Below the pieces are notes generated by a model. It was not told the origin of the DNA, made no database searches, and worked only from the letters and a program-made list of their open reading frames with translations. From assembly GCA_017621225.1 (NCBI GenBank), contig JAGATN010000046.1, positions 1-57,725 on the forward strand: DNA of 57,725 nt. Reading direction: 5' to 3'. The DNA is from Muribaculaceae bacterium. GTDB taxonomy: Bacteria; Bacteroidota; Bacteroidia; Bacteroidales; Muribaculaceae. The translations under genes and the position numbers were made by a program. Each line of letters begins with the position of its first letter. Within the stretch, counting starts at the first letter, position 1. Positions 1-57,725 of the stretch are shown one piece after another.

Positions 1-90
1 AACGCCAAAGTCAAAGCTTTCAGAAGCCAGTTCCGGGGAGTGACCGACATTCCTTTCTTCCTGTTCCGCCTCTCAAAGCTATGCGCCTAA
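1..90 (+). CDS. Transposase C-terminal fragment (ISL3-like / ISAon1 type), 5' end outside window
   Basis: The frame is open from base 1 and stops with TAA at 88-90, giving 29 residues that begin NAKVKAFRSQFRGV and end FRLSKLCA. This matches my recollection of the conserved C-terminus of the ISAon1/ISL3-like DDE transposases common in Bacteroidetes (NAKIKAFR.QFRGV...FF.FRL). Only the tail is visible, so integrity of the element cannot be judged. The right inverted repeat of the insertion sequence should lie in the following few hundred bases, but I could not pair it without the left end. Confidence 0.7.
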   Translation, partial: NAKVKAFRSQFRGVTDIPFFLFRLSKLCA

Positions 91-795
91 AAATAATTTT
101 ACACTCGTGTAGTTATTTAACACTTCAACCGGCTTTTGCTGCTGACCCCATAATTGCTCGAAAACAAGCTATCGCTATTAGCTTTAATGAATCGCGAGGC
201 ACAGCCGTGAGGTTGCAGCCTCGTTCTTTTTGCGCAAATATTTCAAAAAGGATTCGGAATTCCGTTCAAGGAGCCAATTTGGCATCTTGAACGTTAATCT
301 TTAATAAGCTCAGAGACATAAAGTCTGCTCCGTCAACGTCGCTGCGTAATACACCAATTGTGATGACAGCTACCCCTAAAAAATATGAAAGTGCACTTCT
401 TCACAGAAGCGCACCTCCCTCATAACCAAAATTCAAGTATATATATATTTTGTCTAACAATATTAATATCGTACGGACACGTACACTTCGAGTGAGTGCA
501 TTTCCATACACACCTCAAAATCGAATTGATCTTTTTTATGGCTGCAATAGCTGTTTAAGATTAATTTCCACTGTATGGCACTAAATCCTTAGGTCTACGC
601 AATTAGTGTTTCTTTTCGATTTCCCGGTATTTAGTGCAAAAATACTACTATTTCGTAAAATAACAAGTGTTTTTATTGCAAACAATCATTAAATTACTTA
701 AATTAATTCATTAATATCATAATTTTAACACGGAATGTAAAAATCATATGCGCGCGTTTCGCAACAGTCAGTCCACGCCGACTTTGGCCTACTTA
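91..795. other. Non-coding stretch downstream of the transposase
   Basis: About 700 AT-rich bases without a convincing gene. A 69-codon frame at 81-290 has no family features and overlaps the transposase tail. The only structure I see is a small hairpin at 391-400/405-414 (ten pairs with one mismatch, loop TCAC) with no U-tract. It probably holds the end of the insertion sequence and old insertion debris. Confidence 0.5.
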
Positions 796-957
796 GAGTA
801 TGTTTACTTTTGGCTTATGTTAAGATTTAGAGAGAATTTCAGATTATGTTTGGAGATTGAGTGAGGAAGTTATGGGGTGCCATAACGACTGAATGAAATC
901 TACAAACAGAACTGAAAGGCCTCTAAAGGTTTCATAAAGTTAAAAGTAAACATACTC
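796..957 (+). mobile_element. MITE-like element 1, 162 bp, 16-bp perfect terminal inverted repeats, TTA target duplication
   Basis: The termini GAGTATGTTTACTTTT (796-811) and its exact reverse complement (942-957) are flanked by the direct repeat TTA at 793-795 and 958-960. There is no open frame inside. A near-palindrome TTATGGGGTGCCATAA sits at 870-885, and the G before it lies at offset 74 of the element. The same core at the same offset is found in the element at 32006-32161. GAG ends and a 3-bp TNA duplication are traits of the IS1031 subgroup of the IS5 family, so a non-autonomous derivative of such an element is a reasonable inference. Confidence 0.75.
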
Positions 958-1014
958 TTAAGCAGCCGAATTTGAAAAAAAACGAAAAATGTAGATTTTC
1001 TCATTTTTTGTATA

Positions 1015-1022
1015 TATATTTG
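1015..1022 (+). promoter_or_regulatory. Bacteroidetes -7 box (TATATTTG) for the DUF4254 operon
   Basis: TATATTTG fits TAnnTTTG exactly and lies 29 bases before the ATG at 1052. No good TTTG is seen at the -33 position. Because the box overlaps an in-frame GTG at 1022, it argues against that GTG as the start codon. Confidence 0.5.
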
Positions 1023-1051
1023 TGTTCTATAACCCACAAACTTTATCGCTT

Positions 1052-1660
1052 ATGGATTTCGCTGAAAAATGCAACCGAATATTCTGGAATGTAACATCAT
1101 TATATCACCAGACCGACGACGTGGACTTCGTTCCCGCATGCCCTTATGATGAAAATACGATAGAACACACCTTATTCAGCAAAAACTGGATAGACGCCGT
1201 GCAATGGCATCTTGAAGACATAATACGCGATCCGGACATCGACCCGGTGAAGGCTCTCGAAATAAAGCGCCGCATCGATCGCTCGAACCAGGAGCGCACC
1301 GACATGGTGGAGCAGCTCGACTCTTACTTCCTCGACAAATACAAGAACGTGACTCCGCTCCCCGATGCCACCATCAACACCGAAAGTCCGGCCTGGGCCA
1401 TCGACCGCCTGTCGATTCTCGCGCTCAAGATATATCATATGGACGTGGAGGTGAATCGCGCCGACGCTTCGCCCGAACATGTGGAGAAGTGCCGCAACAA
1501 GCTGCGCGTACTGCTGATGCAGCGCGAAGACCTCACCGCCGCCATATCGCAGCTTCTCGCCGACATCGAAGCAGGCCGCAAGTACATGAAGGTTTACCGT
1601 CAGATGAAAATGTATAACGACCCGGCAACCAATCCGGTGTTATATGGCAACAAGCAGTAA
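1052..1660 (+). CDS. DUF4254 family protein
   Basis: A 202-residue protein starting MDFAEKCNRIFWNV. It carries the DUF4254 hallmarks: the segment ending TIEHTLFSKNWID, then VQWHLEDIIRDP near residue 60 and RRIDRSNQERTD near residue 80. The family is found in Bacteroidetes, usually beside a GT9 glycosyltransferase as here, and has no established function. A role in lipopolysaccharide or surface glycan synthesis is inferred from the neighbour only. It is soluble, with no signal peptide or membrane segment. The ATG at 1052 is preferred over an in-frame GTG at 1022, which lies inside the -7 box. Its end overlaps the possible start of the next gene by 17 bases. Confidence 0.85.
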   Translation: MDFAEKCNRIFWNVTSLYHQTDDVDFVPACPYDENTIEHTLFSKNWIDAVQWHLEDIIRDPDIDPVKALEIKRRIDRSNQERTDMVEQLDSYFLDKYKNVTPLPDATINTESPAWAIDRLSILALKIYHMDVEVNRADASPEHVEKCRNKLRVLLMQREDLTAAISQLLADIEAGRKYMKVYRQMKMYNDPATNPVLYGNKQ

Positions 1661-2738
1661 CGACATGACCACTCGCGCGGCAAGCTACCGGCGCACTGTA
1701 CTCGTGGTGCGATTTTCATCGCTCGGCGACGTGGCAATGGCCATACCGGTGGTGTATGCCGCCTGCGCGGCCAACCCCGACACACGGTTCGTGTTTCTCA
1801 CCAAGGCTCCCGTTGCGCAATTGTTTGTCAACAGTCCGCAAAATCTCGTGATATACGGAGCCGACATGAAAGTTGAATATGCCGGAGCAACCGGCCTGAT
1901 ACGACTTTTCAGAAAGCTCAACAAGCAGTATCGGTTTGATGCGTTCATCGACCTCCACGACGTGCTGCGCACGCGCATCATCGGAATGATATGCCGTCTG
2001 CGCGGCATATCCACGAGCCGCATCGACAAGGGCCGAATGGAGAAAAAGCGGCTGACGCGCGAAAAAAACAAAAAACGCATCCAACTCAAAACGTCGATCG
2101 AGCGATATGCCGACGCATTTGCTCACGCCGGGATATCGGTCGACGGAAACTTCACCGGAATTTTCGGAACTGACAAAGCCCCACAATCCACATTTGCCGA
2201 CATAACCGCCCCCAAGGCCGCCGGCGAAACATGGATAGCCATAGCGCCATTTGCCGCGCACGCCAACAAGATATACCCTCTGCACCTCATGGAGCGCGTG
2301 GTGGCCGAACTCAGCAACCGCCATGGAGTGAAGATATTTCTGTTTGGCGGCGGCGCAAAAGAGCGCGAAACGCTCGGCGCATGGAGCCAAAGCCATCCCA
2401 ACGTGACATCGATGGCCGAGAAGCGCCACGGATTCCCGAAGGAGCTTGCACTGCTGAGCCACGTCGACGTAATGGTGTCGATGGACTCGTCGAACATGCA
2501 TCTGGCCTCGCTCGTCGGAGTGCCCGTGGTAAGCATATGGGGCGCCACGCATCCGTTCTGCGGATTTGCGGGATGGAACAACCGAAGCGACCTCCGAGTG
2601 CAGCGCGACGACATGCCATGCAGGCCATGCTCGGCATTCGGCAACAAGCCGTGCCGACTGGGCGACACGCCATGCCTCAACGGCATCGCGCCCGAAACAA
2701 TCATTGAGAAAATAGACAAAGCCTTATCAAATGGATAA
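1644..2738 (+). CDS. Glycosyltransferase family 9 (heptosyltransferase-like)
   Basis: A 364-residue GT9 protein. The N-terminal Rossmann opening [18 protein letters not shown] is the classic start of heptosyltransferases of the WaaC/WaaF/RfaF type, and the C-terminal half carries the acceptor/nucleotide-sugar domain with [21 protein letters not shown], the usual GT9 motif. It probably adds a sugar to lipid A core or another surface glycan on the cytoplasmic face of the inner membrane; the sugar is not predictable. The C-terminus is cysteine-rich ([12 protein letters not shown]). The start could be ATG 1644, overlapping the DUF4254 gene, or ATG 1665, four bases after its stop; 1665 places the Rossmann strand nearer the N-terminus as in relatives. 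It overlaps ruvB by 8 bases, indicating co-transcription. Confidence 0.88.
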
Positions 2739-3762
2739 CAGTTTTGACATACATGCCACTACCGAAGGACGCATGAACGATCGCGACAAAGAACTCGAAA
2801 AAGCCTTGCGCCCATCGCTGTTCGACTCGTTCAACGGACAAGAAAAGATAGTGGAAAACCTGAAAGTGTTTGTCGCGGCGGCACGAATGCGCGGCGAAGC
2901 ACTCGACCACCTGCTGCTCCACGGCCCTCCCGGCCTGGGAAAGACCACGCTCTCGGCCATAATAGCCAACGAGCTCGGCGTAGGATTTAAAATCACTTCG
3001 GGCCCCGTGCTCGACAAGCCGGGCGACCTCGCAGGCATACTGACATCGCTCGAAGAAAACGACGTGCTTTTCATCGACGAGATACACCGCCTGAGCCCCG
3101 TGGTGGAGGAATATCTGTATTCGGCCATGGAGGACTACCGCATCGACATAATGATCGACAAAGGCCCCGGAGCACGATCGGTGCAACTGTCGCTATCGCC
3201 ATTCACGCTCGTCGGCGCCACCACGCGCAGCGGCCTCCTCACGGCGCCTTTGCGCGCGCGCTTCGGCATCAACTGCCATCTCGAATATTACGACCACGAA
3301 GTGCTTGAGCGCATAATATTGCGCTCGGCCGGACTGCTCGGCATAAAATGCACCGGCGAAGCCGCCCATGAGATAGCGTTGCGCAGCCGAGGCACGCCCC
3401 GCGTCGCCAATCTGCTACTGCGCAGAGTACGCGACTTTGCCCAGGTGAAGGGCAACGGCGCAATCGACCCCGAAATAGCGCGATATGCCCTCGAAGCGCT
3501 CAACATCGACCGCTACGGACTCGAAGAAATAGACAACAAGATATTACAAACAATAATAACCAAATTCAAAGGTGGCCCCGTTGGTCTCGGAACCATAGCC
3601 ACCGCATTGGGCGAAGATCAGGGTACGATAGAAGAAGTGTACGAACCGTTCCTGATAAAAGAAGGATTCATAAAGCGCACTCCTCGCGGACGCGAAGTGA
3701 CCGACCTTGCATACATGCATCTCGGACACACCCGCCAAAGCGAAATTCAATCGCTGTTCTGA
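2731..3762 (+). CDS. ruvB: Holliday junction branch migration helicase RuvB
   Basis: A 343-residue AAA+ motor that drives branch migration of Holliday junctions with RuvA. Visible motifs are Walker A GPPGLGKT (near residue 70), Walker B DEIH (near 115), the sensor region GATTRSG followed by APLRARFG with the arginine finger region, and the C-terminal winged helix with GPVGLGTIA and RTPRGR. The length is normal for the family. It starts inside the end of the GT9 gene, so it is translated from the same message. ruvA and ruvC are not in this window. Confidence 0.97.
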
Positions 3763-3792
3763 TCATCGTCACTTAAATACAAAGCTTATAGG

Positions 3793-5306
3793 ATGGCATC
3801 TATAAAAAGCTTGGCAAAAGATACGGCTTACTACGGACTGAGCAGCATAGTCGGACGCTTTCTCAACTGGTGTCTGGTGCCGTTGTACACCCGCATGTTT
3901 CCGGAAGCGGAGTACGGCATAGTCACCTACATCTATTCGATAGTGCGTTGGTGCTCATAATGCTCATATACGGCATGGAAACCGGCTTTTTCCGCTTCAC
4001 CAACCATGACCGTTACGACAACCCGATGGAGGTATACTCCACCACGCTGATATCGCTCGGAGCGAGCTCCACCATATTCTTCATTGCGGTGCTGGCGTTT
4101 CTACAACCCATATCCGACGCGCTCGGATGCGGCTCGAACCCGTCGTACATATCCATCATGGCCGCCGCCGTGGCCTTAGATGCGTTTACCGCCATACCGT
4201 TTTCGTATCTCCGCTATCGCCACCAGGCATTGCGGTTTGCCGTGCTGAAGTCGATCAACATAGCCTTAAACATCGGCTTTGCATTATTCTTCATACTGAT
4301 ATGCCCGTGGCTGTGGGAAGAAGCACCCGGAACGATAGCATGGTTCTACGACCCCGATTTCGGCATAGGCTACATATTCTTGGCCAACCTCATAGCGTCG
4401 GCCGCAATGCCTCTGCTCCTCCTCCCCGAGTTGCGAGGGTTTAAATGGCAATTCAACGGCAAGCTATGGCGCGAGATGCTGAAATATTCATTTCCGCTGC
4501 TCATATTGGGCATAGCCGGAATCATGAACCAAAATCTCGACAAGATATTGCTCCCTGAACTGATTGCCGACAAAAGCGAGGCATGGGCACAGCTCGGCAT
4601 CTACGGCGCCAACTACAAGATAGCCATAATAATGGTAATGTTTTTGCAGGCGTTCCGGTTTGCATACGAACCATTCATATTTGCCCAAAACCGCCAACGC
4701 GGAGGCGACAAGAATCAGGCATTCCGCGATGCCATGAAATATTTCGTCATCTTTGCAATGACCATATTTTTGGGCGTGATGTTTTACCTCGACATCATAA
4801 AGTACTTCATACCCCCCAAGTATTTTTCGGGTCTGAAAGTAGTGCCCATAGTCATGATAGCCGAATTTTTCTTCGGCGTATTCTTCAACCTGTCGTTATG
4901 GTACAAGCTTACCGACCGCACCATCTGGGGCACTTGGTTCTCGCTGCTCGGCTTTGCGGTCACGCTCACGCTCAACATACTGCTCGTGCCGCGCATGGGC
5001 TACATGGGGTGCGCATACGCGGCGTTGGGGTGCTACGGCACCATGATGCTTGCCTCATACTTCGTGGGAAGGGCGAAACATCCCATAGGTTACGACGTGC
5101 CGTCGCTGCTCATATACTTCTTCTCGGCACTGGCGCTATACGCCGTTTCGATATTCGTCACCACCTCTATGGAGTGGCTTAACATGATAATACGAACCTT
5201 ATTGCTGGTATTGTACGTTATATTCGTGTGCAAGCGAGAGAAAATAAATCCGGCATCATTGACCAAACAAATTTTAAAACGAAAATCAAACAGCGTTGCC
5301 ATATGA
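3793..5306 (+). pseudogene. Polysaccharide flippase (oligosaccharide export/MATE-like), frameshifted
   Basis: ATG 3793 opens MASIKSLAKDTAYYGLSS, the usual start of Wzx/RfbX-type flippases, but this frame ends at TAA 3958-3960. The rest of the protein (from about 3945, ALVLIMLIYGMETGFFRF) continues in the +2 frame to 5306 with about twelve membrane segments. Restoring one base in GTGCG near 3944 (to GTGGCG) would join both into a normal 504-residue flippase with the expected sequence YSIVALVLIM. The lesion is not in a homopolymer. Either the gene was recently inactivated or the base is missing through a sequencing or assembly error. An alternative start after the shift would lose the first transmembrane segment. 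The family moves lipid-linked glycans across the inner membrane. The gene ends in an ATGA overlap with the next one. Confidence 0.85.
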
Positions 5307-6715
5307 AAGAGAACAACATAGCCAATCGCATCACGAACTTTTTTGTGAACTACTTCACGCTCACCGGCGACCTGGTGCCTCAGGCCGAAGCCGAACAGGC
5401 CATACGCGACGGCGTGTCGTTTCGCGGAACCAACATACTGATATTGATCATAGCCATACTCATAGCATCGTTGGGGCTAAACACCAACTCAACGGCCGTG
5501 ATAATAGGCGCCATGCTCATATCGCCGTTAATGGGCCCTATAATCGGGCTCGGACTCGGCGTGGGCATACATGACTTCAGCCTCATAAAGCGATGCATCC
5601 GCAATCTCATCATGGCGGCCGGATTCAGCGTATTGGCTTCGTTCCTGTACTTTCTCATATCGCCCGTCAACGAAAACCACAGCGAGCTGTTCGCGCGCAC
5701 GTCGCCCACCATATACGACGTAATGATAGGATTTTTCGGCGGCGGCGCGGGCATAATAGCCTTGGGTAGCCGCAACAAGGGCAACGTGATTCCTGGCGTG
5801 GCCATAGCCACGGCCCTCATGCCGCCTTTGTGTACGGCCGGATACGGACTGGCCACTTGGCAGCTCAGCTACTTTTTCGGCGCGTTCTATCTGTTTATAA
5901 TCAACTCCATCTACATAGCTTTTGCCACGTTCATAGGCGTAAAGCTGATGAACTTCAAGGGAGCTGCCACGGTCGACAACGCTCGCGAACACAAGGTAAG
6001 AAAAATAGTGTACGCCCTGGCCATACTGACAATGCTTCCGAGCATATGGCTCACCTACAACATGCTGAAAGAGACGAAATTCAACATGCAGGCGGGCGAA
6101 TTCATCAACAAAGAGTGCAAATTTGCCAACACGCAAGTGCTCAACTACAAGCCGGTAATAGACCACGGAATGCGCTCGATAACGGTGACGCTGATAGGCA
6201 AGGTGCTGCCGGCCGACTCGCTCGAGCTGGCGCTGTCGTCGCGACTCGGCTTCTACGGCCTCGCCGGCACCAAGCTCAACATAGTGCAGGGCGAAAACCA
6301 GACCATCACGGGCGAGGACTCATCGTCGGTAAAGGACATCTACATACTCACGCAGTCAACCATCTCACGTCAACAATCGACCATCGACTCGCTCCGGCAG
6401 ATAACCGAACGGTCAGACTCGGCAAATGCCATTGCACTGCGACTCGCTCCGGAGATCAAGGTGCTGTTTCCGCAAGTGGAGGACATAGCCGTGAGCCGGT
6501 CGATATTTTCGAACGTCTCCGACCAAAAAGCCGATACGCTCAACGTAGCCCTTGTGCATTACTCGTCAGACATGCCCAAGGTGCAAGCCGAAAAATTCAG
6601 GGAATACCTGAAGGCCCGATTGTCGATAAAATCAATCGACATAGTGCCGGTGCCGCGAATAGTCAACGAAAAGCATAAAACCACTTCATCACAAACACAA
6701 CAGAAGCAAAAATGA
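5303..6715 (+). CDS. DUF389 family membrane protein
   Basis: A 470-residue protein starting MKENNIANRITNFF; the ATG overlaps the flippase stop (ATGA). The DUF389 core spans about residues 50-230: SFRGTNILILIIAILIASLG, then NSTAVIIGAMLISPLMGPI, and VIPGVAIATALMPPLC, with about six membrane segments. The remaining C-terminal half, after LAILTMLPSIW, is a soluble region with a short coiled-coil stretch (STISRQQSTIDSLRQ) and is probably periplasmic, since the family's long C-terminal extension in Bacteroidetes follows a last TM. The function of the family is not established. It sits between two glycan-related genes and ends in an ATGA overlap with the following glycosyltransferase. Confidence 0.85.
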   Translation: MKENNIANRITNFFVNYFTLTGDLVPQAEAEQAIRDGVSFRGTNILILIIAILIASLGLNTNSTAVIIGAMLISPLMGPIIGLGLGVGIHDFSLIKRCIRNLIMAAGFSVLASFLYFLISPVNENHSELFARTSPTIYDVMIGFFGGGAGIIALGSRNKGNVIPGVAIATALMPPLCTAGYGLATWQLSYFFGAFYLFIINSIYIAFATFIGVKLMNFKGAATVDNAREHKVRKIVYALAILTMLPSIWLTYNMLKETKFNMQAGEFINKECKFANTQVLNYKPVIDHGMRSITVTLIGKVLPADSLELALSSRLGFYGLAGTKLNIVQGENQTITGEDSSSVKDIYILTQSTISRQQSTIDSLRQITERSDSANAIALRLAPEIKVLFPQVEDIAVSRSIFSNVSDQKADTLNVALVHYSSDMPKVQAEKFREYLKARLSIKSIDIVPVPRIVNEKHKTTSSQTQQKQK

Positions 6716-8055
6716 ACAGCTTGCCAACAAACGACAGCATGCCGGTAGCAACGAAATCACGACCGCTGAAAGTGGTGCTCATATGCCACAGCGATATGCT
6801 TGGCGGAGCATCGATCGTAACATACAGGCTAATGCAAGCCTTGCGATACGAAGGCGTCGACGCTCGAATGGTGGTATACACCAAAATCAGCAACGACAGC
6901 AACGTAGACGTAATAAGCAGTCGAGGCATGCGCGGATTCAAATTTCTGGTCGAACGATTGCGCATATTGGTGTCGAACGGCTTCTCGCGCGAAAACCTTT
7001 TCAAAGTGTCGATAGCCAATACCGGCACGGCGATACACAAACACCCCTGGGTAGCCGAAGCCGACGTAATAAACCTGAGCTGGATAAACCAAGGGCTGCT
7101 TTCGATAAACGGAATAAGACGATTGGGCAGCCTCGGCAAACCGATAGTGTGGACGATGCATGACATGTGGAACCTCACCGGCATATGCCATCACTCATAC
7201 GACTGCAAAGGCTACAAGGAGAGCTGCGGCAACTGCCAGTTCCTTACCGGATTGTCGGGCAGCGACCTGTCAAACAAAATACACCAACGCAAAAAAGAGC
7301 TTTACGCCGGGCTCAACATTCATTTCGTGGCGGTAAGCAACTGGCTGGCCGGACTGTGCCGGCAAAGCAGCCTGCTTGGCGACAAACCCTTGTCGGTGAT
7401 ACCTAACGCCTTTCCGATAAACTCGTTCGTAACCAAGCCTACGCACTCCATCACGAGCTTCAACATCGACTATACGCGCAACATCATAGTGATGGGTGCC
7501 GCGCGCCTCGACGACCCGATAAAAGGCCTAGGCTACGCCATCGAGGCCCTGAACTACATATTCGACAACCACCCCGAAATAGCGCGCACGTCAACGGCCG
7601 TATTTTTCGGCGACATACGCAATCCGCGCAAATTCGACGAGCTGCGGTTTCCGCACATACACATCGGACGCATCAACGATCAGAAGGTTATACGCATGAT
7701 ATATGCGGCATCGAAAGTCGTACTGTCGACATCGCTATACGAAACGCTCCCCACCACCCTCATCGAAGGCCAAGCGTCGGGATGCCTGGCCGTTACATTC
7801 GGCAAGGGTGGACAGACAGACATCGTAGAGCATATGAAAAACGGATATATAGCCGAATATCGCGACGCGAAAAGCGTGGCACGCGGCATATTATGGGCGT
7901 TTGAGCAAAACGTTGACCGCGACGCGCTCCATGAAAGCGTGCGCCGGCGCTATGCGTCATCTGAAATAGCGATGGAATACATCTCGCTCTACAACGACCT
8001 ATTGTCGAAGCAAAACGTCTCGGCACAACAACATTCAACATCAAAAAAACATTGA
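6712..8055 (+). CDS. Glycosyltransferase family 4-type
   Basis: A 447-residue GT-B enzyme. The N-terminal domain starts with VVLICHSDMLGGASIVTYRL, in which the GGA loop near residue 33 is typical of GT4 enzymes. The C-terminal domain has GAARLDDPIKGLGYAIEAL (donor site) and SLYETLPTTLIEGQASGC, matching the usual E-x7-E region with the second Glu in the EGQ motif. The internal segment CHHSYDCKGYKESCGNCQ is cysteine-rich and resembles the WT-HD-W...CxYSxxC...C..CP segment seen in many Bacteroidetes GT4 enzymes. It probably builds a surface polysaccharide from a nucleotide sugar; donor and acceptor are unknown. It is coupled by ATGA overlap to the gene upstream. Confidence 0.88.
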   Translation: MNSLPTNDSMPVATKSRPLKVVLICHSDMLGGASIVTYRLMQALRYEGVDARMVVYTKISNDSNVDVISSRGMRGFKFLVERLRILVSNGFSRENLFKVSIANTGTAIHKHPWVAEADVINLSWINQGLLSINGIRRLGSLGKPIVWTMHDMWNLTGICHHSYDCKGYKESCGNCQFLTGLSGSDLSNKIHQRKKELYAGLNIHFVAVSNWLAGLCRQSSLLGDKPLSVIPNAFPINSFVTKPTHSITSFNIDYTRNIIVMGAARLDDPIKGLGYAIEALNYIFDNHPEIARTSTAVFFGDIRNPRKFDELRFPHIHIGRINDQKVIRMIYAASKVVLSTSLYETLPTTLIEGQASGCLAVTFGKGGQTDIVEHMKNGYIAEYRDAKSVARGILWAFEQNVDRDALHESVRRRYASSEIAMEYISLYNDLLSKQNVSAQQHSTSKKH

Positions 8056-8057
8056 CA

Positions 8058-8834
8058 ATGCAGACGGTATTGTTCAACTCCACCATTTTCGGTCCTATAC
8101 ACAGCCGCCGACTCGGATCGTCGCTCGGCATAAACCTGTCGCCCAACGACGGCAAGATATGTTCGTTCGATTGCCTTTACTGCGAAGCCGGCTTCAACGC
8201 CCAGGGGCCGGGCACCACGGGATTTCCCCATCGCGGCGACGTTAGCTCCAAGCTCGAGCAAAAACTGATAGAAATGAAGCAAAACGGCACTCCCCTCGAC
8301 GTAATAACCTTTTCGGGAAACGGCGAGCCCACGCTTCACCCCGACTTTGGCGGCATAATCGACGACACGATTGCACTCCGCGACAAATATTTTCCGAACG
8401 TGAAGATAAGCGTGCTCACCAACTCCACGCGGCTGCACGATCCGAAGGTCAGCGACGCGCTGCGCAAGGTCGACAACAACATCATGAAGCTCGATTCGGC
8501 CATCGATGCCACGATGCGTCTCATCGACCGCCCCAACGCGCCGGCGTTTACCACCGAATCGGTCATTGACGAGATAGCCAAATTCGGCCGTCAAGGCATC
8601 GTACAGACCATGATGCTGCGCGGATCGCACAACGGCCGACATATCGACAACACCACCGACAGCGAAGTGGAAGCCCTGATAGCCGCGTACCGAAAAATAA
8701 ATCCGCGCGAAGTAATGTTGTACTCCATCGACCGAAAAACGCCCGAGGAATCGCTCGTAAAAGTCGAAAAGGAAGAACTGCAAGCCATAGCCGAACGCAT
8801 GCGCGCCGCCGGAATAACAGTACAAGTAAGCTGA
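8058..8834 (+). CDS. Radical SAM protein (COG0731-like)
   Basis: A 258-residue radical SAM protein. The cluster motif CSFDCLYC (C-x3-C-x2-C) lies near residue 35, directly after SSLGINLSPNDGKI, and SGNGEPTLHPDF follows as the SAM-binding GGE-like segment. The family is annotated as wyosine-synthetase-like in COG0731, but bacterial members have no established substrate, so I do not assign one. The start is taken at ATG 8058, two bases after the stop of the glycosyltransferase; an in-frame TTG at 8052 is less likely. All three cluster cysteines are present, in contrast to miaB in this window. Confidence 0.85.
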   Translation: MQTVLFNSTIFGPIHSRRLGSSLGINLSPNDGKICSFDCLYCEAGFNAQGPGTTGFPHRGDVSSKLEQKLIEMKQNGTPLDVITFSGNGEPTLHPDFGGIIDDTIALRDKYFPNVKISVLTNSTRLHDPKVSDALRKVDNNIMKLDSAIDATMRLIDRPNAPAFTTESVIDEIAKFGRQGIVQTMMLRGSHNGRHIDNTTDSEVEALIAAYRKINPREVMLYSIDRKTPEESLVKVEKEELQAIAERMRAAGITVQVS

Positions 8835-8857
8835 CACCAAAGCCACACATAGCCACA

Positions 8858-9766
8858 ATGCACGATACCGTAATAACGCCTCCACCACTAAATCCGGGCG
8901 ACCGCATAGCCCTGCTGTCGCCGGCCGGAATCATAAAACCACAATTCGTGTTCGATGCAGTCACCGTATTGCAGGAGCAGGGATGGGAGCCATACGTAAT
9001 GCCCAACGCACTCGGCCGATCTGGCACGTACAGCGGCACCGACGATCAACGCTACTCGGACCTCGAGGCCGCATTGCTCGACCCGACAACGAAAGCCATC
9101 CTGTGCAACCGTGGCGGATACGGCGTTATACACTTGCTTGATCGGCTCGACAAGCTACCGCTGCGCGACAATGCAAAATGGATAATAGGATTCAGCGACA
9201 TATCGGCGCTACACGCATTGATGCACAAGCACTCCATAGCATCGATACACTCGCCCATGGCCAAACACCTGTCATTGACGAGAGGGGTAGACGATGACTC
9301 CTGCGCCCTGTTCGACATATTGCGCGGACGCAAAATGACATACGACATGCCTTCGCACGAATCCAATCGCACCGGCAGCGCCGAAGGAATCATAACCGGC
9401 GGCAACCTGGCCGTGTTGGCCGGACTCATCGGCACGCCGTTCGACATGCTCCGCCCCGACACAATATGGTTTCTCGAAGATGTGTCGGAGCCGGTGTACA
9501 AGGTGGAGCGCATCATGTATCAGCTGAAGCTAAGCGGCGTTCTCAAAAATCTGCGCGGCCTGATAGTCGGCAAATTCACCGAATACACCCCTGCCATCGA
9601 CAGCCTGACAATGGAGCAGATGATATCGTCCATGGTCAGCGAATATGACTACCCCGTGGCCTTCGACGTACCGATAGGACACGTCGACCACAACCTTCCC
9701 ATGCCCGAATCGCTGCCGGTAAAATTCACCGTAAGCAACGAGTCGGCAAGAATAGAATACCTGTAA
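8858..9766 (+). CDS. LD-carboxypeptidase (peptidase S66, LdcA/MccF family)
   Basis: A 302-residue cytoplasmic serine peptidase family protein. LdcA enzymes cut the terminal D-Ala from murein tetrapeptide during wall recycling; MccF members cleave microcin-type nucleotide peptides. Motifs present are CNRGGYG (near residue 88), GFSDISALH with the nucleophile Ser (near 113), the acidic region FLEDVSEPVYKVER with the catalytic Glu (near 206), and PIGHVDHN with the catalytic His (near 280). The order Ser-Glu-His agrees with the family. It is the last gene of the long plus-strand operon. LdcA is the likelier role given cell envelope neighbours. Confidence 0.88.
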   Translation: MHDTVITPPPLNPGDRIALLSPAGIIKPQFVFDAVTVLQEQGWEPYVMPNALGRSGTYSGTDDQRYSDLEAALLDPTTKAILCNRGGYGVIHLLDRLDKLPLRDNAKWIIGFSDISALHALMHKHSIASIHSPMAKHLSLTRGVDDDSCALFDILRGRKMTYDMPSHESNRTGSAEGIITGGNLAVLAGLIGTPFDMLRPDTIWFLEDVSEPVYKVERIMYQLKLSGVLKNLRGLIVGKFTEYTPAIDSLTMEQMISSMVSEYDYPVAFDVPIGHVDHNLPMPESLPVKFTVSNESARIEYL

Positions 9767-10108
9767 GGCGCTTCGCGCAGCCGGTCGGCAAGCATATAGA
9801 CATGTTCTTCGCCTGAAATGGCATCGTAACGATAACGGAGGTCTTGTAAATACTTTATGGGGTCGAATGGAAAGATAGTTTTTTGTCCAAAATCCTCGTA
9901 TTATCTCGCCTTTTTCATAAAATTTTGCTCATTTTCGTAAGTTTGCTACGAAATTAGGGCTAATTTTTGGCTATTTCAGAAAAATTGGATGGTTTCAAAT
10001 CTTTATAATGAAGCACCAATAATGTCAAATGATTATTTTCAGTCTATGCGTCATATTCCCTATCTGAAGTTGAGCATTTGGTTTTATCGGAAAGCAATTT
10101 GAAGTATT
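9767..10108. other. Intergenic stretch with a possible minus-strand coding remnant
   Basis: Between the carboxypeptidase and the AbiE-like toxin. On the minus strand, about 9890 down to 9767, a frame reads FPFDPIKYLQDLRYRYDAIS and then GEEHVYMLADRLREAP, which has protein-like composition but no start codon and runs into the carboxypeptidase gene. It may be the decayed end of a gene displaced when the toxin-antitoxin island arrived, but I do not recognise the family. The rest (9890-10108) is AT-rich with a small 7-bp dyad near 9940 and no other signal. Confidence 0.25.
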
Positions 10109-11107
10109 TCACATCCTGTTAATCCGCTTGTTCAAGTCTTCAAGTTCTGTCATAATTTCTTCAAAGGATGGAGCTTCTCCCATAACCATATTCATCACTG
10201 TGTTCTTGTAGTCAGCCTTCCATTTGTCACGGATTTCTCCGGTAGGTACTATTTTCAAAGATGACCGTCTTAATGTATCGTAATCCAATCCTTTAAGACT
10301 GATAAATTTTCTTCGGTGTTCTATTACGGAATTATAAAGGTTCTCATCTGCCAAAGCCTCGTCTGCTATACCGGTCTGTATGATTCTATGAACATCATAA
10401 AGATGCCTCGACATCCTTTCTATCCTAATCTCTGCCGATGGTTTTGCAAATTCCTCATGGAGCAGAAATAGCTTCTCCAGGAAAGTGCGTTGGGGTATGA
10501 CGGCATTGACCTCAAAAGGATTGTCTTCAAATGTGAGTTTCGGAAGATTGCCTGATATATAGGAGCGAACGAAAACGTGCGTTATCGGTTCTGACATCGA
10601 ACGTCCACTGACTTCAATCTTGACTTGAGGTAGAATATACTCATTTCCTTCAAATATCGATTTGTAGGCAATGTATATGGTTTCAGGGTCAACGGTACTG
10701 ACGTTAGTTTCATAGACTGAAACGTTGATAAGGCCTGATGTTAAGCCTTGATTCGCAAGTGCATTTTTTACGTCATTTATCATCGTATTCCTTACGAACG
10801 AGCATGATGCTCTGCGTAGCTTGTCGCTAATCTGATTCTTGGACAAATCTCCTGAAAAGCCGAGGTATTCACGGCTTATAGCAATATCTATGTCTTCCGA
10901 CATACGGTTTATGAGATTCCAACATTTACTAAGATTTGTACCTCCTTTAAAAGACATATTATCAGAATATGGCAAAGAGAATATTGCTCTTAGCACAGCC
11001 GTCACCCACCAGTCTTTTTCTATGACCGCACGCGACAATCCGGTTCTGTCGCTAACATAGTCAATTATGTCACGCCGGTCGTCAACCGTCAGATCTGTGA
11101 AAATCAT
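10109..11107 (-). CDS. AbiEii/AbiGii-like nucleotidyltransferase toxin
   Basis: A 332-residue DUF1814-type protein, the toxin half of AbiE-like (type IV) toxin-antitoxin systems, which belong to the polymerase-beta nucleotidyltransferase fold. Visible are KGGTNLSK (residues 54-61), the acidic pair in SEDIDI (70-75, D72 and D74) and the downstream YDVHRI motif near residue 245, all in the order known for AbiEii. The start at ATG 11107 is one base after the antitoxin stop; an earlier in-frame codon inside the antitoxin gene is unlikely. The lower GC and less biased codon use than the flanking genes suggest horizontal acquisition. In characterised homologues this fold modifies tRNA or another nucleotide substrate; the target here is unknown. 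Confidence 0.88.
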   Translation of the reverse strand: MIFTDLTVDDRRDIIDYVSDRTGLSRAVIEKDWWVTAVLRAIFSLPYSDNMSFKGGTNLSKCWNLINRMSEDIDIAISREYLGFSGDLSKNQISDKLRRASCSFVRNTMINDVKNALANQGLTSGLINVSVYETNVSTVDPETIYIAYKSIFEGNEYILPQVKIEVSGRSMSEPITHVFVRSYISGNLPKLTFEDNPFEVNAVIPQRTFLEKLFLLHEEFAKPSAEIRIERMSRHLYDVHRIIQTGIADEALADENLYNSVIEHRRKFISLKGLDYDTLRRSSLKIVPTGEIRDKWKADYKNTVMNMVMGEAPSFEEIMTELEDLNKRINRM

Positions 11108-11108
11108 A

Positions 11109-11726
11109 TTATTCTTCAAGTTTTTTTCTAACCCATAGCGGAGCAAGCCGAAGGTCATGTTTATAAATGTCGGGGGATACGTTTCTGACTATTGCTTTTA
11201 TTCTGTCTACGATATCCTCTGTTATGTTTTCCTCTCCTATGCTTCGTATTGCAGACACGGCGAGCATCATTAGGTTGGAAACAAATTCAAACTGGCGTAA
11301 CTCATTACTTTCTCTGAATATGATATTACGACCATTTGTGAGTTTGATTTTCTTTCTTGCCCCATTGGTGATGTATACCGCATTTGCAGGAATTTGCGAG
11401 GATAGCCCCAACTGGTTTAACGCTTGGTCGCCGGTTGGTATTATCCTTACTCGGTCTCGCTCCGCTATCCTTTGGGCAATATCTTCGGTCGAAGGCGGAA
11501 TACACTCAAGCCCAAGAGCTTTGTTCGAACGGGGCACATAATATATTCCACGGCTTATACGAATGATTTCCGCTTTTTTCACCATACGGCTTAGCATTTG
11601 GCGGATTGCTTCAGGTGAGGCAATTTCCACAAAATCCGACGGAAAGAATATCGCTCCTTTTTCCAAAGACATAATTCTTTCGCGGACAACATTTTCTGAT
11701 ATTGATATGCCTTGCCTTTCACCCAT
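11109..11726 (-). CDS. DUF6088/AbiEi-like antitoxin and transcriptional regulator
   Basis: A 205-residue protein of the DUF6088 type that accompanies AbiEii toxins in Bacteroidetes. The N-terminal winged helix covers about residues 12-65 (SDFVEIASPEAIRQMLSRMV, then RGIYYVP), followed by the C-terminal antitoxin domain with GDQALNQLGLSSQ and the stretch ending TNGRNIIFRES. AbiEi proteins repress their own promoter by binding inverted repeats, and a perfect 9-bp inverted repeat overlaps this promoter. The stop is one base from the toxin start, so the pair is translationally coupled. The ATG at 11726 lies only four bases from the -7 box, so the message may be nearly leaderless; an internal Met at residue 19 is the alternative. 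Confidence 0.85.
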   Translation of the reverse strand: MGERQGISISENVVRERIMSLEKGAIFFPSDFVEIASPEAIRQMLSRMVKKAEIIRISRGIYYVPRSNKALGLECIPPSTEDIAQRIAERDRVRIIPTGDQALNQLGLSSQIPANAVYITNGARKKIKLTNGRNIIFRESNELRQFEFVSNLMMLAVSAIRSIGEENITEDIVDRIKAIVRNVSPDIYKHDLRLAPLWVRKKLEE

Positions 11727-11762
11727 GTCACAAAATTACTGTATTTTTGTGACGTGAGCAAA
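11727..11762 (-). promoter_or_regulatory. Toxin-antitoxin promoter overlapped by a 9-bp inverted repeat operator
   Basis: On the minus strand, TTTG (11762-11759), 20 bases, then TAATTTTG (11738-11731) is a textbook Bacteroidetes promoter. The arms GTCACAAAA (11727-11735) and TTTTGTGAC (11745-11753), nine bases apart, enclose the -7 box and the sequence up to the start codon. This is a natural place for autorepression by the AbiEi-like protein. The symmetry also creates a TATTTTTG box on the plus strand at 11742-11749. Confidence 0.7.
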
Positions 11763-11838
11763 TAATATCTATTATCGCAATAACTTTATCATTTTGACAC
11801 AGCCTCGCGGCCGGCAAGTGCAAAATACATCATAATTG

Positions 11839-11869
11839 TTTGCCGGTTACGTATTTTTGTGTTACTTTG
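11839..11869 (+). promoter_or_regulatory. Promoter of trpB2
   Basis: TTTG (11839-11842) is separated by 19 bases from TTACTTTG (11862-11869), one mismatch from TAnnTTTG, and lies 38 bases before the ATG at 11908. A second box TATTTTTG at 11852-11859 is possible but has no partner at the right distance. Confidence 0.5.
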
Positions 11870-11907
11870 CATAAAAATTCATCAAAAACCACATAAATCG
11901 TAACATA

Positions 11908-13266
11908 ATGGAATCGAAAAAATTCCTCTTGCAGGAAAAAGACATACCTGAAGCATGGTATAACGTGATGGCCGAAATGCCAAACAAGCCCAAACCAATG
12001 CTCAGTCCGGCCACGGGCGAACCGCTCAAAGCCGAAGATTTGTTTCCTCTGTTCACCGAAGAAGCATCGCGCCAGGAGTTCAACACCACCGACAAATGGA
12101 TAGAGATACCCGACGAGGTACGCGAAATGTACCGAATATGGCGTCCGACACCGCTCGTGCGCGCACGCGGTCTCGAAAAAGCCCTCGACACTCCGGCTCA
12201 CATATATTTCAAAAACGAAAGCGTAAGCCCGGTCGGATCGCATAAGCTCAACTCGGCCATAGCGCAAGCTTATTACGCAAAGAAACAAGGCGTAACCAAC
12301 ATAACCACCGAAACCGGCGCCGGACAATGGGGTGCCGCCCTGTCGATGGCAGCCAAGCATTTCGGTCTCGAGCTTGCCGTCTATATGGTAAAGGTATCGT
12401 ATCACCAGAAACCTTATCGCCGTTCGATAATGCAGACCTACGGCGCCGAAGTCATAGCATCGCCAAGTATGTCGACCAAGGCCGGCAAAAAAATCATCAC
12501 CGAGCATCCAAACTATCAGGGTTCGCTCGGAACGGCTATATCCGAAGCCGTAGAGCTCGCCATGTCGACGCCGAACTGCAAATATACGCTCGGCTCAGTA
12601 CTCAACCACGTGGCGCTGCACCAAACCGTAATAGGTCTCGAAGCTGAAAAGCAAATGGAAATGGCCGGCGAATATCCCGACATCGTGATAGGATGCTTCG
12701 GCGGCGGCAGCAACTTCTCAGGCATATCATTCCCATTCATACGCCATAACTTCAGCGGCGAACGCTCCACTCGTTTCATAGCCGCCGAACCGGCATCATG
12801 CCCGAAACTGACAAGAGGCGTGCTGCGCTACGACTTCGGCGACGAAGCCGGCTACACGCCACTGATCCCAATGTACACGCTCGGCCATAATTTCTCGCCC
12901 GCCAACATACATGCAGGCGGATTGCGTTATCACGGCGCGGGTGCGGTAGTAAGCCAGCTGCGCAACGACGGAATGATCGAAGCGGTCGACATACCACAGC
13001 TCGAAACGTTTGCGGCAGCCACGCTGTTTGCACGAAGCGAAGGCATAATTCCGGCTCCCGAAAGCTCACACGCCATAGCCACTGCCATACGCGAGGCCAA
13101 CAAGGCCAAAGAAGAAGGTCGCGAAAAGGTTATATTGTTCAACCTGTCGGGCCACGGCCTGATCGACATGGCCGCCTACGACCAATACATAGCCGGCGAC
13201 CTTATGAACTACGAGGTAAGCGACGAAGAAGTAACCGCCAACACCGTAGGATTGAAAGAAGTATAA
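11908..13266 (+). CDS. trpB: Tryptophan synthase beta subunit-like protein TrpB2
   Basis: A 452-residue PLP enzyme that condenses indole and serine to tryptophan. It is of the longer TrpB2 class: about 50 residues longer than TrpB1 and with the N-terminal segment KPMLSPATGEPLKAEDLFPL. The Schiff-base lysine is K113 in GSHKLNSA, and the phosphate loop is GGGSNFSG near residue 255. It stands alone with its own promoter and a terminator, without trpA or other trp genes. TrpB2 is usually thought to work without TrpA, salvaging free indole, which is plentiful in the gut; that role is inference. Length and motifs look intact. Confidence 0.93.
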   Translation: MESKKFLLQEKDIPEAWYNVMAEMPNKPKPMLSPATGEPLKAEDLFPLFTEEASRQEFNTTDKWIEIPDEVREMYRIWRPTPLVRARGLEKALDTPAHIYFKNESVSPVGSHKLNSAIAQAYYAKKQGVTNITTETGAGQWGAALSMAAKHFGLELAVYMVKVSYHQKPYRRSIMQTYGAEVIASPSMSTKAGKKIITEHPNYQGSLGTAISEAVELAMSTPNCKYTLGSVLNHVALHQTVIGLEAEKQMEMAGEYPDIVIGCFGGGSNFSGISFPFIRHNFSGERSTRFIAAEPASCPKLTRGVLRYDFGDEAGYTPLIPMYTLGHNFSPANIHAGGLRYHGAGAVVSQLRNDGMIEAVDIPQLETFAAATLFARSEGIIPAPESSHAIATAIREANKAKEEGREKVILFNLSGHGLIDMAAYDQYIAGDLMNYEVSDEEVTANTVGLKEV

Positions 13267-13292
13267 TCACATACCAACCCCAAAAACATATC

Positions 13293-13325
13293 TTCCGCCA
13301 TCGCTGTTTTACGACGATGGCGGAA
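13293..13325 (+). terminator. Hairpin after trpB2
   Basis: TTCCGCCATCG (13293-13303) pairs perfectly with CGATGGCGGAA (13315-13325) around an 11-base loop. It lies 27 bases after the trpB2 stop and just before the metallophosphoesterase start, with no clear U-tract. Confidence 0.6.
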
Positions 13326-13343
13326 ATGCATTAAATTACAACC

Positions 13344-14519
13344 ATGACACTCCGATTTTTCAAGACACTGGTCGTTATGATGATTGCCTCGGCATTGCAA
13401 GCCAACGCAATCTCCATAATTTCGGGACCTTATTTGCAGAACGTAACCGACTCCGAGGTCACCATAGTGTGGCGCACCGACAAAGATGCCCTGTCGTGGG
13501 TAGAGATAGCCCCCGACGACGACCTCCACTTCTATTCAGAGGCTCATCCTCGTTACTATGCCACCGACATGGGACGCGCCGTAATAGGAAAGCTCCACAA
13601 AGTAAAGATTAAGAAGCTCGACAAAAACACCACATACCGCTATCGCGTGGTGTCGAAGGAGGTCACCGACGAACAGCCGTATTACGTGATATACGGTCGA
13701 CACACCTCAACCGACGTTTATGGCCGAAAACCGCTGAAATTCACCACCGCCGACAGTAATACCGACAAGGTGAACTTCCTCGTTGTAAACGATATGCACG
13801 GCGACACGGCAAAAATGACCGACCTGCTTTCAAATTTCCGTAAAGGCACCACCGACTTCGTGTTTTTCAACGGCGACATGGTAAACTTTATGGACAACGA
13901 GCAGCAGCTGTTCGACGGATTCATCGACCGCTCGGTAAAGCTATTCGCATCTGAAACGCCATTCTACATGGCTCGTGGCAACCACGAAAGCCGAGGCCGC
14001 TTTGCCCGCAACTACATGAACTACTTCCCGACCTCAACCGGAAAGCCGTACTACACCTTGCGTCGCGGCCCGATATTCTTCATTGTGCTCGATGGCGGCG
14101 AAGACAAGCCTGACACCGACATCGAATATTCCGGAACCACCTTTGGCGACGAATACAGAGCCGAACAGGCCGAATGGCTCAACGAAATAGTGGCCACCGA
14201 CGAGTTCAAGCAAGCTCCGTTCAAGGTAGTAGTGACCCACGTGCCTCCGGTAGGCGACACCTGGCACGGCCCGCTGCACGCCAAGTCGTTGCTGTTGCCA
14301 ATACTCAACAAGGCAGGCATCGACCTCATGTTATGCGCGCATCTTCACCGCCACAAATACAACGAGCCGGGAACGGAAGGAGCGCAATTCCCCGTACTGA
14401 TCAACTCAAACACCGAATTGCTCAAAATAGATGCCGACAGCAAAAAGCTAAACGTAGAGATAATAAAGCGCGACGGCACCACTTCGAAAAAACTGAGCTA
14501 CGACTCACGCGTCAAGTAA
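13344..14519 (+). CDS. Exported metallophosphoesterase with N-terminal purple-acid-phosphatase-like domain
   Basis: A 391-residue protein with a signal peptide (MTLRFFKTLVVMMIASALQA, cleavage near residue 22). Residues 25-130 form a fibronectin-like domain (SGPYLQNVTDSEVTIVWRT) as found in purple acid phosphatases. The metallophosphatase domain follows with NDMHGD (near 150), FFNGDMVNF (near 175), RGNHESRG (near 212), VVTHVPP (near 295) and CAHLHRH (near 332). These are the usual metal ligands, except that the last motif reads AHLH rather than GHxH. It should act on a phosphate ester in the periplasm; the substrate is unknown. It is monocistronic between two hairpins. Confidence 0.88.
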   Translation: MTLRFFKTLVVMMIASALQANAISIISGPYLQNVTDSEVTIVWRTDKDALSWVEIAPDDDLHFYSEAHPRYYATDMGRAVIGKLHKVKIKKLDKNTTYRYRVVSKEVTDEQPYYVIYGRHTSTDVYGRKPLKFTTADSNTDKVNFLVVNDMHGDTAKMTDLLSNFRKGTTDFVFFNGDMVNFMDNEQQLFDGFIDRSVKLFASETPFYMARGNHESRGRFARNYMNYFPTSTGKPYYTLRRGPIFFIVLDGGEDKPDTDIEYSGTTFGDEYRAEQAEWLNEIVATDEFKQAPFKVVVTHVPPVGDTWHGPLHAKSLLLPILNKAGIDLMLCAHLHRHKYNEPGTEGAQFPVLINSNTELLKIDADSKKLNVEIIKRDGTTSKKLSYDSRVK

Positions 14520-14550
14520 CGACACGCCATTGACGCATAGACACAAAAAA

Positions 14551-14585
14551 AGTACCGCATCGTGAATGGCTCACGATGCGGTACT
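14551..14585 (+). terminator. Strong hairpin between the phosphoesterase and the ECF sigma gene
   Basis: AGTACCGCATCGTGA (14551-14565) and its exact complement (14571-14585) form a 15-bp stem with a 5-base loop. It follows the phosphoesterase stop by 31 bases. A run of A before the stem would be a U-tract for transcripts from the minus-strand sigma gene, so it may serve both directions. Confidence 0.75.
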
Positions 14586-14748
14586 TAACCCTAAATATTA
14601 CCTTAATATTACCTTAAAAATTTCTTTTATCTTGAATTTTGATATAGTGTGTCGGTGGTTTTCATAGCATTAAAGATGCTCTACTCTTTAATCTATGTGG
14701 CAGAATCGGTTGGTGCACAATCAACATTGCAGCACCTCAAAAAGCTTA

Positions 14749-15252
14749 TTAGCGATAGTCGCTGAAACGTACCTGCAACTGCTGGCGGGCAAAGAAGATG
14801 CGGCTTTTCACCGTGCCAAGAGGAAGATCCATCTTTTCGGCAATTTCATTGTACTTGTAGCCTGCTACGTGCATGGAGAACGGAACGCGATACTTTTCGG
14901 GAAAAGCTTCGATGGCATCATTTATTTCCTGTACGCTGAACGATCCTTCGGGAGTTTCAAAACCCGAGTCCTGCGACAAATTCAAATGATAGCAATCTTC
15001 CGTGCTGTCGATGATGGTCGCTGCACGAGCCATACGGCGATAATTGTTGATGAAAATATTGCGCATAATCGTAAACACCCATCCCTTGAAGTTAGTGTTC
15101 TCAGCATACTTATCCTCGTTGTCGAGAGCCTTCAGCGTTGTGTCCTGAAGCAAGTCGTATGCATCGTCACGATTAGAAGTTAGCATATACGCGAAATTAA
15201 GCATGTTGCCTTGCAATTCCATAAGCTTGTTTTGAAAACCGATTGAACCCAT
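14749..15252 (-). CDS. ECF-type RNA polymerase sigma factor
   Basis: A 167-residue sigma-70 family factor. Region 2 spans about residues 15-75 (NMLNFAYMLTSNRDDAYDLLQDTTLKAL and the -10 recognition helix FKGWVFTIMRNIFINNYRR). Region 4 covers 110-160, with YNEIAEKMDLPLGTVKSRIFFARQQL as the helix-turn-helix. No anti-sigma gene is adjacent in the window, so its signal is not evident. It is transcribed alone; a -7 box TATATTTG lies about 50 bases upstream of the ATG at 15252. Related conserved single ECF factors occur across Bacteroidales. Confidence 0.93.
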   Translation of the reverse strand: MGSIGFQNKLMELQGNMLNFAYMLTSNRDDAYDLLQDTTLKALDNEDKYAENTNFKGWVFTIMRNIFINNYRRMARAATIIDSTEDCYHLNLSQDSGFETPEGSFSVQEINDAIEAFPEKYRVPFSMHVAGYKYNEIAEKMDLPLGTVKSRIFFARQQLQVRFSDYR

Positions 15253-15301
15253 AATCTTTATTTTTTAATAGTAAATATCTATTTTTTTATCATTCACACT
15301 G

Positions 15302-15309
15302 CAAATATA
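15302..15309 (-). promoter_or_regulatory. -7 box for the ECF sigma gene
   Basis: On the minus strand TATATTTG at 15309-15302 matches TAnnTTTG. A TTTG lies 16 bases upstream, a shorter spacing than usual, so the -33 element is doubtful. Confidence 0.45.
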
Positions 15310-15469
15310 CAAACTTTTCAAATGACAAAATTTTATACGAATTAAAATATGTTAATTTTGTTACTATACCGTTACAACATAAATTAAATCACTGATACAT
15401 AAATTCATACGAATTTACACAATAAGTTACATAATTATCACAATTACGCACATATATTATTACAAATGC

Positions 15470-15508
15470 GCCGATGCCGGATTTTGTTGAACAAAATCCG
15501 GCATCGGC
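15470..15508 (-). terminator. Hairpin downstream of the CoA-transferase gene
   Basis: GCCGATGCCGGATTTTGT (15470-15487) pairs perfectly with 15491-15508 around the loop TGA, an 18-bp stem. It lies 57 bases beyond the minus-strand CoA-transferase stop. The T-rich run occurs on the plus-strand side (ATATTTTTTT), so it could also block plus-strand transcription. Confidence 0.7.
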
Positions 15509-15564
15509 AAATATTTTTTTGGTCATATATCGGACAGGCAGCTCATTCAAAGCCGCAAGCCGAA

Positions 15565-17058
15565 TCAGGCAAACTTAGCCCAATCAACGTTGCTCATATT
15601 GCCCGAACGGAGGAATTCGTTATGGAATTCGAGCGAAGCTTCGAGCATATGCGGCGTCTGACCGCCTTTTCCGAGCTTGAGGTAGTCGCGCAGCAATTCG
15701 CGATACATCGGATGCGCGCAATTGTCGATGATGGTGTGTGCGCGCTGCACCGGATCTTTTCCGCGCAAATCGGCAACGCCCTGATCGGTTATTATCACGT
15801 CGACCGAATGTTCGGTGTGGTCGATGTGCGAAGCCATAGGAACGATGTTGCTTATCAATCCGCCCTTGGTGATAGAGGGGCAGCTGAATATCGATATGTA
15901 GCCGTTGCGAGTGAAGTCGCCCGAACCGCCAATGCCGTTCATCATCTTCGTGCCCACCACGTGGGTTGAGTTGATGTTGCCGAATATGTCGGCTTCGAGA
16001 GCGGTGTTCATGGCTATGACACCGAGTCGACGTATCACTTCGGGGCTATTCGATATTTCGGCGGGACGTATCACGAGTTTATCTCTAAAGAAGTCGAGAT
16101 TGCCGAGTACTTCGGCTTCGGTGTCGTCTGACAGCGTGAGCGAGCATGTGCTGCCGAATACGCAACGACCCATCTTCATGAGTTCGATTACGGCGTCCTG
16201 AATAACTTCGGTGTACATCTGTACCGGCGGTATCTCCTTTGCATCGCCGAGGCCAAACAACACTGCGTTTGCCACATTGCCCACGCCCGACTGCAACGGA
16301 AGGAACTCCTTGGGTATTCGGCCCGCGCGCAATTCGCCAAGCAGGAATCCGCACACGTTTGCGCCGATCTGCAGCGTAACGTCGTCGAGCGCGCTGAACT
16401 TCTTCACCATATCGTAAGAGTCGCTGTGCACCACGCCGATTATCTTAGAGGGATCGACCTTCACGGTGGGAACGCCTATGCGGTCGCTCGGCTTATAGAT
16501 GGGTATCTCGCGACGATGAGGAGGATCGAGCGGAAGATAAATATCGTGCATGCCATACATTCCGGCCGGAAGCTTGGCATTGAGCTCGAGTATTATCTTT
16601 TTTGCATATTTTGCATACGTAGGCACATTTCCCACGCCGGTGCCGAGCACCAATTCGCCATTATCGAGCACTTCGGCCACTTCGAGTATTGCCACGTCGA
16701 GATCGCCGTAGGTGCCATAACGGAACTTCTGTGCAAGCTCCGAAAGATGAAGGTCGAAATAGTGCGCGTCATGAGAGTTGATGCGCAGACGCAAATCAGG
16801 CGTATTCTGATAGGGAGTACGACGGTTTATGGCGTTGGCACGAGCCAACGCGCCATCGGCACGATTGTTGGTTGATGCACCTGTAAACACATTTACCTTA
16901 AAAGGTCGCCCGGCCTCATGCTCCTTCACGGCTTTTTCTGCGAGGGCTTCCGGTACAACTTTAGGCGATCCTGATGCAGTAAAGCCTGAAAAGCCCAAAT
17001 TGTCGTTGTTCTTGATTAAATCGGCAGCTTCTTGCGCCGAAAGGATAGGGAATGCCAT
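15565..17058 (-). CDS. Acetyl-CoA hydrolase/transferase (succinyl-CoA:acetate CoA-transferase type)
   Basis: A 497-residue class I CoA-transferase of the Cat1/ScpC/AarC type, about 500 residues as usual. Two CoA-transferase domains are visible: GFSGFTASGSPKVVPEAL near the N-terminus, and QMYTEVIQDAVIELMKMG near residue 285 carrying the catalytic Glu that forms the CoA thioester. The glycine-rich loop GIGGSGDFTRNGY lies near residue 390. In Bacteroidales this enzyme swaps CoA between succinate, propionate or acetate during succinate/propionate fermentation; the exact pair cannot be read from sequence. It lies 44 bases after a small membrane-anchored protein gene and is probably in its operon. 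Confidence 0.92.
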   Translation of the reverse strand: MAFPILSAQEAADLIKNNDNLGFSGFTASGSPKVVPEALAEKAVKEHEAGRPFKVNVFTGASTNNRADGALARANAINRRTPYQNTPDLRLRINSHDAHYFDLHLSELAQKFRYGTYGDLDVAILEVAEVLDNGELVLGTGVGNVPTYAKYAKKIILELNAKLPAGMYGMHDIYLPLDPPHRREIPIYKPSDRIGVPTVKVDPSKIIGVVHSDSYDMVKKFSALDDVTLQIGANVCGFLLGELRAGRIPKEFLPLQSGVGNVANAVLFGLGDAKEIPPVQMYTEVIQDAVIELMKMGRCVFGSTCSLTLSDDTEAEVLGNLDFFRDKLVIRPAEISNSPEVIRRLGVIAMNTALEADIFGNINSTHVVGTKMMNGIGGSGDFTRNGYISIFSCPSITKGGLISNIVPMASHIDHTEHSVDVIITDQGVADLRGKDPVQRAHTIIDNCAHPMYRELLRDYLKLGKGGQTPHMLEASLEFHNEFLRSGNMSNVDWAKFA

Positions 17059-17102
17059 TTGTCGTGATATTTTTTTAGTTTTAGTACTTTAGAATTTTAA
17101 GA

Positions 17103-17438
17103 TTAGAACTTAGTTGAAAATACCTCATGGGCTATCAAAGCCTTCCGCCACTTTTCGATATGTTTATCGTAATCAACGTCGTTGGCCGATGACGACATTT
17201 CGTCGGCAACCGGTTCGGCAAAAGAATCGTGAGTCACACGAATCCCCTCCTCGGCTACTATCGGCGGCATGGACGGTCGCGTGTCGGCGACACGCAGTGT
17301 AGGCATATCGTACTTCGGCGATTCTGAAACCGAAGTCCTACGCACAGCCTGCTTCTTGCGAGCTTTGATGCGTTGCTCTATTCCCGAATAGGCCACCGAA
17401 AGCAATATCATGGCCAATAACGATATTATTTCTTTCAT
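17103..17438 (-). CDS. Small membrane-anchored protein of unknown function
   Basis: A 111-residue protein from ATG 17438. An N-terminal hydrophobic segment (ISLLAMILLSVAYSG, residues 4-18) may be a membrane anchor, followed by a basic stretch RIKARKKQAVRR, a low-complexity acidic linker, and a conserved-looking tail ending KWRKALIAHEVFSTKF. I do not recognise a named domain, though proteins ending with a similar WRKA-x-IxxE-I/V motif occur in Bacteroidales. It is divergent from miaB and precedes the CoA-transferase. An upstream in-frame GTG at 17462 is less likely as start. Confidence 0.65.
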   Translation of the reverse strand: MKEIISLLAMILLSVAYSGIEQRIKARKKQAVRRTSVSESPKYDMPTLRVADTRPSMPPIVAEEGIRVTHDSFAEPVADEMSSSANDVDYDKHIEKWRKALIAHEVFSTKF

Positions 17439-17468
17439 AAAACGGTTACCAAATCTGCACAAATTTAG

Positions 17469-17486
17469 TAATTTTGCGCAAAAATA
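17469..17486. promoter_or_regulatory. Overlapping divergent -7 boxes
   Basis: TAATTTTG on the plus strand (17469-17476) for miaB and TATTTTTG on the minus strand (17486-17479) for the small membrane-anchored protein stand two bases apart, so the two promoters should compete for polymerase. No convincing TTTG was found at -33 for either. Confidence 0.45.
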
Positions 17487-17545
17487 GTCAATTATAGCCG
17501 TAAAAGCAAGACTTTTTGAGATTTACTTTCCCTGACAAGAATTTT

Positions 17546-18913
17546 ATGACAGACATAGATACAATTAGCCCAATGACCGATAACGACAAATCGTTGTACA
17601 TCGAAACGTACGGTTGTCAAATGAACGTGGCCGACAGCGAGGTCGTCTCGTCAATAATGGGAATGGCCGGATATGTCACGGCAGAAACGCCCGAAACGGC
17701 CGACGCCGTGCTGCTTAACACCTGTTCGATACGCGATAACGCCGAACAAAAGATAATAAACAGGCTGCAATACCTGGCATCGCTACGCAAAAAGCGCGGC
17801 AAGAACAAGCGTCTTATAATAGGTGTGATAGGTTGCATGGCCGAACGCGCCAAGGAGGAGCTGATAGAGAAGCATGGCGTGGATCTCGTGGCCGGCCCCG
17901 ACGCATATCTCGACCTGCCCAATCTGTTTGCGGCCGTAGAGACCGGGCACAAAGCGATGAACGTGGAGTTAAGCACCACCGAGACGTATCGCGACATCAT
18001 ACCCTCGCGAATCACCGGCAACCGCATATCGGGCTTCATAAGCATAATGCGCGGATGCAACAACTTCCGCTCATATTGCATAGTGCCTTACACCAGAGGG
18101 CGCGAGCGGAGCCGCGAAGTAAGCAGCATATTGTCGGAACTGGCCGACCTTCGCGCCAAGGGATTCAAGGAGGTCACCCTGCTCGGACAGAACGTGAACA
18201 GCTATTCATACACCGGGACCGACGGCATAACCGTCGACTTCTCGACCCTTTTAGGCACCGTGGCCGAAGCAGCCCCCGACATGCGCATACGCTTCACCAC
18301 GTCGCACCCCAAGGACATGTCGGACGACATTATCGACACGATAGCGCGCCACAAGAACGTGTGCAACCACATACACCTGCCGGTGCAAAGCGGCAGCAAC
18401 TCCGTGCTGAAGGCAATGAACCGCCACTACACCCGCGAGTGGTATCTTGAACGCATAAATGCCATTCGCACACGCATACCCGACTGCGGCATAACCACCG
18501 ATATGTTTACGGGATTTCACGACGAGAGCGAGGAGGACTTCCAAATGACGCTGTCGCTGATGCGCGAAGTGGAATTCGACGCCGCATTCATGTTTAAGTA
18601 TTCCGAACGCCCCGGCACCCTCGCATCGAAGCATATGCCCGACAACGTGCCCGAAGAAACGAAGATACGTCGCCTCAACGAAATGATAGCGCTGCAAAAC
18701 GAGCTGTCGGCAGCCTCCAACGCCAAGGAGGTAGGACGCACGGCCGAAGTACTCGTAGAGGGGATATCGAAACGCAGCCGAGACCAATTCGTGGGCCGTA
18801 CGCAACAAAACAAGACGGTGGTGTTTCCGCGCGGCAACTATCGCATAGGCGACTTCATCGACGTACGAATCGTGGACTCGTCGTCGGCCACCCTGATAGG
18901 CGAACTCGTATGA
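17546..18913 (+). CDS. miaB: MiaB-type tRNA methylthiotransferase with one radical-SAM cysteine replaced by arginine
   Basis: A 455-residue methylthiotransferase that should convert i6A37 to ms2i6A37 in tRNA. Domains in order are UPF0004 (about 16-130) with auxiliary-cluster cysteines C24 (TYGCQMN), C60 (NTCSIRDNAEQK) and C97 (GCMAER); radical SAM (about 155-375); and TRAM (about 385-453). The radical-SAM motif, normally CxxxCxxC in MiaB (CNNFCTYC), reads CNNFRSYC: C171 and C178 remain, but residue 175 is Arg (CGC at 18068-18070), one transition from TGC. The following VPYTRGRERSR is intact. With two ligands the SAM-cleaving cluster should fail, so the protein is probably inactive or altered unless the base is an error. 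The start is ATG 17546; an upstream in-frame TTG at 17516 is less likely. Confidence 0.93.
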   Translation: MTDIDTISPMTDNDKSLYIETYGCQMNVADSEVVSSIMGMAGYVTAETPETADAVLLNTCSIRDNAEQKIINRLQYLASLRKKRGKNKRLIIGVIGCMAERAKEELIEKHGVDLVAGPDAYLDLPNLFAAVETGHKAMNVELSTTETYRDIIPSRITGNRISGFISIMRGCNNFRSYCIVPYTRGRERSREVSSILSELADLRAKGFKEVTLLGQNVNSYSYTGTDGITVDFSTLLGTVAEAAPDMRIRFTTSHPKDMSDDIIDTIARHKNVCNHIHLPVQSGSNSVLKAMNRHYTREWYLERINAIRTRIPDCGITTDMFTGFHDESEEDFQMTLSLMREVEFDAAFMFKYSERPGTLASKHMPDNVPEETKIRRLNEMIALQNELSAASNAKEVGRTAEVLVEGISKRSRDQFVGRTQQNKTVVFPRGNYRIGDFIDVRIVDSSSATLIGELV

Positions 18914-18948
18914 TTTAGCCGAAACACCTTATTTAATATGACATTAAT

Positions 18949-18985
18949 GTGACGAATGCGCACGATGGTCGTGCGCATTCGTCAC
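18949..18985 (+). terminator. Strong hairpin after miaB
   Basis: GTGACGAATGCGCACGA (18949-18965) pairs perfectly with 18969-18985 around the loop TGG, a 17-bp stem, 35 bases after the miaB stop. Confidence 0.75.
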
Positions 18986-19042
18986 AAATATTCAAAAAAA
19001 CGGGCTTTTTCGGGCCTCCGTTTCTTTAACTACGTTAAAAAA

Positions 19043-19074
19043 CTTGACAAAGGTATTACATTATATTAATTTTG
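19043..19074 (+). promoter_or_regulatory. Promoter of the ftsX operon
   Basis: CTTG (19043-19046), 20 bases, then TAATTTTG (19067-19074): an exact -7 box with a near-consensus -33, 41 bases before the ftsX ATG. Confidence 0.6.
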
Positions 19075-19115
19075 CGGATTAAATAGGCGAAAATCGCCAA
19101 ATTCGAAAATTGAAT

Positions 19116-19994
19116 ATGAGTAAAAAGCAACACCAAGGCATTCCGGTATTGAGTTCGCACATCACGTCGACAGTGAGCGTGGCCTTGGTTTTATTGATAC
19201 TTGGCATAGTGGCCATAACCTCCATAGCGGTGCGCAACATAGGTCGCGACGTGCGCGAGAAAGTAGGGTTCGTAGTGATAATGAACGACAATGCCACCAA
19301 TGAGCAGATAAACGCCATGAAGCAGATGTGGCACAAGGCCGACTATGTATCGTCAGTCAAGTTTCTCTCGGCCGACGACGTGTTGGCACGATGGCAACAG
19401 CTCATGGACGACGACGAAAACATAACCGAAACGCTCGGCATCAACCCCTTTTATCCCGAATTTGAAGTTACCGTCAAGGCCGACTATGCCGACATCGACG
19501 AAATAAACCGGCTCACCGCCCCCATTGCATCGATGGCCGGAGTGAACGAGATAAAGCTGCACACCGAAATGGTGAAATCGATAAACACGAGCATGCGCTC
19601 GGTGGCAATAATACTCATGAGCATTGCAGCCGCACTGCTGCTCATCTCGTTGGTGCTCATCAACAACACGGTGCGCCTCACCATATATTCGCGACGGTTC
19701 ACCATACACACCATGAAGCTCGTGGGCGCTACGGCCGGATTCATACGCAGGCCGTTCGTGGTAAGCTACATGTTCAATGGCATAATAGCCGCATTCATAG
19801 CGATAGCAATACTTTGCGCGGCCATATCGTACATAACGTCGGTCGATCCCGACATATTGCAGATATTCACATGGCCCGAGGCCATATGCGTATTCGCGGG
19901 AATGATAATAACCGGAATGGTGATATGCACCATATCGGCCACGTTTGCCGCGAACAAATATCTGAGAACCGACTACGACAGCATGTTTAAATAA
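19116..19994 (+). CDS. ftsX: Cell division protein FtsX
   Basis: A 292-residue membrane protein with the FtsX plan: TM1 near residues 18-42 (VSVALVLLILGIVAITSIAV), a periplasmic domain about 45-165 (EKVGFVVIMNDNATNEQIN, FYPEFEVTV), then three membrane segments in the C-terminal half (IILMSIAAALLLISLVLI; YMFNGIIAAFIAIAILCAA; ICVFAGMIITGMVICTI). The cytoplasmic loop YSRRFTIHTMKLVGATAGFIRRPF is typical. With FtsE, which is not in this window, it forms an ABC-type complex that activates wall hydrolases at the septum. The start is ATG 19116. It heads an operon with DUF3098 and uppP, an arrangement common in Bacteroidales. Confidence 0.9.
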   Translation: MSKKQHQGIPVLSSHITSTVSVALVLLILGIVAITSIAVRNIGRDVREKVGFVVIMNDNATNEQINAMKQMWHKADYVSSVKFLSADDVLARWQQLMDDDENITETLGINPFYPEFEVTVKADYADIDEINRLTAPIASMAGVNEIKLHTEMVKSINTSMRSVAIILMSIAAALLLISLVLINNTVRLTIYSRRFTIHTMKLVGATAGFIRRPFVVSYMFNGIIAAFIAIAILCAAISYITSVDPDILQIFTWPEAICVFAGMIITGMVICTISATFAANKYLRTDYDSMFK

Positions 19995-20029
19995 CAAACG
20001 TAAAAACAATAAACTCCACATACAAAACA

Positions 20030-20362
20030 ATGGCTAAAGTAAAAACGACAGGATCGACACCCTCAAACGTCAATCGTAACCAAATAGAAGCCGAAAGCCA
20101 CGTACAGCTTCCGCTGCTGAAACATAATTTCATAGTCATGGCCATAGCCGGAGCCATGATAGTGATAGGATTTTTATTGATGACGGGAGCCGGATCGACG
20201 GAAACGGAATTCAACCCCGACATATTCAGCACAAGGCGCATCGTGGTAGGCCCTACCATTGCATTCCTCGGATTCATACTCATGGGGGTTGGCATAATAT
20301 GGAACGGGAGAAAAAACAATAAGGCAACGAATGCCGACGAAGCAGCCGACAGCAACTCATAA
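20030..20362 (+). CDS. DUF3098 family small membrane protein
   Basis: A 110-residue protein with two membrane segments: NFIVMAIAGAMIVIGFLLM (residues 33-51), and VGPTIAFLGFILMGVGIIW (near 73-91). Between them is FNPDIFSTRRI, the DUF3098 signature. The family is confined to Bacteroidetes and is regularly found between ftsX and uppP, as here. No function is established; a link to division or wall precursor recycling is inference from context. The C-terminus is a short charged tail. Confidence 0.85.
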   Translation: MAKVKTTGSTPSNVNRNQIEAESHVQLPLLKHNFIVMAIAGAMIVIGFLLMTGAGSTETEFNPDIFSTRRIVVGPTIAFLGFILMGVGIIWNGRKNNKATNADEAADSNS

Positions 20363-20380
20363 AAGCTCACTCATCAACTT

Positions 20381-21217
20381 ATGGATTGGATAGACGCCCT
20401 CATAATGGGCATAGTACAGGGTTTGGCCGAATACCTGCCGATTAGCTCAAGCGGGCATCTCGAAATATTCAGAAACATACTCGGCATAGATCTCAGCGGC
20501 GACGTGGCGCTCGAATTTGACGTAGCGCTCCACATAGCCACGGTATTGAGCACCATAGTGGTGCTGTGGCGGGAGTTCGTGCCGCTATGCACCTCGTTTT
20601 TCACGTTTCGCCACGACGATAATTTCTGGTACGTGTGCAAAATACTCGTATCGTGCATTCCGGTGGCAATAGTAGGTTTGTGCTTCAAGGATGTGATCGA
20701 GCAGTTTTTCGGCAGCGGACTTCTCTTGGTAGGCATATGCCTTCTCGTAACGGCAATGCTTCTTTCGTTTGCCTACTTCACGCGCACAAAGCCGGCGCTC
20801 GAAAATCCGTCGGCAGCTACGCGAGGACATGACGTGACATGGTTTGACGCATTCATCATCGGCTGCGCGCAAGCAGTAGCCGTGCTCCCGGGACTTAGCC
20901 GCTCGGGCACCACCATAGCCACCGGCATAATGCTCGGCGACCGTCGCGACAAAGTGGCCCAATTCTCATTCTTCATGGTCATAATACCCATACTCGGCGA
21001 AGCGTTGCTCGGCATAAAGGACATAATATCGGGCGAATCGGCCACTACCGCCGCAATCGGCGCGATACCTCTCACGATAGGCTTCATAGCCTCGTTCGTA
21101 GTGGGATGCATCGCCTGCAAATGGATGCTTGAGATAGTGAAGCGCGGCAAGCTCGTATGGTTTGCCGTATATTGCGTGGCGATGGGCCTGACATGCATAT
21201 TGTGGGATCTGTTTTAA
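20381..21217 (+). CDS. uppP: Undecaprenyl-diphosphatase UppP (BacA)
   Basis: A 278-residue polytopic protein that removes phosphate from undecaprenyl diphosphate so that the carrier lipid can be reused; it also underlies bacitracin resistance. The two catalytic motifs are GIVQGLAEYLPISSSGHL (residues 10-27, with the conserved Glu and Ser/His) and PGLSRSGTTIATGIMLG (near residue 170, with the conserved Arg and Ser). Length and about eight membrane segments are normal. It starts 18 bases after DUF3098 and 12 bases before truB, so it belongs to the same operon. Confidence 0.96.
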   Translation: MDWIDALIMGIVQGLAEYLPISSSGHLEIFRNILGIDLSGDVALEFDVALHIATVLSTIVVLWREFVPLCTSFFTFRHDDNFWYVCKILVSCIPVAIVGLCFKDVIEQFFGSGLLLVGICLLVTAMLLSFAYFTRTKPALENPSAATRGHDVTWFDAFIIGCAQAVAVLPGLSRSGTTIATGIMLGDRRDKVAQFSFFMVIIPILGEALLGIKDIISGESATTAAIGAIPLTIGFIASFVVGCIACKWMLEIVKRGKLVWFAVYCVAMGLTCILWDLF

Positions 21218-21229
21218 CCGAAATTCATA

Positions 21230-21949
21230 ATGGACTATATATCCGGTGAAATATTTTATATCGACAAGCCTCTGAAATGGTCGTCGTTTGACGTTGTGAA
21301 ACGCGTGCGCGGCACATTGCTGCGTCGCATGCACATAAAGAAGCTCAAGGTGGGCCACGCCGGCACTCTCGATCCACTCGCCACGGGGGTAATGATAGTG
21401 GTGACCGGACGAGCCACGAAGCTAATCGACGAACTGCAAACCGGAGTAAAAGAATATATAGCCACGATAGCGCTCGGAGCCACCACTCCATCGTTTGACC
21501 TCGAAACCGAAATCGACGCATCATACCCCACGGAACACATAACCGAACAGCGCGTGCGCGAAACGCTGAGCCGCTTCATAGGCACCATACAGCAAATTCC
21601 GCCTGCATATTCGGCATGCAAAATCGACGGTAACCGTGCATACAAAATGGCACGAAAAGGCCACGCCGTGGAGCTGAAGCCCAAAACGCTCGTAATAGAC
21701 GAGATAGAGCTGATGGACTTTTCGCAAACAGCCATAACCATAAGGGTGGTGTGCAGCAAGGGCACGTACATAAGAGCCTTGGCGCGCGACATCGGTCAGG
21801 CTCTCGATTCGGGCGGACACCTCACCGCGCTGCGACGCACCCGCGTAGGCGACATACGCATAGCGGAGTGCCTTTCGATAGACGAGGCAGTAAAAAAGAT
21901 CGAGACGGAGCCATTCGTAATGCCCGAAACCGACGAACAGACAGCATAA
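21230..21949 (+). CDS. truB: tRNA pseudouridine(55) synthase TruB
   Basis: A 239-residue enzyme that makes pseudouridine 55 in the T-loop of tRNAs. The catalytic Asp is D48 in KVGHAGTLDPLATGVMIV, the same residue number as in E. coli. Further motifs are GATTPSFDLETEID (near 80) and QIPPAYSACKIDGNRAYKMARKG (121 on), then RVVCSKGTYIRALARDIG near residue 180. It lacks the long C-terminal PUA extension of the E. coli enzyme, as is usual in Bacteroidetes. Confidence 0.96.
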   Translation: MDYISGEIFYIDKPLKWSSFDVVKRVRGTLLRRMHIKKLKVGHAGTLDPLATGVMIVVTGRATKLIDELQTGVKEYIATIALGATTPSFDLETEIDASYPTEHITEQRVRETLSRFIGTIQQIPPAYSACKIDGNRAYKMARKGHAVELKPKTLVIDEIELMDFSQTAITIRVVCSKGTYIRALARDIGQALDSGGHLTALRRTRVGDIRIAECLSIDEAVKKIETEPFVMPETDEQTA

Positions 21950-21982
21950 CCCCAATCAACGAATATATATACAAAATTAGAT

Positions 21983-23035
21983 ATGAAACTTTCACAGTTT
22001 AAATTCAAACTTCCCGAAGAACTGATAGCCGAATACCCGGCCAGCGAACAGCGCGACGAAGCTCGCATGATGGTAATAAACCGTGCGTCAGGCGAGATTG
22101 AACACCGCGTTTTCAAAGACATCATAAACTATTTTGTCGACGGCGACATATTCGTGTTCAACGACACGAAGGTGTTTCCGGCCCTGCTTTACGGCAACAA
22201 GGAGAAAACGGGCGCACGCATAGAAGTGTTCCTGCTCCGCGAACTAAATGCCGAAAACAAGTTGTGGGACGTATTGGTCGAGCCCGCGCGCAAAATAAGA
22301 ATAGGCAACAAGCTCTATTTCGGAGAAGATGAGTCGATGGTGGCCGAAGTAATCGACAACACGACTTCGCGCGGCCGCACGCTACGCTTTTTGTACGACG
22401 GTACGCACGAAGAATTCAAGTCGGCATTGTTCAAGCTCGGACACACTCCGCTCCCTCCCTACATAAAGCGCAACCCGGAAGCCGAGGACGCCGAACGCTA
22501 CCAAAGCATATACGCAGAAAAAGAAGGCGCCGTAGTGGCTCCCGCCGCCGGCCTCCACTTCAGCCGCGAATTGCTGAAACGCCTTGAGATAAAAGGCATA
22601 AACCAAGCATTCCTCACCGTACACAGCGGACTCGGGAACTTCCGCGAAATAGACGTGGAAGACCTCACGAAGCACCGTATGGACTCCGAGCAGATGGAAG
22701 TGACCCAGGCCCTCGTCGACATGGTGAACGGCGTTAAGGACAACGAACACCGCGTGTGCGCGATAGGCACTTCGGTGCTCAGAGGCATAGCGAGCGCCGT
22801 GAGCATGGGCGGACACATGAAGACTTATTCGGGATGGACCAACAAGTTCATATTCCCGCCATACGATTTCACCGTAACCGACGCTCTCGTCACCAACTTC
22901 CATATGCCCTACTCCACCATGCTGATGATGGTGGCCGCATTCGGAGGCTACGACTTGGTGATGAAAGCATACGACATAGCCATAAAAGAGAAGTACCGTT
23001 TCGGAGCTTACGGCGACGCAATGCTCCTGCTTTAA
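21983..23035 (+). CDS. queA: S-adenosylmethionine:tRNA ribosyltransferase-isomerase QueA
   Basis: A 350-residue enzyme that transfers and rearranges the ribosyl group of SAM onto preQ1 in tRNA, giving epoxyqueuosine. Motifs seen are [19 protein letters not shown] at the N-terminus, [17 protein letters not shown] (near residue 52), the [12 protein letters not shown] segment (near 152), [17 protein letters not shown] (near 174) and [17 protein letters not shown]-like [13 protein letters not shown] (near 307). Length and motifs are complete. It follows truB by 33 bases and precedes a YigZ gene by 12. Other queuosine genes are not in this window. Confidence 0.95.
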
Positions 23036-23047
23036 GATACATAATCA

Positions 23048-23650
23048 ATGGCCGAAAGCAGCGAATACCACACCATTTCCGCGCCAGCGCGCGGATTGTA
23101 CAAGGAGAAGATGAGCAAATTCATATCGTTTGCCTTCCCTGTGGGTTCGGCCGCCGAGGCCAAAGAAGCCATAGCGCGAATAGCCAACGAGTATCACGAT
23201 GCGCGCCACGTCTGTTGGGCCTACATGATAGGAGCCGATGCGTCGGAATACCTATCGTCAGACAACGGCGAACCGTCGGGAACGGCCGGCAAGCCGATTC
23301 TCGGACAGATACGCTCATTCGGACTTACCAACGTGGCAATAGCCGTAGTACGATATTTCGGAGGAATAAAATTAGGCACCTCGGGGCTGATAACGGCATA
23401 CCGCGAAGCAGCCCGCGAGGCATTGCTTGACGCGCAGATAATAACGGCCTACGAAATGAGCCGCATAGCATTCACGTTCCCCTATTTGGCAATGAATTCG
23501 GTGATGAAGGTGCTGAAAAATCCCGACGTAAAGATCGAGGAACAGACATTCGACAACTCCTGCTCCATAACGCTGTCGATTCGCGCCGACCGCGCCGATG
23601 CCCTGACGGCGCGCCTCACCGACATCGACGGGGTAACACTCAAGTCATAG
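23048..23650 (+). CDS. YigZ/IMPACT family protein
   Basis: A 200-residue protein. The UPF0029 (IMPACT) domain covers residues 10-120, with AYMIGADASEYLSSDNGEPS then GTAGKPILGQI, and NVAIAVVRYFGGIKLGTSGL as the family signature. A C-terminal DUF1949-type domain follows. Homologues are linked to translation or proteolysis control, but no enzymatic activity is firmly assigned in bacteria. It is translated from the queA operon, 12 bases after queA and 9 before the transporter gene. Confidence 0.9.
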   Translation: MAESSEYHTISAPARGLYKEKMSKFISFAFPVGSAAEAKEAIARIANEYHDARHVCWAYMIGADASEYLSSDNGEPSGTAGKPILGQIRSFGLTNVAIAVVRYFGGIKLGTSGLITAYREAAREALLDAQIITAYEMSRIAFTFPYLAMNSVMKVLKNPDVKIEEQTFDNSCSITLSIRADRADALTARLTDIDGVTLKS

Positions 23651-23659
23651 CGACACGTC

Positions 23660-24577
23660 ATGTGGATAGTACTGGCATTCATCTCCGCATCGCTACTCGG
23701 GCTTTACGATGCCTGCAAAAAGCACTCGCTGCGTGAAAACGCCGTGATACCGATACTGTTTCTCAACACGCTGTTTTGCAGTATGATATTTCTTCCGGCG
23801 ATAGTGCTTTCGGCTACCGGAAACATATCGGCCGACTCGCAACTGTACGTAGAGCCATGGAACTGGCACGAGCACCGATACATACTGCTCAAAGCGGTCA
23901 TAGTGCTGTCGTCATGGGTTCTCGGATATTTCGCCATGAAACAACTGCCGCTTACCATAGTCGGGCCGGTCAACGCCACGCGCCCCGTAATGACCATAGT
24001 GGCAGCCCTATTGATTTTCGGCGAAAGCCTGAATGCGTGGCAATGGGCAGGCGTAGGGCTTGCCGCAATATCGTTTTTCATGCTGAGCCGAAGCGGACGA
24101 AAGGAGGGAATACGATTCACGCACAACCGTTACATTTATTTCCTCATCGGAGCCGCGATGCTCGGAGCCCTCAGTGCCATATACGATAAATATTTGATGT
24201 CGCCGCCCGACACCGGAGGCCTCGGCATACAGAAAATGGCCGTTCAGGGATGGTACAACCTGTACCAATGCATAATGATGGGGTTAGTCACGATAACCAT
24301 ATGGTGGCCCACGCGCAAGTCGGGCCAACGGTTCACGTGGCGATGGTCAATAATATTCATCAGCATTTTTCTTACCTTGGCCGATTTTGCCTACTTCTAT
24401 GCGCTCACGTTTCCCGATGCCATGATATCGATAGTGTCGATGGTAAGGCGAGGCAGCGTTATAGTTTCGTTTCTGTGCGGAGCGTTGGCATTCGGCGAAA
24501 AAAATCTCCGCAGCAAGGCAATCGACCTGGCTTTGGTATTGGCCGGAATGGCCTGCCTGTGGATAGGCACCTCGTAA
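23660..24577 (+). CDS. EamA/DMT family transporter
   Basis: A 305-residue inner-membrane protein with about ten hydrophobic segments in two EamA repeats. The first opens MWIVLAFISASLLGLYDA and includes LPLTIVGPVNATRPVMTIVA with QWAGVGLAAISFFML; the second ends AIDLALVLAGMACLW. Members export amino acids, sugars or other metabolites; no substrate can be assigned. It closes the ftsX-uppP-truB-queA operon and is followed by a terminator that faces the cyd operon. Confidence 0.85.
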   Translation: MWIVLAFISASLLGLYDACKKHSLRENAVIPILFLNTLFCSMIFLPAIVLSATGNISADSQLYVEPWNWHEHRYILLKAVIVLSSWVLGYFAMKQLPLTIVGPVNATRPVMTIVAALLIFGESLNAWQWAGVGLAAISFFMLSRSGRKEGIRFTHNRYIYFLIGAAMLGALSAIYDKYLMSPPDTGGLGIQKMAVQGWYNLYQCIMMGLVTITIWWPTRKSGQRFTWRWSIIFISIFLTLADFAYFYALTFPDAMISIVSMVRRGSVIVSFLCGALAFGEKNLRSKAIDLALVLAGMACLWIGTS

Positions 24578-24598
24578 CATAGCCTATATGAAACGAGA

Positions 24599-24638
24599 GC
24601 GCAACCGCACATTCAAAAAATGAAGTGAACGGTTGCGC
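24599..24638. terminator. Bidirectional hairpin between convergent operons
   Basis: GCGCAACCG (24599-24607) pairs with CGGTTGCGC (24630-24638), and inner CAC/GTG and TTCA/TGAA can pair further, leaving an A-rich loop. It sits between the EamA transporter (plus) and cydB (minus). Confidence 0.65.
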
Positions 24639-24666
24639 CCCGCAATATGATTTAATCGTCAGATTA

Positions 24667-25827
24667 TTAGTACTTATGCTCGGTTGAATGCATTTCGGCC
24701 GGAGTTATTGGCGTGCGATCCATCCTATACCATACGTAGGCTATGTATCCCGCCACGAAAGGAATGATCAACGACACTACGCTCATGACCTCGAGCGTGA
24801 ACTTGCTCGATGAGCTGTTGTAGATGCTCAAAGAGCTGCCGGTATCGATAAGCGAAGGATAGTAAGGCGTACCATTGAATCCGGCTATCCAGAACAACGA
24901 CAGCACCACAAGAATAGTACCTATTCCGCTAAACCATATGCCTTTGTTGAACGTCTTGTCAAACACCGTACGACCTATGGCATACAGCACGGCAACAACG
25001 CCTAAAAGAAATATTATTGCCACCCACCACATATCGAGGAAGTTATGCAGGTATTTGTAGCTAACCCATTCATATGAATTGAGAAGCGTGGGAATGCCGT
25101 CTTTCGACATAGACTGCTGACCGTCGGCCGTAAGCAACAGTGCCAGGAACGCGAGGAAGAACAGTACGAATATCACGCCGTTGACCAACACTTGCCTGCG
25201 ATTGTGGCGCTCCATGCGCTCGTCGGACGAAATGTTGTCAAGGAAATACAGCGAAGCCTGCGTGCGCGCCAAGAACAGGACGGCAAATCCGAGAATCCAG
25301 TTTTTCCAATAAAATATCGCCTCAAAGCCATGCGACGGAGCCCATTGCGATATCACGGGAGCGCCGGCATCGAGAATGTTGCCCATCCGAACGCTGAACT
25401 CGCCACCGAAAAAAAACATCGACACGGCCACGCCAAGCAGAAAACATCCTACGCAACCGTTGATGAACAGAAACACATCGTAAGTGCGCGCGCCGTAAAT
25501 ATTGCCGGGCTTATGGCGAAATTCGTAGCTTACCGCCTGCAATATGAAACTAAACAATATCAGCATCCAAAGCCAATATGCCCCACCGAAACTGGTGGAA
25601 TAGAACAATGGGAATGAAGCGAAGAAAGCACCGCCAAACACCACGAGCGTGGTGAACGTCAGCTCCCACTTGCGTCCGAGAGAATTGATCATCATAACTC
25701 GCTCGGTAGAGTCGAGCCTTTGTAGCAACATCGACTGCCCCCCTTGCACAAACAGCAAGAACACCAGTATCGCTCCCAGCAACGATATGAGCAGCCACCA
25801 ATATGTCTGTAAATATTCGAGTTCCAT
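24667..25827 (-). CDS. cydB: Cytochrome bd ubiquinol oxidase subunit II
   Basis: A 386-residue polytopic protein, subunit II of the bd oxidase that reduces oxygen with quinol. The opening ends WWLLISLLGAILVFLLFVQGG and continues with GRKWELTFTTLVVFGGAFFASFP in two parts (residues 51-73), and the C-terminal VVSLIIPFVAGYIAYVWYRM segment is typical of CydB. It starts four bases after cydA ends, indicating coupled translation. In gut Bacteroidetes this oxidase permits growth in and protection from nanomolar oxygen. There is no CydX-like small gene downstream. Confidence 0.93.
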   Translation of the reverse strand: MELEYLQTYWWLLISLLGAILVFLLFVQGGQSMLLQRLDSTERVMMINSLGRKWELTFTTLVVFGGAFFASFPLFYSTSFGGAYWLWMLILFSFILQAVSYEFRHKPGNIYGARTYDVFLFINGCVGCFLLGVAVSMFFFGGEFSVRMGNILDAGAPVISQWAPSHGFEAIFYWKNWILGFAVLFLARTQASLYFLDNISSDERMERHNRRQVLVNGVIFVLFFLAFLALLLTADGQQSMSKDGIPTLLNSYEWVSYKYLHNFLDMWWVAIIFLLGVVAVLYAIGRTVFDKTFNKGIWFSGIGTILVVLSLFWIAGFNGTPYYPSLIDTGSSLSIYNSSSSKFTLEVMSVVSLIIPFVAGYIAYVWYRMDRTPITPAEMHSTEHKY

Positions 25828-25831
25828 ATAC

Positions 25832-27400
25832 TTAATCTTTTATTCGTTCATAATCAGTCTTCGAGCCTTTCGATATTTCACGAAGCATAATGCAGATCTC
25901 AGCTGCCAACAGCGCCGTAAACACTGCCGCAAACATCCAGAACGTAACCTGTATGGTGACAGTGGAAATATCGGAAATGGCCGCGCGGGTAGGCATTATG
26001 CCCTCTATGATCCACGGCTGACGACCCACTTCGGCCGTAACCCATCCGCACTCGCTGCAAATCCACACGATGGGAATGGTGGCCATGCCGATCAGCTGCA
26101 CCCAACGGTTTTCGAGCCACTCGTTCTTTCGATAAAGCATCCACAGCATAGCCACGAAGAACAGCAGCAGATAACCGCCAAACAGCACCATGATGTGGAA
26201 TGCATAGAACGTCATTGCCACGGGAGGAATGGCTTCGTAGGGCGAATCGAGATATCCGTAGCCAAAATATTTATAGTTGGCCTTGAGTTGGCTTGCGGCA
26301 GCCGCCATAGCCTCCGCGTTGCCATCTTTCGAAGCCTTGTCGTATGCCCTCAGAGCCATATGGGCCTTCTTGCCAATGGCTATTCGCTCGGCATAGCTAT
26401 CGGTACGTATGGTATCGCCCGCCTCGGTAAGCTCAATGCCGTTAATCAAATCGTTTATACCGGGTACGAACGCGTGCGGATTATGCGTAGCCAAAAACGA
26501 CAAGCCGTAAGGTATGGTGATTTTGGCGATGAACTCGTCCTCGTCGTTCAAAACCGTTTTTTTCGGATTCAGCAAGCCAACAGCCACGATTTCCTGACCG
26601 CACTTGCCATCATAGAGGCCTTCCATTGCGGCAAGCTTCATAGGCTGCACGCGCGCCACATCGACAGCCGATCCGTCGCCCGACCACAACGTGAGCAGTA
26701 TTCCGGCGAATCCAACCCATGCGCCCACTTTCATCGAATCGATAGCAAAGCGGCGATTGCGTTTCTTGAACAAGAACCAGCAACTTACGCCTATCACGAA
26801 CACTCCGGCGAGAGTCCATCCGCTCAGCACGGCATGGAGGAACTTATGAATGGCAACCGGCGAAAGCACCAGGGCAAAGAAATCGTCCATGACGTTACGC
26901 ATCTGAGCCGGATCAAACTCCATGCCCACCGGATATTGCATCCAAGCATTCGCTATCAGAATCCACAAAGCCGACAACGACGCGCCGATGGCCGTAAGCC
27001 ACGTGGCAGTCAGGTGAAAGCCTCGGCTCACCTTTTTCCATCCGAAGAACATTACGGCAATGAATGTCGATTCCATAAAGAACGCCAACAATCCCTCAAT
27101 GGCCAGAGGAGCGCCAAATATGTCGCCCACAAACCAGCTGTAATTCGACCAGTTGGTTCCGAACTCAAACTCCAGGATTATGCCCGTTGCCACGCCTATG
27201 GCAAAGTTTATGCCAAAAAGGAGCATCCAGAATTTAGTAATGGCAAGCCACCTTTCGCTTTTAGTGCGATAATAGATGGTTTCCATAATGGCCACTATCA
27301 CCGATATGCCAAGTGTAAGCGGCACAAACAGCCAATGATACATAGCAGTCAACGCAAATTGCCATCGCGACCAGTCGACCACATTCATTAAGTCATCCAT
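25832..27400 (-). CDS. cydA: Cytochrome bd ubiquinol oxidase subunit I
   Basis: A 522-residue subunit that carries the three haems. The first helix has TAMYHWLFVPLTLG with the haem b595 His near residue 21; AIHKFLHAVLSGW (near 190) carries the haem b558 His; GFGYLD-type and EAIPPVAMTFYAFHIMVLFG segments follow in the C-terminal half with WICSECGWVTAEVGRQPW near residue 455, a strong CydA signature. The Q-loop region (about 250-390) holds SGDGSAVDVARVQPMKLAAMEG. It is preceded by a DUF4492 gene in the same orientation. Confidence 0.95.
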   Translation of the reverse strand: MDDLMNVVDWSRWQFALTAMYHWLFVPLTLGISVIVAIMETIYYRTKSERWLAITKFWMLLFGINFAIGVATGIILEFEFGTNWSNYSWFVGDIFGAPLAIEGLLAFFMESTFIAVMFFGWKKVSRGFHLTATWLTAIGASLSALWILIANAWMQYPVGMEFDPAQMRNVMDDFFALVLSPVAIHKFLHAVLSGWTLAGVFVIGVSCWFLFKKRNRRFAIDSMKVGAWVGFAGILLTLWSGDGSAVDVARVQPMKLAAMEGLYDGKCGQEIVAVGLLNPKKTVLNDEDEFIAKITIPYGLSFLATHNPHAFVPGINDLINGIELTEAGDTIRTDSYAERIAIGKKAHMALRAYDKASKDGNAEAMAAAASQLKANYKYFGYGYLDSPYEAIPPVAMTFYAFHIMVLFGGYLLLFFVAMLWMLYRKNEWLENRWVQLIGMATIPIVWICSECGWVTAEVGRQPWIIEGIMPTRAAISDISTVTIQVTFWMFAAVFTALLAAEICIMLREISKGSKTDYERIKD

Positions 27401-27479
27401 AATTATTTGATTTTATTTTGGTTATTGTCATAAATAAATAGCAGGAAATTCAGATTTAGCAACCGTCATAGCAAAAACG

Positions 27480-27740
27480 TCATCGGCTGTCATCGAGCAA
27501 CGATTGCCTGACCGCATCGGCACGAGCCTCGTCAGTATCATAGTCGCGGCTCAAAACATCGGGAAAGAAAAACAACTTGAATACCAGAAACAATATTGCA
27601 AGCTTTATCAATATCAACGCCCATAACGAACGCCCCACCGTCATTTCGCGGAACCCGTCGCGATAAAAACGATACACTCTCACTGGCCACGCCAACAAAG
27701 GTCGGCGATGCAATCCACCGGTGTTCGACTTCTTGTCCAT
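27480..27740 (-). CDS. DUF4492 family small membrane protein
   Basis: An 86-residue protein from ATG 27740. The motif RVYRFYRDGFREMTVGRSLW (residues 20-39) followed by one membrane helix (ALILIKLAILFLVFKLFFFP) defines DUF4492. Such genes stand upstream of cydAB in many Bacteroidales, so a role in assembly or stability of the bd oxidase is likely, but this is inference. It shares the promoter at 27776-27807; cydA follows after 79 bases. Confidence 0.85.
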   Translation of the reverse strand: MDKKSNTGGLHRRPLLAWPVRVYRFYRDGFREMTVGRSLWALILIKLAILFLVFKLFFFPDVLSRDYDTDEARADAVRQSLLDDSR

Positions 27741-27775
27741 GATATTATAACCCCAATTGTGTTCCTGAGGTTTTG

Positions 27776-27807
27776 CAAAACAAGCAATATTTAACGAATT
27801 AACCAAA
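27776..27807 (-). promoter_or_regulatory. Promoter of the DUF4492-cydAB operon
   Basis: On the minus strand TTTG (27807-27804), 20 bases, then TTGTTTTG (27783-27776), one mismatch from TAnnTTTG. The start codon at 27740 is 35 bases on. No FNR-like site was recognised. Confidence 0.5.
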
Positions 27808-27879
27808 TAAAATGAAAAAATTATGGTCATATCATAACTCGGCAGGCTCAAGCCAATGCGCAGAAGGCACAAAAAACGA

Positions 27880-27914
27880 CGCGCAGTCAAGAGAAACGGT
27901 CTCCCGACTGCGCG
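27880..27914 (-). terminator. Hairpin after the acyltransferase gene
   Basis: CGCGCAGTC (27880-27888) pairs with GACTGCGCG (27906-27914); inside, GAGA and TCTC pair again after a small internal loop. It lies 22 bases beyond the acyltransferase stop on the minus strand, with an A-rich stretch at 27871-27876 that gives U residues in that transcript. Confidence 0.7.
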
Positions 27915-27935
27915 CCTATTTAATACCGTCGTAGA

Positions 27936-29087
27936 TTACAGCACGAACCGACGCAACAAACGCGATTTCATCATGACATAGACCACGGCGTAGCTCAAAA
28001 CCGTAGCGCAAGCAGCGTTAAGCAGCAGACGCGCCCAAGCCGGTAGCCCGGTAGCATACATCACCTCGTAGCCCCACTGCACCAATGAGAAATGGCACAG
28101 ATATACGCCAAACGACATAATGGCCAGCCTGGTGACCAATGGCGACACTTTCACTTGCGAACGTTCGACCCACAAATACACGGGCAGCGTCATCATAAAC
28201 ACGTTAATGCCACAGAACGACCAGAACATTTCAATCAATGCCCAATTTTGGGTAGACATCATCGACGTGTAGCCAATGAACGTTACTATGAATCCGACCA
28301 CAAACATCGGTATGGTAATGACGGCCAGACGCGCGGCGCTGCATCGGATGGGGTTGCGCAGCAGATAATGCGCCAGGATCATATATCCGAGGAATCCCGA
28401 CACGTAGTAGAACGATCCGAAAGCATTCCAACTGCACACGCCCAATATACCCATATTGTCGTAGTTGCCCTGATAGCCTGCCAACGGAGCAAAATATTGT
28501 ATGTACGGCACCAACAGACTGAAGCCCCAGAGATACAGCAACAGGCGTATGTCGCGATTGCTTGCCGTTTCAAGCCAACGGCTCACGATGGGCAGCACCA
28601 TGTAGATGCCAATGAGCATATAGAGATACCACAACGGAATGGTGTCGTAGTTGAAGTTGAGCACCCATGTGTAAAGGTGGTTGATAAGATTGTCGACGTC
28701 GAACGGGCCTACCAATGAGATGTTTTGTGGGTTAGTCCATACGTAATTGTAAGCCAGGAAATTTGCCACGGGGAGCACTATCGACCAAAAAGCCAATGGC
28801 CAAAGCAATCGGCCGATGCGCTTACGATAAAAGCCCATCAACGAATCCTGCTTCACCGGGAAAAGCAACACACCCGTCATCATGGCAAAAAGAGGCACGC
28901 ATGGGCGCACGAGGCTACCTACGAAAGCACCTAAGTTATAACCGGCTTCGTCAACGCCATACATGGCCGTGAAATGGTCGCAACAATGCGACACCACCAC
29001 CAGTACGATTGCAATAACACGCAGGGCATCGATCCACCCTATCGTTTCGCGATGCCTAAAGGCATCATGCACTTTGTTTTGAGTCAT
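27936..29087 (-). CDS. Membrane acyltransferase family 3 (OafA-like)
   Basis: A 383-residue protein with about ten membrane segments. The N-terminal IGWIDALRVIAIVLVVVSHC carries the conserved Arg and His of the acyltransferase-3 family, followed by RPCVPLFAMMTGVLLFP. These enzymes move acyl groups such as acetyl onto surface glycans, peptidoglycan or small molecules. No periplasmic SGNH domain is attached. Context does not indicate the acceptor. It is a single gene with a long leader (about 95 bases) containing a tract of eight C on the coding strand. Confidence 0.85.
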   Translation of the reverse strand: MTQNKVHDAFRHRETIGWIDALRVIAIVLVVVSHCCDHFTAMYGVDEAGYNLGAFVGSLVRPCVPLFAMMTGVLLFPVKQDSLMGFYRKRIGRLLWPLAFWSIVLPVANFLAYNYVWTNPQNISLVGPFDVDNLINHLYTWVLNFNYDTIPLWYLYMLIGIYMVLPIVSRWLETASNRDIRLLLYLWGFSLLVPYIQYFAPLAGYQGNYDNMGILGVCSWNAFGSFYYVSGFLGYMILAHYLLRNPIRCSAARLAVITIPMFVVGFIVTFIGYTSMMSTQNWALIEMFWSFCGINVFMMTLPVYLWVERSQVKVSPLVTRLAIMSFGVYLCHFSLVQWGYEVMYATGLPAWARLLLNAACATVLSYAVVYVMMKSRLLRRFVL

Positions 29088-29189
29088 TGTTTTATTTATT
29101 TAATAAGCATAAACCACGATGATACCGACAATGGGGGGGGAAGCATTGCCACCCGATCATTCGAAATAAATGAGTGCGGTTATATTTTG

Positions 29190-29197
29190 CAAATATA
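29190..29197 (-). promoter_or_regulatory. -7 box for the acyltransferase gene
   Basis: On the minus strand TATATTTG (29197-29190) matches TAnnTTTG about 100 bases before the ATG at 29087. The G8 tract at 29133-29140 would fall in the transcribed leader. No clear -33 TTTG. Confidence 0.4.
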
Positions 29198-29314
29198 AGA
29201 ATAATAGCCTTAATAATATGGATTTCAATGCCATTTTTTACGTCTGTTTTACGTCGCTTCAAAAACGACGAAAAAAATCGCGAAAAAATTCTTTTGCTAT
29301 TTTTTCAAAAAACA

Positions 29315-29346
29315 TTTGGCAGATTAAAAAACAATGCCTACCTTTG
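29315..29346 (+). promoter_or_regulatory. Promoter of the tRNA-Val pair
   Basis: TTTG (29315-29318), 20 bases, TACCTTTG (29339-29346): a perfect match to the Bacteroidetes consensus, ending 19 bases before the first tRNA. Confidence 0.75.
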
Positions 29347-29365
29347 CATCGCTTTAGCAAACCAC

Positions 29366-29440
29366 GGGTGCTTAGCTCAGCTGGTTCAGAGCATCTGCCT
29401 TACAAGCAGAGGGTCGGGGGTTCGAATCCCTCAGCACCCA
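29366..29440 (+). tRNA. tRNA-Val (anticodon TAC), copy 1
   Basis: A 75-nt cloverleaf. Acceptor arms GGGTGCT and AGCACCC pair fully; the anticodon loop CTTACAA gives anticodon TAC (reads GUA); the T-arm holds GGTTCGAATCC. The 3' CCA is encoded (29441-29443). An 11-bp inverted repeat, GCTTTAGCAAA at 29351-29361 and its complement at 29480-29490, encloses this gene and may form a precursor stem. Confidence 0.96.
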
Positions 29441-29512
29441 CCACAGGAAAAAGGAAGCCATAGAGATGGCTTATCACTCTTTGCTAAAGCATAAATCAAT
29501 CTTATCACCTTC

Positions 29513-29587
29513 GGGTGCTTAGCTCAGCTGGTTCAGAGCATCTGCCTTACAAGCAGAGGGTCGGGGGTTCGAATCCCTCAGCACCCA
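29513..29587 (+). tRNA. tRNA-Val (anticodon TAC), copy 2
   Basis: Identical to the first copy over all 75 bases, 72 bases downstream, and probably in the same transcript. Unlike the first, it is followed by CCC rather than CCA, so its CCA end must be added by tRNA nucleotidyltransferase. Confidence 0.96.
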
Positions 29588-29603
29588 CCCATAGGAAACA
29601 ACG

Positions 29604-29634
29604 AAGTCAAGTTCAACAATTTAGAGCTTGACTT
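29604..29634 (+). terminator. Rho-independent terminator of the tRNA-Val operon
   Basis: AAGTCAAG (29604-29611) pairs with CTTGACTT (29627-29634), followed at once by ATTTTTTTATT, a clear U-tract. Confidence 0.8.
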
Positions 29635-29747
29635 ATTTTTTTATTATGCACCCGCATATTGTGGCTCGAGCCCGGAACGCGGCGCATGGTAATAAACCTG
29701 TGTTTAAGGCGCCACGCAGATTGCCGCCATAAATTGAGTTTAGACGT

Positions 29748-29785
29748 ATTCCGAAAACGCTGTAAATTTACAGTAAATTCGGAAT
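29748..29785. repeat. 38-bp nested dyad of unknown role
   Basis: ATTCCGAA (29748-29755) and TTCGGAAT (29778-29785) surround a 14-bp perfect palindrome CTGTAAATTTACAG (29760-29773). All share the same centre, with only two unmatched 4-base blocks. It lies between the tRNA terminator and a cluster of small membrane protein genes. It could be a regulator site, or a hairpin ending the cluster, whose last gene stops at 29841 on the minus strand. Confidence 0.6.
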
Positions 29786-29840
29786 AGGAAATAAATTTAG
29801 CGACTGGGGACAAAGCCTCGTTTGAGCCTCGGGGCCATGC

Positions 29841-30056
29841 TCACGACGCCCAGATGCTTATCAATCCTACAATGCAGCCTATCACTTCGATGGCCAGCCC
29901 TACGAAAATCATAGGCCTGTACTTCGACCGAAGTTCCTGCTTTTGCATATCGGTATGGGCATTATTTTTGTAATCACGATAATACTTGACTCGGCAATAG
30001 CATCGTATCACAACGCCCAACGTGAATATCGCTATGCCTATCCAAAACAAAGTCAT
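29841..30056 (-). CDS. Small two-helix membrane protein, unknown
   Basis: A 71-residue protein from ATG 30056. Helix 1 (FWIGIAIFTLGVVIRCYC) and helix 2 (MIFVGLAIEVIGCIVGLISIW) flank a charged loop (RDYKNNAHTDMQKQELRSKYR). I recognise no family. It is 13 bases after another small membrane protein gene on the same strand and likely co-transcribed with it. An upstream in-frame TTG at 30065 is the alternative start. Confidence 0.6.
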   Translation of the reverse strand: MTLFWIGIAIFTLGVVIRCYCRVKYYRDYKNNAHTDMQKQELRSKYRPMIFVGLAIEVIGCIVGLISIWAS

Positions 30057-30069
30057 AAGTCGCAAACCT

Positions 30070-30300
30070 CTAAATAATCATACCAATTGTAACGGTTATT
30101 AAACCGACTACCATTATAACGGCCCATATCTTTGTAAGCTTCCGCATCTGAGGAGTCAAACGGGAGCCGGGAGCCGAAAAATCGGGACACAATAAACCAT
30201 TGCCGCCCGATTGGCGAAACGCCTTTATGGCAACGAACAATCCGTATGCCGAGCCAATAAGGAGAATGATCAACCCACCGTATATAAGCAGATTAGCCAT
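30070..30300 (-). CDS. Small two-helix membrane protein, unknown
   Basis: A 76-residue protein. Helix 1 is LIYGGLIILLIGSAYGLFVA; the loop contains GNGLLCPDFSAPGSRLTPQM; helix 2 is IWAVIMVVGLITVTIGMII. It has the same topology as the next gene but no obvious sequence identity to it. No family recognised. It lies between the GlsB-like gene and the other two-helix protein, all on the minus strand with short gaps, so a small operon is likely. Confidence 0.6.
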   Translation of the reverse strand: MANLLIYGGLIILLIGSAYGLFVAIKAFRQSGGNGLLCPDFSAPGSRLTPQMRKLTKIWAVIMVVGLITVTIGMII

Positions 30301-30333
30301 AACATCAAAAGCTTACATATGCGCAGCGGAGAG

Positions 30334-30582
30334 CTACGACATTCTTCGACTTATCAATCCGGTGATCCACAGCAATACCACGGCACCGACTACGGCCGTT
30401 ATCAAGCCACCGATTATGCCGCTGCTCGAAATGCCCAAAAGACCAAATATCCAACCTCCGAGCACACCGCCCACTATACCTACTATGAGGTTGACAATTA
30501 TGCCAAAACCACCTCCACGCATAATCTTACCGGCAATAAAGCCGGCAGCCATGCCAATCAAAATGTACCATAAGAAACTCAT
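30334..30582 (-). CDS. GlsB/YeaQ/YmgE family membrane protein
   Basis: An 82-residue protein from ATG 30582. MSFLWYILIGMAAGFIAGKIMRGGGFG is the typical opening (first helix and Gly-rich turn), and NLIVGIVGGVLGGWIFGLLG with two further glycine-rich helices completes the transglycosylase-associated (YeaQ) fold. Members are stress-induced in several bacteria, but the molecular activity is unknown. It is the first gene of a small minus-strand cluster of tiny membrane proteins. Confidence 0.85.
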   Translation of the reverse strand: MSFLWYILIGMAAGFIAGKIMRGGGFGIIVNLIVGIVGGVLGGWIFGLLGISSSGIIGGLITAVVGAVVLLWITGLISRRMS

Positions 30583-30751
30583 ACGTAAACGACATTTATA
30601 GTTAGTATTAAGTAATTTATGCGAGTCGCTTATTCTATTAACATCATATTTGTCGATTAAGTTCATAGGCCACAGGCGATAATGACACCGATTCATACCT
30701 CTCGTAGCGAAAAAACCGACGACGGCGCATACAAAATAGCTGACTTTTCAC

Positions 30752-30759
30752 TATTTTTG
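30752..30759 (+). promoter_or_regulatory. -7 box upstream of a small membrane protein gene
   Basis: TATTTTTG matches TAnnTTTG, 34 bases before the ATG at 30794. No TTTG is seen at -33. Confidence 0.4.
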
Positions 30760-30793
30760 CGACTGAAAACAACAGCCCCCAATACAGAGCATT

Positions 30794-31174
30794 ATGACCG
30801 AACAAATCAGACACCGCCGCCTGCATGCATTCTACAACAGCAAGGTATTGAATGCACTTGCCATAGTGATGGTTGTAGGCCTATCATCATCAATCTGCTA
30901 CAATCTGCTTACATTGCCCTTGATATGCGGAGCTATCGCACTTTTATTGTTTATTGCCTACTCGCTATGGCTGTGGATTAAAAAACCGGCAAAAATAGTG
31001 ATCGACAGTCGGCTTTCAAACATAAGCAGCGCATTTTTATACTATTACCTGATAATTCTTACGATTAAAGCCACCAACGAATGGTGGTATATAGTTCCGT
31101 GCGTATGCGCCATAGCCGTTTTATTCATATGTTTGATAAAACCGAAAGACCAAATGTTTAACATAGTGGAATGA
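30794..31174 (+). CDS. Four-helix membrane protein, unknown
   Basis: A 126-residue protein with four hydrophobic segments (for example LNALAIVMVVGLSSSICYN and LICGAIALLLFIAYSLWLW) and a short basic N-terminus with HRRLHAFY. No family recognised. It precedes a CPBP-family protease by 40 bases on the same strand; the two may be co-transcribed, and CPBP proteins often sit beside small membrane partners, so a functional link is possible but unproven. Confidence 0.6.
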   Translation: MTEQIRHRRLHAFYNSKVLNALAIVMVVGLSSSICYNLLTLPLICGAIALLLFIAYSLWLWIKKPAKIVIDSRLSNISSAFLYYYLIILTIKATNEWWYIVPCVCAIAVLFICLIKPKDQMFNIVE

Positions 31175-31214
31175 TGTAGCCATCAAACGCACTGACACGA
31201 TAAAACCGATCATC

Positions 31215-31991
31215 ATGATTTCCATAAACTCAAAAACCGCGAAAATAATATATGCCATTTTCGCAAGCATAATAGTACACTTTGTCTGGAGAAACACCGT
31301 TGAAGTTACCGACTTTCTCAACATTGCTCGTAGCACGGCATTGGCGCAGTCGATAAGAGCACTGCTTCTCACTGCTTCCGTATTCATTTTGACGGCCATC
31401 GTAATAAAGCCAAAAGAAATATTCTCTTTTCTCGGACTGAATAAAAATATCATTAAAGGCTTCGGAATAGCACTCATTTGCGTGATTCCCTTATATATAA
31501 CGTTCCCCATTTTCGGGAGTCTGAATACCGATGTATCCATTTTCAGGATTTATCACAAGTGCATCATTGCGGGATTTACGGAGGAACTTGTGTGTCGGGC
31601 CTTTATGTTCGGCTTGCTATTCCGTTATGCAAAAACGGGCTTCTTTTGGGCAGTAATGCTTCCGGCCCTTTATTTTGGCTCATTGCACCTTTATCAAGGC
31701 CACGATGCAATTTCGGCACTTGCCGCTTTTGCCGTAACCTTCATCGGCGCGCTATACTTCAGTTGGATGTACGTGGAGTGGGATTTCAATTTATGGGTTC
31801 CAATCGGGCTACATATTCTGATGAACACGGCATGGTTTATTTTTACGATGGAAGGCACGGAAGTTGCCGCCGGAGGCCTGATATCAAACATAGCACGCGT
31901 GGCAAGCATATTCTTGGCCATCGCAATAACGATGTGGCATAAGCGAAGGAGCGCATCAAAGGTCTTCAGCTACCCCATATGGCAGCTCTAA
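31215..31991 (+). CDS. CPBP family intramembrane glutamic protease
   Basis: A 258-residue polytopic protein. The CPBP/Abi active-site motifs are all visible: EELVCR (E123, E124, R128), the FxxxH motif in FGSLHLYQ (H158) and HILMNTAW (H200, N204). These match the Rce1/CPBP fold, which cleaves peptide bonds inside the membrane. Bacterial members take part in bacteriocin processing or immunity or have unknown targets. The substrate may be the neighbouring small membrane protein, but that is speculation. AT content is higher than in the core genes. Confidence 0.85.
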   Translation: MISINSKTAKIIYAIFASIIVHFVWRNTVEVTDFLNIARSTALAQSIRALLLTASVFILTAIVIKPKEIFSFLGLNKNIIKGFGIALICVIPLYITFPIFGSLNTDVSIFRIYHKCIIAGFTEELVCRAFMFGLLFRYAKTGFFWAVMLPALYFGSLHLYQGHDAISALAAFAVTFIGALYFSWMYVEWDFNLWVPIGLHILMNTAWFIFTMEGTEVAAGGLISNIARVASIFLAIAITMWHKRRSASKVFSYPIWQL

Positions 31992-32005
31992 TCTATACCG
32001 TCTTA

Positions 32006-32161
32006 GAAACTGCTTAAAAATGTCTTGTCATTGAGGTCTTTGTCAGCATCTTGTTGATATTTATTCAGTCATTATGGCACCCCATAACTCCTTCATAAAT
32101 ATCAAAAATCTACTTGACAAATCCTCTCAATTCCTTCGACAAATAAATTTAAAACAGTTTC
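32006..32161 (-). mobile_element. MITE-like element 2, 156 bp, TTA target duplication
   Basis: Ends GAAACTGCTTAAAAAT (32006-32021) and, on the other strand from 32161, GAAACTGTTTTAAATT agree at 13 of 16 positions. TTA flanks both sides (32003-32005, 32162-32164). On the minus strand it contains GGAGTTATGGGGTGCCATAA and then TGACTGAAT; this core begins (GTTATGG) at offset 74 from the end, exactly as in the element at 796-957, although the termini differ. No coding capacity. Its right end provides the last codons and stop of the zinc-ribbon gene next door. Confidence 0.75.
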
Positions 32162-32475
32162 TTAAAGTAGATTCGTTGAAATGTCAGCATTGCTATGATT
32201 GCGATGCCACACGCACCAATCAAAGCGGCATACGACAATGATTTGGCCAACCCTAATTTTTGGACAAACAAAAAATACTCAGCCGGTATGGTCGTGCTCA
32301 TAAAGCCTGCAAACAGGCACCATGTAAATGGCATGGGCACTTTAACGAGTGCCAATTCCGCGTTGCAATGATTGCAACGAACCGTATATGACGTGCCATG
32401 CAAAATATAGTTGGAACAAACCTTCGTTGAGACCAAACGATGGCAACAAGGGCATTCCCTCGGTTTTAAATCCAT
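32149..32475 (-). CDS. Zinc-ribbon protein with two membrane helices; 3' end formed by MITE 2
   Basis: A 108-residue protein. The N-terminal half has CPCCHRLV (near residue 8) and CNHCNAE (near 34), an arrangement of two Cys pairs that should bind one zinc ion. Two helices follow (WCLFAGFMSTTIPAEYFLF; LIGACGIAIIAMLTF). The last residues (KKLF) and the stop are read from the terminal repeat of the MITE-like element, which begins at 32161, so the original C-terminus has been replaced. The part lost may be small. Function unknown. Confidence 0.65.
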   Translation of the reverse strand: MDLKPRECPCCHRLVSTKVCSNYILHGTSYTVRCNHCNAELALVKVPMPFTWCLFAGFMSTTIPAEYFLFVQKLGLAKSLSYAALIGACGIAIIAMLTFQRIYFKKLF

Positions 32476-32664
32476 AATTCATTGTTTTTTAAGAACAGCT
32501 CAGACTGATTCGGGCCGTGACGAATGAGCTCGTCATCTTCATCAGAATGACGCATCTCGCCACAAAGATAATCAAAATAAGTCGGCTACCAAACCGGCGG
32601 TAACGACGAGCAAAACGCGCCAGAGAGTCGACAAGACTGAACATATCGCATAGTATAGCGTTAA

Positions 32665-32883
32665 ATGAACAGACGTATGGACTCGATTATCAGAAATAGC
32701 AGAATTTTATTGGAGAAGATGTGTCATGGGTATAAGTACACATACAAAGAACTACAAAAAATATGTGACTTTACCGAGACGCAGCTTTGCTTTGCGATAT
32801 TGTATCTTTTGAAGGATGGAAAAATCCAACAATATCGTGACAATGATGTGATTTACGAGTTGGTGCCGATAAAACGGCATTGA
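32665..32883 (+). CDS. Small winged-helix-like protein
   Basis: A 72-residue protein. YKYTYKELQKICDFTETQLC then FAILYLLKDGKI has the pattern of the winged helix-turn-helix of small Bacteroidetes proteins such as DUF2582 (recognition helix followed by a beta-wing, here QQYRDNDVIYELV). A DNA-binding role is plausible. It is followed by a Bcr/CflA-type exporter after 17 bases and could be its regulator. ATG 32677 (MDSIIRN) is an alternative start. Confidence 0.55.
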   Translation: MNRRMDSIIRNSRILLEKMCHGYKYTYKELQKICDFTETQLCFAILYLLKDGKIQQYRDNDVIYELVPIKRH

Positions 32884-32900
32884 CATAAACAAGCGCAACG

Positions 32901-34133
32901 ATGAACGATCAGCAGACAGAAGGACAGCCACAGCAAGAACGACCGCTGAGACCGGCACAGACCGACAAAAAATATTATCGGTTTCTCGTGATGTACCTGG
33001 TGCTTCTCAGTGCATTGGGCTCATTTGTCAACGACATGTATACGCCCTCGCTGCCCGAAATGTCGCGCTACTTCGGCTGCACGGCATCGCAGGCACAATT
33101 GAGCCTCACCTTCGGTATGATAGGACTCGGAATAGGCCAATTGCTGATGGGTCCGATTTCCGACCACTACGGCCGTAAGATTGTGCTGTCGGTATCGCTC
33201 ATAGTCTTCATCACGGCGGCCGTGGTTTCGGTTTTTTCGCCCAATATGACCACGTTTCTTTTTCTCCGATTCGTTCAGGGAGCGGGAGCTGCCGGAGGAT
33301 ATTTCCTGGCCCGTACCATCCCCGCCGACATATACCACGGCCGTGATCTGGCCAAGTTAATGGCGCTAATCGGCGCAGTCAACGGCCTGGCACCTGCTTC
33401 GTCGCCCATGCTCGGCGGAATCATAGCCGATCACGGAGGTTGGAAGGCCGTGTTCATAGTTCTCGCGGCATTCGCACTCTTGGTGCTTTGCATCGCGCCA
33501 AAACTAAAGGAATCGCTCTACAAACAAGATCGCACCACGGTGCCTTGGTACAAAACCATACCCGGCTACCTAAAGCTTATGAAAAACACACCGTTCATGG
33601 TTCACATAAGCCTCAAGGGGTGCGCATTGGGGCTATTGTTCAGCTACATATCGGCGGCACCATTCATATTGGAAATACACTACGGCTTTTCGCAGACCAT
33701 GTACGGCATCATCGTCGGGCTAAACTCTCTGGCGATTGCGGCCGGATCCATGCTGTCGCTACGCTTCCATCCGTTCAAAAACACCGTCATTCCGGCCACA
33801 ATCATATTATTTCCATCGATAATAATAGGAGCTTACGCTCTCTGGCACATACATAGCTTCCTGTTGTTTGAAATATGTTCGATTTCGATGCTGTTTGCGG
33901 GTGGAATGATTTTCAGCGTCACAAACTCACTCGCCATGAACGAGGGGCGAATGCAAGCCGGCGAAGCCTCGGCGCTGCTCGGAGTGGCCGGTTATGTAGT
34001 CGGAGCCATCGTAGCGCCGTTTGTCGGAATCGGGAACATACTTCACAGCACGGCACTCGTATTTCTCGGACTGCTATTGCTTGTAATCATATTTTCAATT
34101 TGGACGTATCGTCTGAAGGCCGACCTCAGTTAA
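32901..34133 (+). CDS. Bcr/CflA family multidrug efflux MFS transporter
   Basis: A 410-residue major facilitator with 12 membrane segments. The Bcr/CflA signature is near residue 48: FVNDMYTPSLPEMSRYFG, then the loop 2-3 motif GPISDHYGRKIVL (near 91) and RFVQGAGAAGGYFLARTIPAD (near 123). These drug:proton antiporters expel chloramphenicol, bicyclomycin or sulfonamides in other bacteria; the substrate here is unknown. The N-terminal 25 residues are a charged cytoplasmic extension. It may be co-transcribed with the winged-helix gene upstream. Confidence 0.88.
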   Translation: MNDQQTEGQPQQERPLRPAQTDKKYYRFLVMYLVLLSALGSFVNDMYTPSLPEMSRYFGCTASQAQLSLTFGMIGLGIGQLLMGPISDHYGRKIVLSVSLIVFITAAVVSVFSPNMTTFLFLRFVQGAGAAGGYFLARTIPADIYHGRDLAKLMALIGAVNGLAPASSPMLGGIIADHGGWKAVFIVLAAFALLVLCIAPKLKESLYKQDRTTVPWYKTIPGYLKLMKNTPFMVHISLKGCALGLLFSYISAAPFILEIHYGFSQTMYGIIVGLNSLAIAAGSMLSLRFHPFKNTVIPATIILFPSIIIGAYALWHIHSFLLFEICSISMLFAGGMIFSVTNSLAMNEGRMQAGEASALLGVAGYVVGAIVAPFVGIGNILHSTALVFLGLLLLVIIFSIWTYRLKADLS

Positions 34134-34162
34134 CCGTCATCACCAACTCTCAATAAAATAGA

Positions 34163-34198
34163 CAATGCCGCGAGTGGATGTTACCACAAACCGCATTG
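34163..34198. terminator. Hairpin between the convergent exporter and SDR genes
   Basis: CAATGC (34163-34168) pairs with GCATTG (34193-34198), and GTGG (34174-34177) with CCAC (34184-34187), separated by an internal loop. It lies between genes that converge at 34133 and 34226. Confidence 0.5.
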
Positions 34199-34225
34199 CC
34201 TACATTTATGGGTATGTTATGAATA

Positions 34226-35014
34226 TTAACTCGGCATCTTGCTTTCATACATTCCGCCGCCGTCGACCATCAGATTTATGCCTGTGATCCACGACGCAGC
34301 ATTACTCATAAGAAACAAGAATGCGTGTGCTATGTCGGCAGGAGTGCCGCGACGTTTCATAACGATAGCGTCGGATATCTTCTTCAACATAGCCGGATCA
34401 TATCCCGCTTCGAGGGTGGCATCGCCATTATCTACCGAACCAATGATAACCACATTGAAACGCACCTCCGGTCCTGAAGCCACAGCCATGCTGTGAGCCA
34501 TGTTTATGAGACCGGCCTTTGCCGTGCTATATTCTATGAACTCGGGCGAAGGGGTGTTGCCTACCATCGAGCCGGAAAACACCACTGACGCATTGCGCTC
34601 CTTACGAAGATAAGGCATACAGAACTTCGTGACATTATAGGCGCTTACGGTGTTAAGTTCGTATGATGCCACCATCTTTTGCGTGTCGGAGCCCCACAAA
34701 GGGGTGGCCTTACCCCAGCCCACATTGTTTACAAGGCCCGAAATTTTGCCAAACTTAGCTATCACGGCATCTACAAGCTTCTTAAGATCATCTTCATTAG
34801 TGGCATCGGCCTTTATGCCTATGCATTCGCTGCCGGTTTCCTGTTGTATTTTAGCCGCTACGGCCTTCACCTTGTCCTCATTAATGTCGGTAAGAGCCAC
34901 ATTTGCTCCAAGCATGGCAAACTGACGCGCGGTCTCGCTGCCGATGGCTCCGGCAGCACCTGTTATAAGAATGACTTTACCTGAAAAGTCAAACAATTCA
35001 TTTGCTAAATTCAT
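34226..35014 (-). CDS. Short-chain dehydrogenase/reductase
   Basis: A 262-residue classical SDR. The cofactor motif TGAAGAIG is at residues 18-25, NNVG near 96, and the catalytic pair Tyr162 and Lys166 lies in YSTAK, with S149 as the likely catalytic Ser (the sequence VVFSGSMVGN). D43 in the LTDIN segment after the second beta strand predicts NAD(H) preference. The substrate is unknown. It follows another SDR by 20 bases on the same strand, so they are co-transcribed and may act on the same compound. Confidence 0.85.
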   Translation of the reverse strand: MNLANELFDFSGKVILITGAAGAIGSETARQFAMLGANVALTDINEDKVKAVAAKIQQETGSECIGIKADATNEDDLKKLVDAVIAKFGKISGLVNNVGWGKATPLWGSDTQKMVASYELNTVSAYNVTKFCMPYLRKERNASVVFSGSMVGNTPSPEFIEYSTAKAGLINMAHSMAVASGPEVRFNVVIIGSVDNGDATLEAGYDPAMLKKISDAIVMKRRGTPADIAHAFLFLMSNAASWITGINLMVDGGGMYESKMPS

Positions 35015-35034
35015 TATTCGTGTATTTTTAGAGT

Positions 35035-35811
35035 TTAATCAAGCGTCTGGTCACCGCCACCGTTCACAAAAAGCACCTGCCCGCTCACCCATGCCGATGC
35101 CGGCGATGCGAAAAATAACACGGCTTGTGCTATGTCGGAAACCTCGCCAAGACGGTGGATGGGCGTATGGCGAAGCATCTTTTCCTGTATCTCGGGCGTC
35201 AGGATGGACGCCAACGCAGCTGTCTTTGTCGCGCCCGGGCCCACATTGTTTATCCTCACGCCGTAAGGGCCGAAGTCGTAGGCAAGGTTGGCGGCAAGAT
35301 GGTTGAGTGCAGCCTTCGACGACGAGTAGACACACATATTGGCCTCCTTGTCGATCGAACTCATGGAGGTGATGTTTATGATGCTTCCATAACCCGATTC
35401 GCCCATCTTGGGCACGGCAAGCTGGCAGAGTCGCCACGGGGCAAACACATTGATGCGATAGATACGTTCCACGTAGCTCAAATCGATTTTGAAGGGATTC
35501 TCTCGGCCGCCGCCACCTAATCCGGCGTTGTTGACGAGGATGTTGACCGTGCCATAATTCTTGACCGTAGTGTCAATGAGGTTTACCAAATCGGCATCCT
35601 CCAACACATTACAAGCCACGGCGATGGCTTTGCCGCCCGCCGCCGCTATTTCGTCGGCCACAGCCTTTGCCTTATCGGCACTTATGTCGCTTACTACAAC
35701 CGATGCCCCCGCCGAAGCAAGGATCTCGCAACATCCCTTACCTATTCCGTCGCCGCCGCCTGTCACCACAGCCACTTTTCCTGAAAGGTCAAAAAGTTCT
35801 TGAATCTGCAT
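35035..35811 (-). CDS. hdhA: 7alpha-hydroxysteroid dehydrogenase-like SDR
   Basis: A 258-residue classical SDR with TGGGDGIG (17-24), D42 after SVVVS (NAD preference), NNAG (94-97), S149 in INITSMSS, and Y162/K166 in YSSSK. It is strikingly close to what I remember of E. coli HdhA over the C-terminal third: LTPEIQEKMLRHTPIHRLGE followed by ASAWVSGQ and GGG near the end, a segment that sets HdhA apart from general SDRs. HdhA oxidises the 7alpha-hydroxyl of bile acids. The steroid specificity is an inference from this resemblance and the presumed gut habitat. It is first in a two-gene operon with another SDR. Confidence 0.75.
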   Translation of the reverse strand: MQIQELFDLSGKVAVVTGGGDGIGKGCCEILASAGASVVVSDISADKAKAVADEIAAAGGKAIAVACNVLEDADLVNLIDTTVKNYGTVNILVNNAGLGGGGRENPFKIDLSYVERIYRINVFAPWRLCQLAVPKMGESGYGSIINITSMSSIDKEANMCVYSSSKAALNHLAANLAYDFGPYGVRINNVGPGATKTAALASILTPEIQEKMLRHTPIHRLGEVSDIAQAVLFFASPASAWVSGQVLFVNGGGDQTLD

Positions 35812-35926
35812 AAGATTAAATTTTTATGTATATAGGATTACAACAAAGGTTGATAGACATGGTTCACGGTTTCGCGTCGCGAACAAGTGCGAACAAGCAT
35901 ATGGGTCGTATCTAATTTTTAGGCGT

Positions 35927-35960
35927 TTTGCCGTTTTAATTGTATATTTTAGTAACTTTG
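35927..35960 (+). promoter_or_regulatory. Promoter of the first sensor/barrel module
   Basis: TTTG (35927-35930), 22 bases, TAACTTTG (35953-35960): both elements match, with spacing slightly long. The start codon follows at 35989. Confidence 0.6.
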
Positions 35961-35988
35961 CGGCTTAAACAGGCTCTATAATAGTCTG

Positions 35989-37671
35989 ATGTTGAATATG
36001 ATTACAATAAATCAGCCATATAAAAATCCGCTTCTTTCGATACTTGCCGTTCTTATTGCGGCGAGCATAGCGGTATCGTGCTCCCATTCGCAAAAGCAAG
36101 CCCAAATTATCTCGGATGCAGAAAGAATTGCTTACGACCATCCTGACAGCGCATTGTCAATTCTCGACATCATTGAGCCATCGGAACTATCAGTTGATTC
36201 GCTGAAAGCTCAATATTATCTGCTTAAGGCTTTAATACACGATAAGCAGGGACATCTTCAGCTATCTGATTCGCTGATTGGATATTCTTCTGACTATTAC
36301 AAACATAAAGATCTGAATCGCGCCATAAAGAGTGCAACCCTTTCGGCGCTATACAATTATTGGGTCAATGGCGACAGGAATGCAATCGTTCAGCTTGATT
36401 CACTGACCAATATTAACAATCTACCCGATAGCCTGACCATATTCCCGCTAAGAAAAAGAGCTTATTGGAGCACAAAGCTTTTTGATGAGAAAGATAATCG
36501 GCCTGTCATAAAAAGATTGATTTCAATAGATAAGGATTCAGCATCGCAGCATCTATATAAATACTGGCTTTACATAGATTATCTGTTTGACGGACAGACT
36601 GATTCATCCCTTATCATACTTGATGAGCTTATTGGTCAGGCCATAAGCTCCAAGTTATCAGAGCATCAATTCAAATATGAATATGAGAAGATGGGAGCAT
36701 TGGAAGAATCAGGTCATTATGCGGAGTGTCTGGAATTGGCCGACAAATTCTTGGAAAAAGCGCCTGGCAATTCCATTAAGCATTACATCTATCTATGGAA
36801 ATCATTGGCATTGCTCAATATGGACAATAGGAATGAAGCAATCCGCGAACTGGCCAAAGCCGATAGCTGCGCCGCTTCAACTTCTGAAAACGAAAAAGGA
36901 TATTACAACAGCTTCTCCTATCTTCTAAATACCGTATTGGATTATCAGAACACAGGTAAGTTGAGGCTTATTCGCATGGCACAGATCAATAATCGTCAAA
37001 AAGACTATCTATTCCGAACGCAATCCCTACAACACGAGGCCGAACAAAGCGCATTTGAAATAGAAAACAGGCGATTGATTCTTAAAGCGAGAAACGACCG
37101 CCAAACCGCCATATTGATCATAGTAGTGCTGGCAGCCATAATCATATCAGGCTCATTATTGTGGTATGCGCTCCACAGGAAACGCAAAGCGGTGGAAGCA
37201 TTGGAACGAAATGAAGTTTTTCAAAAATTAATCGATGAGTCAAATGCCACCGCTACAAACGCCGCGCAAAGCGAGTCGCTACGCCGCGCCATGTTGCAGC
37301 AACTTGGCATCATAAAGATGGTGGCCGAAACGCCCACCGAGCAAAATAGGGATATGCTCCGAAAAATATCTTCGATCGACAGCGATACCCAAGGAGCCCT
37401 TGTCAACTGGGAAAGCGTGTATGCCATAATCGACAATCTGTATTCCGGCTTCTACACCCGACTTCACACCCGACACGGCGACATACTCACAGATAAGGAA
37501 GAACAGATCATCGTGCTTATTTCCGCCGGATTCTCCACCAAAGAAATCAGCGTAATCACGGGACAGACCACTGCGACCATATATGTACGCAAATCATCCA
37601 TTCGAAAGAAGCTCGGAGTGCCCGAAAAAGAGGACATAGTGGCTTTTCTTCGTCAGGAAGACAATGATTAA
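35989..37671 (+). CDS. Membrane-spanning lipoprotein regulator with periplasmic TPR-like domain and cytoplasmic HTH (module copy 1)
   Basis: A 560-residue protein. The N-terminus is a lipoprotein-type signal (LAVLIAASIAVSC, C31). Residues 35-330 are alpha-helical and TPR-like (DSALSILDIIEPSELSVDSL), followed by a coiled coil with the segment SLQHEAEQSAFEIENRRL, one membrane helix at about 372-395 (TAILIIVVLAAIIISGSLLW), and a C-terminal LuxR-type helix-turn-helix near 500-555 (LTDKEEQIIVLISAGFSTKE followed by IYVRKSSIRKKLG). The topology predicted is periplasmic sensor, cytoplasmic DNA-binding output, that is, a one-protein signalling system. It lies 161 bases upstream of a 699-residue outer-membrane barrel gene that is its likely target. 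A shorter paralogue with the same plan heads the second copy of the module at 43206. Confidence 0.8.
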   Translation: MLNMITINQPYKNPLLSILAVLIAASIAVSCSHSQKQAQIISDAERIAYDHPDSALSILDIIEPSELSVDSLKAQYYLLKALIHDKQGHLQLSDSLIGYSSDYYKHKDLNRAIKSATLSALYNYWVNGDRNAIVQLDSLTNINNLPDSLTIFPLRKRAYWSTKLFDEKDNRPVIKRLISIDKDSASQHLYKYWLYIDYLFDGQTDSSLIILDELIGQAISSKLSEHQFKYEYEKMGALEESGHYAECLELADKFLEKAPGNSIKHYIYLWKSLALLNMDNRNEAIRELAKADSCAASTSENEKGYYNSFSYLLNTVLDYQNTGKLRLIRMAQINNRQKDYLFRTQSLQHEAEQSAFEIENRRLILKARNDRQTAILIIVVLAAIIISGSLLWYALHRKRKAVEALERNEVFQKLIDESNATATNAAQSESLRRAMLQQLGIIKMVAETPTEQNRDMLRKISSIDSDTQGALVNWESVYAIIDNLYSGFYTRLHTRHGDILTDKEEQIIVLISAGFSTKEISVITGQTTATIYVRKSSIRKKLGVPEKEDIVAFLRQEDND

Positions 37672-37767
37672 GCCTACGTTTGGAACGTGAAGATCAATAT
37701 TAAGACTTTTAAGACGAGTCACCACTGATATTCAGCACATTACAAGCCGCTAATTAAGATTATTGTT

Positions 37768-37800
37768 TTTGGCATTAAGATCGGTTTAGCCATAATTTTG
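37768..37800 (+). promoter_or_regulatory. Promoter of barrel gene 1
   Basis: TTTG (37768-37771), 21 bases, TAATTTTG (37793-37800) is a consensus promoter 32 bases before the ATG. AGACTTTT at 37703-37710, 90 bases before the -7 box, also occurs twice upstream of barrel gene 2. Confidence 0.7.
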
Positions 37801-37832
37801 CGGTACGAAATCAATAAAATCCGTATCGCAAT

Positions 37833-39932
37833 ATGACAACGAAAAATTTAAAACAAACCATGATGGCGGCAGTCATCATCGCATCGGCCGGCACCATAAG
37901 CGCTTCGGCACAGACCGAACCAACCGACACCATATCGTCTCATGATTTAGGCGAGATTGTGATAGAAGCGCCAAAAGTAATACGCAAATCAGACATGGAT
38001 GTATATCATCCGTCGAAAAGCGCGGTCGACAACTCCAAAAACGGCATGCAGCTGCTCCGCAACCTTATGATACCGACTCTGAACGTAAATGACGCCCTCG
38101 GCTCCATCAGCGCTGCCGGACAATCGGTACAGGTGCGAATCAATGGCAGGGTTGCCACCATCGAACAGGTCAAAGCGCTCTTGCCGGAGACAATAAAGCG
38201 AGTAGAATGGATAGACAATCCCGGTCTACGATATAACGGTGCCAATTATGTGCTTAATGTCATCGTGGCAAATCCGACTCTGGGAGGCTCGCTGATGTTG
38301 CAAACCAAGCAGGCATTGAATCAGAAATGGGGTTATTACCAAGGTGATGCCAAATTTAACGTCGGACGCTCTCAGTGGAATGCGGGCGGTTATTTCAAAC
38401 TAACGGATGAAATAAAAGCTCATCGCGAGTATGAGGAGACTTTCACTTTCGCCGACGGAACCTCGCTGACAAGAAAAGAAACTCCGCGTGGCGGGGAGCT
38501 TGACAACTCGCAGGGTGCAGGATGGCTTTCATATAACTATATCAAGCCCGACACAACCATATTCTACATGTCGTTACAGGCCAATCGCAATTTTTCAGAT
38601 AAGTGGCAATATAAAGGTCTGTTAAGCCTGAGCAACGGAGAAAACGACATAGACCTTATGGATTCACGAGGCAACCTCGGAACCACTCCGTCATTTTCCA
38701 CATATCTCGAACAGCATTTCGCCCACCGTCAGACCCTTGTAGTAGATTTCAGCGCATCATTGTATTCGGGCCACTCCTATTCCGATTACGTCGAGCAATA
38801 TCCCGGCGCGACAGATCTATTAACCGACATTCATACTTACGTCAAGGATCGTAATCAGGCATACGGTCTGGAAGCGAACTACATAAAGCAATGGAGGAGT
38901 TCAAGATTTACTGCCGGAGCATCGTACACCGCAAATCGCAACCGTTCGACATACGAGAACCTCGGCGGCGAGATTTTCCACCAACGTCAGGACAAGGCTT
39001 ATTTCTTTGCCGAATATTTCCACCGCATCAACAAGGTGACCCTGACCGGAGGCATCGGCGCGCAATACACTTCATTCCTGTTCAAGGAAACGAATCAGGG
39101 AAACCATTCATGGAACACCCGACCGCAGGCCACTATCACTTATGCGCCCAATCAGAATCATCAATTCCGACTCAGCTTCACTTCGTGGCAATCAACGCCC
39201 TCGCTCGCCGAGACCAACATCGCGCCACAACAGCTTGACGGATTCCAGTGGCGAATAGGCAATCCCAATCTTAACACATCGTCATCATATATGCTGTCGT
39301 TGCGTCACAGCTACAATTTACCCCGCGTGTCAGGCTCGTTCGGAATCAAGGCATTTACGAGCCCCAATGCCATAACGCCTTATCTTTATTGGGATAACGA
39401 AAAGCTGATAACCTCATACGAAAACAGCAAGGGCTTGCAAAACATAAGTTTCTGGCTTGCTCCGCAGATAGAGGTGGTGCCGACATGGTTTGTCGTAGCC
39501 GGATTCATACAATATACGGCCGAACGAATGGAGGGCAACAACTATAAGCATTACAACCATTGCTGGAGCGGAAATGTCAGTGCCATGGTGACTCATTGGG
39601 GATTTACGCTCGGATTCCAATATGTCAGGGCGCAGCGTGATCTCTGGGGCGAAAAGATTTCATGGGGAGAGGATTTTCCCGTACTCAACCTTTCCTATAA
39701 TTGGAAAAACTGGGAATTTGGCGCCGGAGTCCTACTCCCGTTCGGAAAGTATGACCAAGGCTCTCGTTCACTGAGCAAATGGAACACCAACGAAATGCAC
39801 GCGCGGCTCGACATGCGCATGCCTTATATATCCGTAAATTACAATCTCCAATGGGGCAGGCAGAAAAGAGGCACCAATAAGCTCATCAATGCCGATTCGA
39901 GCGTCAACCAATCAACCGTTGGAGGAAGATGA
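37833..39932 (+). CDS. TonB-type outer membrane beta-barrel protein (module copy 1)
   Basis: A 699-residue exported protein. The signal peptide (AAVIIASAGTISASAQ) is followed by a plug-like domain (about 45-150: LGEIVIEAPKVIRKSDMDVY, then VQVRINGRVATIEQVKALLP, then VEWIDNPGLRYNG) and a beta-barrel of alternating aromatic strands to the C-terminus, as in the outer-membrane beta-barrel family (OMP_b-brl_3) of Bacteroidetes. It is shorter than SusC proteins and lacks the carboxypeptidase-like N-terminal extension and any SusD partner. The ligand is unknown. The neighbouring transmembrane regulator probably senses its cargo or assembly state. A second barrel of nearly the same length follows the second regulator. 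Confidence 0.85.
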   Translation: MTTKNLKQTMMAAVIIASAGTISASAQTEPTDTISSHDLGEIVIEAPKVIRKSDMDVYHPSKSAVDNSKNGMQLLRNLMIPTLNVNDALGSISAAGQSVQVRINGRVATIEQVKALLPETIKRVEWIDNPGLRYNGANYVLNVIVANPTLGGSLMLQTKQALNQKWGYYQGDAKFNVGRSQWNAGGYFKLTDEIKAHREYEETFTFADGTSLTRKETPRGGELDNSQGAGWLSYNYIKPDTTIFYMSLQANRNFSDKWQYKGLLSLSNGENDIDLMDSRGNLGTTPSFSTYLEQHFAHRQTLVVDFSASLYSGHSYSDYVEQYPGATDLLTDIHTYVKDRNQAYGLEANYIKQWRSSRFTAGASYTANRNRSTYENLGGEIFHQRQDKAYFFAEYFHRINKVTLTGGIGAQYTSFLFKETNQGNHSWNTRPQATITYAPNQNHQFRLSFTSWQSTPSLAETNIAPQQLDGFQWRIGNPNLNTSSSYMLSLRHSYNLPRVSGSFGIKAFTSPNAITPYLYWDNEKLITSYENSKGLQNISFWLAPQIEVVPTWFVVAGFIQYTAERMEGNNYKHYNHCWSGNVSAMVTHWGFTLGFQYVRAQRDLWGEKISWGEDFPVLNLSYNWKNWEFGAGVLLPFGKYDQGSRSLSKWNTNEMHARLDMRMPYISVNYNLQWGRQKRGTNKLINADSSVNQSTVGGR

Positions 39933-39962
39933 CAGAAACAGCTTAAACAACCCGAAAACGAA

Positions 39963-39989
39963 GCAACCTCGACGTGATGTCGGGGTTGC
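39963..39989 (+). terminator. Terminator hairpin of barrel gene 1
   Basis: GCAACCTCGAC (39963-39973) pairs with GTCGGGGTTGC (39979-39989), 11 pairs with one G-U. Fifteen bases of it (39974-39988) recur exactly in the hairpin after barrel gene 2. Confidence 0.7.
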
Positions 39990-40040
39990 CTGTCATATAT
40001 GCCTTAGAGGTGGGAGAATCTGCCAAACCGACCTACGTTG

Positions 40041-40937
40041 CTAACGATTATGGTTAAACGAATTGCGATACTGCAACGGAGTTTTTCCCACATGCCGTTT
40101 AAACAGCTGAGAGAAATACGAAAAGTCATCGTATCCCAAGAAAAGAGCAATGTCCTTTATCGGGCTGTCGCTCGAGGCAAGCATTAGCTGTGCCTTCATC
40201 ATCTTTTGCCTTATTATGTATTGTATCGGCGAACAGCCAACATCGCGGTTGAAAACCTTTATAAAATGATCGCGCGACATATAAGCCTCACGGGCTATAT
40301 CTTCGAGCGTAACATTGCCATACATATTCTCGCCGATGTATCTAAGCGCCTGCACGATGCGCTTATCGGCCGACGCGTATCTGGGTTTAGCCGCCGTTAC
40401 GAACCGCGACAACAGCTGATATATGATTCCCGCCGACTCCATTCGGTCGTAGAACGGACGCTCTCTGTTGAGTCTCACGCACTCTATCAGCGAAGTCTTG
40501 TTGTCGTAAATTCGGGGGTCGGAACACTTCAGCCGCATCGACTCATTATTGTCACATATGGTTTCAAACAACACGCGGTCATGCTGTGTGCCGGAGATGC
40601 TGAACGGGAAATCCAGATTGTCAATCAGGCCCGAACCATCCGTGTTATCTTCGTAGATGTGTATGTAATAATGGCTGAAGAACCCCGAACAGATATTGGT
40701 ATGCTTAACAAATGGCGGAACGATGTACATATTGCCCGGAGTAAGGCTATGCAGGCTTGAGCCTTGCATTATTTGCGCCTCTCCTCCGGTGACATAGTAT
40801 ATTCGCGTGAACGGACTGCTAACATCGCTGAAATTCCAGTCGCCGTTATGCACGGCGTGACCCACGTTCAGCATGAGCAACTGTGGCAGCCTGTCGTTAT
40901 GATCCGTTACACCTATCATATCACTTATACGTGGCAT
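40041..40937 (-). CDS. AraC family transcriptional regulator
   Basis: A 298-residue protein from ATG 40937. The N-terminal cupin-like sensing domain (about 25-140, with PFTRIYYVTGGEAQIMQG and LTPGNMYIVPPFVKHTN) is followed by the AraC double helix-turn-helix (about 195-295): VTLEDIAREAYMSRDHFIKV and IKDIALFLGYDDFSYFSQLF. It is divergent from a GH97 glycosidase across 212 bases and is the obvious candidate to control that gene in response to a sugar. An in-frame TTG at 40979 would add 14 residues. Confidence 0.88.
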   Translation of the reverse strand: MPRISDMIGVTDHNDRLPQLLMLNVGHAVHNGDWNFSDVSSPFTRIYYVTGGEAQIMQGSSLHSLTPGNMYIVPPFVKHTNICSGFFSHYYIHIYEDNTDGSGLIDNLDFPFSISGTQHDRVLFETICDNNESMRLKCSDPRIYDNKTSLIECVRLNRERPFYDRMESAGIIYQLLSRFVTAAKPRYASADKRIVQALRYIGENMYGNVTLEDIAREAYMSRDHFIKVFNRDVGCSPIQYIIRQKMMKAQLMLASSDSPIKDIALFLGYDDFSYFSQLFKRHVGKTPLQYRNSFNHNR

Positions 40938-41081
40938 CTGCTTGGCAAAGATTGCAAAGAGCCGATATCCGTAGTGCAAAATAAAGCGAAAAAAGAATCT
41001 GAAACAAATATCTGTCCAAACAATGTCGATTTTATCCTATTAAAACACGAAATTCTCATATCACGATAATTTGCTTTCCAA

Positions 41082-41089
41082 TAACTTTG
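41082..41089 (+). promoter_or_regulatory. -7 box for the GH97 gene
   Basis: TAACTTTG matches TAnnTTTG, 60 bases before the ATG. There is no TTTG at -33, in keeping with a promoter that needs an activator such as the divergent AraC protein. Confidence 0.5.
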
Positions 41090-41149
41090 CATATTGTATC
41101 AACTCGTTTTTACATATTTGTAATCCGATAAAAACTTCATCACAATAAA

Positions 41150-42946
41150 ATGCGATACAATACCTTTAACTGCAAACGGTTTCTTGCTATGCTTGTAGCG
41201 ACCGCCATCGCTACAATGGCGCTATATTCTCAGACATCACCAAATGGGAAAATAGCGGTAAAAGCAGCCGGAAAGAATGGATTTGCCATATACCACAATT
41301 CCAATGAATCGAAACCTACGAAACTGGCCGTCATTGAGTGTGGCAACATTAAGAAAACCGTGGCCGGCGGTACACATACCACCGAATATGATATGCTGAC
41401 AGGTAAACGAAGCCACTGCACAAACGCCTACTCCGAAGCTATGTATGTGTTGGCCGATGGCGACACGCTGACGGTAAGAGCCTGGAACGACGGCGTTGCA
41501 TGGCGGGGAACGCACGATAGCCGCATAAATCTTTCAGGAGCCACCCACAACTGGCTTGCGGAATGGAGCGACGGCTACGAAGCTTTCTTTCCCGCCGACC
41601 GCAACGTGACGGAGGGCAACCGCTTCTGCTACCCCGCGCTCTTTGAATTCAGTTCTGAAAAAAATACGCCCATATTCCTTCTTCTCTCCGAATCGGGAAT
41701 CGACCGTAACTACGCGGCATCAAGCCTACACGCCACGGCAACACCCGGCACATTCGCACTGAAGCCCGACGGCCCGGAGATGCCCGGATGGCAGACTGCC
41801 ATAATCGGGAGCCTCGCGGAGATAGTTGAGTCGACGCTAATAGCCGACAATTCGGCCCCGTCACAAATCAAAGACACCTCATGGATTCATCCCGGAGTGG
41901 CATCGTGGGTATATTGGGCCTACAACCACGGCTCTGAAAACTATGACATCGTGTGCAAATACATCGACTTGGCGGCTACGCTCAAGCTCCCTTATGTGTT
42001 TATCGATGCCGACTGGGATAAGATGGGAAACGGCAAAAACATACTCGATGCCGTGGGTTATGCCAAAGAGAAAGGCATCAAACCAATGATATGGTACAAT
42101 TCGTCAGTTGGTTGGATTGATGGCGCACCCGGACCGAAATTTCGCCTCAACAAGCCGGAAGATAGGGAACGTGAGTTTGCCTGGTGTGAGCAAAACGGCA
42201 TAGTCGGCGTGAAAGTCGATTTCTTCTCAGGCGATACCAACCTAAACATACGGTATATGGCTGAACTCCTCGAATGCGCGGCACGACACAATCTACTTGT
42301 AAATTTTCATGGAGCCACGATTCCACGAGGATGGCATCGCACTTACCCCAACCTTATGAGCGTTGAAGGAGTTTATGGCGCGGAATGGTACAACAACGTT
42401 CCAACATTTACCGACAAAGCGGCGCGTCACAACGCCACGCTTCCATTCACTCGCAACGTCATCGGACCGATGGACTATACCCCTTGCGCATTCTCCGATT
42501 CGCAGCATCCGCACATCACCACCCACGCGCATGAGCTTGCATTGACGGTGCTGTACGAATCAGGAATACAACATCTTGCCGACCGTCCGGAAAGCTTTCT
42601 TGCCCAGCCTGAATACATACGTAATTTCCTCACCCAATTGCCTAATGCGTGGGACGACACGAAACTTATCGGTGGCTACCCCGGCGATTATGCAGTAATA
42701 GCACGCCGTAAGGGCAACAACTGGTGGATTGCCGGAATAAACGGGAATGATACCGTTCGCGAAATTCCTCTCGACTTCAATAAAACAGGAATCACCAATG
42801 ACTACAATAACAAGAAAATAACCCTCATCGCTGACTATTCCAAAGGCAAAGATTCAAAATGGGAGATACGGACAATTAAAGACTTGCCTCAAATCATCAG
42901 ATTGCAGCCTCGTGGAGGATTTATCATCACTATTCAAGAATTATGA
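41150..42946 (+). CDS. Glycoside hydrolase family 97 (alpha-glucosidase or alpha-galactosidase)
   Basis: A 598-residue exported enzyme with a signal peptide (FLAMLVATAIATMALYSQ). The N-terminal beta-sandwich (about 30-260; FAIYHNSNESKPTKLAVIEC) precedes the TIM barrel with WVYWAYNHGSENYDIVCKYI, IDADWDK, GVKVDFFSGD (D357) and VEGVYGAEW (E406, E412), and a C-terminal sandwich follows. The Asp in VKVDF and the Glu residues are the candidate catalytic groups. GH97 includes both inverting alpha-glucosidases such as SusB and retaining alpha-galactosidases; the sequence alone does not let me choose with confidence. At about 600 residues it is shorter than SusB. The divergent AraC gene probably regulates it. 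Confidence 0.88.
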   Translation: MRYNTFNCKRFLAMLVATAIATMALYSQTSPNGKIAVKAAGKNGFAIYHNSNESKPTKLAVIECGNIKKTVAGGTHTTEYDMLTGKRSHCTNAYSEAMYVLADGDTLTVRAWNDGVAWRGTHDSRINLSGATHNWLAEWSDGYEAFFPADRNVTEGNRFCYPALFEFSSEKNTPIFLLLSESGIDRNYAASSLHATATPGTFALKPDGPEMPGWQTAIIGSLAEIVESTLIADNSAPSQIKDTSWIHPGVASWVYWAYNHGSENYDIVCKYIDLAATLKLPYVFIDADWDKMGNGKNILDAVGYAKEKGIKPMIWYNSSVGWIDGAPGPKFRLNKPEDREREFAWCEQNGIVGVKVDFFSGDTNLNIRYMAELLECAARHNLLVNFHGATIPRGWHRTYPNLMSVEGVYGAEWYNNVPTFTDKAARHNATLPFTRNVIGPMDYTPCAFSDSQHPHITTHAHELALTVLYESGIQHLADRPESFLAQPEYIRNFLTQLPNAWDDTKLIGGYPGDYAVIARRKGNNWWIAGINGNDTVREIPLDFNKTGITNDYNNKKITLIADYSKGKDSKWEIRTIKDLPQIIRLQPRGGFIITIQEL

Positions 42947-43044
42947 AATGACCATAACACACCTGAAATTCACACGTTGCTAACATTTTGTTCTTTTTCA
43001 AGATTTCAGGAATAGATTAAGTTTTAAAGGTCAGTTGATTACGC

Positions 43045-43086
43045 AGCGCATCCCAAAAGCCGTGCACACAGCTTTTGGAATGCGCT
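43045..43086 (+). terminator. Terminator hairpin of the GH97 gene
   Basis: AGCGCATCCCAAAAGC (43045-43060) pairs with GCTTTTGGAATGCGCT (43071-43086), 15 of 16 positions, around a 10-base loop, about 100 bases after the stop. Confidence 0.7.
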
Positions 43087-43152
43087 TTAAGTGAACAACG
43101 CCTATATTTCAGGAAACAGGCAAAATAAAGATACTATGTGAGATTTTTGTTG

Positions 43153-43160
43153 TATTTTTG
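43153..43160 (+). promoter_or_regulatory. -7 box for regulator 2
   Basis: TATTTTTG matches TAnnTTTG, 45 bases before ATG 43206; no TTTG at the expected -33 distance. Confidence 0.45.
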
Positions 43161-43205
43161 CATTTAAACATACCGTTCCATAACCGTCTGTTTAGTTGTC
43201 GCATT

Positions 43206-44192
43206 ATGAGATGTTTGCTCTACATAATTTTGCTGCTTGTTGTCACCGGTTGTTCTTATTCAAGTTCCACCTCCACAAATGAGCTTGATGAGGCCGAGCG
43301 AATATTACAATCCGACCCGACAGCAGCACTCGAAAAGCTCAATGGCTTTGACGTAACGGAATTTCAGGATTCAGCGTCAATGGCCCGTTGGGCACTACTA
43401 TACTCGGAAGCTTTGGTGGCTAACCGCCTAACAGCGCCCACCGATACCATAGTGAATATAGCCATCGATTATTATGCCGGCCACAATTTGAAAGAAAAAT
43501 CACAACACGCTTCAAGACTGAAAGCATTGATGCGGTCCTCAGGCAGCGAGGATGCTCTTGCCTCGGCGCTATACCTCCAAAAGGAGAAAGAGTTTCTTTT
43601 GTATAAGGAACGCGCCAAACGCGAATTATACACATTGATTAGCGTAATCATTTTGCTATTGGCCATTGGAATCATACTATGGATGCGCCAACGCATGAAA
43701 CTGCAATCAGCTCGAAATGATGCAATAATTGCAGAGGCTTCGGGTTTGAAATGCCAGATAGATGAGGCTCGTGGTAATGTAGACAGATTAGAGACAAAGC
43801 TACACGGATTGCTTGAAAACCGTTTCACGCTCATTGACTCGCTTTGTCAAACATATTACGAGACCCGTGGCACCAAGACCGAGCGAAAGGCCATTATCGA
43901 CAAAGTGAAAGCCGAAATAGAATCGGTGCGCACCGACTCCTTTTCAGAGATGGAAAAAGCCGTCAATGATTGCCGCGACAACATCCTTGTAAAAATCAAA
44001 GAGAGCAATCCCGGCATCAAGTCTGACGACTATATGCTTTTGGTATTTATTGCAAGCGGACTTTCGACGCGCACTATAAGCCTGCTTCTCGGCGAATCCG
44101 TGGATGTGATATATAAACGCAAATCAAGGTTGAAATCACGACTTAAAGAGTCAACCGAGGCCATAAATGCCGATGTCATGGCCATTTTCTGA
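43206..44192 (+). CDS. Membrane-spanning lipoprotein regulator with cytoplasmic HTH (module copy 2)
   Basis: A 328-residue protein from ATG 43206. It has a lipoprotein signal (LLLVVTGC, C16), a short helical periplasmic part (about 25-130: NELDEAERILQSDPTAALEK), one membrane helix near 140-160 (LYTLISVIILLLAIGIILWM), a coiled coil (about 165-235) and a C-terminal helix-turn-helix near 270-320 (IKSDDYMLLVFIASGLSTRT, then VIYKRKSRLKSRLKES). The plan matches the regulator at 35989, but the periplasmic TPR region is roughly 200 residues shorter. It lies 140 bases before a second TonB-type barrel gene. An in-frame TTG at 43158 is an unlikely start since it overlaps the -7 box. Confidence 0.78.
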   Translation: MRCLLYIILLLVVTGCSYSSSTSTNELDEAERILQSDPTAALEKLNGFDVTEFQDSASMARWALLYSEALVANRLTAPTDTIVNIAIDYYAGHNLKEKSQHASRLKALMRSSGSEDALASALYLQKEKEFLLYKERAKRELYTLISVIILLLAIGIILWMRQRMKLQSARNDAIIAEASGLKCQIDEARGNVDRLETKLHGLLENRFTLIDSLCQTYYETRGTKTERKAIIDKVKAEIESVRTDSFSEMEKAVNDCRDNILVKIKESNPGIKSDDYMLLVFIASGLSTRTISLLLGESVDVIYKRKSRLKSRLKESTEAINADVMAIF

Positions 44193-44208
44193 TTCGCGTT
44201 TGCACTCG

Positions 44209-44282
44209 GTCAGACTTTTCTGCAATATACGGACATACACTCCTTAATATCAGTATATTACAACTCCCGATGTCAGACTTTT
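44209..44282 (+). promoter_or_regulatory. Two 11-bp direct repeats GTCAGACTTTT, candidate operator of barrel gene 2
   Basis: GTCAGACTTTT occurs at 44209-44219 and 44272-44282, 63 bases apart, close to six helical turns, and the second copy ends just before the -33 element. The core AGACTTTT also occurs upstream of barrel gene 1 (37703-37710). The upstream regulator, whose output is a helix-turn-helix domain, is the likely ligand. Confidence 0.5.
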
Positions 44283-44283
44283 A

Positions 44284-44317
44284 TTTGGGAGTTTAGGAGC
44301 TTTTGTGAGTAATTTTG
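44284..44317 (+). promoter_or_regulatory. Promoter of barrel gene 2
   Basis: TTTG (44284-44287), 22 bases, TAATTTTG (44310-44317). The start codon ATG 44333 follows 15 bases later, giving a very short leader. Confidence 0.65.
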
Positions 44318-44332
44318 CAAAAAATCACTCAT

Positions 44333-46414
44333 ATGAAAGCAAAAATACTTTTATCAATCATTTCCGTTTTTCTCATCGCTGAAAGCGGTGTTGCGCAAAA
44401 CCAAGAGACAACCGACAGCCTCGCGCGCGAACTTCAGGAGATCGTAGTCACCACAAAGCAACCGGCCACAAAACTTGTCGGCTCAACGCTGGTGTCAACC
44501 ATACCGGGATCTAATCTTGCCGACCTCGGCAACGCTCTCGATGTATTGGCTCAACTCCCTATGATAAAGGTGCAGGACAATGCCGTAAGCGTCATCGGCA
44601 AGAGCAATATCGAAATATTCATAGATGGTCGACCGATGCGCGACTCTCAGGAGTTACAGCAGTTGCTTTCCTCAAATATGAAGAAAGTTGAACTGCTCAT
44701 GGCTCCAGGTGCCGCTTACGCAAGCACAACGGGGGCGGTGCTAAAAATCTCCACTCGACGTAATTTCGTTCAAGGTCTTTCCTTTACCGACCGGGGACAG
44801 ATTCAGCGCCGACGCAAATGGTCGGTGATGGATGACCTCGGGCTGAGTTATATGGTCGGCAATTGGGAGATATTTGTTAATGGCACCATAAATCGCAATA
44901 ATTCGCTGATCAAAGGATGCACCACGAACGCGCTCGTATATGATGGCAAGGAAACCATTGTCGGAAGCTGTCAAAACAATTCGTTTCCTACGACAACAGG
45001 CATCGTAAAAGCGGGATTCAACTATTCTCAGAGAGCGCAATCGTTTGGCGCTTATTACCGATATAATCCTGAACGCGGCGAGTTCAACAACACAGGTAGT
45101 GAATGGCTGAACGAGAATCCCGCAATAAGCCGCGAGATCGACAAGCACATACGGGCACACAGCCACCTTGCATCTCTTTATTACGAAAACAGATTTGCCG
45201 AAAACTATCTTCTCCACTTTGACGGCGATTATCGTCATTCAAACGAGCATAATAATGTTGCGACTACTTATCCCGAATCGAGCAATCAGGCGGTCAGCTC
45301 GACAGATAAACGAGCCTCAACCCTTTGGGCCGGAAAGCTGTATCTCAATCTTCCCCTTTGGAGTGGAGATTTAACCGTTGGAACACAGGATAGCCACACG
45401 CATACCACCCTCGATTACCGTATGCTTAACGCCGCAGTCAGCGAATACATACCTTCATCATTGACCGATGCACGACAGACGTCAGCAGCCCTGCTCGCTT
45501 CCTGGTCACGTCTGTTTGATAAGTTTTCACTCTCGGCAGGGGCAAGATACGAATATGTCGATTATGACTTCAAAGTAGATGGCAAGCGTGACGAAGAGGT
45601 CAGCCGTCGCGACCATCTGCTTACGCCCGATTTATCGCTCGGCTATTCATTTAACGACGACTCACAAATAAGCCTCAGTTACAAAATGGCTACCGTCAAG
45701 CCTCCGTATTCCCAGCTTACAGGCTCACTTAGCTATACGGGGTTGCACGAAATCGAAGGAGGCAATCCGAGGTTACGCGACGAGAAGATGCACGACATCC
45801 GACTGTTCGGAATGTTGAAAGAATTCATGCTTCAGGCCGATTACACCCGTTCGCTCGACACATACGCCTTTGTCAAGCAGCTATATCCCGCCAATAATCT
45901 TCAGTTGCTTATGCACCCTGTCAATGTCGACGTTTCGGCATTAAACCTCTATCTCGTCTGGAGCCGGCCCATACATCGGTGGGCTCCTAACGCTACCATT
46001 GGCATGTACCGACAATGGCTCGTTCTTGATGGCACAAGTTACAACAAACCGCTTTTCTCATATTATTTTGATAATGCGTTCTCTCTCCCTCGCGGATGGA
46101 TGATTACAGCAAATATTAGCGGCAGTTCGCAAGGTGACATGCACACCAACCGCTTCGGTGCCTCCTGGTTTACCATAGACGCATCAGTTGGCAAAACTTT
46201 ACTTGACAAGGCATTGACCGTCAAACTCTCGGCAACCGACATATTCAACACCGCAAACAACGATTGGACGATGAACACATACGGAATACTTACGACTAAA
46301 AAGCAAAGCTATGACCGCAGGGGCATAACTCTAAGCTTACAGTATCAATTCCAACCCAAGAAAAGCAAATACAAAGGCACGACGGCCTCAGAAGCCGAAA
46401 TGAACCGACTATAA
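44333..46414 (+). CDS. TonB-type outer membrane beta-barrel protein (module copy 2)
   Basis: A 693-residue exported protein from ATG 44333; a TTG at 44315 lies inside the -7 box and is rejected. Signal peptide ILLSIISVFLIAESGVAQ, then a plug domain (about 30-140: LQEIVVTTKQPATKLVGSTL, NIEIFIDGRPMRDSQELQQL, VELLMAPGAAYASTTGAVLK) and a barrel ending in alternating strands (GITLSLQYQFQP). The plug motifs EIVI/EIVV, DGR/NGR and VEWIDNPG/VELLMAPG line up with those of the barrel at 37833, so the two are paralogues. No SusD or TonB-box extension beyond the usual is seen. Cargo unknown. Confidence 0.85.
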   Translation: MKAKILLSIISVFLIAESGVAQNQETTDSLARELQEIVVTTKQPATKLVGSTLVSTIPGSNLADLGNALDVLAQLPMIKVQDNAVSVIGKSNIEIFIDGRPMRDSQELQQLLSSNMKKVELLMAPGAAYASTTGAVLKISTRRNFVQGLSFTDRGQIQRRRKWSVMDDLGLSYMVGNWEIFVNGTINRNNSLIKGCTTNALVYDGKETIVGSCQNNSFPTTTGIVKAGFNYSQRAQSFGAYYRYNPERGEFNNTGSEWLNENPAISREIDKHIRAHSHLASLYYENRFAENYLLHFDGDYRHSNEHNNVATTYPESSNQAVSSTDKRASTLWAGKLYLNLPLWSGDLTVGTQDSHTHTTLDYRMLNAAVSEYIPSSLTDARQTSAALLASWSRLFDKFSLSAGARYEYVDYDFKVDGKRDEEVSRRDHLLTPDLSLGYSFNDDSQISLSYKMATVKPPYSQLTGSLSYTGLHEIEGGNPRLRDEKMHDIRLFGMLKEFMLQADYTRSLDTYAFVKQLYPANNLQLLMHPVNVDVSALNLYLVWSRPIHRWAPNATIGMYRQWLVLDGTSYNKPLFSYYFDNAFSLPRGWMITANISGSSQGDMHTNRFGASWFTIDASVGKTLLDKALTVKLSATDIFNTANNDWTMNTYGILTTKKQSYDRRGITLSLQYQFQPKKSKYKGTTASEAEMNRL

Positions 46415-46452
46415 CAAGAAACAGCTCAATCATACACAGACAAATACCACGT

Positions 46453-46478
46453 CAACCTCGGCAGTGATGTCGGGGTTG
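46453..46478 (+). terminator. Terminator hairpin of barrel gene 2
   Basis: CAACCTCG (46453-46460) pairs with CGGGGTTG (46471-46478), including one G-U. The segment 46464-46478 is identical to 39974-39988 after barrel gene 1, showing that the terminator was copied with the module. Confidence 0.65.
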
Positions 46479-46488
46479 TCAAGTATTT

Positions 46489-47070
46489 TCACCGGGTCAG
46501 TCGGATGCTGCTTTCATCAAACAGAGGAAGCTCCTGACCTATCTCTACATATAACGCCTTGTCGGGACAAGAGGAGAACACTTCAAAATATCTCATTCCA
46601 CTGTTACCTATACCCCATCCGCTACAAGTTGACGTTACAGGGCCGTCAAGCATGATGCGATTAATACTGTCGGCATATTCTCCGTCAGGAACCAGCACAT
46701 AGCGTCGCCGATCCTTCCATTCCGAGTCGACTTCCATTAAACGACACGACTGAGAGTCATCCCATCCGGGCTATCGCTTAAACTCAGCCATAAGATCTGT
46801 AATGTGACCGTGTTCGAGAGGGAACACCATCAATAGGGTGTCAAGCCTGTTGCCCATTGAATCTACCAGAACGGCTCCGGGCATACAGGTGTCAATCTCC
46901 ACGTGTAGCTGCGAACTTCTCTGAGCCATAAAGTCAAGCCCTGCGCCCGACACGCGTTCCCATCGAAAGCCCTCATATGGGGCCCTGCGCGGACTTGTAG
47001 AGCAACCGGCAATAATCATCACAGCCAACAATCCTGCAACCAATCTAATTCTATGCGTGAAAGCAACCAT
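46489..47070 (-). pseudogene. Lipoprotein gene interrupted by an amber codon
   Basis: From ATG 47070 a 99-residue lipoprotein is read (signal LVAGLLAVMIIAGC, C23) until TAG at 46773-46771. The same frame then continues without another stop to 46489 with a further 93 codons (PGWDDSQSCRLMEVDSEWKD on). If the TAG were CAG (Gln), a single 193-residue lipoprotein would result. A Met at 46737 could restart translation of the tail. The family is unknown; the second half has a cysteine pair (CSGWG, SSCPD). It is a recent nonsense mutation or a sequencing error. Confidence 0.7.
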
Positions 47071-47174
47071 ATCAATCCTTCTTTTATTTTAGTTTTTACA
47101 ATGCAAAGAGTGTAACTAATTTATTTGTGAAATACGTAATTATATAGCGAGTCACGGATATAAACTCAATGAAT

Positions 47175-47618
47175 CTACTTATTGTCTATGGCATGGATGA
47201 TTTCGAGTTTGAGGTCTTCGGGATAATCCTCGTTTGCCATGTAGCAAGTAATGATGCGCCGGAGTAGGTCTTTGTCGATGCGGCCGGCAGCTACATGGTA
47301 GATGATTGCTTCCATGCACTGCATGAAATTGTAGGCGTGCCAATAGAAACCGTTATGAACGAGGAACCATACTCCGATGGTCAAGGCTACCCATTTGTTG
47401 GAATCCTCGAAATAATGTCCGGTGCATAAGCCGAATACCAGATAGGTCAGTTTCTCTACGAATGTCGGATAGTACAGGTCGTCTTGCACGAAGTCAAGCA
47501 CCTTTCGTATGCCACCTTCGTCTTTCACGCCCTGAAAACCGCCACCACTTACAACAATCGTCTTGCGATAGACCTCTAAAGCTCCATCGTAGTCGATATA
47601 TTTCAGCATCTCACTCAT
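47175..47618 (-). CDS. Doc/Fic-type death-on-curing toxin with a variant motif
   Basis: A 147-residue protein of the death-on-curing branch of the Fic fold. The motif HYFEDSNKWVAL (H68, F70, D72, N74, K75) corresponds to HxFxDANKRTA of P1 Doc, with the Arg replaced by W76. Doc kinases phosphorylate EF-Tu. Upstream GFQGVKDEGGIRKVLDF resembles the family's flap region with G-x-R. Helices follow to the C-terminus. It overlaps the preceding gene by 8 bases and so is translated with it. The substitution at the motif's Arg, which normally contacts phosphate, may weaken activity. Confidence 0.8.
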   Translation of the reverse strand: MSEMLKYIDYDGALEVYRKTIVVSGGGFQGVKDEGGIRKVLDFVQDDLYYPTFVEKLTYLVFGLCTGHYFEDSNKWVALTIGVWFLVHNGFYWHAYNFMQCMEAIIYHVAAGRIDKDLLRRIITCYMANEDYPEDLKLEIIHAIDNK

Positions 47619-48180
47619 CTTCGGCTTGCTTTAGGCGTTTGAGGACTTCACGGTTGGCTTCAAGGATATTATCAAAGTCGATTGAAGCATCGCCTATATT
47701 TATTGCAGTAGGAAGATAGTCGCGGTCTCGCCAGTTGATATACTTAGTCCCACCACCGGCTCTTTTGTTGATGGTAGATATAACAATATCAAGAATCCGA
47801 GCGCGAACTTGCTTTGCTTTTTCACTTTCAGTCAACAGCATACCGACATTGAGCACGGCACGGAAATTGAATAAGCCAAGTTGTGTGGTTTTGCTCCCGA
47901 CATTGATGACGGGAGCAAATTGTAACTTAAATTCCTTCAGCTGTTTACCTTTACTTAAAACATAGCCGTTGTACTTCAGCTCGTCACCGTAGTCTTCCAA
48001 AAGACGCTCTATAGTGCGTTCTTCGACTTCATAAAAGTCCGCTACCATTTTCTTGGTAAATCGGTATTCTCCTTCAAAAAGCATTCCGGTAAATCCAAGA
48101 TTCTCTTGAAGGGCATCCACTGCATAACGATTGTTCAATACGTTTTGCCGCTCTACATTTGATATTGTCAAGTCGTTCAT
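47611..48180 (-). CDS. Putative DNA-binding antitoxin/partner of the Doc protein
   Basis: A 189-residue protein. The N-terminal region (about 35-75) FTKKMVADFYEVEERTIERL looks like a helix-turn-helix; the C-terminal part, including GLFNFRAVLNVGMLLTESEK and RARILDIVISTINKRAGGGT, resembles RhuM/virulence-type DNA-binding proteins that accompany Fic/Doc genes in Bacteroidetes. It is much larger than the classical Phd antitoxin and lacks the Phd fold, so it may neutralise the toxin differently or be only a regulator. It is coupled to the toxin by an 8-base overlap. The -7 box is four bases from its ATG. Confidence 0.65.
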   Translation of the reverse strand: MNDLTISNVERQNVLNNRYAVDALQENLGFTGMLFEGEYRFTKKMVADFYEVEERTIERLLEDYGDELKYNGYVLSKGKQLKEFKLQFAPVINVGSKTTQLGLFNFRAVLNVGMLLTESEKAKQVRARILDIVISTINKRAGGGTKYINWRDRDYLPTAINIGDASIDFDNILEANREVLKRLKQAEDE

Positions 48181-48184
48181 AACA

Positions 48185-48192
48185 CAAATTTA
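48185..48192 (-). promoter_or_regulatory. -7 box of the Doc operon, four bases from the start codon
   Basis: On the minus strand TAAATTTG (48192-48185) is a perfect TAnnTTTG followed by TGTT and ATG (48180). The predicted transcript is leaderless or nearly so, as for the AbiE-like operon. No -33 TTTG at the usual distance. Confidence 0.55.
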
Positions 48193-48266
48193 GCACTTTT
48201 ATTTTGATTATCAGCTATGTGCCGGGGCAATAATGCCTAATCTTTGGTGCATTGTACACAAACGCA

Positions 48267-51008
48267 CTATTTTGTTAGCTTATTCCGCACGTCGGATGGC
48301 GTTTCGCCATAAGCGTCGCGGTAGCATTTGGTGAAATATGCCGGAGTCGAGAATCCCGTTTCGTAGGCAATCTCACTTATGGTCTTATTTGTCGTTGTAA
48401 GCAATACGCGCCCTTGCTGCAATCTGAGCCTGCGGATAAGCTCGACGGGAGCGTAATTGGTCAACGCTTTTATCTTGCGATAAAATTGAGAGCGCTCAAG
48501 CCCAAGCTTGGAAGCTATCTTGTCGACGTTCAGATCGGAATTGCCCATTTCGGCCTGAAATATGTCAAGAAAACGGTTGTAGAATTCATCATCGATATCG
48601 GATGCGGGTAATTTGTTCTTTCCCGAAGGTTTCTCGCGATCGGCCTTGACGAAGGGCCCTATCTGCGACTGCCACAGCTCTCTTATGCGCTTGCGATTGG
48701 CTATCAGGCTTGAGCATTTCGATTTCAATACGATGCTGTTAAACGGTTTTGAGAGATACCCGTCGGCACCGCTGTCGTAACCCTGCACGCGCTGCTCGTC
48801 CATCGAACATGCCGTTAGCATCAGGATGGGGATATGCGATGTAGGCATCTCAGCCTTTATGCGCCGGCAGCATTCCAATCCGTCCATCACAGGCATCATG
48901 ACGTCACATATAATGAGGTCGGGAACATATTTTACCGCCATCATTACGCCCTCCTTACCGTTAGAGGCGGTAATGATATTGTAAACGTCGCTCAGCAATT
49001 CGCCTACGAGTTTCTGAATATCCTTGTTGTCATCGATTATGAGCAGCATCGGCTTGTCGTTGTCCATAGGATGCGTCGACTCGATACAATCCAGTTCGGC
49101 CGTCACATCGTGGTCGTCTATCGTCTTCTCTTGAACCGTGGCTTCGGCGGACACATGGGTGACCGGCAGAGATACGGTGAACACGGAGCCTTTGTTCAAG
49201 GCACTTTCCACCGATATGGAACCGCCGTGAAGCTCAACGAATGCCTTGGCGAGCGAAAGACCGATTCCCGACCCCTTGGGATGTATGCGGTCGACCTGAT
49301 AAAACCGGTCAAATATGTTGCCGAGATCCCGTTCGCTTATCCCTTCGCCCGTGTCGGCAACCTTAAATGTCAATCTATCGCCATCACGCTGATACGACAC
49401 CGTAATCGTACCATTGTCAGGCGTGTACTTGAATGCATTTGACAGTAGATTGAAAAACACACGTTCCATCTTCTCCACGTCGAGTGCCATCGGCTCCGGG
49501 CGCGCGGGCTCGGGCGTATGGAGAATAAGCTTGATATCACGTTTGCGGGCGACGGAATAGAATGATTCCATCCAGTCATGGACCGCCTTGTTAAAGTCCG
49601 TTTCGGTCAGTTTCAGATTCAACTTTCCGTTCTCATATTTACGGAAATCAAGTATCTGGTTTATGAGTCGCCGGAGTATCCGTGTGTTTTTGTCAGCTAT
49701 CCTCATCAGCGTGTGCTGCTGAGGCGTGAGATTGTCGGCGGCGGCAAGCTGTGCCACCGGTTCGGCAATGAGGGTGAGCGGCGTACGCAGGTCATGCGAC
49801 ACATTGGTAAAAAACATAAGTTTCGATTGTGTGGCATCCTGCAACTGTACGTTTAGTTGTTTCTGCTTGTCACGTTCATCTTCGAGGAGCTTGTTTTGCA
49901 TCATGAGTTCCTTCTGATGGCGGCCGTGTTGCCAATACGCTCTAAGCAAAAGAAATCCGATTCCGAACAGCAAAATTATTATGGCAATACTCGCATAAAA
50001 CAGAGATGTCTGCGACGAATGTTGCGCCCAGTAGTCATCTATACGGGCTTTCAACAACCCCATTTTTCTTGTCTCCTCTTTCAGCGCATCGTTCTGCAAC
50101 AACAGGATGTCCGCATTGCTCAGATCGACGGCCGAGGATACGGGAAATATGGTCTCCTTCTCATATGGCTCATCCCTAAGTATCGATAGAGCCGTCTGTA
50201 TAATCCGGTGCCCCTCGGTCGGATAAAGAAACGTGGCATCTATTATGCTGTCGGCAACGGCCTGAATGCCTATGCCGGGAGCAGCGTCAATGCCTATTAT
50301 CACCATATCGTCACGACCGAGACCGTGTGCGACCTCCGATGCACCTATTGCCATGCGATCGTTATGAGCATATATCAGATTTATGTCAGGATTCATCCTT
50401 AAAATCGAGTCGACCATCGGCATGGCATCCTCCTTGTTCCAGTTGCCGGGCACGCTGGTCACTAACATCCCGCCGTTGCTCTCAAACTCGTCGACGAATC
50501 CCTTATGGCGGCCCTCTGCCGGTGTCGACCCTTTCAGTCCGTATATCTCGATTGCTTTGGCATCGCTGCCCAATAAATGCAAGGCGTAGTGAGCTGCCGA
50601 CCGGCCCAGACCCTCATCATCCACACCTATTCGTGCCGTGTACGTATCGCCATTTATATTGCGGTCAAAGATTACCACGGGGATGCCCTTGTCATACACA
50701 TCCTTTATGATTGGCGTGAGGGCTGCGGCCTCGTTTGGAGAAACGATTATGATATCGAATCCGTTATCCACGAAATATCTGATATCTTCGATTTGCTTGG
50801 CGCTGCTGTCGTCGGCCGAACGTATTTCTACCGTCGCATCCTCGTGAAACATAATCTCACGGTTTATCTCGTCGTTCATCTTCATGCGCCAGTCGTCCTG
50901 ACTGCATTGTGAAACGCCGATTTTATAGACCTTGTTGTCCGTGCATCCAAACAAGGCCAACAGGATTGCCGCTAAAAGGCTATATGAAATTATACGGTAC
51001 ATGGTCAT
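48267..51008 (-). CDS. Hybrid two-component system with periplasmic sugar-binding domain (BT1754-like fructose sensor)
   Basis: A 913-residue HTCS. Order: lipoprotein-like signal (LLAAILLALFGC, C22); periplasmic-binding domain of the ribose/fructose type (about 28-300: YKIGVSQCSQDDWRMKMNDE, IIIVSPNEAAALTP, HNDRMAIGASEV); membrane helix about 335-355; HisKA with H405 in FFTNVSHDLRTP; HATPase (NLLSNAFKYTPDNG, DTGEGISERDLGNIFDRFYQ); receiver with D702 in LIICDVMMPVMDG; AraC-type output (about 810-913: ASKLGLERSQFYRKIKALTN, ISEIAYETGFSTPAYFTKCY). This is the architecture of B. thetaiotaomicron BT1754, which binds fructose directly through a PBP-type domain. It is divergent from GH32, MFS and fructokinase genes, in line with a fructose-responsive switch. 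The start is ATG 51008 or 51002. Confidence 0.92.
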   Translation of the reverse strand: MTMYRIISYSLLAAILLALFGCTDNKVYKIGVSQCSQDDWRMKMNDEINREIMFHEDATVEIRSADDSSAKQIEDIRYFVDNGFDIIIVSPNEAAALTPIIKDVYDKGIPVVIFDRNINGDTYTARIGVDDEGLGRSAAHYALHLLGSDAKAIEIYGLKGSTPAEGRHKGFVDEFESNGGMLVTSVPGNWNKEDAMPMVDSILRMNPDINLIYAHNDRMAIGASEVAHGLGRDDMVIIGIDAAPGIGIQAVADSIIDATFLYPTEGHRIIQTALSILRDEPYEKETIFPVSSAVDLSNADILLLQNDALKEETRKMGLLKARIDDYWAQHSSQTSLFYASIAIIILLFGIGFLLLRAYWQHGRHQKELMMQNKLLEDERDKQKQLNVQLQDATQSKLMFFTNVSHDLRTPLTLIAEPVAQLAAADNLTPQQHTLMRIADKNTRILRRLINQILDFRKYENGKLNLKLTETDFNKAVHDWMESFYSVARKRDIKLILHTPEPARPEPMALDVEKMERVFFNLLSNAFKYTPDNGTITVSYQRDGDRLTFKVADTGEGISERDLGNIFDRFYQVDRIHPKGSGIGLSLAKAFVELHGGSISVESALNKGSVFTVSLPVTHVSAEATVQEKTIDDHDVTAELDCIESTHPMDNDKPMLLIIDDNKDIQKLVGELLSDVYNIITASNGKEGVMMAVKYVPDLIICDVMMPVMDGLECCRRIKAEMPTSHIPILMLTACSMDEQRVQGYDSGADGYLSKPFNSIVLKSKCSSLIANRKRIRELWQSQIGPFVKADREKPSGKNKLPASDIDDEFYNRFLDIFQAEMGNSDLNVDKIASKLGLERSQFYRKIKALTNYAPVELIRRLRLQQGRVLLTTTNKTISEIAYETGFSTPAYFTKCYRDAYGETPSDVRNKLTK

Positions 51009-51021
51009 TGATTGGGTTTCG

Positions 51022-51029
51022 CAAAATTA
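51022..51029 (-). promoter_or_regulatory. -7 box of the HTCS gene
   Basis: On the minus strand TAATTTTG (51029-51022), 13 bases before ATG 51008, a short leader; no -33 element recognised. Confidence 0.5.
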
Positions 51030-51052
51030 AAGATAATCTTATGAAAAATAAT

Positions 51053-51101
51053 GCATAAGGTATCAAAAATTGAGCAATGCAACATATTTGATATACTATG
51101 C
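51053..51101. promoter_or_regulatory. 49-bp two-part dyad, candidate HTCS operator
   Basis: GCATA-AGG-TATCAAA (51053-51067) mirrors TTTGATA-TAC-TATGC (51087-51101): 12 of 15 positions complementary, centred at 51077. It lies between the HTCS -7 box and the GH32 -7 box (51136-51143), a fitting place for activation of the sugar genes and feedback on the sensor gene. Confidence 0.6.
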
Positions 51102-51135
51102 ACGATTTTTTATTTATGTTCCGTAATCATTATTG

Positions 51136-51143
51136 TAGTTTTG
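51136..51143 (+). promoter_or_regulatory. -7 box of the GH32 operon
   Basis: TAGTTTTG matches TAnnTTTG. The -33 region has no TTTG, as expected for an activator-dependent promoter. The leader to ATG 51259 is long, about 110 bases. Confidence 0.55.
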
Positions 51144-51258
51144 CAATGTCAAAACCGACAGATTAAAATGTAGAGTGCATATTGGTGTAAGTTTTAAGGT
51201 AAAAAAGATTGTTTACAAATTCCAAAATTTCAAATGAGTATAAAAATTTAAATCTAAT

Positions 51259-53097
51259 ATGAACATAGTTAAATTAGCCCTTGCGGCCATCGTGATGCTG
51301 GGAGCGCCTGCACATACGCCGATAGCATCGGCCTCTGACGGAATAGAGGTCAACCATCTTGGTGTAAACAACACTCTCGTGAGAGTCACCGGCGACTCCC
51401 GCTATCTGCTCCTCCCGGTGCAGGAGTCGAATGACGACGCGCGCATCAACCTGCTCGTCGACGGACGCCTTGACAAAACAATAAACGTGAGACTTGCAAA
51501 AAGCAAGGTGGACTATTACGTTCCTCTTGACCTCTCGCCGTATAAAGGCCATGAAGTGGCGATGAACATTATCACTACACAAGGACGCTCGACCGTTCGC
51601 GAGGCAAAAGAAGATGTCTGCTGGAAGGACATGACGCTTTCCGACACCTTCGACACGGCCAACAGAGAGAAATACCGCCCGATATACCATCATACCCCCA
51701 AATACGGCTGGATGAACGACCCCAACGGCATGTTCTATAAAGATGGTGTGTGGCACCTTTATTTCCAGCACAACCCCTACGGATCAAAATGGCAAAATAT
51801 GTCATGGGGGCACTCCACGTCAAAAGACCTCATAAACTGGACAGCCGAGCCGATAGCACTTGAGCCAACCGGACTGGGAACGGTTTTCAGCGGAAGCTGC
51901 GCTCTCGACACCAACAATACGGCCGGATATGGCAAAGACGCGGTCGTAGGCCTTTACACCTCAGCCGGTGCCAGCCAGACGCAAAGCCTCGTATGGAGCA
52001 AGGATGATGGCAAGACTTTCGAGTTCTATCCCGCAAATCCGGTCATCACTCTCGAATCGGAAGCTCGCGACCCCAATATGTTTTGGGATGAAAATGCCAA
52101 GCAGTGGGTTTTGATACTGGCTCACGCACCTGAACATGAGATGCTCATTTTCACGTCGCCCGACATGAAGGAATGGACTTTGCAGAGCGCCTTCGGGAAA
52201 GGAATCGGAGCGCAAGGTGGCGTTTGGGAATGCCCCGACCTGTTCAAACTGAAGGTCGACGGTTCTGATGAAGAAAAATGGGTGGTGATATGCAACCTCA
52301 ATCCCGGCGGCCCGTTCGGCGGCAGCGCAACGCAGTATTTTGTCGGCAACTTCGACGGCAAGACTTTCAAAGCCGACACCGACGCGTCGGGCAACATCCC
52401 CACTAAATGGATGGACTTCGGCAAAGACCACTACGCTACGGTGAGCTGGAGCGACGCCCCCGACAACCGACGCACCGCAATCGGCTGGATGAGCAACTGG
52501 CAATATGCTGCCGAAGTGCCGACGATGCAGTTCCGCAGCGCCAATACCCTACCGCGCGACCTCGGCCTTTTTCGTGCTGCCGATGGAAACATCTATCTGG
52601 CATCCGCTCCTGCGCCCGAACTTTTGGCCCTTCGCGATAAACTAACCGTTAACGTCAGACGAACCAACATCGGGAAGAAAGCAAAGACATATTCGCTTCC
52701 CGCCACCAACAGCGGCGCATGCGAGATATTGATGGACATCGATGCCCGCAAATCAAAACAGATAGACCTCGTACTTGCAAATAACGCGGGAGAGAAAGTC
52801 GTTATGGCCTACGATGTGGCATGGCACGCTCTGTCGTTCGACCGTCGCGAGAGCGGAATCGTGGATTTCAGCCAAGATTTCCCCGCCGTCACAGTGTCGC
52901 CTACATTCGAGGACAACGGCAAAATATCCTTGCGAATTTTCATCGACAAATCGAGCATCGAGGTATTCGGCAACAACGGTCAGTTCGTTATGACCAATCT
53001 GGTATTCCCGAAAAATCCCTATACCGCGCTTTCCATATCGTCGACCGATGGCAACGCAAAGATTGAAAATCTGAAAATATACTCCATAAACGAATAA
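51259..53097 (+). CDS. Glycoside hydrolase family 32 (beta-fructosidase)
   Basis: A 612-residue exported enzyme that hydrolyses beta-fructosides such as sucrose, levan or inulin fragments. Signal peptide LALAAIVMLGAPAHTPIASA; residues 28-125 are a DUF4980-type N-terminal domain; the five-bladed propeller carries the nucleophile D154 in WMNDPNG, the stabiliser D271 in EARDPNM, and the acid/base E324 in WECPD; the C-terminal beta-sandwich ends RIFIDKSSIEVFGNNGQ-like. No lipobox is seen, so it is probably periplasmic. It leads a three-gene operon (MFS 10 bases on, fructokinase 29 bases after that) under the divergent HTCS. Confidence 0.95.
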   Translation: MNIVKLALAAIVMLGAPAHTPIASASDGIEVNHLGVNNTLVRVTGDSRYLLLPVQESNDDARINLLVDGRLDKTINVRLAKSKVDYYVPLDLSPYKGHEVAMNIITTQGRSTVREAKEDVCWKDMTLSDTFDTANREKYRPIYHHTPKYGWMNDPNGMFYKDGVWHLYFQHNPYGSKWQNMSWGHSTSKDLINWTAEPIALEPTGLGTVFSGSCALDTNNTAGYGKDAVVGLYTSAGASQTQSLVWSKDDGKTFEFYPANPVITLESEARDPNMFWDENAKQWVLILAHAPEHEMLIFTSPDMKEWTLQSAFGKGIGAQGGVWECPDLFKLKVDGSDEEKWVVICNLNPGGPFGGSATQYFVGNFDGKTFKADTDASGNIPTKWMDFGKDHYATVSWSDAPDNRRTAIGWMSNWQYAAEVPTMQFRSANTLPRDLGLFRAADGNIYLASAPAPELLALRDKLTVNVRRTNIGKKAKTYSLPATNSGACEILMDIDARKSKQIDLVLANNAGEKVVMAYDVAWHALSFDRRESGIVDFSQDFPAVTVSPTFEDNGKISLRIFIDKSSIEVFGNNGQFVMTNLVFPKNPYTALSISSTDGNAKIENLKIYSINE

Positions 53098-53107
53098 TCA
53101 TACCGTC

Positions 53108-54286
53108 ATGGCACAGTCACTTGTATACAACCGCAAATCGTTCCTGCTCCAGATAATCCCCGTAATGTTATGCTTCTTCGTAATGGGATTTGTCGATCTC
53201 GTGGGAACCGCATCAAACTACGTTCAAAAAGACTTGGGTCTTTCCGACTCCCAGGCCAATCTATTTCCGTCGCTGGTTTTCTTCTGGTTTCTAATATTCT
53301 CGGTACCCACCGGAATGCTTATGAACAGAATAGGACGCAAAAAGACCGTCCTTATCAGCTTGATTGTTACCGCAGCATCGCTGTTCATCCCTGCCTTCGG
53401 CGACAGCTACGGCGTGATGCTCGTATCGTTCTCGCTGCTCGGCATAGGCAATGCAATCATGCAGACTTCACTGAATCCGTTGGTTACCAACCTTATCAGC
53501 GGCGACAAACTTGCCTCCACACTTACATTCGGTCAGTTTGTAAAGGCCATCGCCTCGTTCCTCGCCCCGGTGATAGCCGCGTGGGGCGCCACTACCCTCT
53601 TTCCCACATTTGGCCTTGGCTGGAGAGCCCTGTTTATAATCTACGCCATCATCAGTTTCCTCTCCATCTCATTGTTGGCGGCCACGCCGATAGATGAGGA
53701 GAAGCCCGATAAGGCATCGGGAATGGGTGAATGTCTCAAACTGCTCGGACGTCCGTTCATCTTCTTATGTTTCCTCGGCATCATGTGCCATGTGGGAATA
53801 GATGTCGGTACCAACACCACCGCACCGAAAATTATAATGGAACGTCTCGGCCTCCCATTGGAAGAAGCCGGATTTGCCACAGGCGTTTATTTCATTTTCC
53901 GCACGATAGGCTGCTTTTTGGGAGCTTTCATTCTGCGCATGATGTCGCCCAAACTTTTCTTTGCCATAAGCGTCATTATGATGCTCGCCGGCATGGGCAT
54001 ACTCTACGCTTGCGACACGCTAACCCCGCTTTATGCCGGAATAGGGCTCATCGGGTTCGGCAACTCCAATATTTTCTCGGTTGTGTTCTCTCAGGCCCTT
54101 CTTTACACCCCCAACGAGCGTAATGAAGTGTCAGGACTAATGATCATGGGGCTCTTTGGCGGCACGGTGTTCCCCCTGGCAATGGGCTATGCCGCCGATG
54201 CAATGGGTCAGGTCGGGGCTGTCTCCGTAATGACAATAGGAGTCGTTTATCTCCTATACTACACATTGAAAATCAGAAAAATATAA
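53108..54286 (+). CDS. MFS sugar transporter (fructose, FucP/BT1758-like)
   Basis: A 392-residue major facilitator with 12 membrane helices. The N-terminus PVMLCFFVMGFVDLVGTASN is characteristic of the sugar MFS group found in Bacteroidetes fructan loci (BT1758 type), and MNRIGRKKTVLISL is the loop 2-3 motif. It should bring fructose, and perhaps sucrose, across the inner membrane for the kinase encoded next. No substrate can be proven from sequence. It stands 10 bases after GH32. Confidence 0.88.
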   Translation: MAQSLVYNRKSFLLQIIPVMLCFFVMGFVDLVGTASNYVQKDLGLSDSQANLFPSLVFFWFLIFSVPTGMLMNRIGRKKTVLISLIVTAASLFIPAFGDSYGVMLVSFSLLGIGNAIMQTSLNPLVTNLISGDKLASTLTFGQFVKAIASFLAPVIAAWGATTLFPTFGLGWRALFIIYAIISFLSISLLAATPIDEEKPDKASGMGECLKLLGRPFIFLCFLGIMCHVGIDVGTNTTAPKIIMERLGLPLEEAGFATGVYFIFRTIGCFLGAFILRMMSPKLFFAISVIMMLAGMGILYACDTLTPLYAGIGLIGFGNSNIFSVVFSQALLYTPNERNEVSGLMIMGLFGGTVFPLAMGYAADAMGQVGAVSVMTIGVVYLLYYTLKIRKI

Positions 54287-54315
54287 TTAGTTAACAAAAT
54301 CTTACCAAAATCGAC

Positions 54316-55194
54316 ATGAACAATTATGTTGTAGGCATGGGCGAAGCCTTGTGGGATGTGCTCCCCGAAGGCAAGAAAATCGGTGGCGCACCGGCCAATT
54401 TCGCCTATCATGTATCGCAGTTCGGACTGCCGAGCTGTGTAGTAAGCGCTGTCGGCGCCGATGCTCTCGGAAAGGAGATCATAGACAATTTCACATCCAA
54501 GGGCCTTAACCAGCTTATTGCCGAAGTTCCGTACCCCACGGGTACGGTGCAGGTCGAAATCGATCAGGCCGGAGTTCCGCAGTATGAAATCAAGGAGAAT
54601 GTTGCTTGGGACAACATCCCGTACACCGCCCACCTCGAAGCTCTTGCCGAAAAAACGCGGGCTGTGTGCTTCGGTTCGCTGGCACAGCGCAATGTGGTGT
54701 CGCGCAACACCATCAACCGCTTTCTCGACGCAATGCCCCACAATGATGACAATCTCGTTGTATTCGATGTCAATCTGCGTCAGGGCTTCTATAACAAGGA
54801 GATACTCTGCAACTCGATGAAGCGTTGCAACATCCTGAAAATAAACGACGAGGAGCTTGTGACGGTGAGCCGTATGTTCGGATATCCCGGCATTGACCTT
54901 CAGGACAAATGTTGGATTCTCCTCGGAAAATACAATCTGAAGATGCTCATACTTACCTGCGGCATCAACGGCAGCTATGTGTTCACCCCCGGCAGCGTAA
55001 CGTTCCAGCCAACGCCCAAAGTAGAGGTTGCCGATACCGTAGGAGCCGGCGACAGCTTCACCGCTGCATTCATATCTTCAATTCTTAAAGGCAAGAGCGT
55101 TGCCGAAGCGCACTCGCTGGCCGTGCGTACATCGGCTTACGTATGTACCAAAAAAGGAGCAATGCCCATCCTTCCATCCGAATTGACCGATTGA
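54316..55194 (+). CDS. Fructokinase (PfkB family)
   Basis: A 292-residue ribokinase-fold sugar kinase that phosphorylates fructose to fructose 6-phosphate with ATP. The substrate-binding GGAPANFAYH lies near residue 23, typical of fructokinases, VVFDVNLRQGFY near 155, and the catalytic loop DTVGAGDSFTAAF near 240 with D246 as the base. It ends the GH32 operon and is followed by a strong terminator. All genes for uptake and entry of fructose into glycolysis are thus adjacent. Confidence 0.92.
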   Translation: MNNYVVGMGEALWDVLPEGKKIGGAPANFAYHVSQFGLPSCVVSAVGADALGKEIIDNFTSKGLNQLIAEVPYPTGTVQVEIDQAGVPQYEIKENVAWDNIPYTAHLEALAEKTRAVCFGSLAQRNVVSRNTINRFLDAMPHNDDNLVVFDVNLRQGFYNKEILCNSMKRCNILKINDEELVTVSRMFGYPGIDLQDKCWILLGKYNLKMLILTCGINGSYVFTPGSVTFQPTPKVEVADTVGAGDSFTAAFISSILKGKSVAEAHSLAVRTSAYVCTKKGAMPILPSELTD

Positions 55195-55223
55195 CACATC
55201 CGCCCCCCCCACACCACCATACG

Positions 55224-55256
55224 GCTCCCCTATTTTTATTAGCAAAATAGGGGAGC
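55224..55256 (+). terminator. Terminator of the fructoside operon
   Basis: GCTCCCCTATTTT (55224-55236) pairs perfectly with AAAATAGGGGAGC (55244-55256), 13 bp, loop of seven, followed by TTGCTTATT. Confidence 0.8.
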
Positions 55257-55313
55257 TTGCTTATTATGCACGGTTATGAGCCGGCAATATTTTGCTGCCG
55301 ATAGCATAAATAA

Positions 55314-55372
55314 AGGCTATCCGACCAACCTCTGTATGCCACACGCAAGTCGAAGTATCCTTCAGATAGCCT
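55314..55372 (-). repeat. Inverted repeat AGGCTATC/GATAGCCT downstream of the XRE gene
   Basis: AGGCTATC (55314-55321) and GATAGCCT (55365-55372), 43 bases apart, in the non-coding stretch after the minus-strand antitoxin gene. It may be part of a terminator or a relic; weak evidence. Confidence 0.35.
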
Positions 55373-55409
55373 ATAATAACCTATGCTTGCCAAATGTTTC
55401 GGGGGAATT

Positions 55410-55721
55410 TCACCCAAGTGCGATACGCATATCCCCACAATTGAGTGAAACGTCAACGCCAAGTGCCTTGAATGCCCTTGATATCGTACCGATGGTAAGA
55501 TTGTGCCCATTCTCAATGCGTGATACTTGTGCGCGTTGCACTCCCATCAGCTCACCGAGTTGTGATTGTGTGAGTTTCTTCTCTTTCCGAGCTCGTTTGA
55601 TTGCTTCCCCTATTAGATATGATTGCAACTCCGTCTCCATTGCATCACGGCGCGGAGTGCCCATTTCGCCTATAACGCGATTAAGCATTTCCTTATGGGT
55701 GTAAAGTTTCATCTTTTCCAT
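55410..55721 (-). CDS. XRE family HTH antitoxin (HigA-like)
   Basis: A 103-residue protein. The Cro/C1-type helix-turn-helix covers about residues 37-92: LIGEAIKRARKEKKLTQSQL, GELMGVQRAQVSRIENG, then the C-terminal helix GTISRAFKALGVDVSL. Antitoxins of HigBA-like modules with RelE/Gp49-type toxins have this form and follow the toxin gene, as here, three bases after the toxin stop. It would also repress the module. The start is ATG 55721; a second Met at residue 4 is possible. Confidence 0.85.
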   Translation of the reverse strand: MEKMKLYTHKEMLNRVIGEMGTPRRDAMETELQSYLIGEAIKRARKEKKLTQSQLGELMGVQRAQVSRIENGHNLTIGTISRAFKALGVDVSLNCGDMRIALG

Positions 55722-55724
55722 ATC

Positions 55725-55880
55725 TTATTTATGTTTGTTGTTAAAATATTCTTTCCGCAGTGCTTCCGCCATGTCTATTTCATTTTGAGGAACTTTCCAT
55801 GTTTTCTTTATAAAACCATGTGTGGCAACGACCAAACTGCCTGCTTCATTATCCCAAAAAGCCAATAGCCGATAAGTCAT
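55725..55880 (-). CDS. N-terminally short RelE/Gp49-like toxin
   Basis: A 51-residue frame from ATG 55880: MTYRLLAFWDNEAGSLVVAT, then HGFIKKTWKVPQNEIDMAEA and RKEYFNNKHK at the end. This equals the C-terminal half of RelE/Gp49 (DUF891) toxins (YR...F.D....V..HGF.KK..K.P..EI..A), which are about 100-120 residues long. The N-terminal half, with its helices and first strands, is missing, although a good -7 box and promoter spacing stand directly upstream. The remaining piece keeps the conserved HGFxKK core but is probably not a working nuclease. It may be a decayed toxin or a retained decoy. Confidence 0.7.
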   Translation of the reverse strand: MTYRLLAFWDNEAGSLVVATHGFIKKTWKVPQNEIDMAEALRKEYFNNKHK

Positions 55881-55903
55881 ACCTTGATAGTTTTATTACT
55901 TCG

Positions 55904-55911
55904 CAAAGTTA
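55904..55911 (-). promoter_or_regulatory. -7 box of the XRE module
   Basis: On the minus strand TAACTTTG (55911-55904), 23 bases before ATG 55880, with TTTC 20 bases upstream as a near -33 element. Confidence 0.5.
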
Positions 55912-55929
55912 GCAAAATGTTACATATAT

Positions 55930-56137
55930 GGAAACATACTGCAAACTATTTTTGTTCGTTATAGCGATTAGTCGACATCGAATGTACAAAACGCTCCTAA
56001 AAAATTGCGATCACTTGAAGAAGCAAAACTCAAATACGAGATTTTAGAAAATTTATCTGAGATTCAGTTATTTCCAAATTCAACGAACTGTGTCCGTTGA
56101 ATTCAAATCTGATAACCATAACCGAATAATACAACGC
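55930..56137. other. Intergenic stretch with a short protein-like remnant
   Basis: The plus-strand frame at about 55973-56101 reads NAPKKLRSLEEAKLKYEILE and NLSEIQLFPNSTNCVR then a stop, without a start codon; it may be a relic. An 8-bp inverted repeat ATTCAACG/CGTTGAAT lies near 56078-56103. Nothing else is evident. Confidence 0.2.
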
Positions 56138-56180
56138 ATTCCAATAAAAGGTCAGACGGTGTCTGACCTTTTATTGGAAT
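56138..56180 (-). terminator. 20-bp perfect hairpin after the response regulator gene
   Basis: The arms 56138-56157 and 56161-56180 are exact complements (ATTCCAATAAAAGGTCAGAC and its partner) around the loop GGT. It begins 12 bases after the regulator stop. Confidence 0.8.
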
Positions 56181-56191
56181 CAGATATAAAG

Positions 56192-56893
56192 TCATTGACG
56201 AGATGCAACGATTGTCAGCATATAGCCGAAGCCGCGTTGATTGATGATGGAAATGTTTGGGTCGTGACGTAGGGCACGGCGGAGTTTATGAATATAACCG
56301 TGGAGTGAGTTGCGGTTACTGGGTTCATCTCGCTGCCATACGGCAATCATCAGTTCGGATGCATCGACCGTTTTGCCGATGTTGGCGGCAAGCCGTTCAA
56401 GTATCTTTGACTCGAAGTGTGACAGTTCTGTTGATTTTTCCTCATACGAAAGGGTCTGAGTGGTTACGTTGAACGAATAAGCACCTATCTGATATTTCAT
56501 ATCCTCTTGTCTGTTTACACCGTATCTTTTCAGAAGGGATTTGATTCTCACTATCAGTTCGCGAAGTTCAAAGGGCTTTTTGAGATAGTCGTTGGCACCG
56601 ATTTCAAAACCCTCCTCCACATCGTCGATCGTGCTTTTAGCAGTTAGGAAAAGTAACGGAACCTCAGGCGACATTTTTCTTATCCCCTTGGCCATCGTGA
56701 ATCCGTCCATGCGTGGCATCATCACATCGGCGACAATGATATCAGCACCTTCCGACCGGTATCTGTCCAGCCCTTCCACACCGTCGGCGGCAGTAACCAC
56801 GTCATAGCCGAGACCGCGCAGAGTATCCGCGACAATCAGAGTGAGGTCTGCCTCATCTTCTACAAACAGCACCTTATTTTTCATTCCTATCAT
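56192..56893 (-). CDS. OmpR-family response regulator (RprY-like)
   Basis: A 233-residue two-component regulator. The receiver domain (about 5-120) has VLFVEDEADL with the acidic pocket, VADVMMPRMDG with the phospho-accepting Asp (near residue 57), LTAKS and LKKPF with the conserved Thr and Lys. The C-terminal winged helix (about 135-230) includes LSHFESKILERLAANIGKTV and the RRALRHDPNISIINQRGFGY end. It overlaps the histidine kinase gene by 20 bases. The pair resembles RprXY of Bacteroides, common in the phylum; its signal is unknown. Confidence 0.92.
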   Translation of the reverse strand: MIGMKNKVLFVEDEADLTLIVADTLRGLGYDVVTAADGVEGLDRYRSEGADIIVADVMMPRMDGFTMAKGIRKMSPEVPLLFLTAKSTIDDVEEGFEIGANDYLKKPFELRELIVRIKSLLKRYGVNRQEDMKYQIGAYSFNVTTQTLSYEEKSTELSHFESKILERLAANIGKTVDASELMIAVWQRDEPSNRNSLHGYIHKLRRALRHDPNISIINQRGFGYMLTIVASRQ

Positions 56894-57725
56894 ACTTTAT
56901 TATGAATACGGAGCCTTCGCCCTCCTTACTCCGGACCTCAATATCCCATCCCATCTTATCAAGAATATTCCTGACATAATAAAGCCCGATACCGTAACCG
57001 CGCACGTCCTGACGGTTGCCATGAGGAACACGGTAAAACTTGTTGAACAGAAAAGGGATTGATTTCGATGGGATGCCTATCCCGTTGTCTTTTACCGAAA
57101 TAGTACCATTATCATTGGAAACCGTTATTGTCACGCTATCACCGGAATACTTGATCGCATTGTCAATCAGATTATTCAGCACATTGCCGAGATGCGTCTT
57201 GTCTGCCTCGACAGACACATCGTCATCCATATTCACATTGATGACAATCTCTTTTTCCACTCTCATTCGCTGGGCAGATGCAATTTCCTCCGTAAACGGG
57301 CGCAGAAGAATTGTCTCCGACTTGAGTTTCATAGTCTTGCGCCGCTCCATACTCATGGCGAGGATATTCTCCACCAATTCGCCAAGACGTTTAAGCTGTT
57401 TGTTGGCAATATTAAGGTATGTCACCTTTTTCTGCGGGTCATTATCTGTGTCATAATTGAGCAGGGCATCATTGGCGGAATAGGCGATGGCGATGGGTGT
57501 TTTCAGCTCATGTGTCATATTGCTGACGAAATCATCCTTCATCTCCTCTATTGTCCGCATCTTCGACACTGTGTGAAGCAGATACCAAAACGCCAATGTA
57601 AAAGCGACCAAAAGAAGAAATACCGTTATTATGACCCCGAGCATCTGTGAGAGTATATGGCGTGTGAGCGGCGTCATATATGCCTTATAGTAGATTCCTT
57701 CGTTGGGATTGATGTTGATAGTGAA
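56874..57725 (-). CDS. Sensor histidine kinase (RprX-like), 5' end outside window
   Basis: The frame is open to the end of the window, so the N-terminal sensor is missing; 283 residues are seen. A membrane helix (MLGVIITVFLLLVAFTLAFWYLL) leads into HisKA with FVSNMTHELKTPIAIAYSAN (phospho-accepting His), then HATPase with NLIDNAIKYSGDS (N box), DNGIGIPSKSIPFLFNKFYR (G1/F boxes) and GYGIGLYYVRNIL (G2). It phosphorylates the response regulator encoded downstream with a 20-base gene overlap. Confidence 0.92.
   Translation of the reverse strand, partial: FTININPNEGIYYKAYMTPLTRHILSQMLGVIITVFLLLVAFTLAFWYLLHTVSKMRTIEEMKDDFVSNMTHELKTPIAIAYSANDALLNYDTDNDPQKKVTYLNIANKQLKRLGELVENILAMSMERRKTMKLKSETILLRPFTEEIASAQRMRVEKEIVINVNMDDDVSVEADKTHLGNVLNNLIDNAIKYSGDSVTITVSNDNGTISVKDNGIGIPSKSIPFLFNKFYRVPHGNRQDVRGYGIGLYYVRNILDKMGWDIEVRSKEGEGSVFIIKYDRNEK

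Follow-up and report, generated by a model that had tools for sequence, protein, structure and literature searches.

A candidate one-receptor regulon in Muribaculaceae pairing a membrane-anchored regulator with one TonB-dependent transporter

Introduction

Whether a membrane-anchored protein can act as the dedicated regulator of a single outer-membrane receptor is the question raised by two gene pairs in the window, meaning the whole stretch of DNA analysed (57,725 nucleotides from a Muribaculaceae bacterium). The first-pass annotation had described two units, each consisting of a regulator followed by a barrel, and both were recovered with the four open reading frames (ORFs) present as claimed (Table 1). 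A combined ORF and Pfam scan likewise bore out that SusD, sigma and anti-sigma genes are absent from both units. The reading favoured here, with a probability of roughly three in four, is that each unit is a one-receptor regulon, in which a membrane-anchored one-component regulator would set the transcription of one TonB-dependent transporter via a class-specific operator. The regulator-barrel pairing was not found described in the open-licence PMC literature.

Table 1. Coordinates of the two units and of the genes lying between them
Feature	Position	Strand	Basis
reg1, class II regulator, 560 aa	35989..37671	+	ORF call, GerE match, hydropathy, 13-sequence alignment
Candidate class II operator, T[TA]AGA half-sites with 21-bp spacing around -33 TTTG	37755..37780	+	
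bar1 promoter, -7 box TAATTTTG	37793..37800	+	
Barrel 1 (bar1), TonB-dependent-transporter-like, 699 aa	37833..39932	+	ORF call, PF14905 match
Terminator-like hairpin after bar1, common to three other barrels	39963..39989	+	
AraC-family regulator, judged outside the units	40041..40979	-	
GH97 glycoside hydrolase, judged outside the units	41150..42946	+	
reg2, class I regulator, 328 aa counted from ATG	43206..44192	+	ORF call, alignment, AlphaFold
Candidate class I operator/promoter, GTCAG at 44209 and 44272, TAATTTTG at 44310	44209..44317	+	
Barrel 2 (bar2), PF14905, TonB-dependent-transporter fold, 693 aa from ATG	44333..46414	+	
Terminator-like hairpin after bar2	46453..46478	+	

Regulators and Barrels of the Two Units

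The longest reg2 ORF reported by the ORF program begins at TTG 43158, and 43206 is the ATG start. Two further regulator-barrel pairs occur in the 2.53-Mb genome, and because the other barrels of this genome are 16-26% identical to bar2, the units of the window are judged to be old paralogues. Their tandem arrangement around the AraC and GH97 genes looks incidental, since in two genomes that carry both regulator classes beside barrels (G090 and G013) the classes reside on different contigs.

Hydropathy analysis gave two hydrophobic stretches in each regulator, corresponding to an N-terminal signal and one transmembrane (TM) helix. In reg1, a signal with Cys is followed by a periplasmic helical region, a TM helix at about residues 373-391, a coiled coil and a C-terminal LuxR-type helix-turn-helix (HTH) matching LuxR/GerE (PF00196, E 1.5e-7, 31.4 bits against a Pfam cut-off of 23.5). 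The layout of reg2 comprises the lipobox VTGC, a short helical periplasmic domain, a ~100-residue helix across the TM and a C-terminal HTH. This HTH is too divergent for Pfam, with reg2 and its homologue L066 both missing the GerE cut-off, and it was assigned from the AlphaFold model together with a 36-residue alignment to the reg1 HTH (39% identity, E 3e-5). The model (mean pLDDT 82, pTM 0.43) predicts helices at 23-111, an unbroken helix at 117-219 spanning the TM and the HTH region at about 224-316; it matched no PDB structure in Foldseek at E<=0.001, and the class I profile matched no PDB sequence at E<=1. The proposed single-protein plan of signal, helical periplasmic part, one TM and HTH was supported for reg1 by hydropathy and Pfam and for reg2 by hydropathy and AlphaFold. 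The lipoprotein nature of the signal gained support from the invariant post-signal Cys (17/17 unit-2-type and 13/13 unit-1-type sequences), despite the weak lipobox AVSC of reg1.

The annotation of the barrels as TonB-type plug/barrel proteins of ~700 residues agreed with the profile and fold searches. bar2 scored over the PF14905 cut-off in Pfam, and its model (pTM 0.73) is predicted to be a plug within a large beta-barrel of the TonB-dependent-transporter fold, with 236 PDB matches in Foldseek at E<=0.001, the best being Cir, PhuR and BtuB. bar1 reached 74.8 bits for PF14905 in the genome profile search, and the Pfam scan reported no family. The segment after the barrel signal (EIVVTT, EVVVTA) resembles a TonB box. 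Ahead of the bar2 plug no Pfam domain was detected, and residues 13-49 (pLDDT <50) adopt no fold in the model. The barrel profile matched no PDB sequence at E<=0.001, and a search of viral contigs for bar2 relatives returned none.

Conservation of the Regulator-Barrel Pairing

Adjacent pairs were sought in 149 genomes of the family, with strong support for class I and partial support for class II. The class I regulator adjoins a barrel, among the matches listed, at 33 of 35 places (E<=1e-58), 17 of which are profile seeds picked beside barrels; outside the seed set the figure is 16 of 18. Class II regulators precede a barrel at 15 of 33 close places (E<=3.1e-208; barrels among the matches listed), these being the best 15 of the 33 and including 13 profile seeds, and the other 18 lack a downstream barrel among the matches listed. 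The one of these 18 that was examined stands before a different transporter. In a named collection of 79 class I loci, 75 offer space for a barrel partner and 71 of these have one; this sample overlaps in species with the 149 genomes and is not independent of them.

Agreement between the partners, as anticipated from the pairing, was found in both classes tested, regulator and barrel distances being correlated with a Mantel r of 0.83 for 64 class I pairs and 0.53 for 13 class II pairs, values that include species descent. The system looks largely family-restricted, because in an order-level survey of 295 genomes class I turned up in three, each belonging to the own family, and the barrel profile (E<=1e-110) matched five, including two weak matches beyond the family. 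Going by its species name, L260 (Xylanibacter caecicola) breaks this restriction.

Operators and Promoters

The consensus promoter claimed for each barrel was located ahead of both bar1 and bar2 as the -7 box TAATTTTG, which at bar1 we take to be of the Bacteroides-type consensus. In the predicted class I operator, two GTCAG sites are spaced at 63 bp, and the one closer to the -7 box precedes it by 38 bp. This exact double pattern occurs 24 times in the 149 genomes, always within the regulator-barrel gap, and its reversed control never. GTCAG is present in 73/73 class I pairs. In 68 of these it precedes TAnnTTTG by exactly 38 bp, and its first-to-last distance is 63 bp in 60 of the 67 pairs having more than one copy; in shuffled gaps, GTCAG falls 25-50 bp before the -7 box at a rate of 0.0012. 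The own genome holds one exact match to the proximal class I site, at bar2, none with one or two mismatches and three with three (reversed control 8). In class II, the half-site spacing is 21 bp at 13/13 loci and the proximal half-site lies 17 bp ahead of the -7 box. For operator II, the own genome yields 4 pattern matches (control 5), of which the bar1 match alone is promoter-like.

Taken together, the conserved adjacency, the correlated partner distances and the single-target operator in the gap argue that a one-protein membrane regulator controls one barrel, a reading that is well supported from sequence and best so for class I. In the proposed mechanism, a signal would enter via the periplasmic helical domain, behind the lipoprotein-type signal, and pass along the TM helix into the cytoplasmic coiled coil and the C-terminal HTH. 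The HTH of the adjacent regulator would bind the class-specific operator just upstream of the next gene's promoter and set the transcription of one ~700-aa TonB-dependent transporter, which would transport the substrate. In unit 2, the operator would comprise two GTCAGAnTTTT sites on the same DNA face, 63 bp amounting to six helical turns, with the nearer site abutting the -33 element, and binding may proceed as paired dimers or through a DNA loop. Activation is slightly favoured over repression. In class II the half-sites lie on either side of the -33 element, an arrangement compatible with repression too.

Regulator Replacement

Barrels related to those of the window were sampled by fetching 80 places from those listed, 60 top-ranked and 20 lower, with places already sampled and G134 (internal stop) left out of the top-ranked fetch. 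L154, at a contig edge, was left out of scoring, and the barrel tree excluded frame-broken L061 and seven rows below 300 bits (L180-L186), five of which carry a divergent class II-like regulator. Six regulator classes precede the related barrels, four membrane-bound and two soluble, classes V and VI having no predicted TM. The soluble regulators are LuxR-type or, on our reading, Crp-like, and a LytS/LytTR pair stands at another barrel (the labels LytS/LytTR, ECF and HTH_34 were assigned by hand). An ECF sigma gene lies about 1 kb upstream of one relative's barrel (L149).

Regulator class agreed with operator type at 50 of 54 loci without a discordant operator, against a mean of 11.0 and a maximum of 23 in 10,000 permutations, the operator patterns having been taken from these same loci, which share descent. 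At held-out loci the agreement was 4/6, again with no wrong operator, and class VI was loose (1/3). For 23 of 81 scorable barrels, no regulator was recognised in the roughly 1 kb upstream, and 6 of the 23 have operator VI.

Two cases point to replacement. Regulator and operator both differ between bar1, which has class II with operator II, and the sister barrels L071 and L107, which have class V with operator V. Within the class I barrel clade, class I has been replaced by class IV (AU p 1e-6 versus a single class I clade, for a barrel group chosen after a first tree had been viewed). Class IV is a winged-helix membrane regulator whose membrane part looks different and whose neighbours are closely related barrels; its sites lie 59, 49 and 38 bp before the -7 box, with GTCAG retained at 38 bp. 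Because of this retention, GTCAG could be partly intrinsic to the promoter in the class I/IV barrel clade. If class IV does use GTCAG at -38, this would be a natural take-over of an operator by a different DNA-binding fold. At L126, operator I is kept though a LytS/LytTR pair stands upstream, and the third pair of the own genome (L021) has just a weak class I score (76.8 bits) and carries no operator I.

Regulator and matching DNA site appear to have been exchanged together ahead of the same kind of transporter during evolution, and the earlier description of a self-contained unit needs correction, the half made up of regulator and operator being replaceable between related barrels. A wider proposal, on which the odds seem even to us, is that one barrel family is served by at least six interchangeable regulator classes with their own fixed-geometry operators, the membrane factors bridging sites 63 bp apart and each governing a one-gene regulon.

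These observations bear on three other explanations. It is highly improbable that adjacency and distance correlation reflect the vertical inheritance of neighbours while a global factor binds the operator. Both partners were mostly passed on together, and GTCAG at 38 bp survives where class IV or a LytTR pair has taken the place of class I, but the exact double operator is restricted to one gap, with no other site, and operator type switches with regulator class between sister barrels. Trans-envelope signalling, in which the regulator's periplasmic domain would read the plug or ligand state of the barrel as in cell-surface signalling, is very unlikely. The predicted periplasmic helical domain with its continuous TM helix and the tight class I pairing would suit it; bar2 has no domain ahead of the plug, related barrels are served by TM-less classes V and VI or by the LytS/LytTR pair, and class IV precedes closely related barrels with an unlike membrane part. 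The earlier claim that the regulator controls, or listens to, one barrel therefore stands for control, on adjacency, distances and operator; listening is unsupported because soluble regulators replace membrane-bound ones, and contact between regulator and barrel is not obligatory. Carriage of the units as cargo of mobilisable elements, which would explain the mixing, is quite unlikely: the hairpin and related barrels lie beside relaxase/mobilisation- or integrase-like genes in several relatives (names read off ORFs), but none was noticed in passing around the window units, and class I partner distances track one another well. Control of one barrel by its adjacent regulator remains the preferred reading.

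The Shared Hairpin

The identical 15-mer reported after the two barrels, GTGATGTCGGGGTTG, was confirmed at 39974-39988 and 46464-46478. It has three copies in the 2.53-Mb genome, the third likewise beside a barrel, and a relaxed hairpin pattern has four, each after one of the four paired barrels. The hairpins are stable (z -3.2 to -6.3). None of the four own copies has a clean T run; in several relatives the stem is followed by GCCTGTCTTT. An Rfam search of 35800-46700 gave no match at E<=1. The hairpin is judged terminator-like.

As a module-exclusive element the hairpin was rejected, holding at 4/4 in the own genome and failing in relatives. Among 34 of the relatives' 37 hairpin rows that were inspected, a script located an upstream A3-type barrel on the stretch that holds the hairpin in 21 cases and found none in 13. 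One of the 13, L065, has a barrel-like ORF 202 bp upstream. That the hairpin is a module-specific regulatory RNA or recognition element instead of a terminator is unlikely. The position of all four own copies behind paired barrels agrees with such a role, as do a conservation that exceeds that of the barrels and a run of conserved bases ahead of the stem; against it count the 13 barrel-less cases, relatives' hairpins located between convergent genes or next to relaxase-like ones, the scarcity of matches at the fetched barrel loci (14 of 79 with E as high as 5), and relatives' stems with flanking A/T runs that suit a bidirectional terminator.

Significance and Comparison with Known Systems

The pairing of regulator and operator offers a handle on uncharacterised, largely family-specific Muribaculaceae-type receptors and a route to their inducers, with the promoter instead of the receptor as the readout. 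It also presents a candidate case of a membrane-bound transcription factor that governs a single gene and would be replaced along with its site in evolution.

SusR-type regulators of glycan loci in Bacteroides are one-component proteins with an N-terminal membrane/periplasmic part and a C-terminal HTH that control an outer-membrane uptake gene, and the window regulators share this plan. Against the SusR model NF058541, reg2 gave 14.0 bits (E 0.021) over about 40 residues with a cut-off of 480, and no SusR match was listed for reg1 in NCBIfam. In contrast to SusR, the window operator has one target and reg2 just 328 aa, and unlike SusR-type glycan loci the units contain neither SusD nor a glycan enzyme. 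No SusD partner lies beside the barrels, which also separates them from SusCD/PUL systems. The N-terminal part of reg2 matched profile positions 6-96 of the BT3442 family NF053779 (38.4 bits, E 6.4e-10, cut-off 940 bits). According to PMC2954219, BT_3442 is a TPR protein clustered with MACPF and porin-like genes; on that account its cluster encodes MACPF proteins, whereas the window units encode a different barrel.

bar2 shares the plug and large beta-barrel of TonB-dependent transporters such as Cir, PhuR and BtuB, the five best Foldseek matches having E values of 9.8e-22 to 7.7e-20. Identity is 10-17% among the 50 matches listed, and bar2 belongs to the PF14905 subfamily. The class II HTH resembles in sequence those of LuxR/GerE response regulators of the VraR type (7ve4, E 1.7e-4; 2rnj, E 1.8e-4); unlike these, class II regulators are membrane-anchored, with no receiver domain found. 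In FecA/FecR/FecI, an outer-membrane TonB-dependent transporter is served by a dedicated local regulator, and the window barrels too are TonB-dependent-transporter-like, with a candidate regulator of this kind. Unlike FecARI, bar2 has no N-terminal signalling (STN) domain, and in place of an ECF sigma/anti-sigma pair the regulator of each unit is a single protein.

Two regulator-barrel units and their surroundings

The first-pass annotation had described two units, each a membrane-anchored HTH regulator followed by a ~700-aa barrel resembling TonB-dependent transporters, and both were present in the window in the same order on the + strand (reg1-bar1, unit 1; reg2-bar2, unit 2). The genome contains four regulator-barrel pairs, these two included; bar1 and the barrels on contigs C28 and C38 share 16-26% identity with bar2. 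At L021 (the third pair) and L075, a barrel gene has a small secreted-type protein next to it (128 and 108 aa, respectively), the two being alike by eye. Elsewhere in the window, a hybrid two-component regulator with Peripla_BP_4 (Pfam) has as neighbours a GH32-like enzyme and additional ORFs of transporter/kinase-like appearance, these neighbours being named by eye, and the region resembles a fructan cluster; two overlapping ORFs, Doc/Fic-type-like and RhuM-type-like by eye, possibly form a toxin-antitoxin-like pair.

Features of the window and of related loci
Feature	Location	Strand	Basis or content
reg1, unit 1 regulator	35989-37671	+	ORF; GerE HTH over Pfam cut-off
bar1, unit 1 barrel	37833-39932	+	ORF; PF14905 74.8 bits in whole-genome search, despite no family in Pfam scan of window proteins
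3' element, unit 1	39932-39992		stop codon, AAACAGCTTAATCATAC-like stretch, hairpin
AraC-family gene	between units 1 and 2	-	
GH97 gene	between units 1 and 2	+	
reg2, unit 2 regulator	43206-44192	+	ORF; HTH from structure prediction, not detected by Pfam
bar2, unit 2 barrel	44333-46414	+	ORF; PF14905
3' element, unit 2	46414-46482		as unit 1
Doc/Fic- and RhuM-type-like ORFs	47175-48180	-	
Fructan-like region	48267-55194		
Third pair	contig C28		348-aa regulator, 128-aa small secreted-type protein, 700-aa barrel
Fourth pair	contig C38		470-aa regulator, 694-aa barrel
Conserved 3' elements	L021:2755-2815; L015:6388-6453		as unit 1
Small secreted-type proteins	L021:4938-5324; L075:2222-2548		

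Conservation of the pairing

A profile from seven barrels (A3), searched against 149 genomes of the family, matched in 105 of them at E<=1e-60; the listed matches end near 5e-76, and their tail holds longer transporters. With a profile from 17 regulators of the unit-2 type (class I), 35 places were found in the 149 genomes at E<=1e-58, the next match being partial (1e-38), and by coordinate comparison 33 of them are followed on the same strand by an A3 barrel, twice with a small ORF between; the exceptions are a contig end (G019) and a different transporter-like gene (G022:C25). Because all 17 seeds had been picked beside a barrel, the fair figure is the 16/18 of the non-seed places, and conserved adjacency is upheld for the unit-2 type. 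The named collection retained 79 class I loci, and a barrel lay within 1.5 kb in 71 of the 75 with at least 700 bp downstream; carriers include Duncaniella muris, Muribaculum caecicola, Heminiphilus faecis and many Muribaculaceae MAGs. Among the four exceptions, three ORFs are inserted before the barrel (L245), a different transporter lies downstream (L282), BlaI/BlaR-like genes precede a transporter-like ORF (L275, named by eye), and no barrel lies downstream (L259).

For the unit-1 type (class II), adjacency was borne out in part. A profile from 13 seeds (A5) gave 33 places at E<=3.1e-208, the top 15 of which (13 being the seeds) precede an A3 barrel, whereas the other 18 have none next among the A3 matches listed; one of these, L212, comprises regulator, 140-aa lipoprotein-like protein and 769-aa transporter. 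Ten weaker places followed (1e-94 to 1e-84), and five (G132, G082, G046, G023, G066) adjoin transporters from the listed A3 tail, mostly divergently. Class II is tied to the A3 barrel family only partly. Transporters of ~770-800 aa with a divergently transcribed class II-like regulator were seen at L180, L181, L182, L184 and L186. The loci share descent, a kinship that the Mantel figures for regulator-barrel distances disregard.

Exchange of regulators upstream of related barrels

Genes within ~1 kb upstream of 82 barrels, classed by profiles derived from the same loci, and candidate operators (distances to the -7 promoter element of the barrel gene)
Class	Barrels	Upstream gene	Candidate operator
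I	18	L021 among them, weakly	GTCAGAnTTTT, two copies (upstream sequences)
II	13		T[TA]AGA half-sites 21 bp apart in 13/13; nearer one 17 bp before -7 in 11
III	5	TPR by Pfam, TM, HTH	inverted repeat with GACAAA-GCGTGAC; half-site starts 25 bp apart in 5/5
IV	5	two TMs, C-terminal winged helix; Trans_reg_C 26.1 bits vs cut-off 26.2	GTCAG 59, 49 and 38 bp before -7; L112 without middle copy
V	7	as a rule without TM; GerE 48.2 bits	TACCC-TTTGGGTATGGC
VI	6	187 aa as a rule; Crp-like by eye	CAACATTTGTTGA
Other	4	LytS/LytTR 1, ECF 1, HTH_34 2	
None recognised	23	one more barrel could not be scored	

In the unit-2 barrel clade the regulators are class I except at five class IV barrels, which form a single nested group (support 91/85), and at a lone LytTR barrel; a tree forcing the class I barrels together was rejected (AU p 1e-6, in a test set up after the first tree was seen). 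Class III stands in 5/5 of the unit-4 clade; several kinds occur in the unit-1 clade (II, V, VI, ECF, none), and bar1, itself behind class II, clusters with two class V barrels (L071, L107) at SH-aLRT 100 in a quick tree. Judged from these sequences, regulators are exchanged upstream of related barrels. At L329, class IV precedes a unit-2-type barrel (64.7% to bar2) whose closest neighbours are class I members, so there may have been repeated entry of class IV, or its age may exceed that implied by the nested group. Since soluble regulators replace membrane ones before related barrels, the barrel is argued to be the output, not the input, of its regulator, contrary to the earlier alternative that the regulator listens to the barrel.

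Class-specific candidate operators

Regulator class matched operator type in 50/54 loci, patterns and classes having both been derived from these loci, against a permuted mean of 11.0 and maximum of 23 (10,000 permutations). No wrong operator occurred among the 54, the mismatches being misses at L021, where none of the six types was found, L112, L133 and L071, where operator V is visible before the true barrel start, the scored stretch having begun at an upstream start. A held-out set of 20 loci, in two of which the upstream stretch was shorter than 200 bp, contained six that fell into one of these classes; the matching operator was found in 4/6 (II 2/2, IV 1/1, VI 1/3) and a wrong one in 0; the remaining 14 had no operator of the six types. 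The class VI-operator link is loose. Operator VI is present at 6/23 barrels with no recognised regulator and at the ECF barrel, which suggests that operator VI barrels with no adjacent class VI would be controlled in trans. The class IV GTCAG set was seen in L062, L108, L109, L112, L125 and L329, its 38-bp copy at the class I site position.

GTCAG occurs in the gap of all 73 class I pairs compared (the window pair plus 72 named loci). In 68 it lies at precisely 38 bp ahead of TAnnTTTG, and the first-to-last GTCAG distance is 63 bp in 60/67; the consensus of 66 sequences reads gGTCAGA.TTTT ... GTCAGAct.ttaTTTTGG ... GTAAtTTTGC. The exact pattern GTCAG-N58-GTCAG-N33-TAnnTTTG gave 24 matches in 24 of the 149 whole genomes (reversed-pattern control 0), and all 24, checked individually, sit in the gap that separates a barrel from its class I regulator. 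In the window's genome, a search with the proximal class I site gave a single exact match; allowing 1-2 mismatches added none, and allowing three added three (eight for the reversed pattern). These three do not resemble promoters of this type. With the exact operator confined to this gap and the site single in that genome, the class I regulon would be one gene, as far as the class I operator shows. The operator II pattern gave four matches there vs five for its control, one being promoter-like.

Operator I is kept at L126 beside an upstream LytS/LytTR pair; that genome also holds a class I paralogue (L195) before another transporter, with GTCAG absent from its gap. As GTCAG at 38 bp is retained across the change from class I to class IV, it may belong partly to the promoter.

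The 3' hairpin

The hairpin had been counted as part of the unit. A relaxed pattern found four in the window's genome, one after each paired barrel (reversed pattern 0), and these are far more similar than their barrels. Their covariance model gave 37 matches in 23/149 genomes at E<=0.01, and for 21/34 inspected a scripted count located an A3-type barrel on the upstream side within the stretch inspected; other copies follow unrelated genes, separate convergent genes or have relaxase-like/integrase-like genes as neighbours. Among 79 fetched barrel loci, 14 had a match at E<=5, mostly directly after the barrel stop. The association thus holds for 4/4 paired barrels here, but in relatives the hairpin is found also at other genes, and its simplest reading is a putative family-typical bidirectional terminator. 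At L061, L064, L065, L067, L068, L070 and L072 the hairpin lies 18-35 bp from a convergent gene end; it adjoins relaxase/mobilisation-like ORFs (by eye), and mobilisable elements may therefore carry some of the barrels.

Working model and predicted structures

Architecture and regulator-barrel pairing are read from the sequence, and beyond them we infer cue, binding and sign: the periplasmic domain would sense a cue, a continuous helix would convey a change through the membrane to the HTH part on its inner face, and regulator dimers would occupy two same-face sites and from there influence RNA polymerase at the promoter of the barrel gene. The reg2 model comprises a signal, helices 23-111, a single ~100-residue membrane-crossing helix and an HTH region (pLDDT 82, pTM 0.43). 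For bar2, a plug and barrel with a disordered N-terminus were predicted (pLDDT 77, pTM 0.73), and in a structure search this model resembled Cir, PhuR and BtuB (top five E 9.8e-22 to 7.7e-20).
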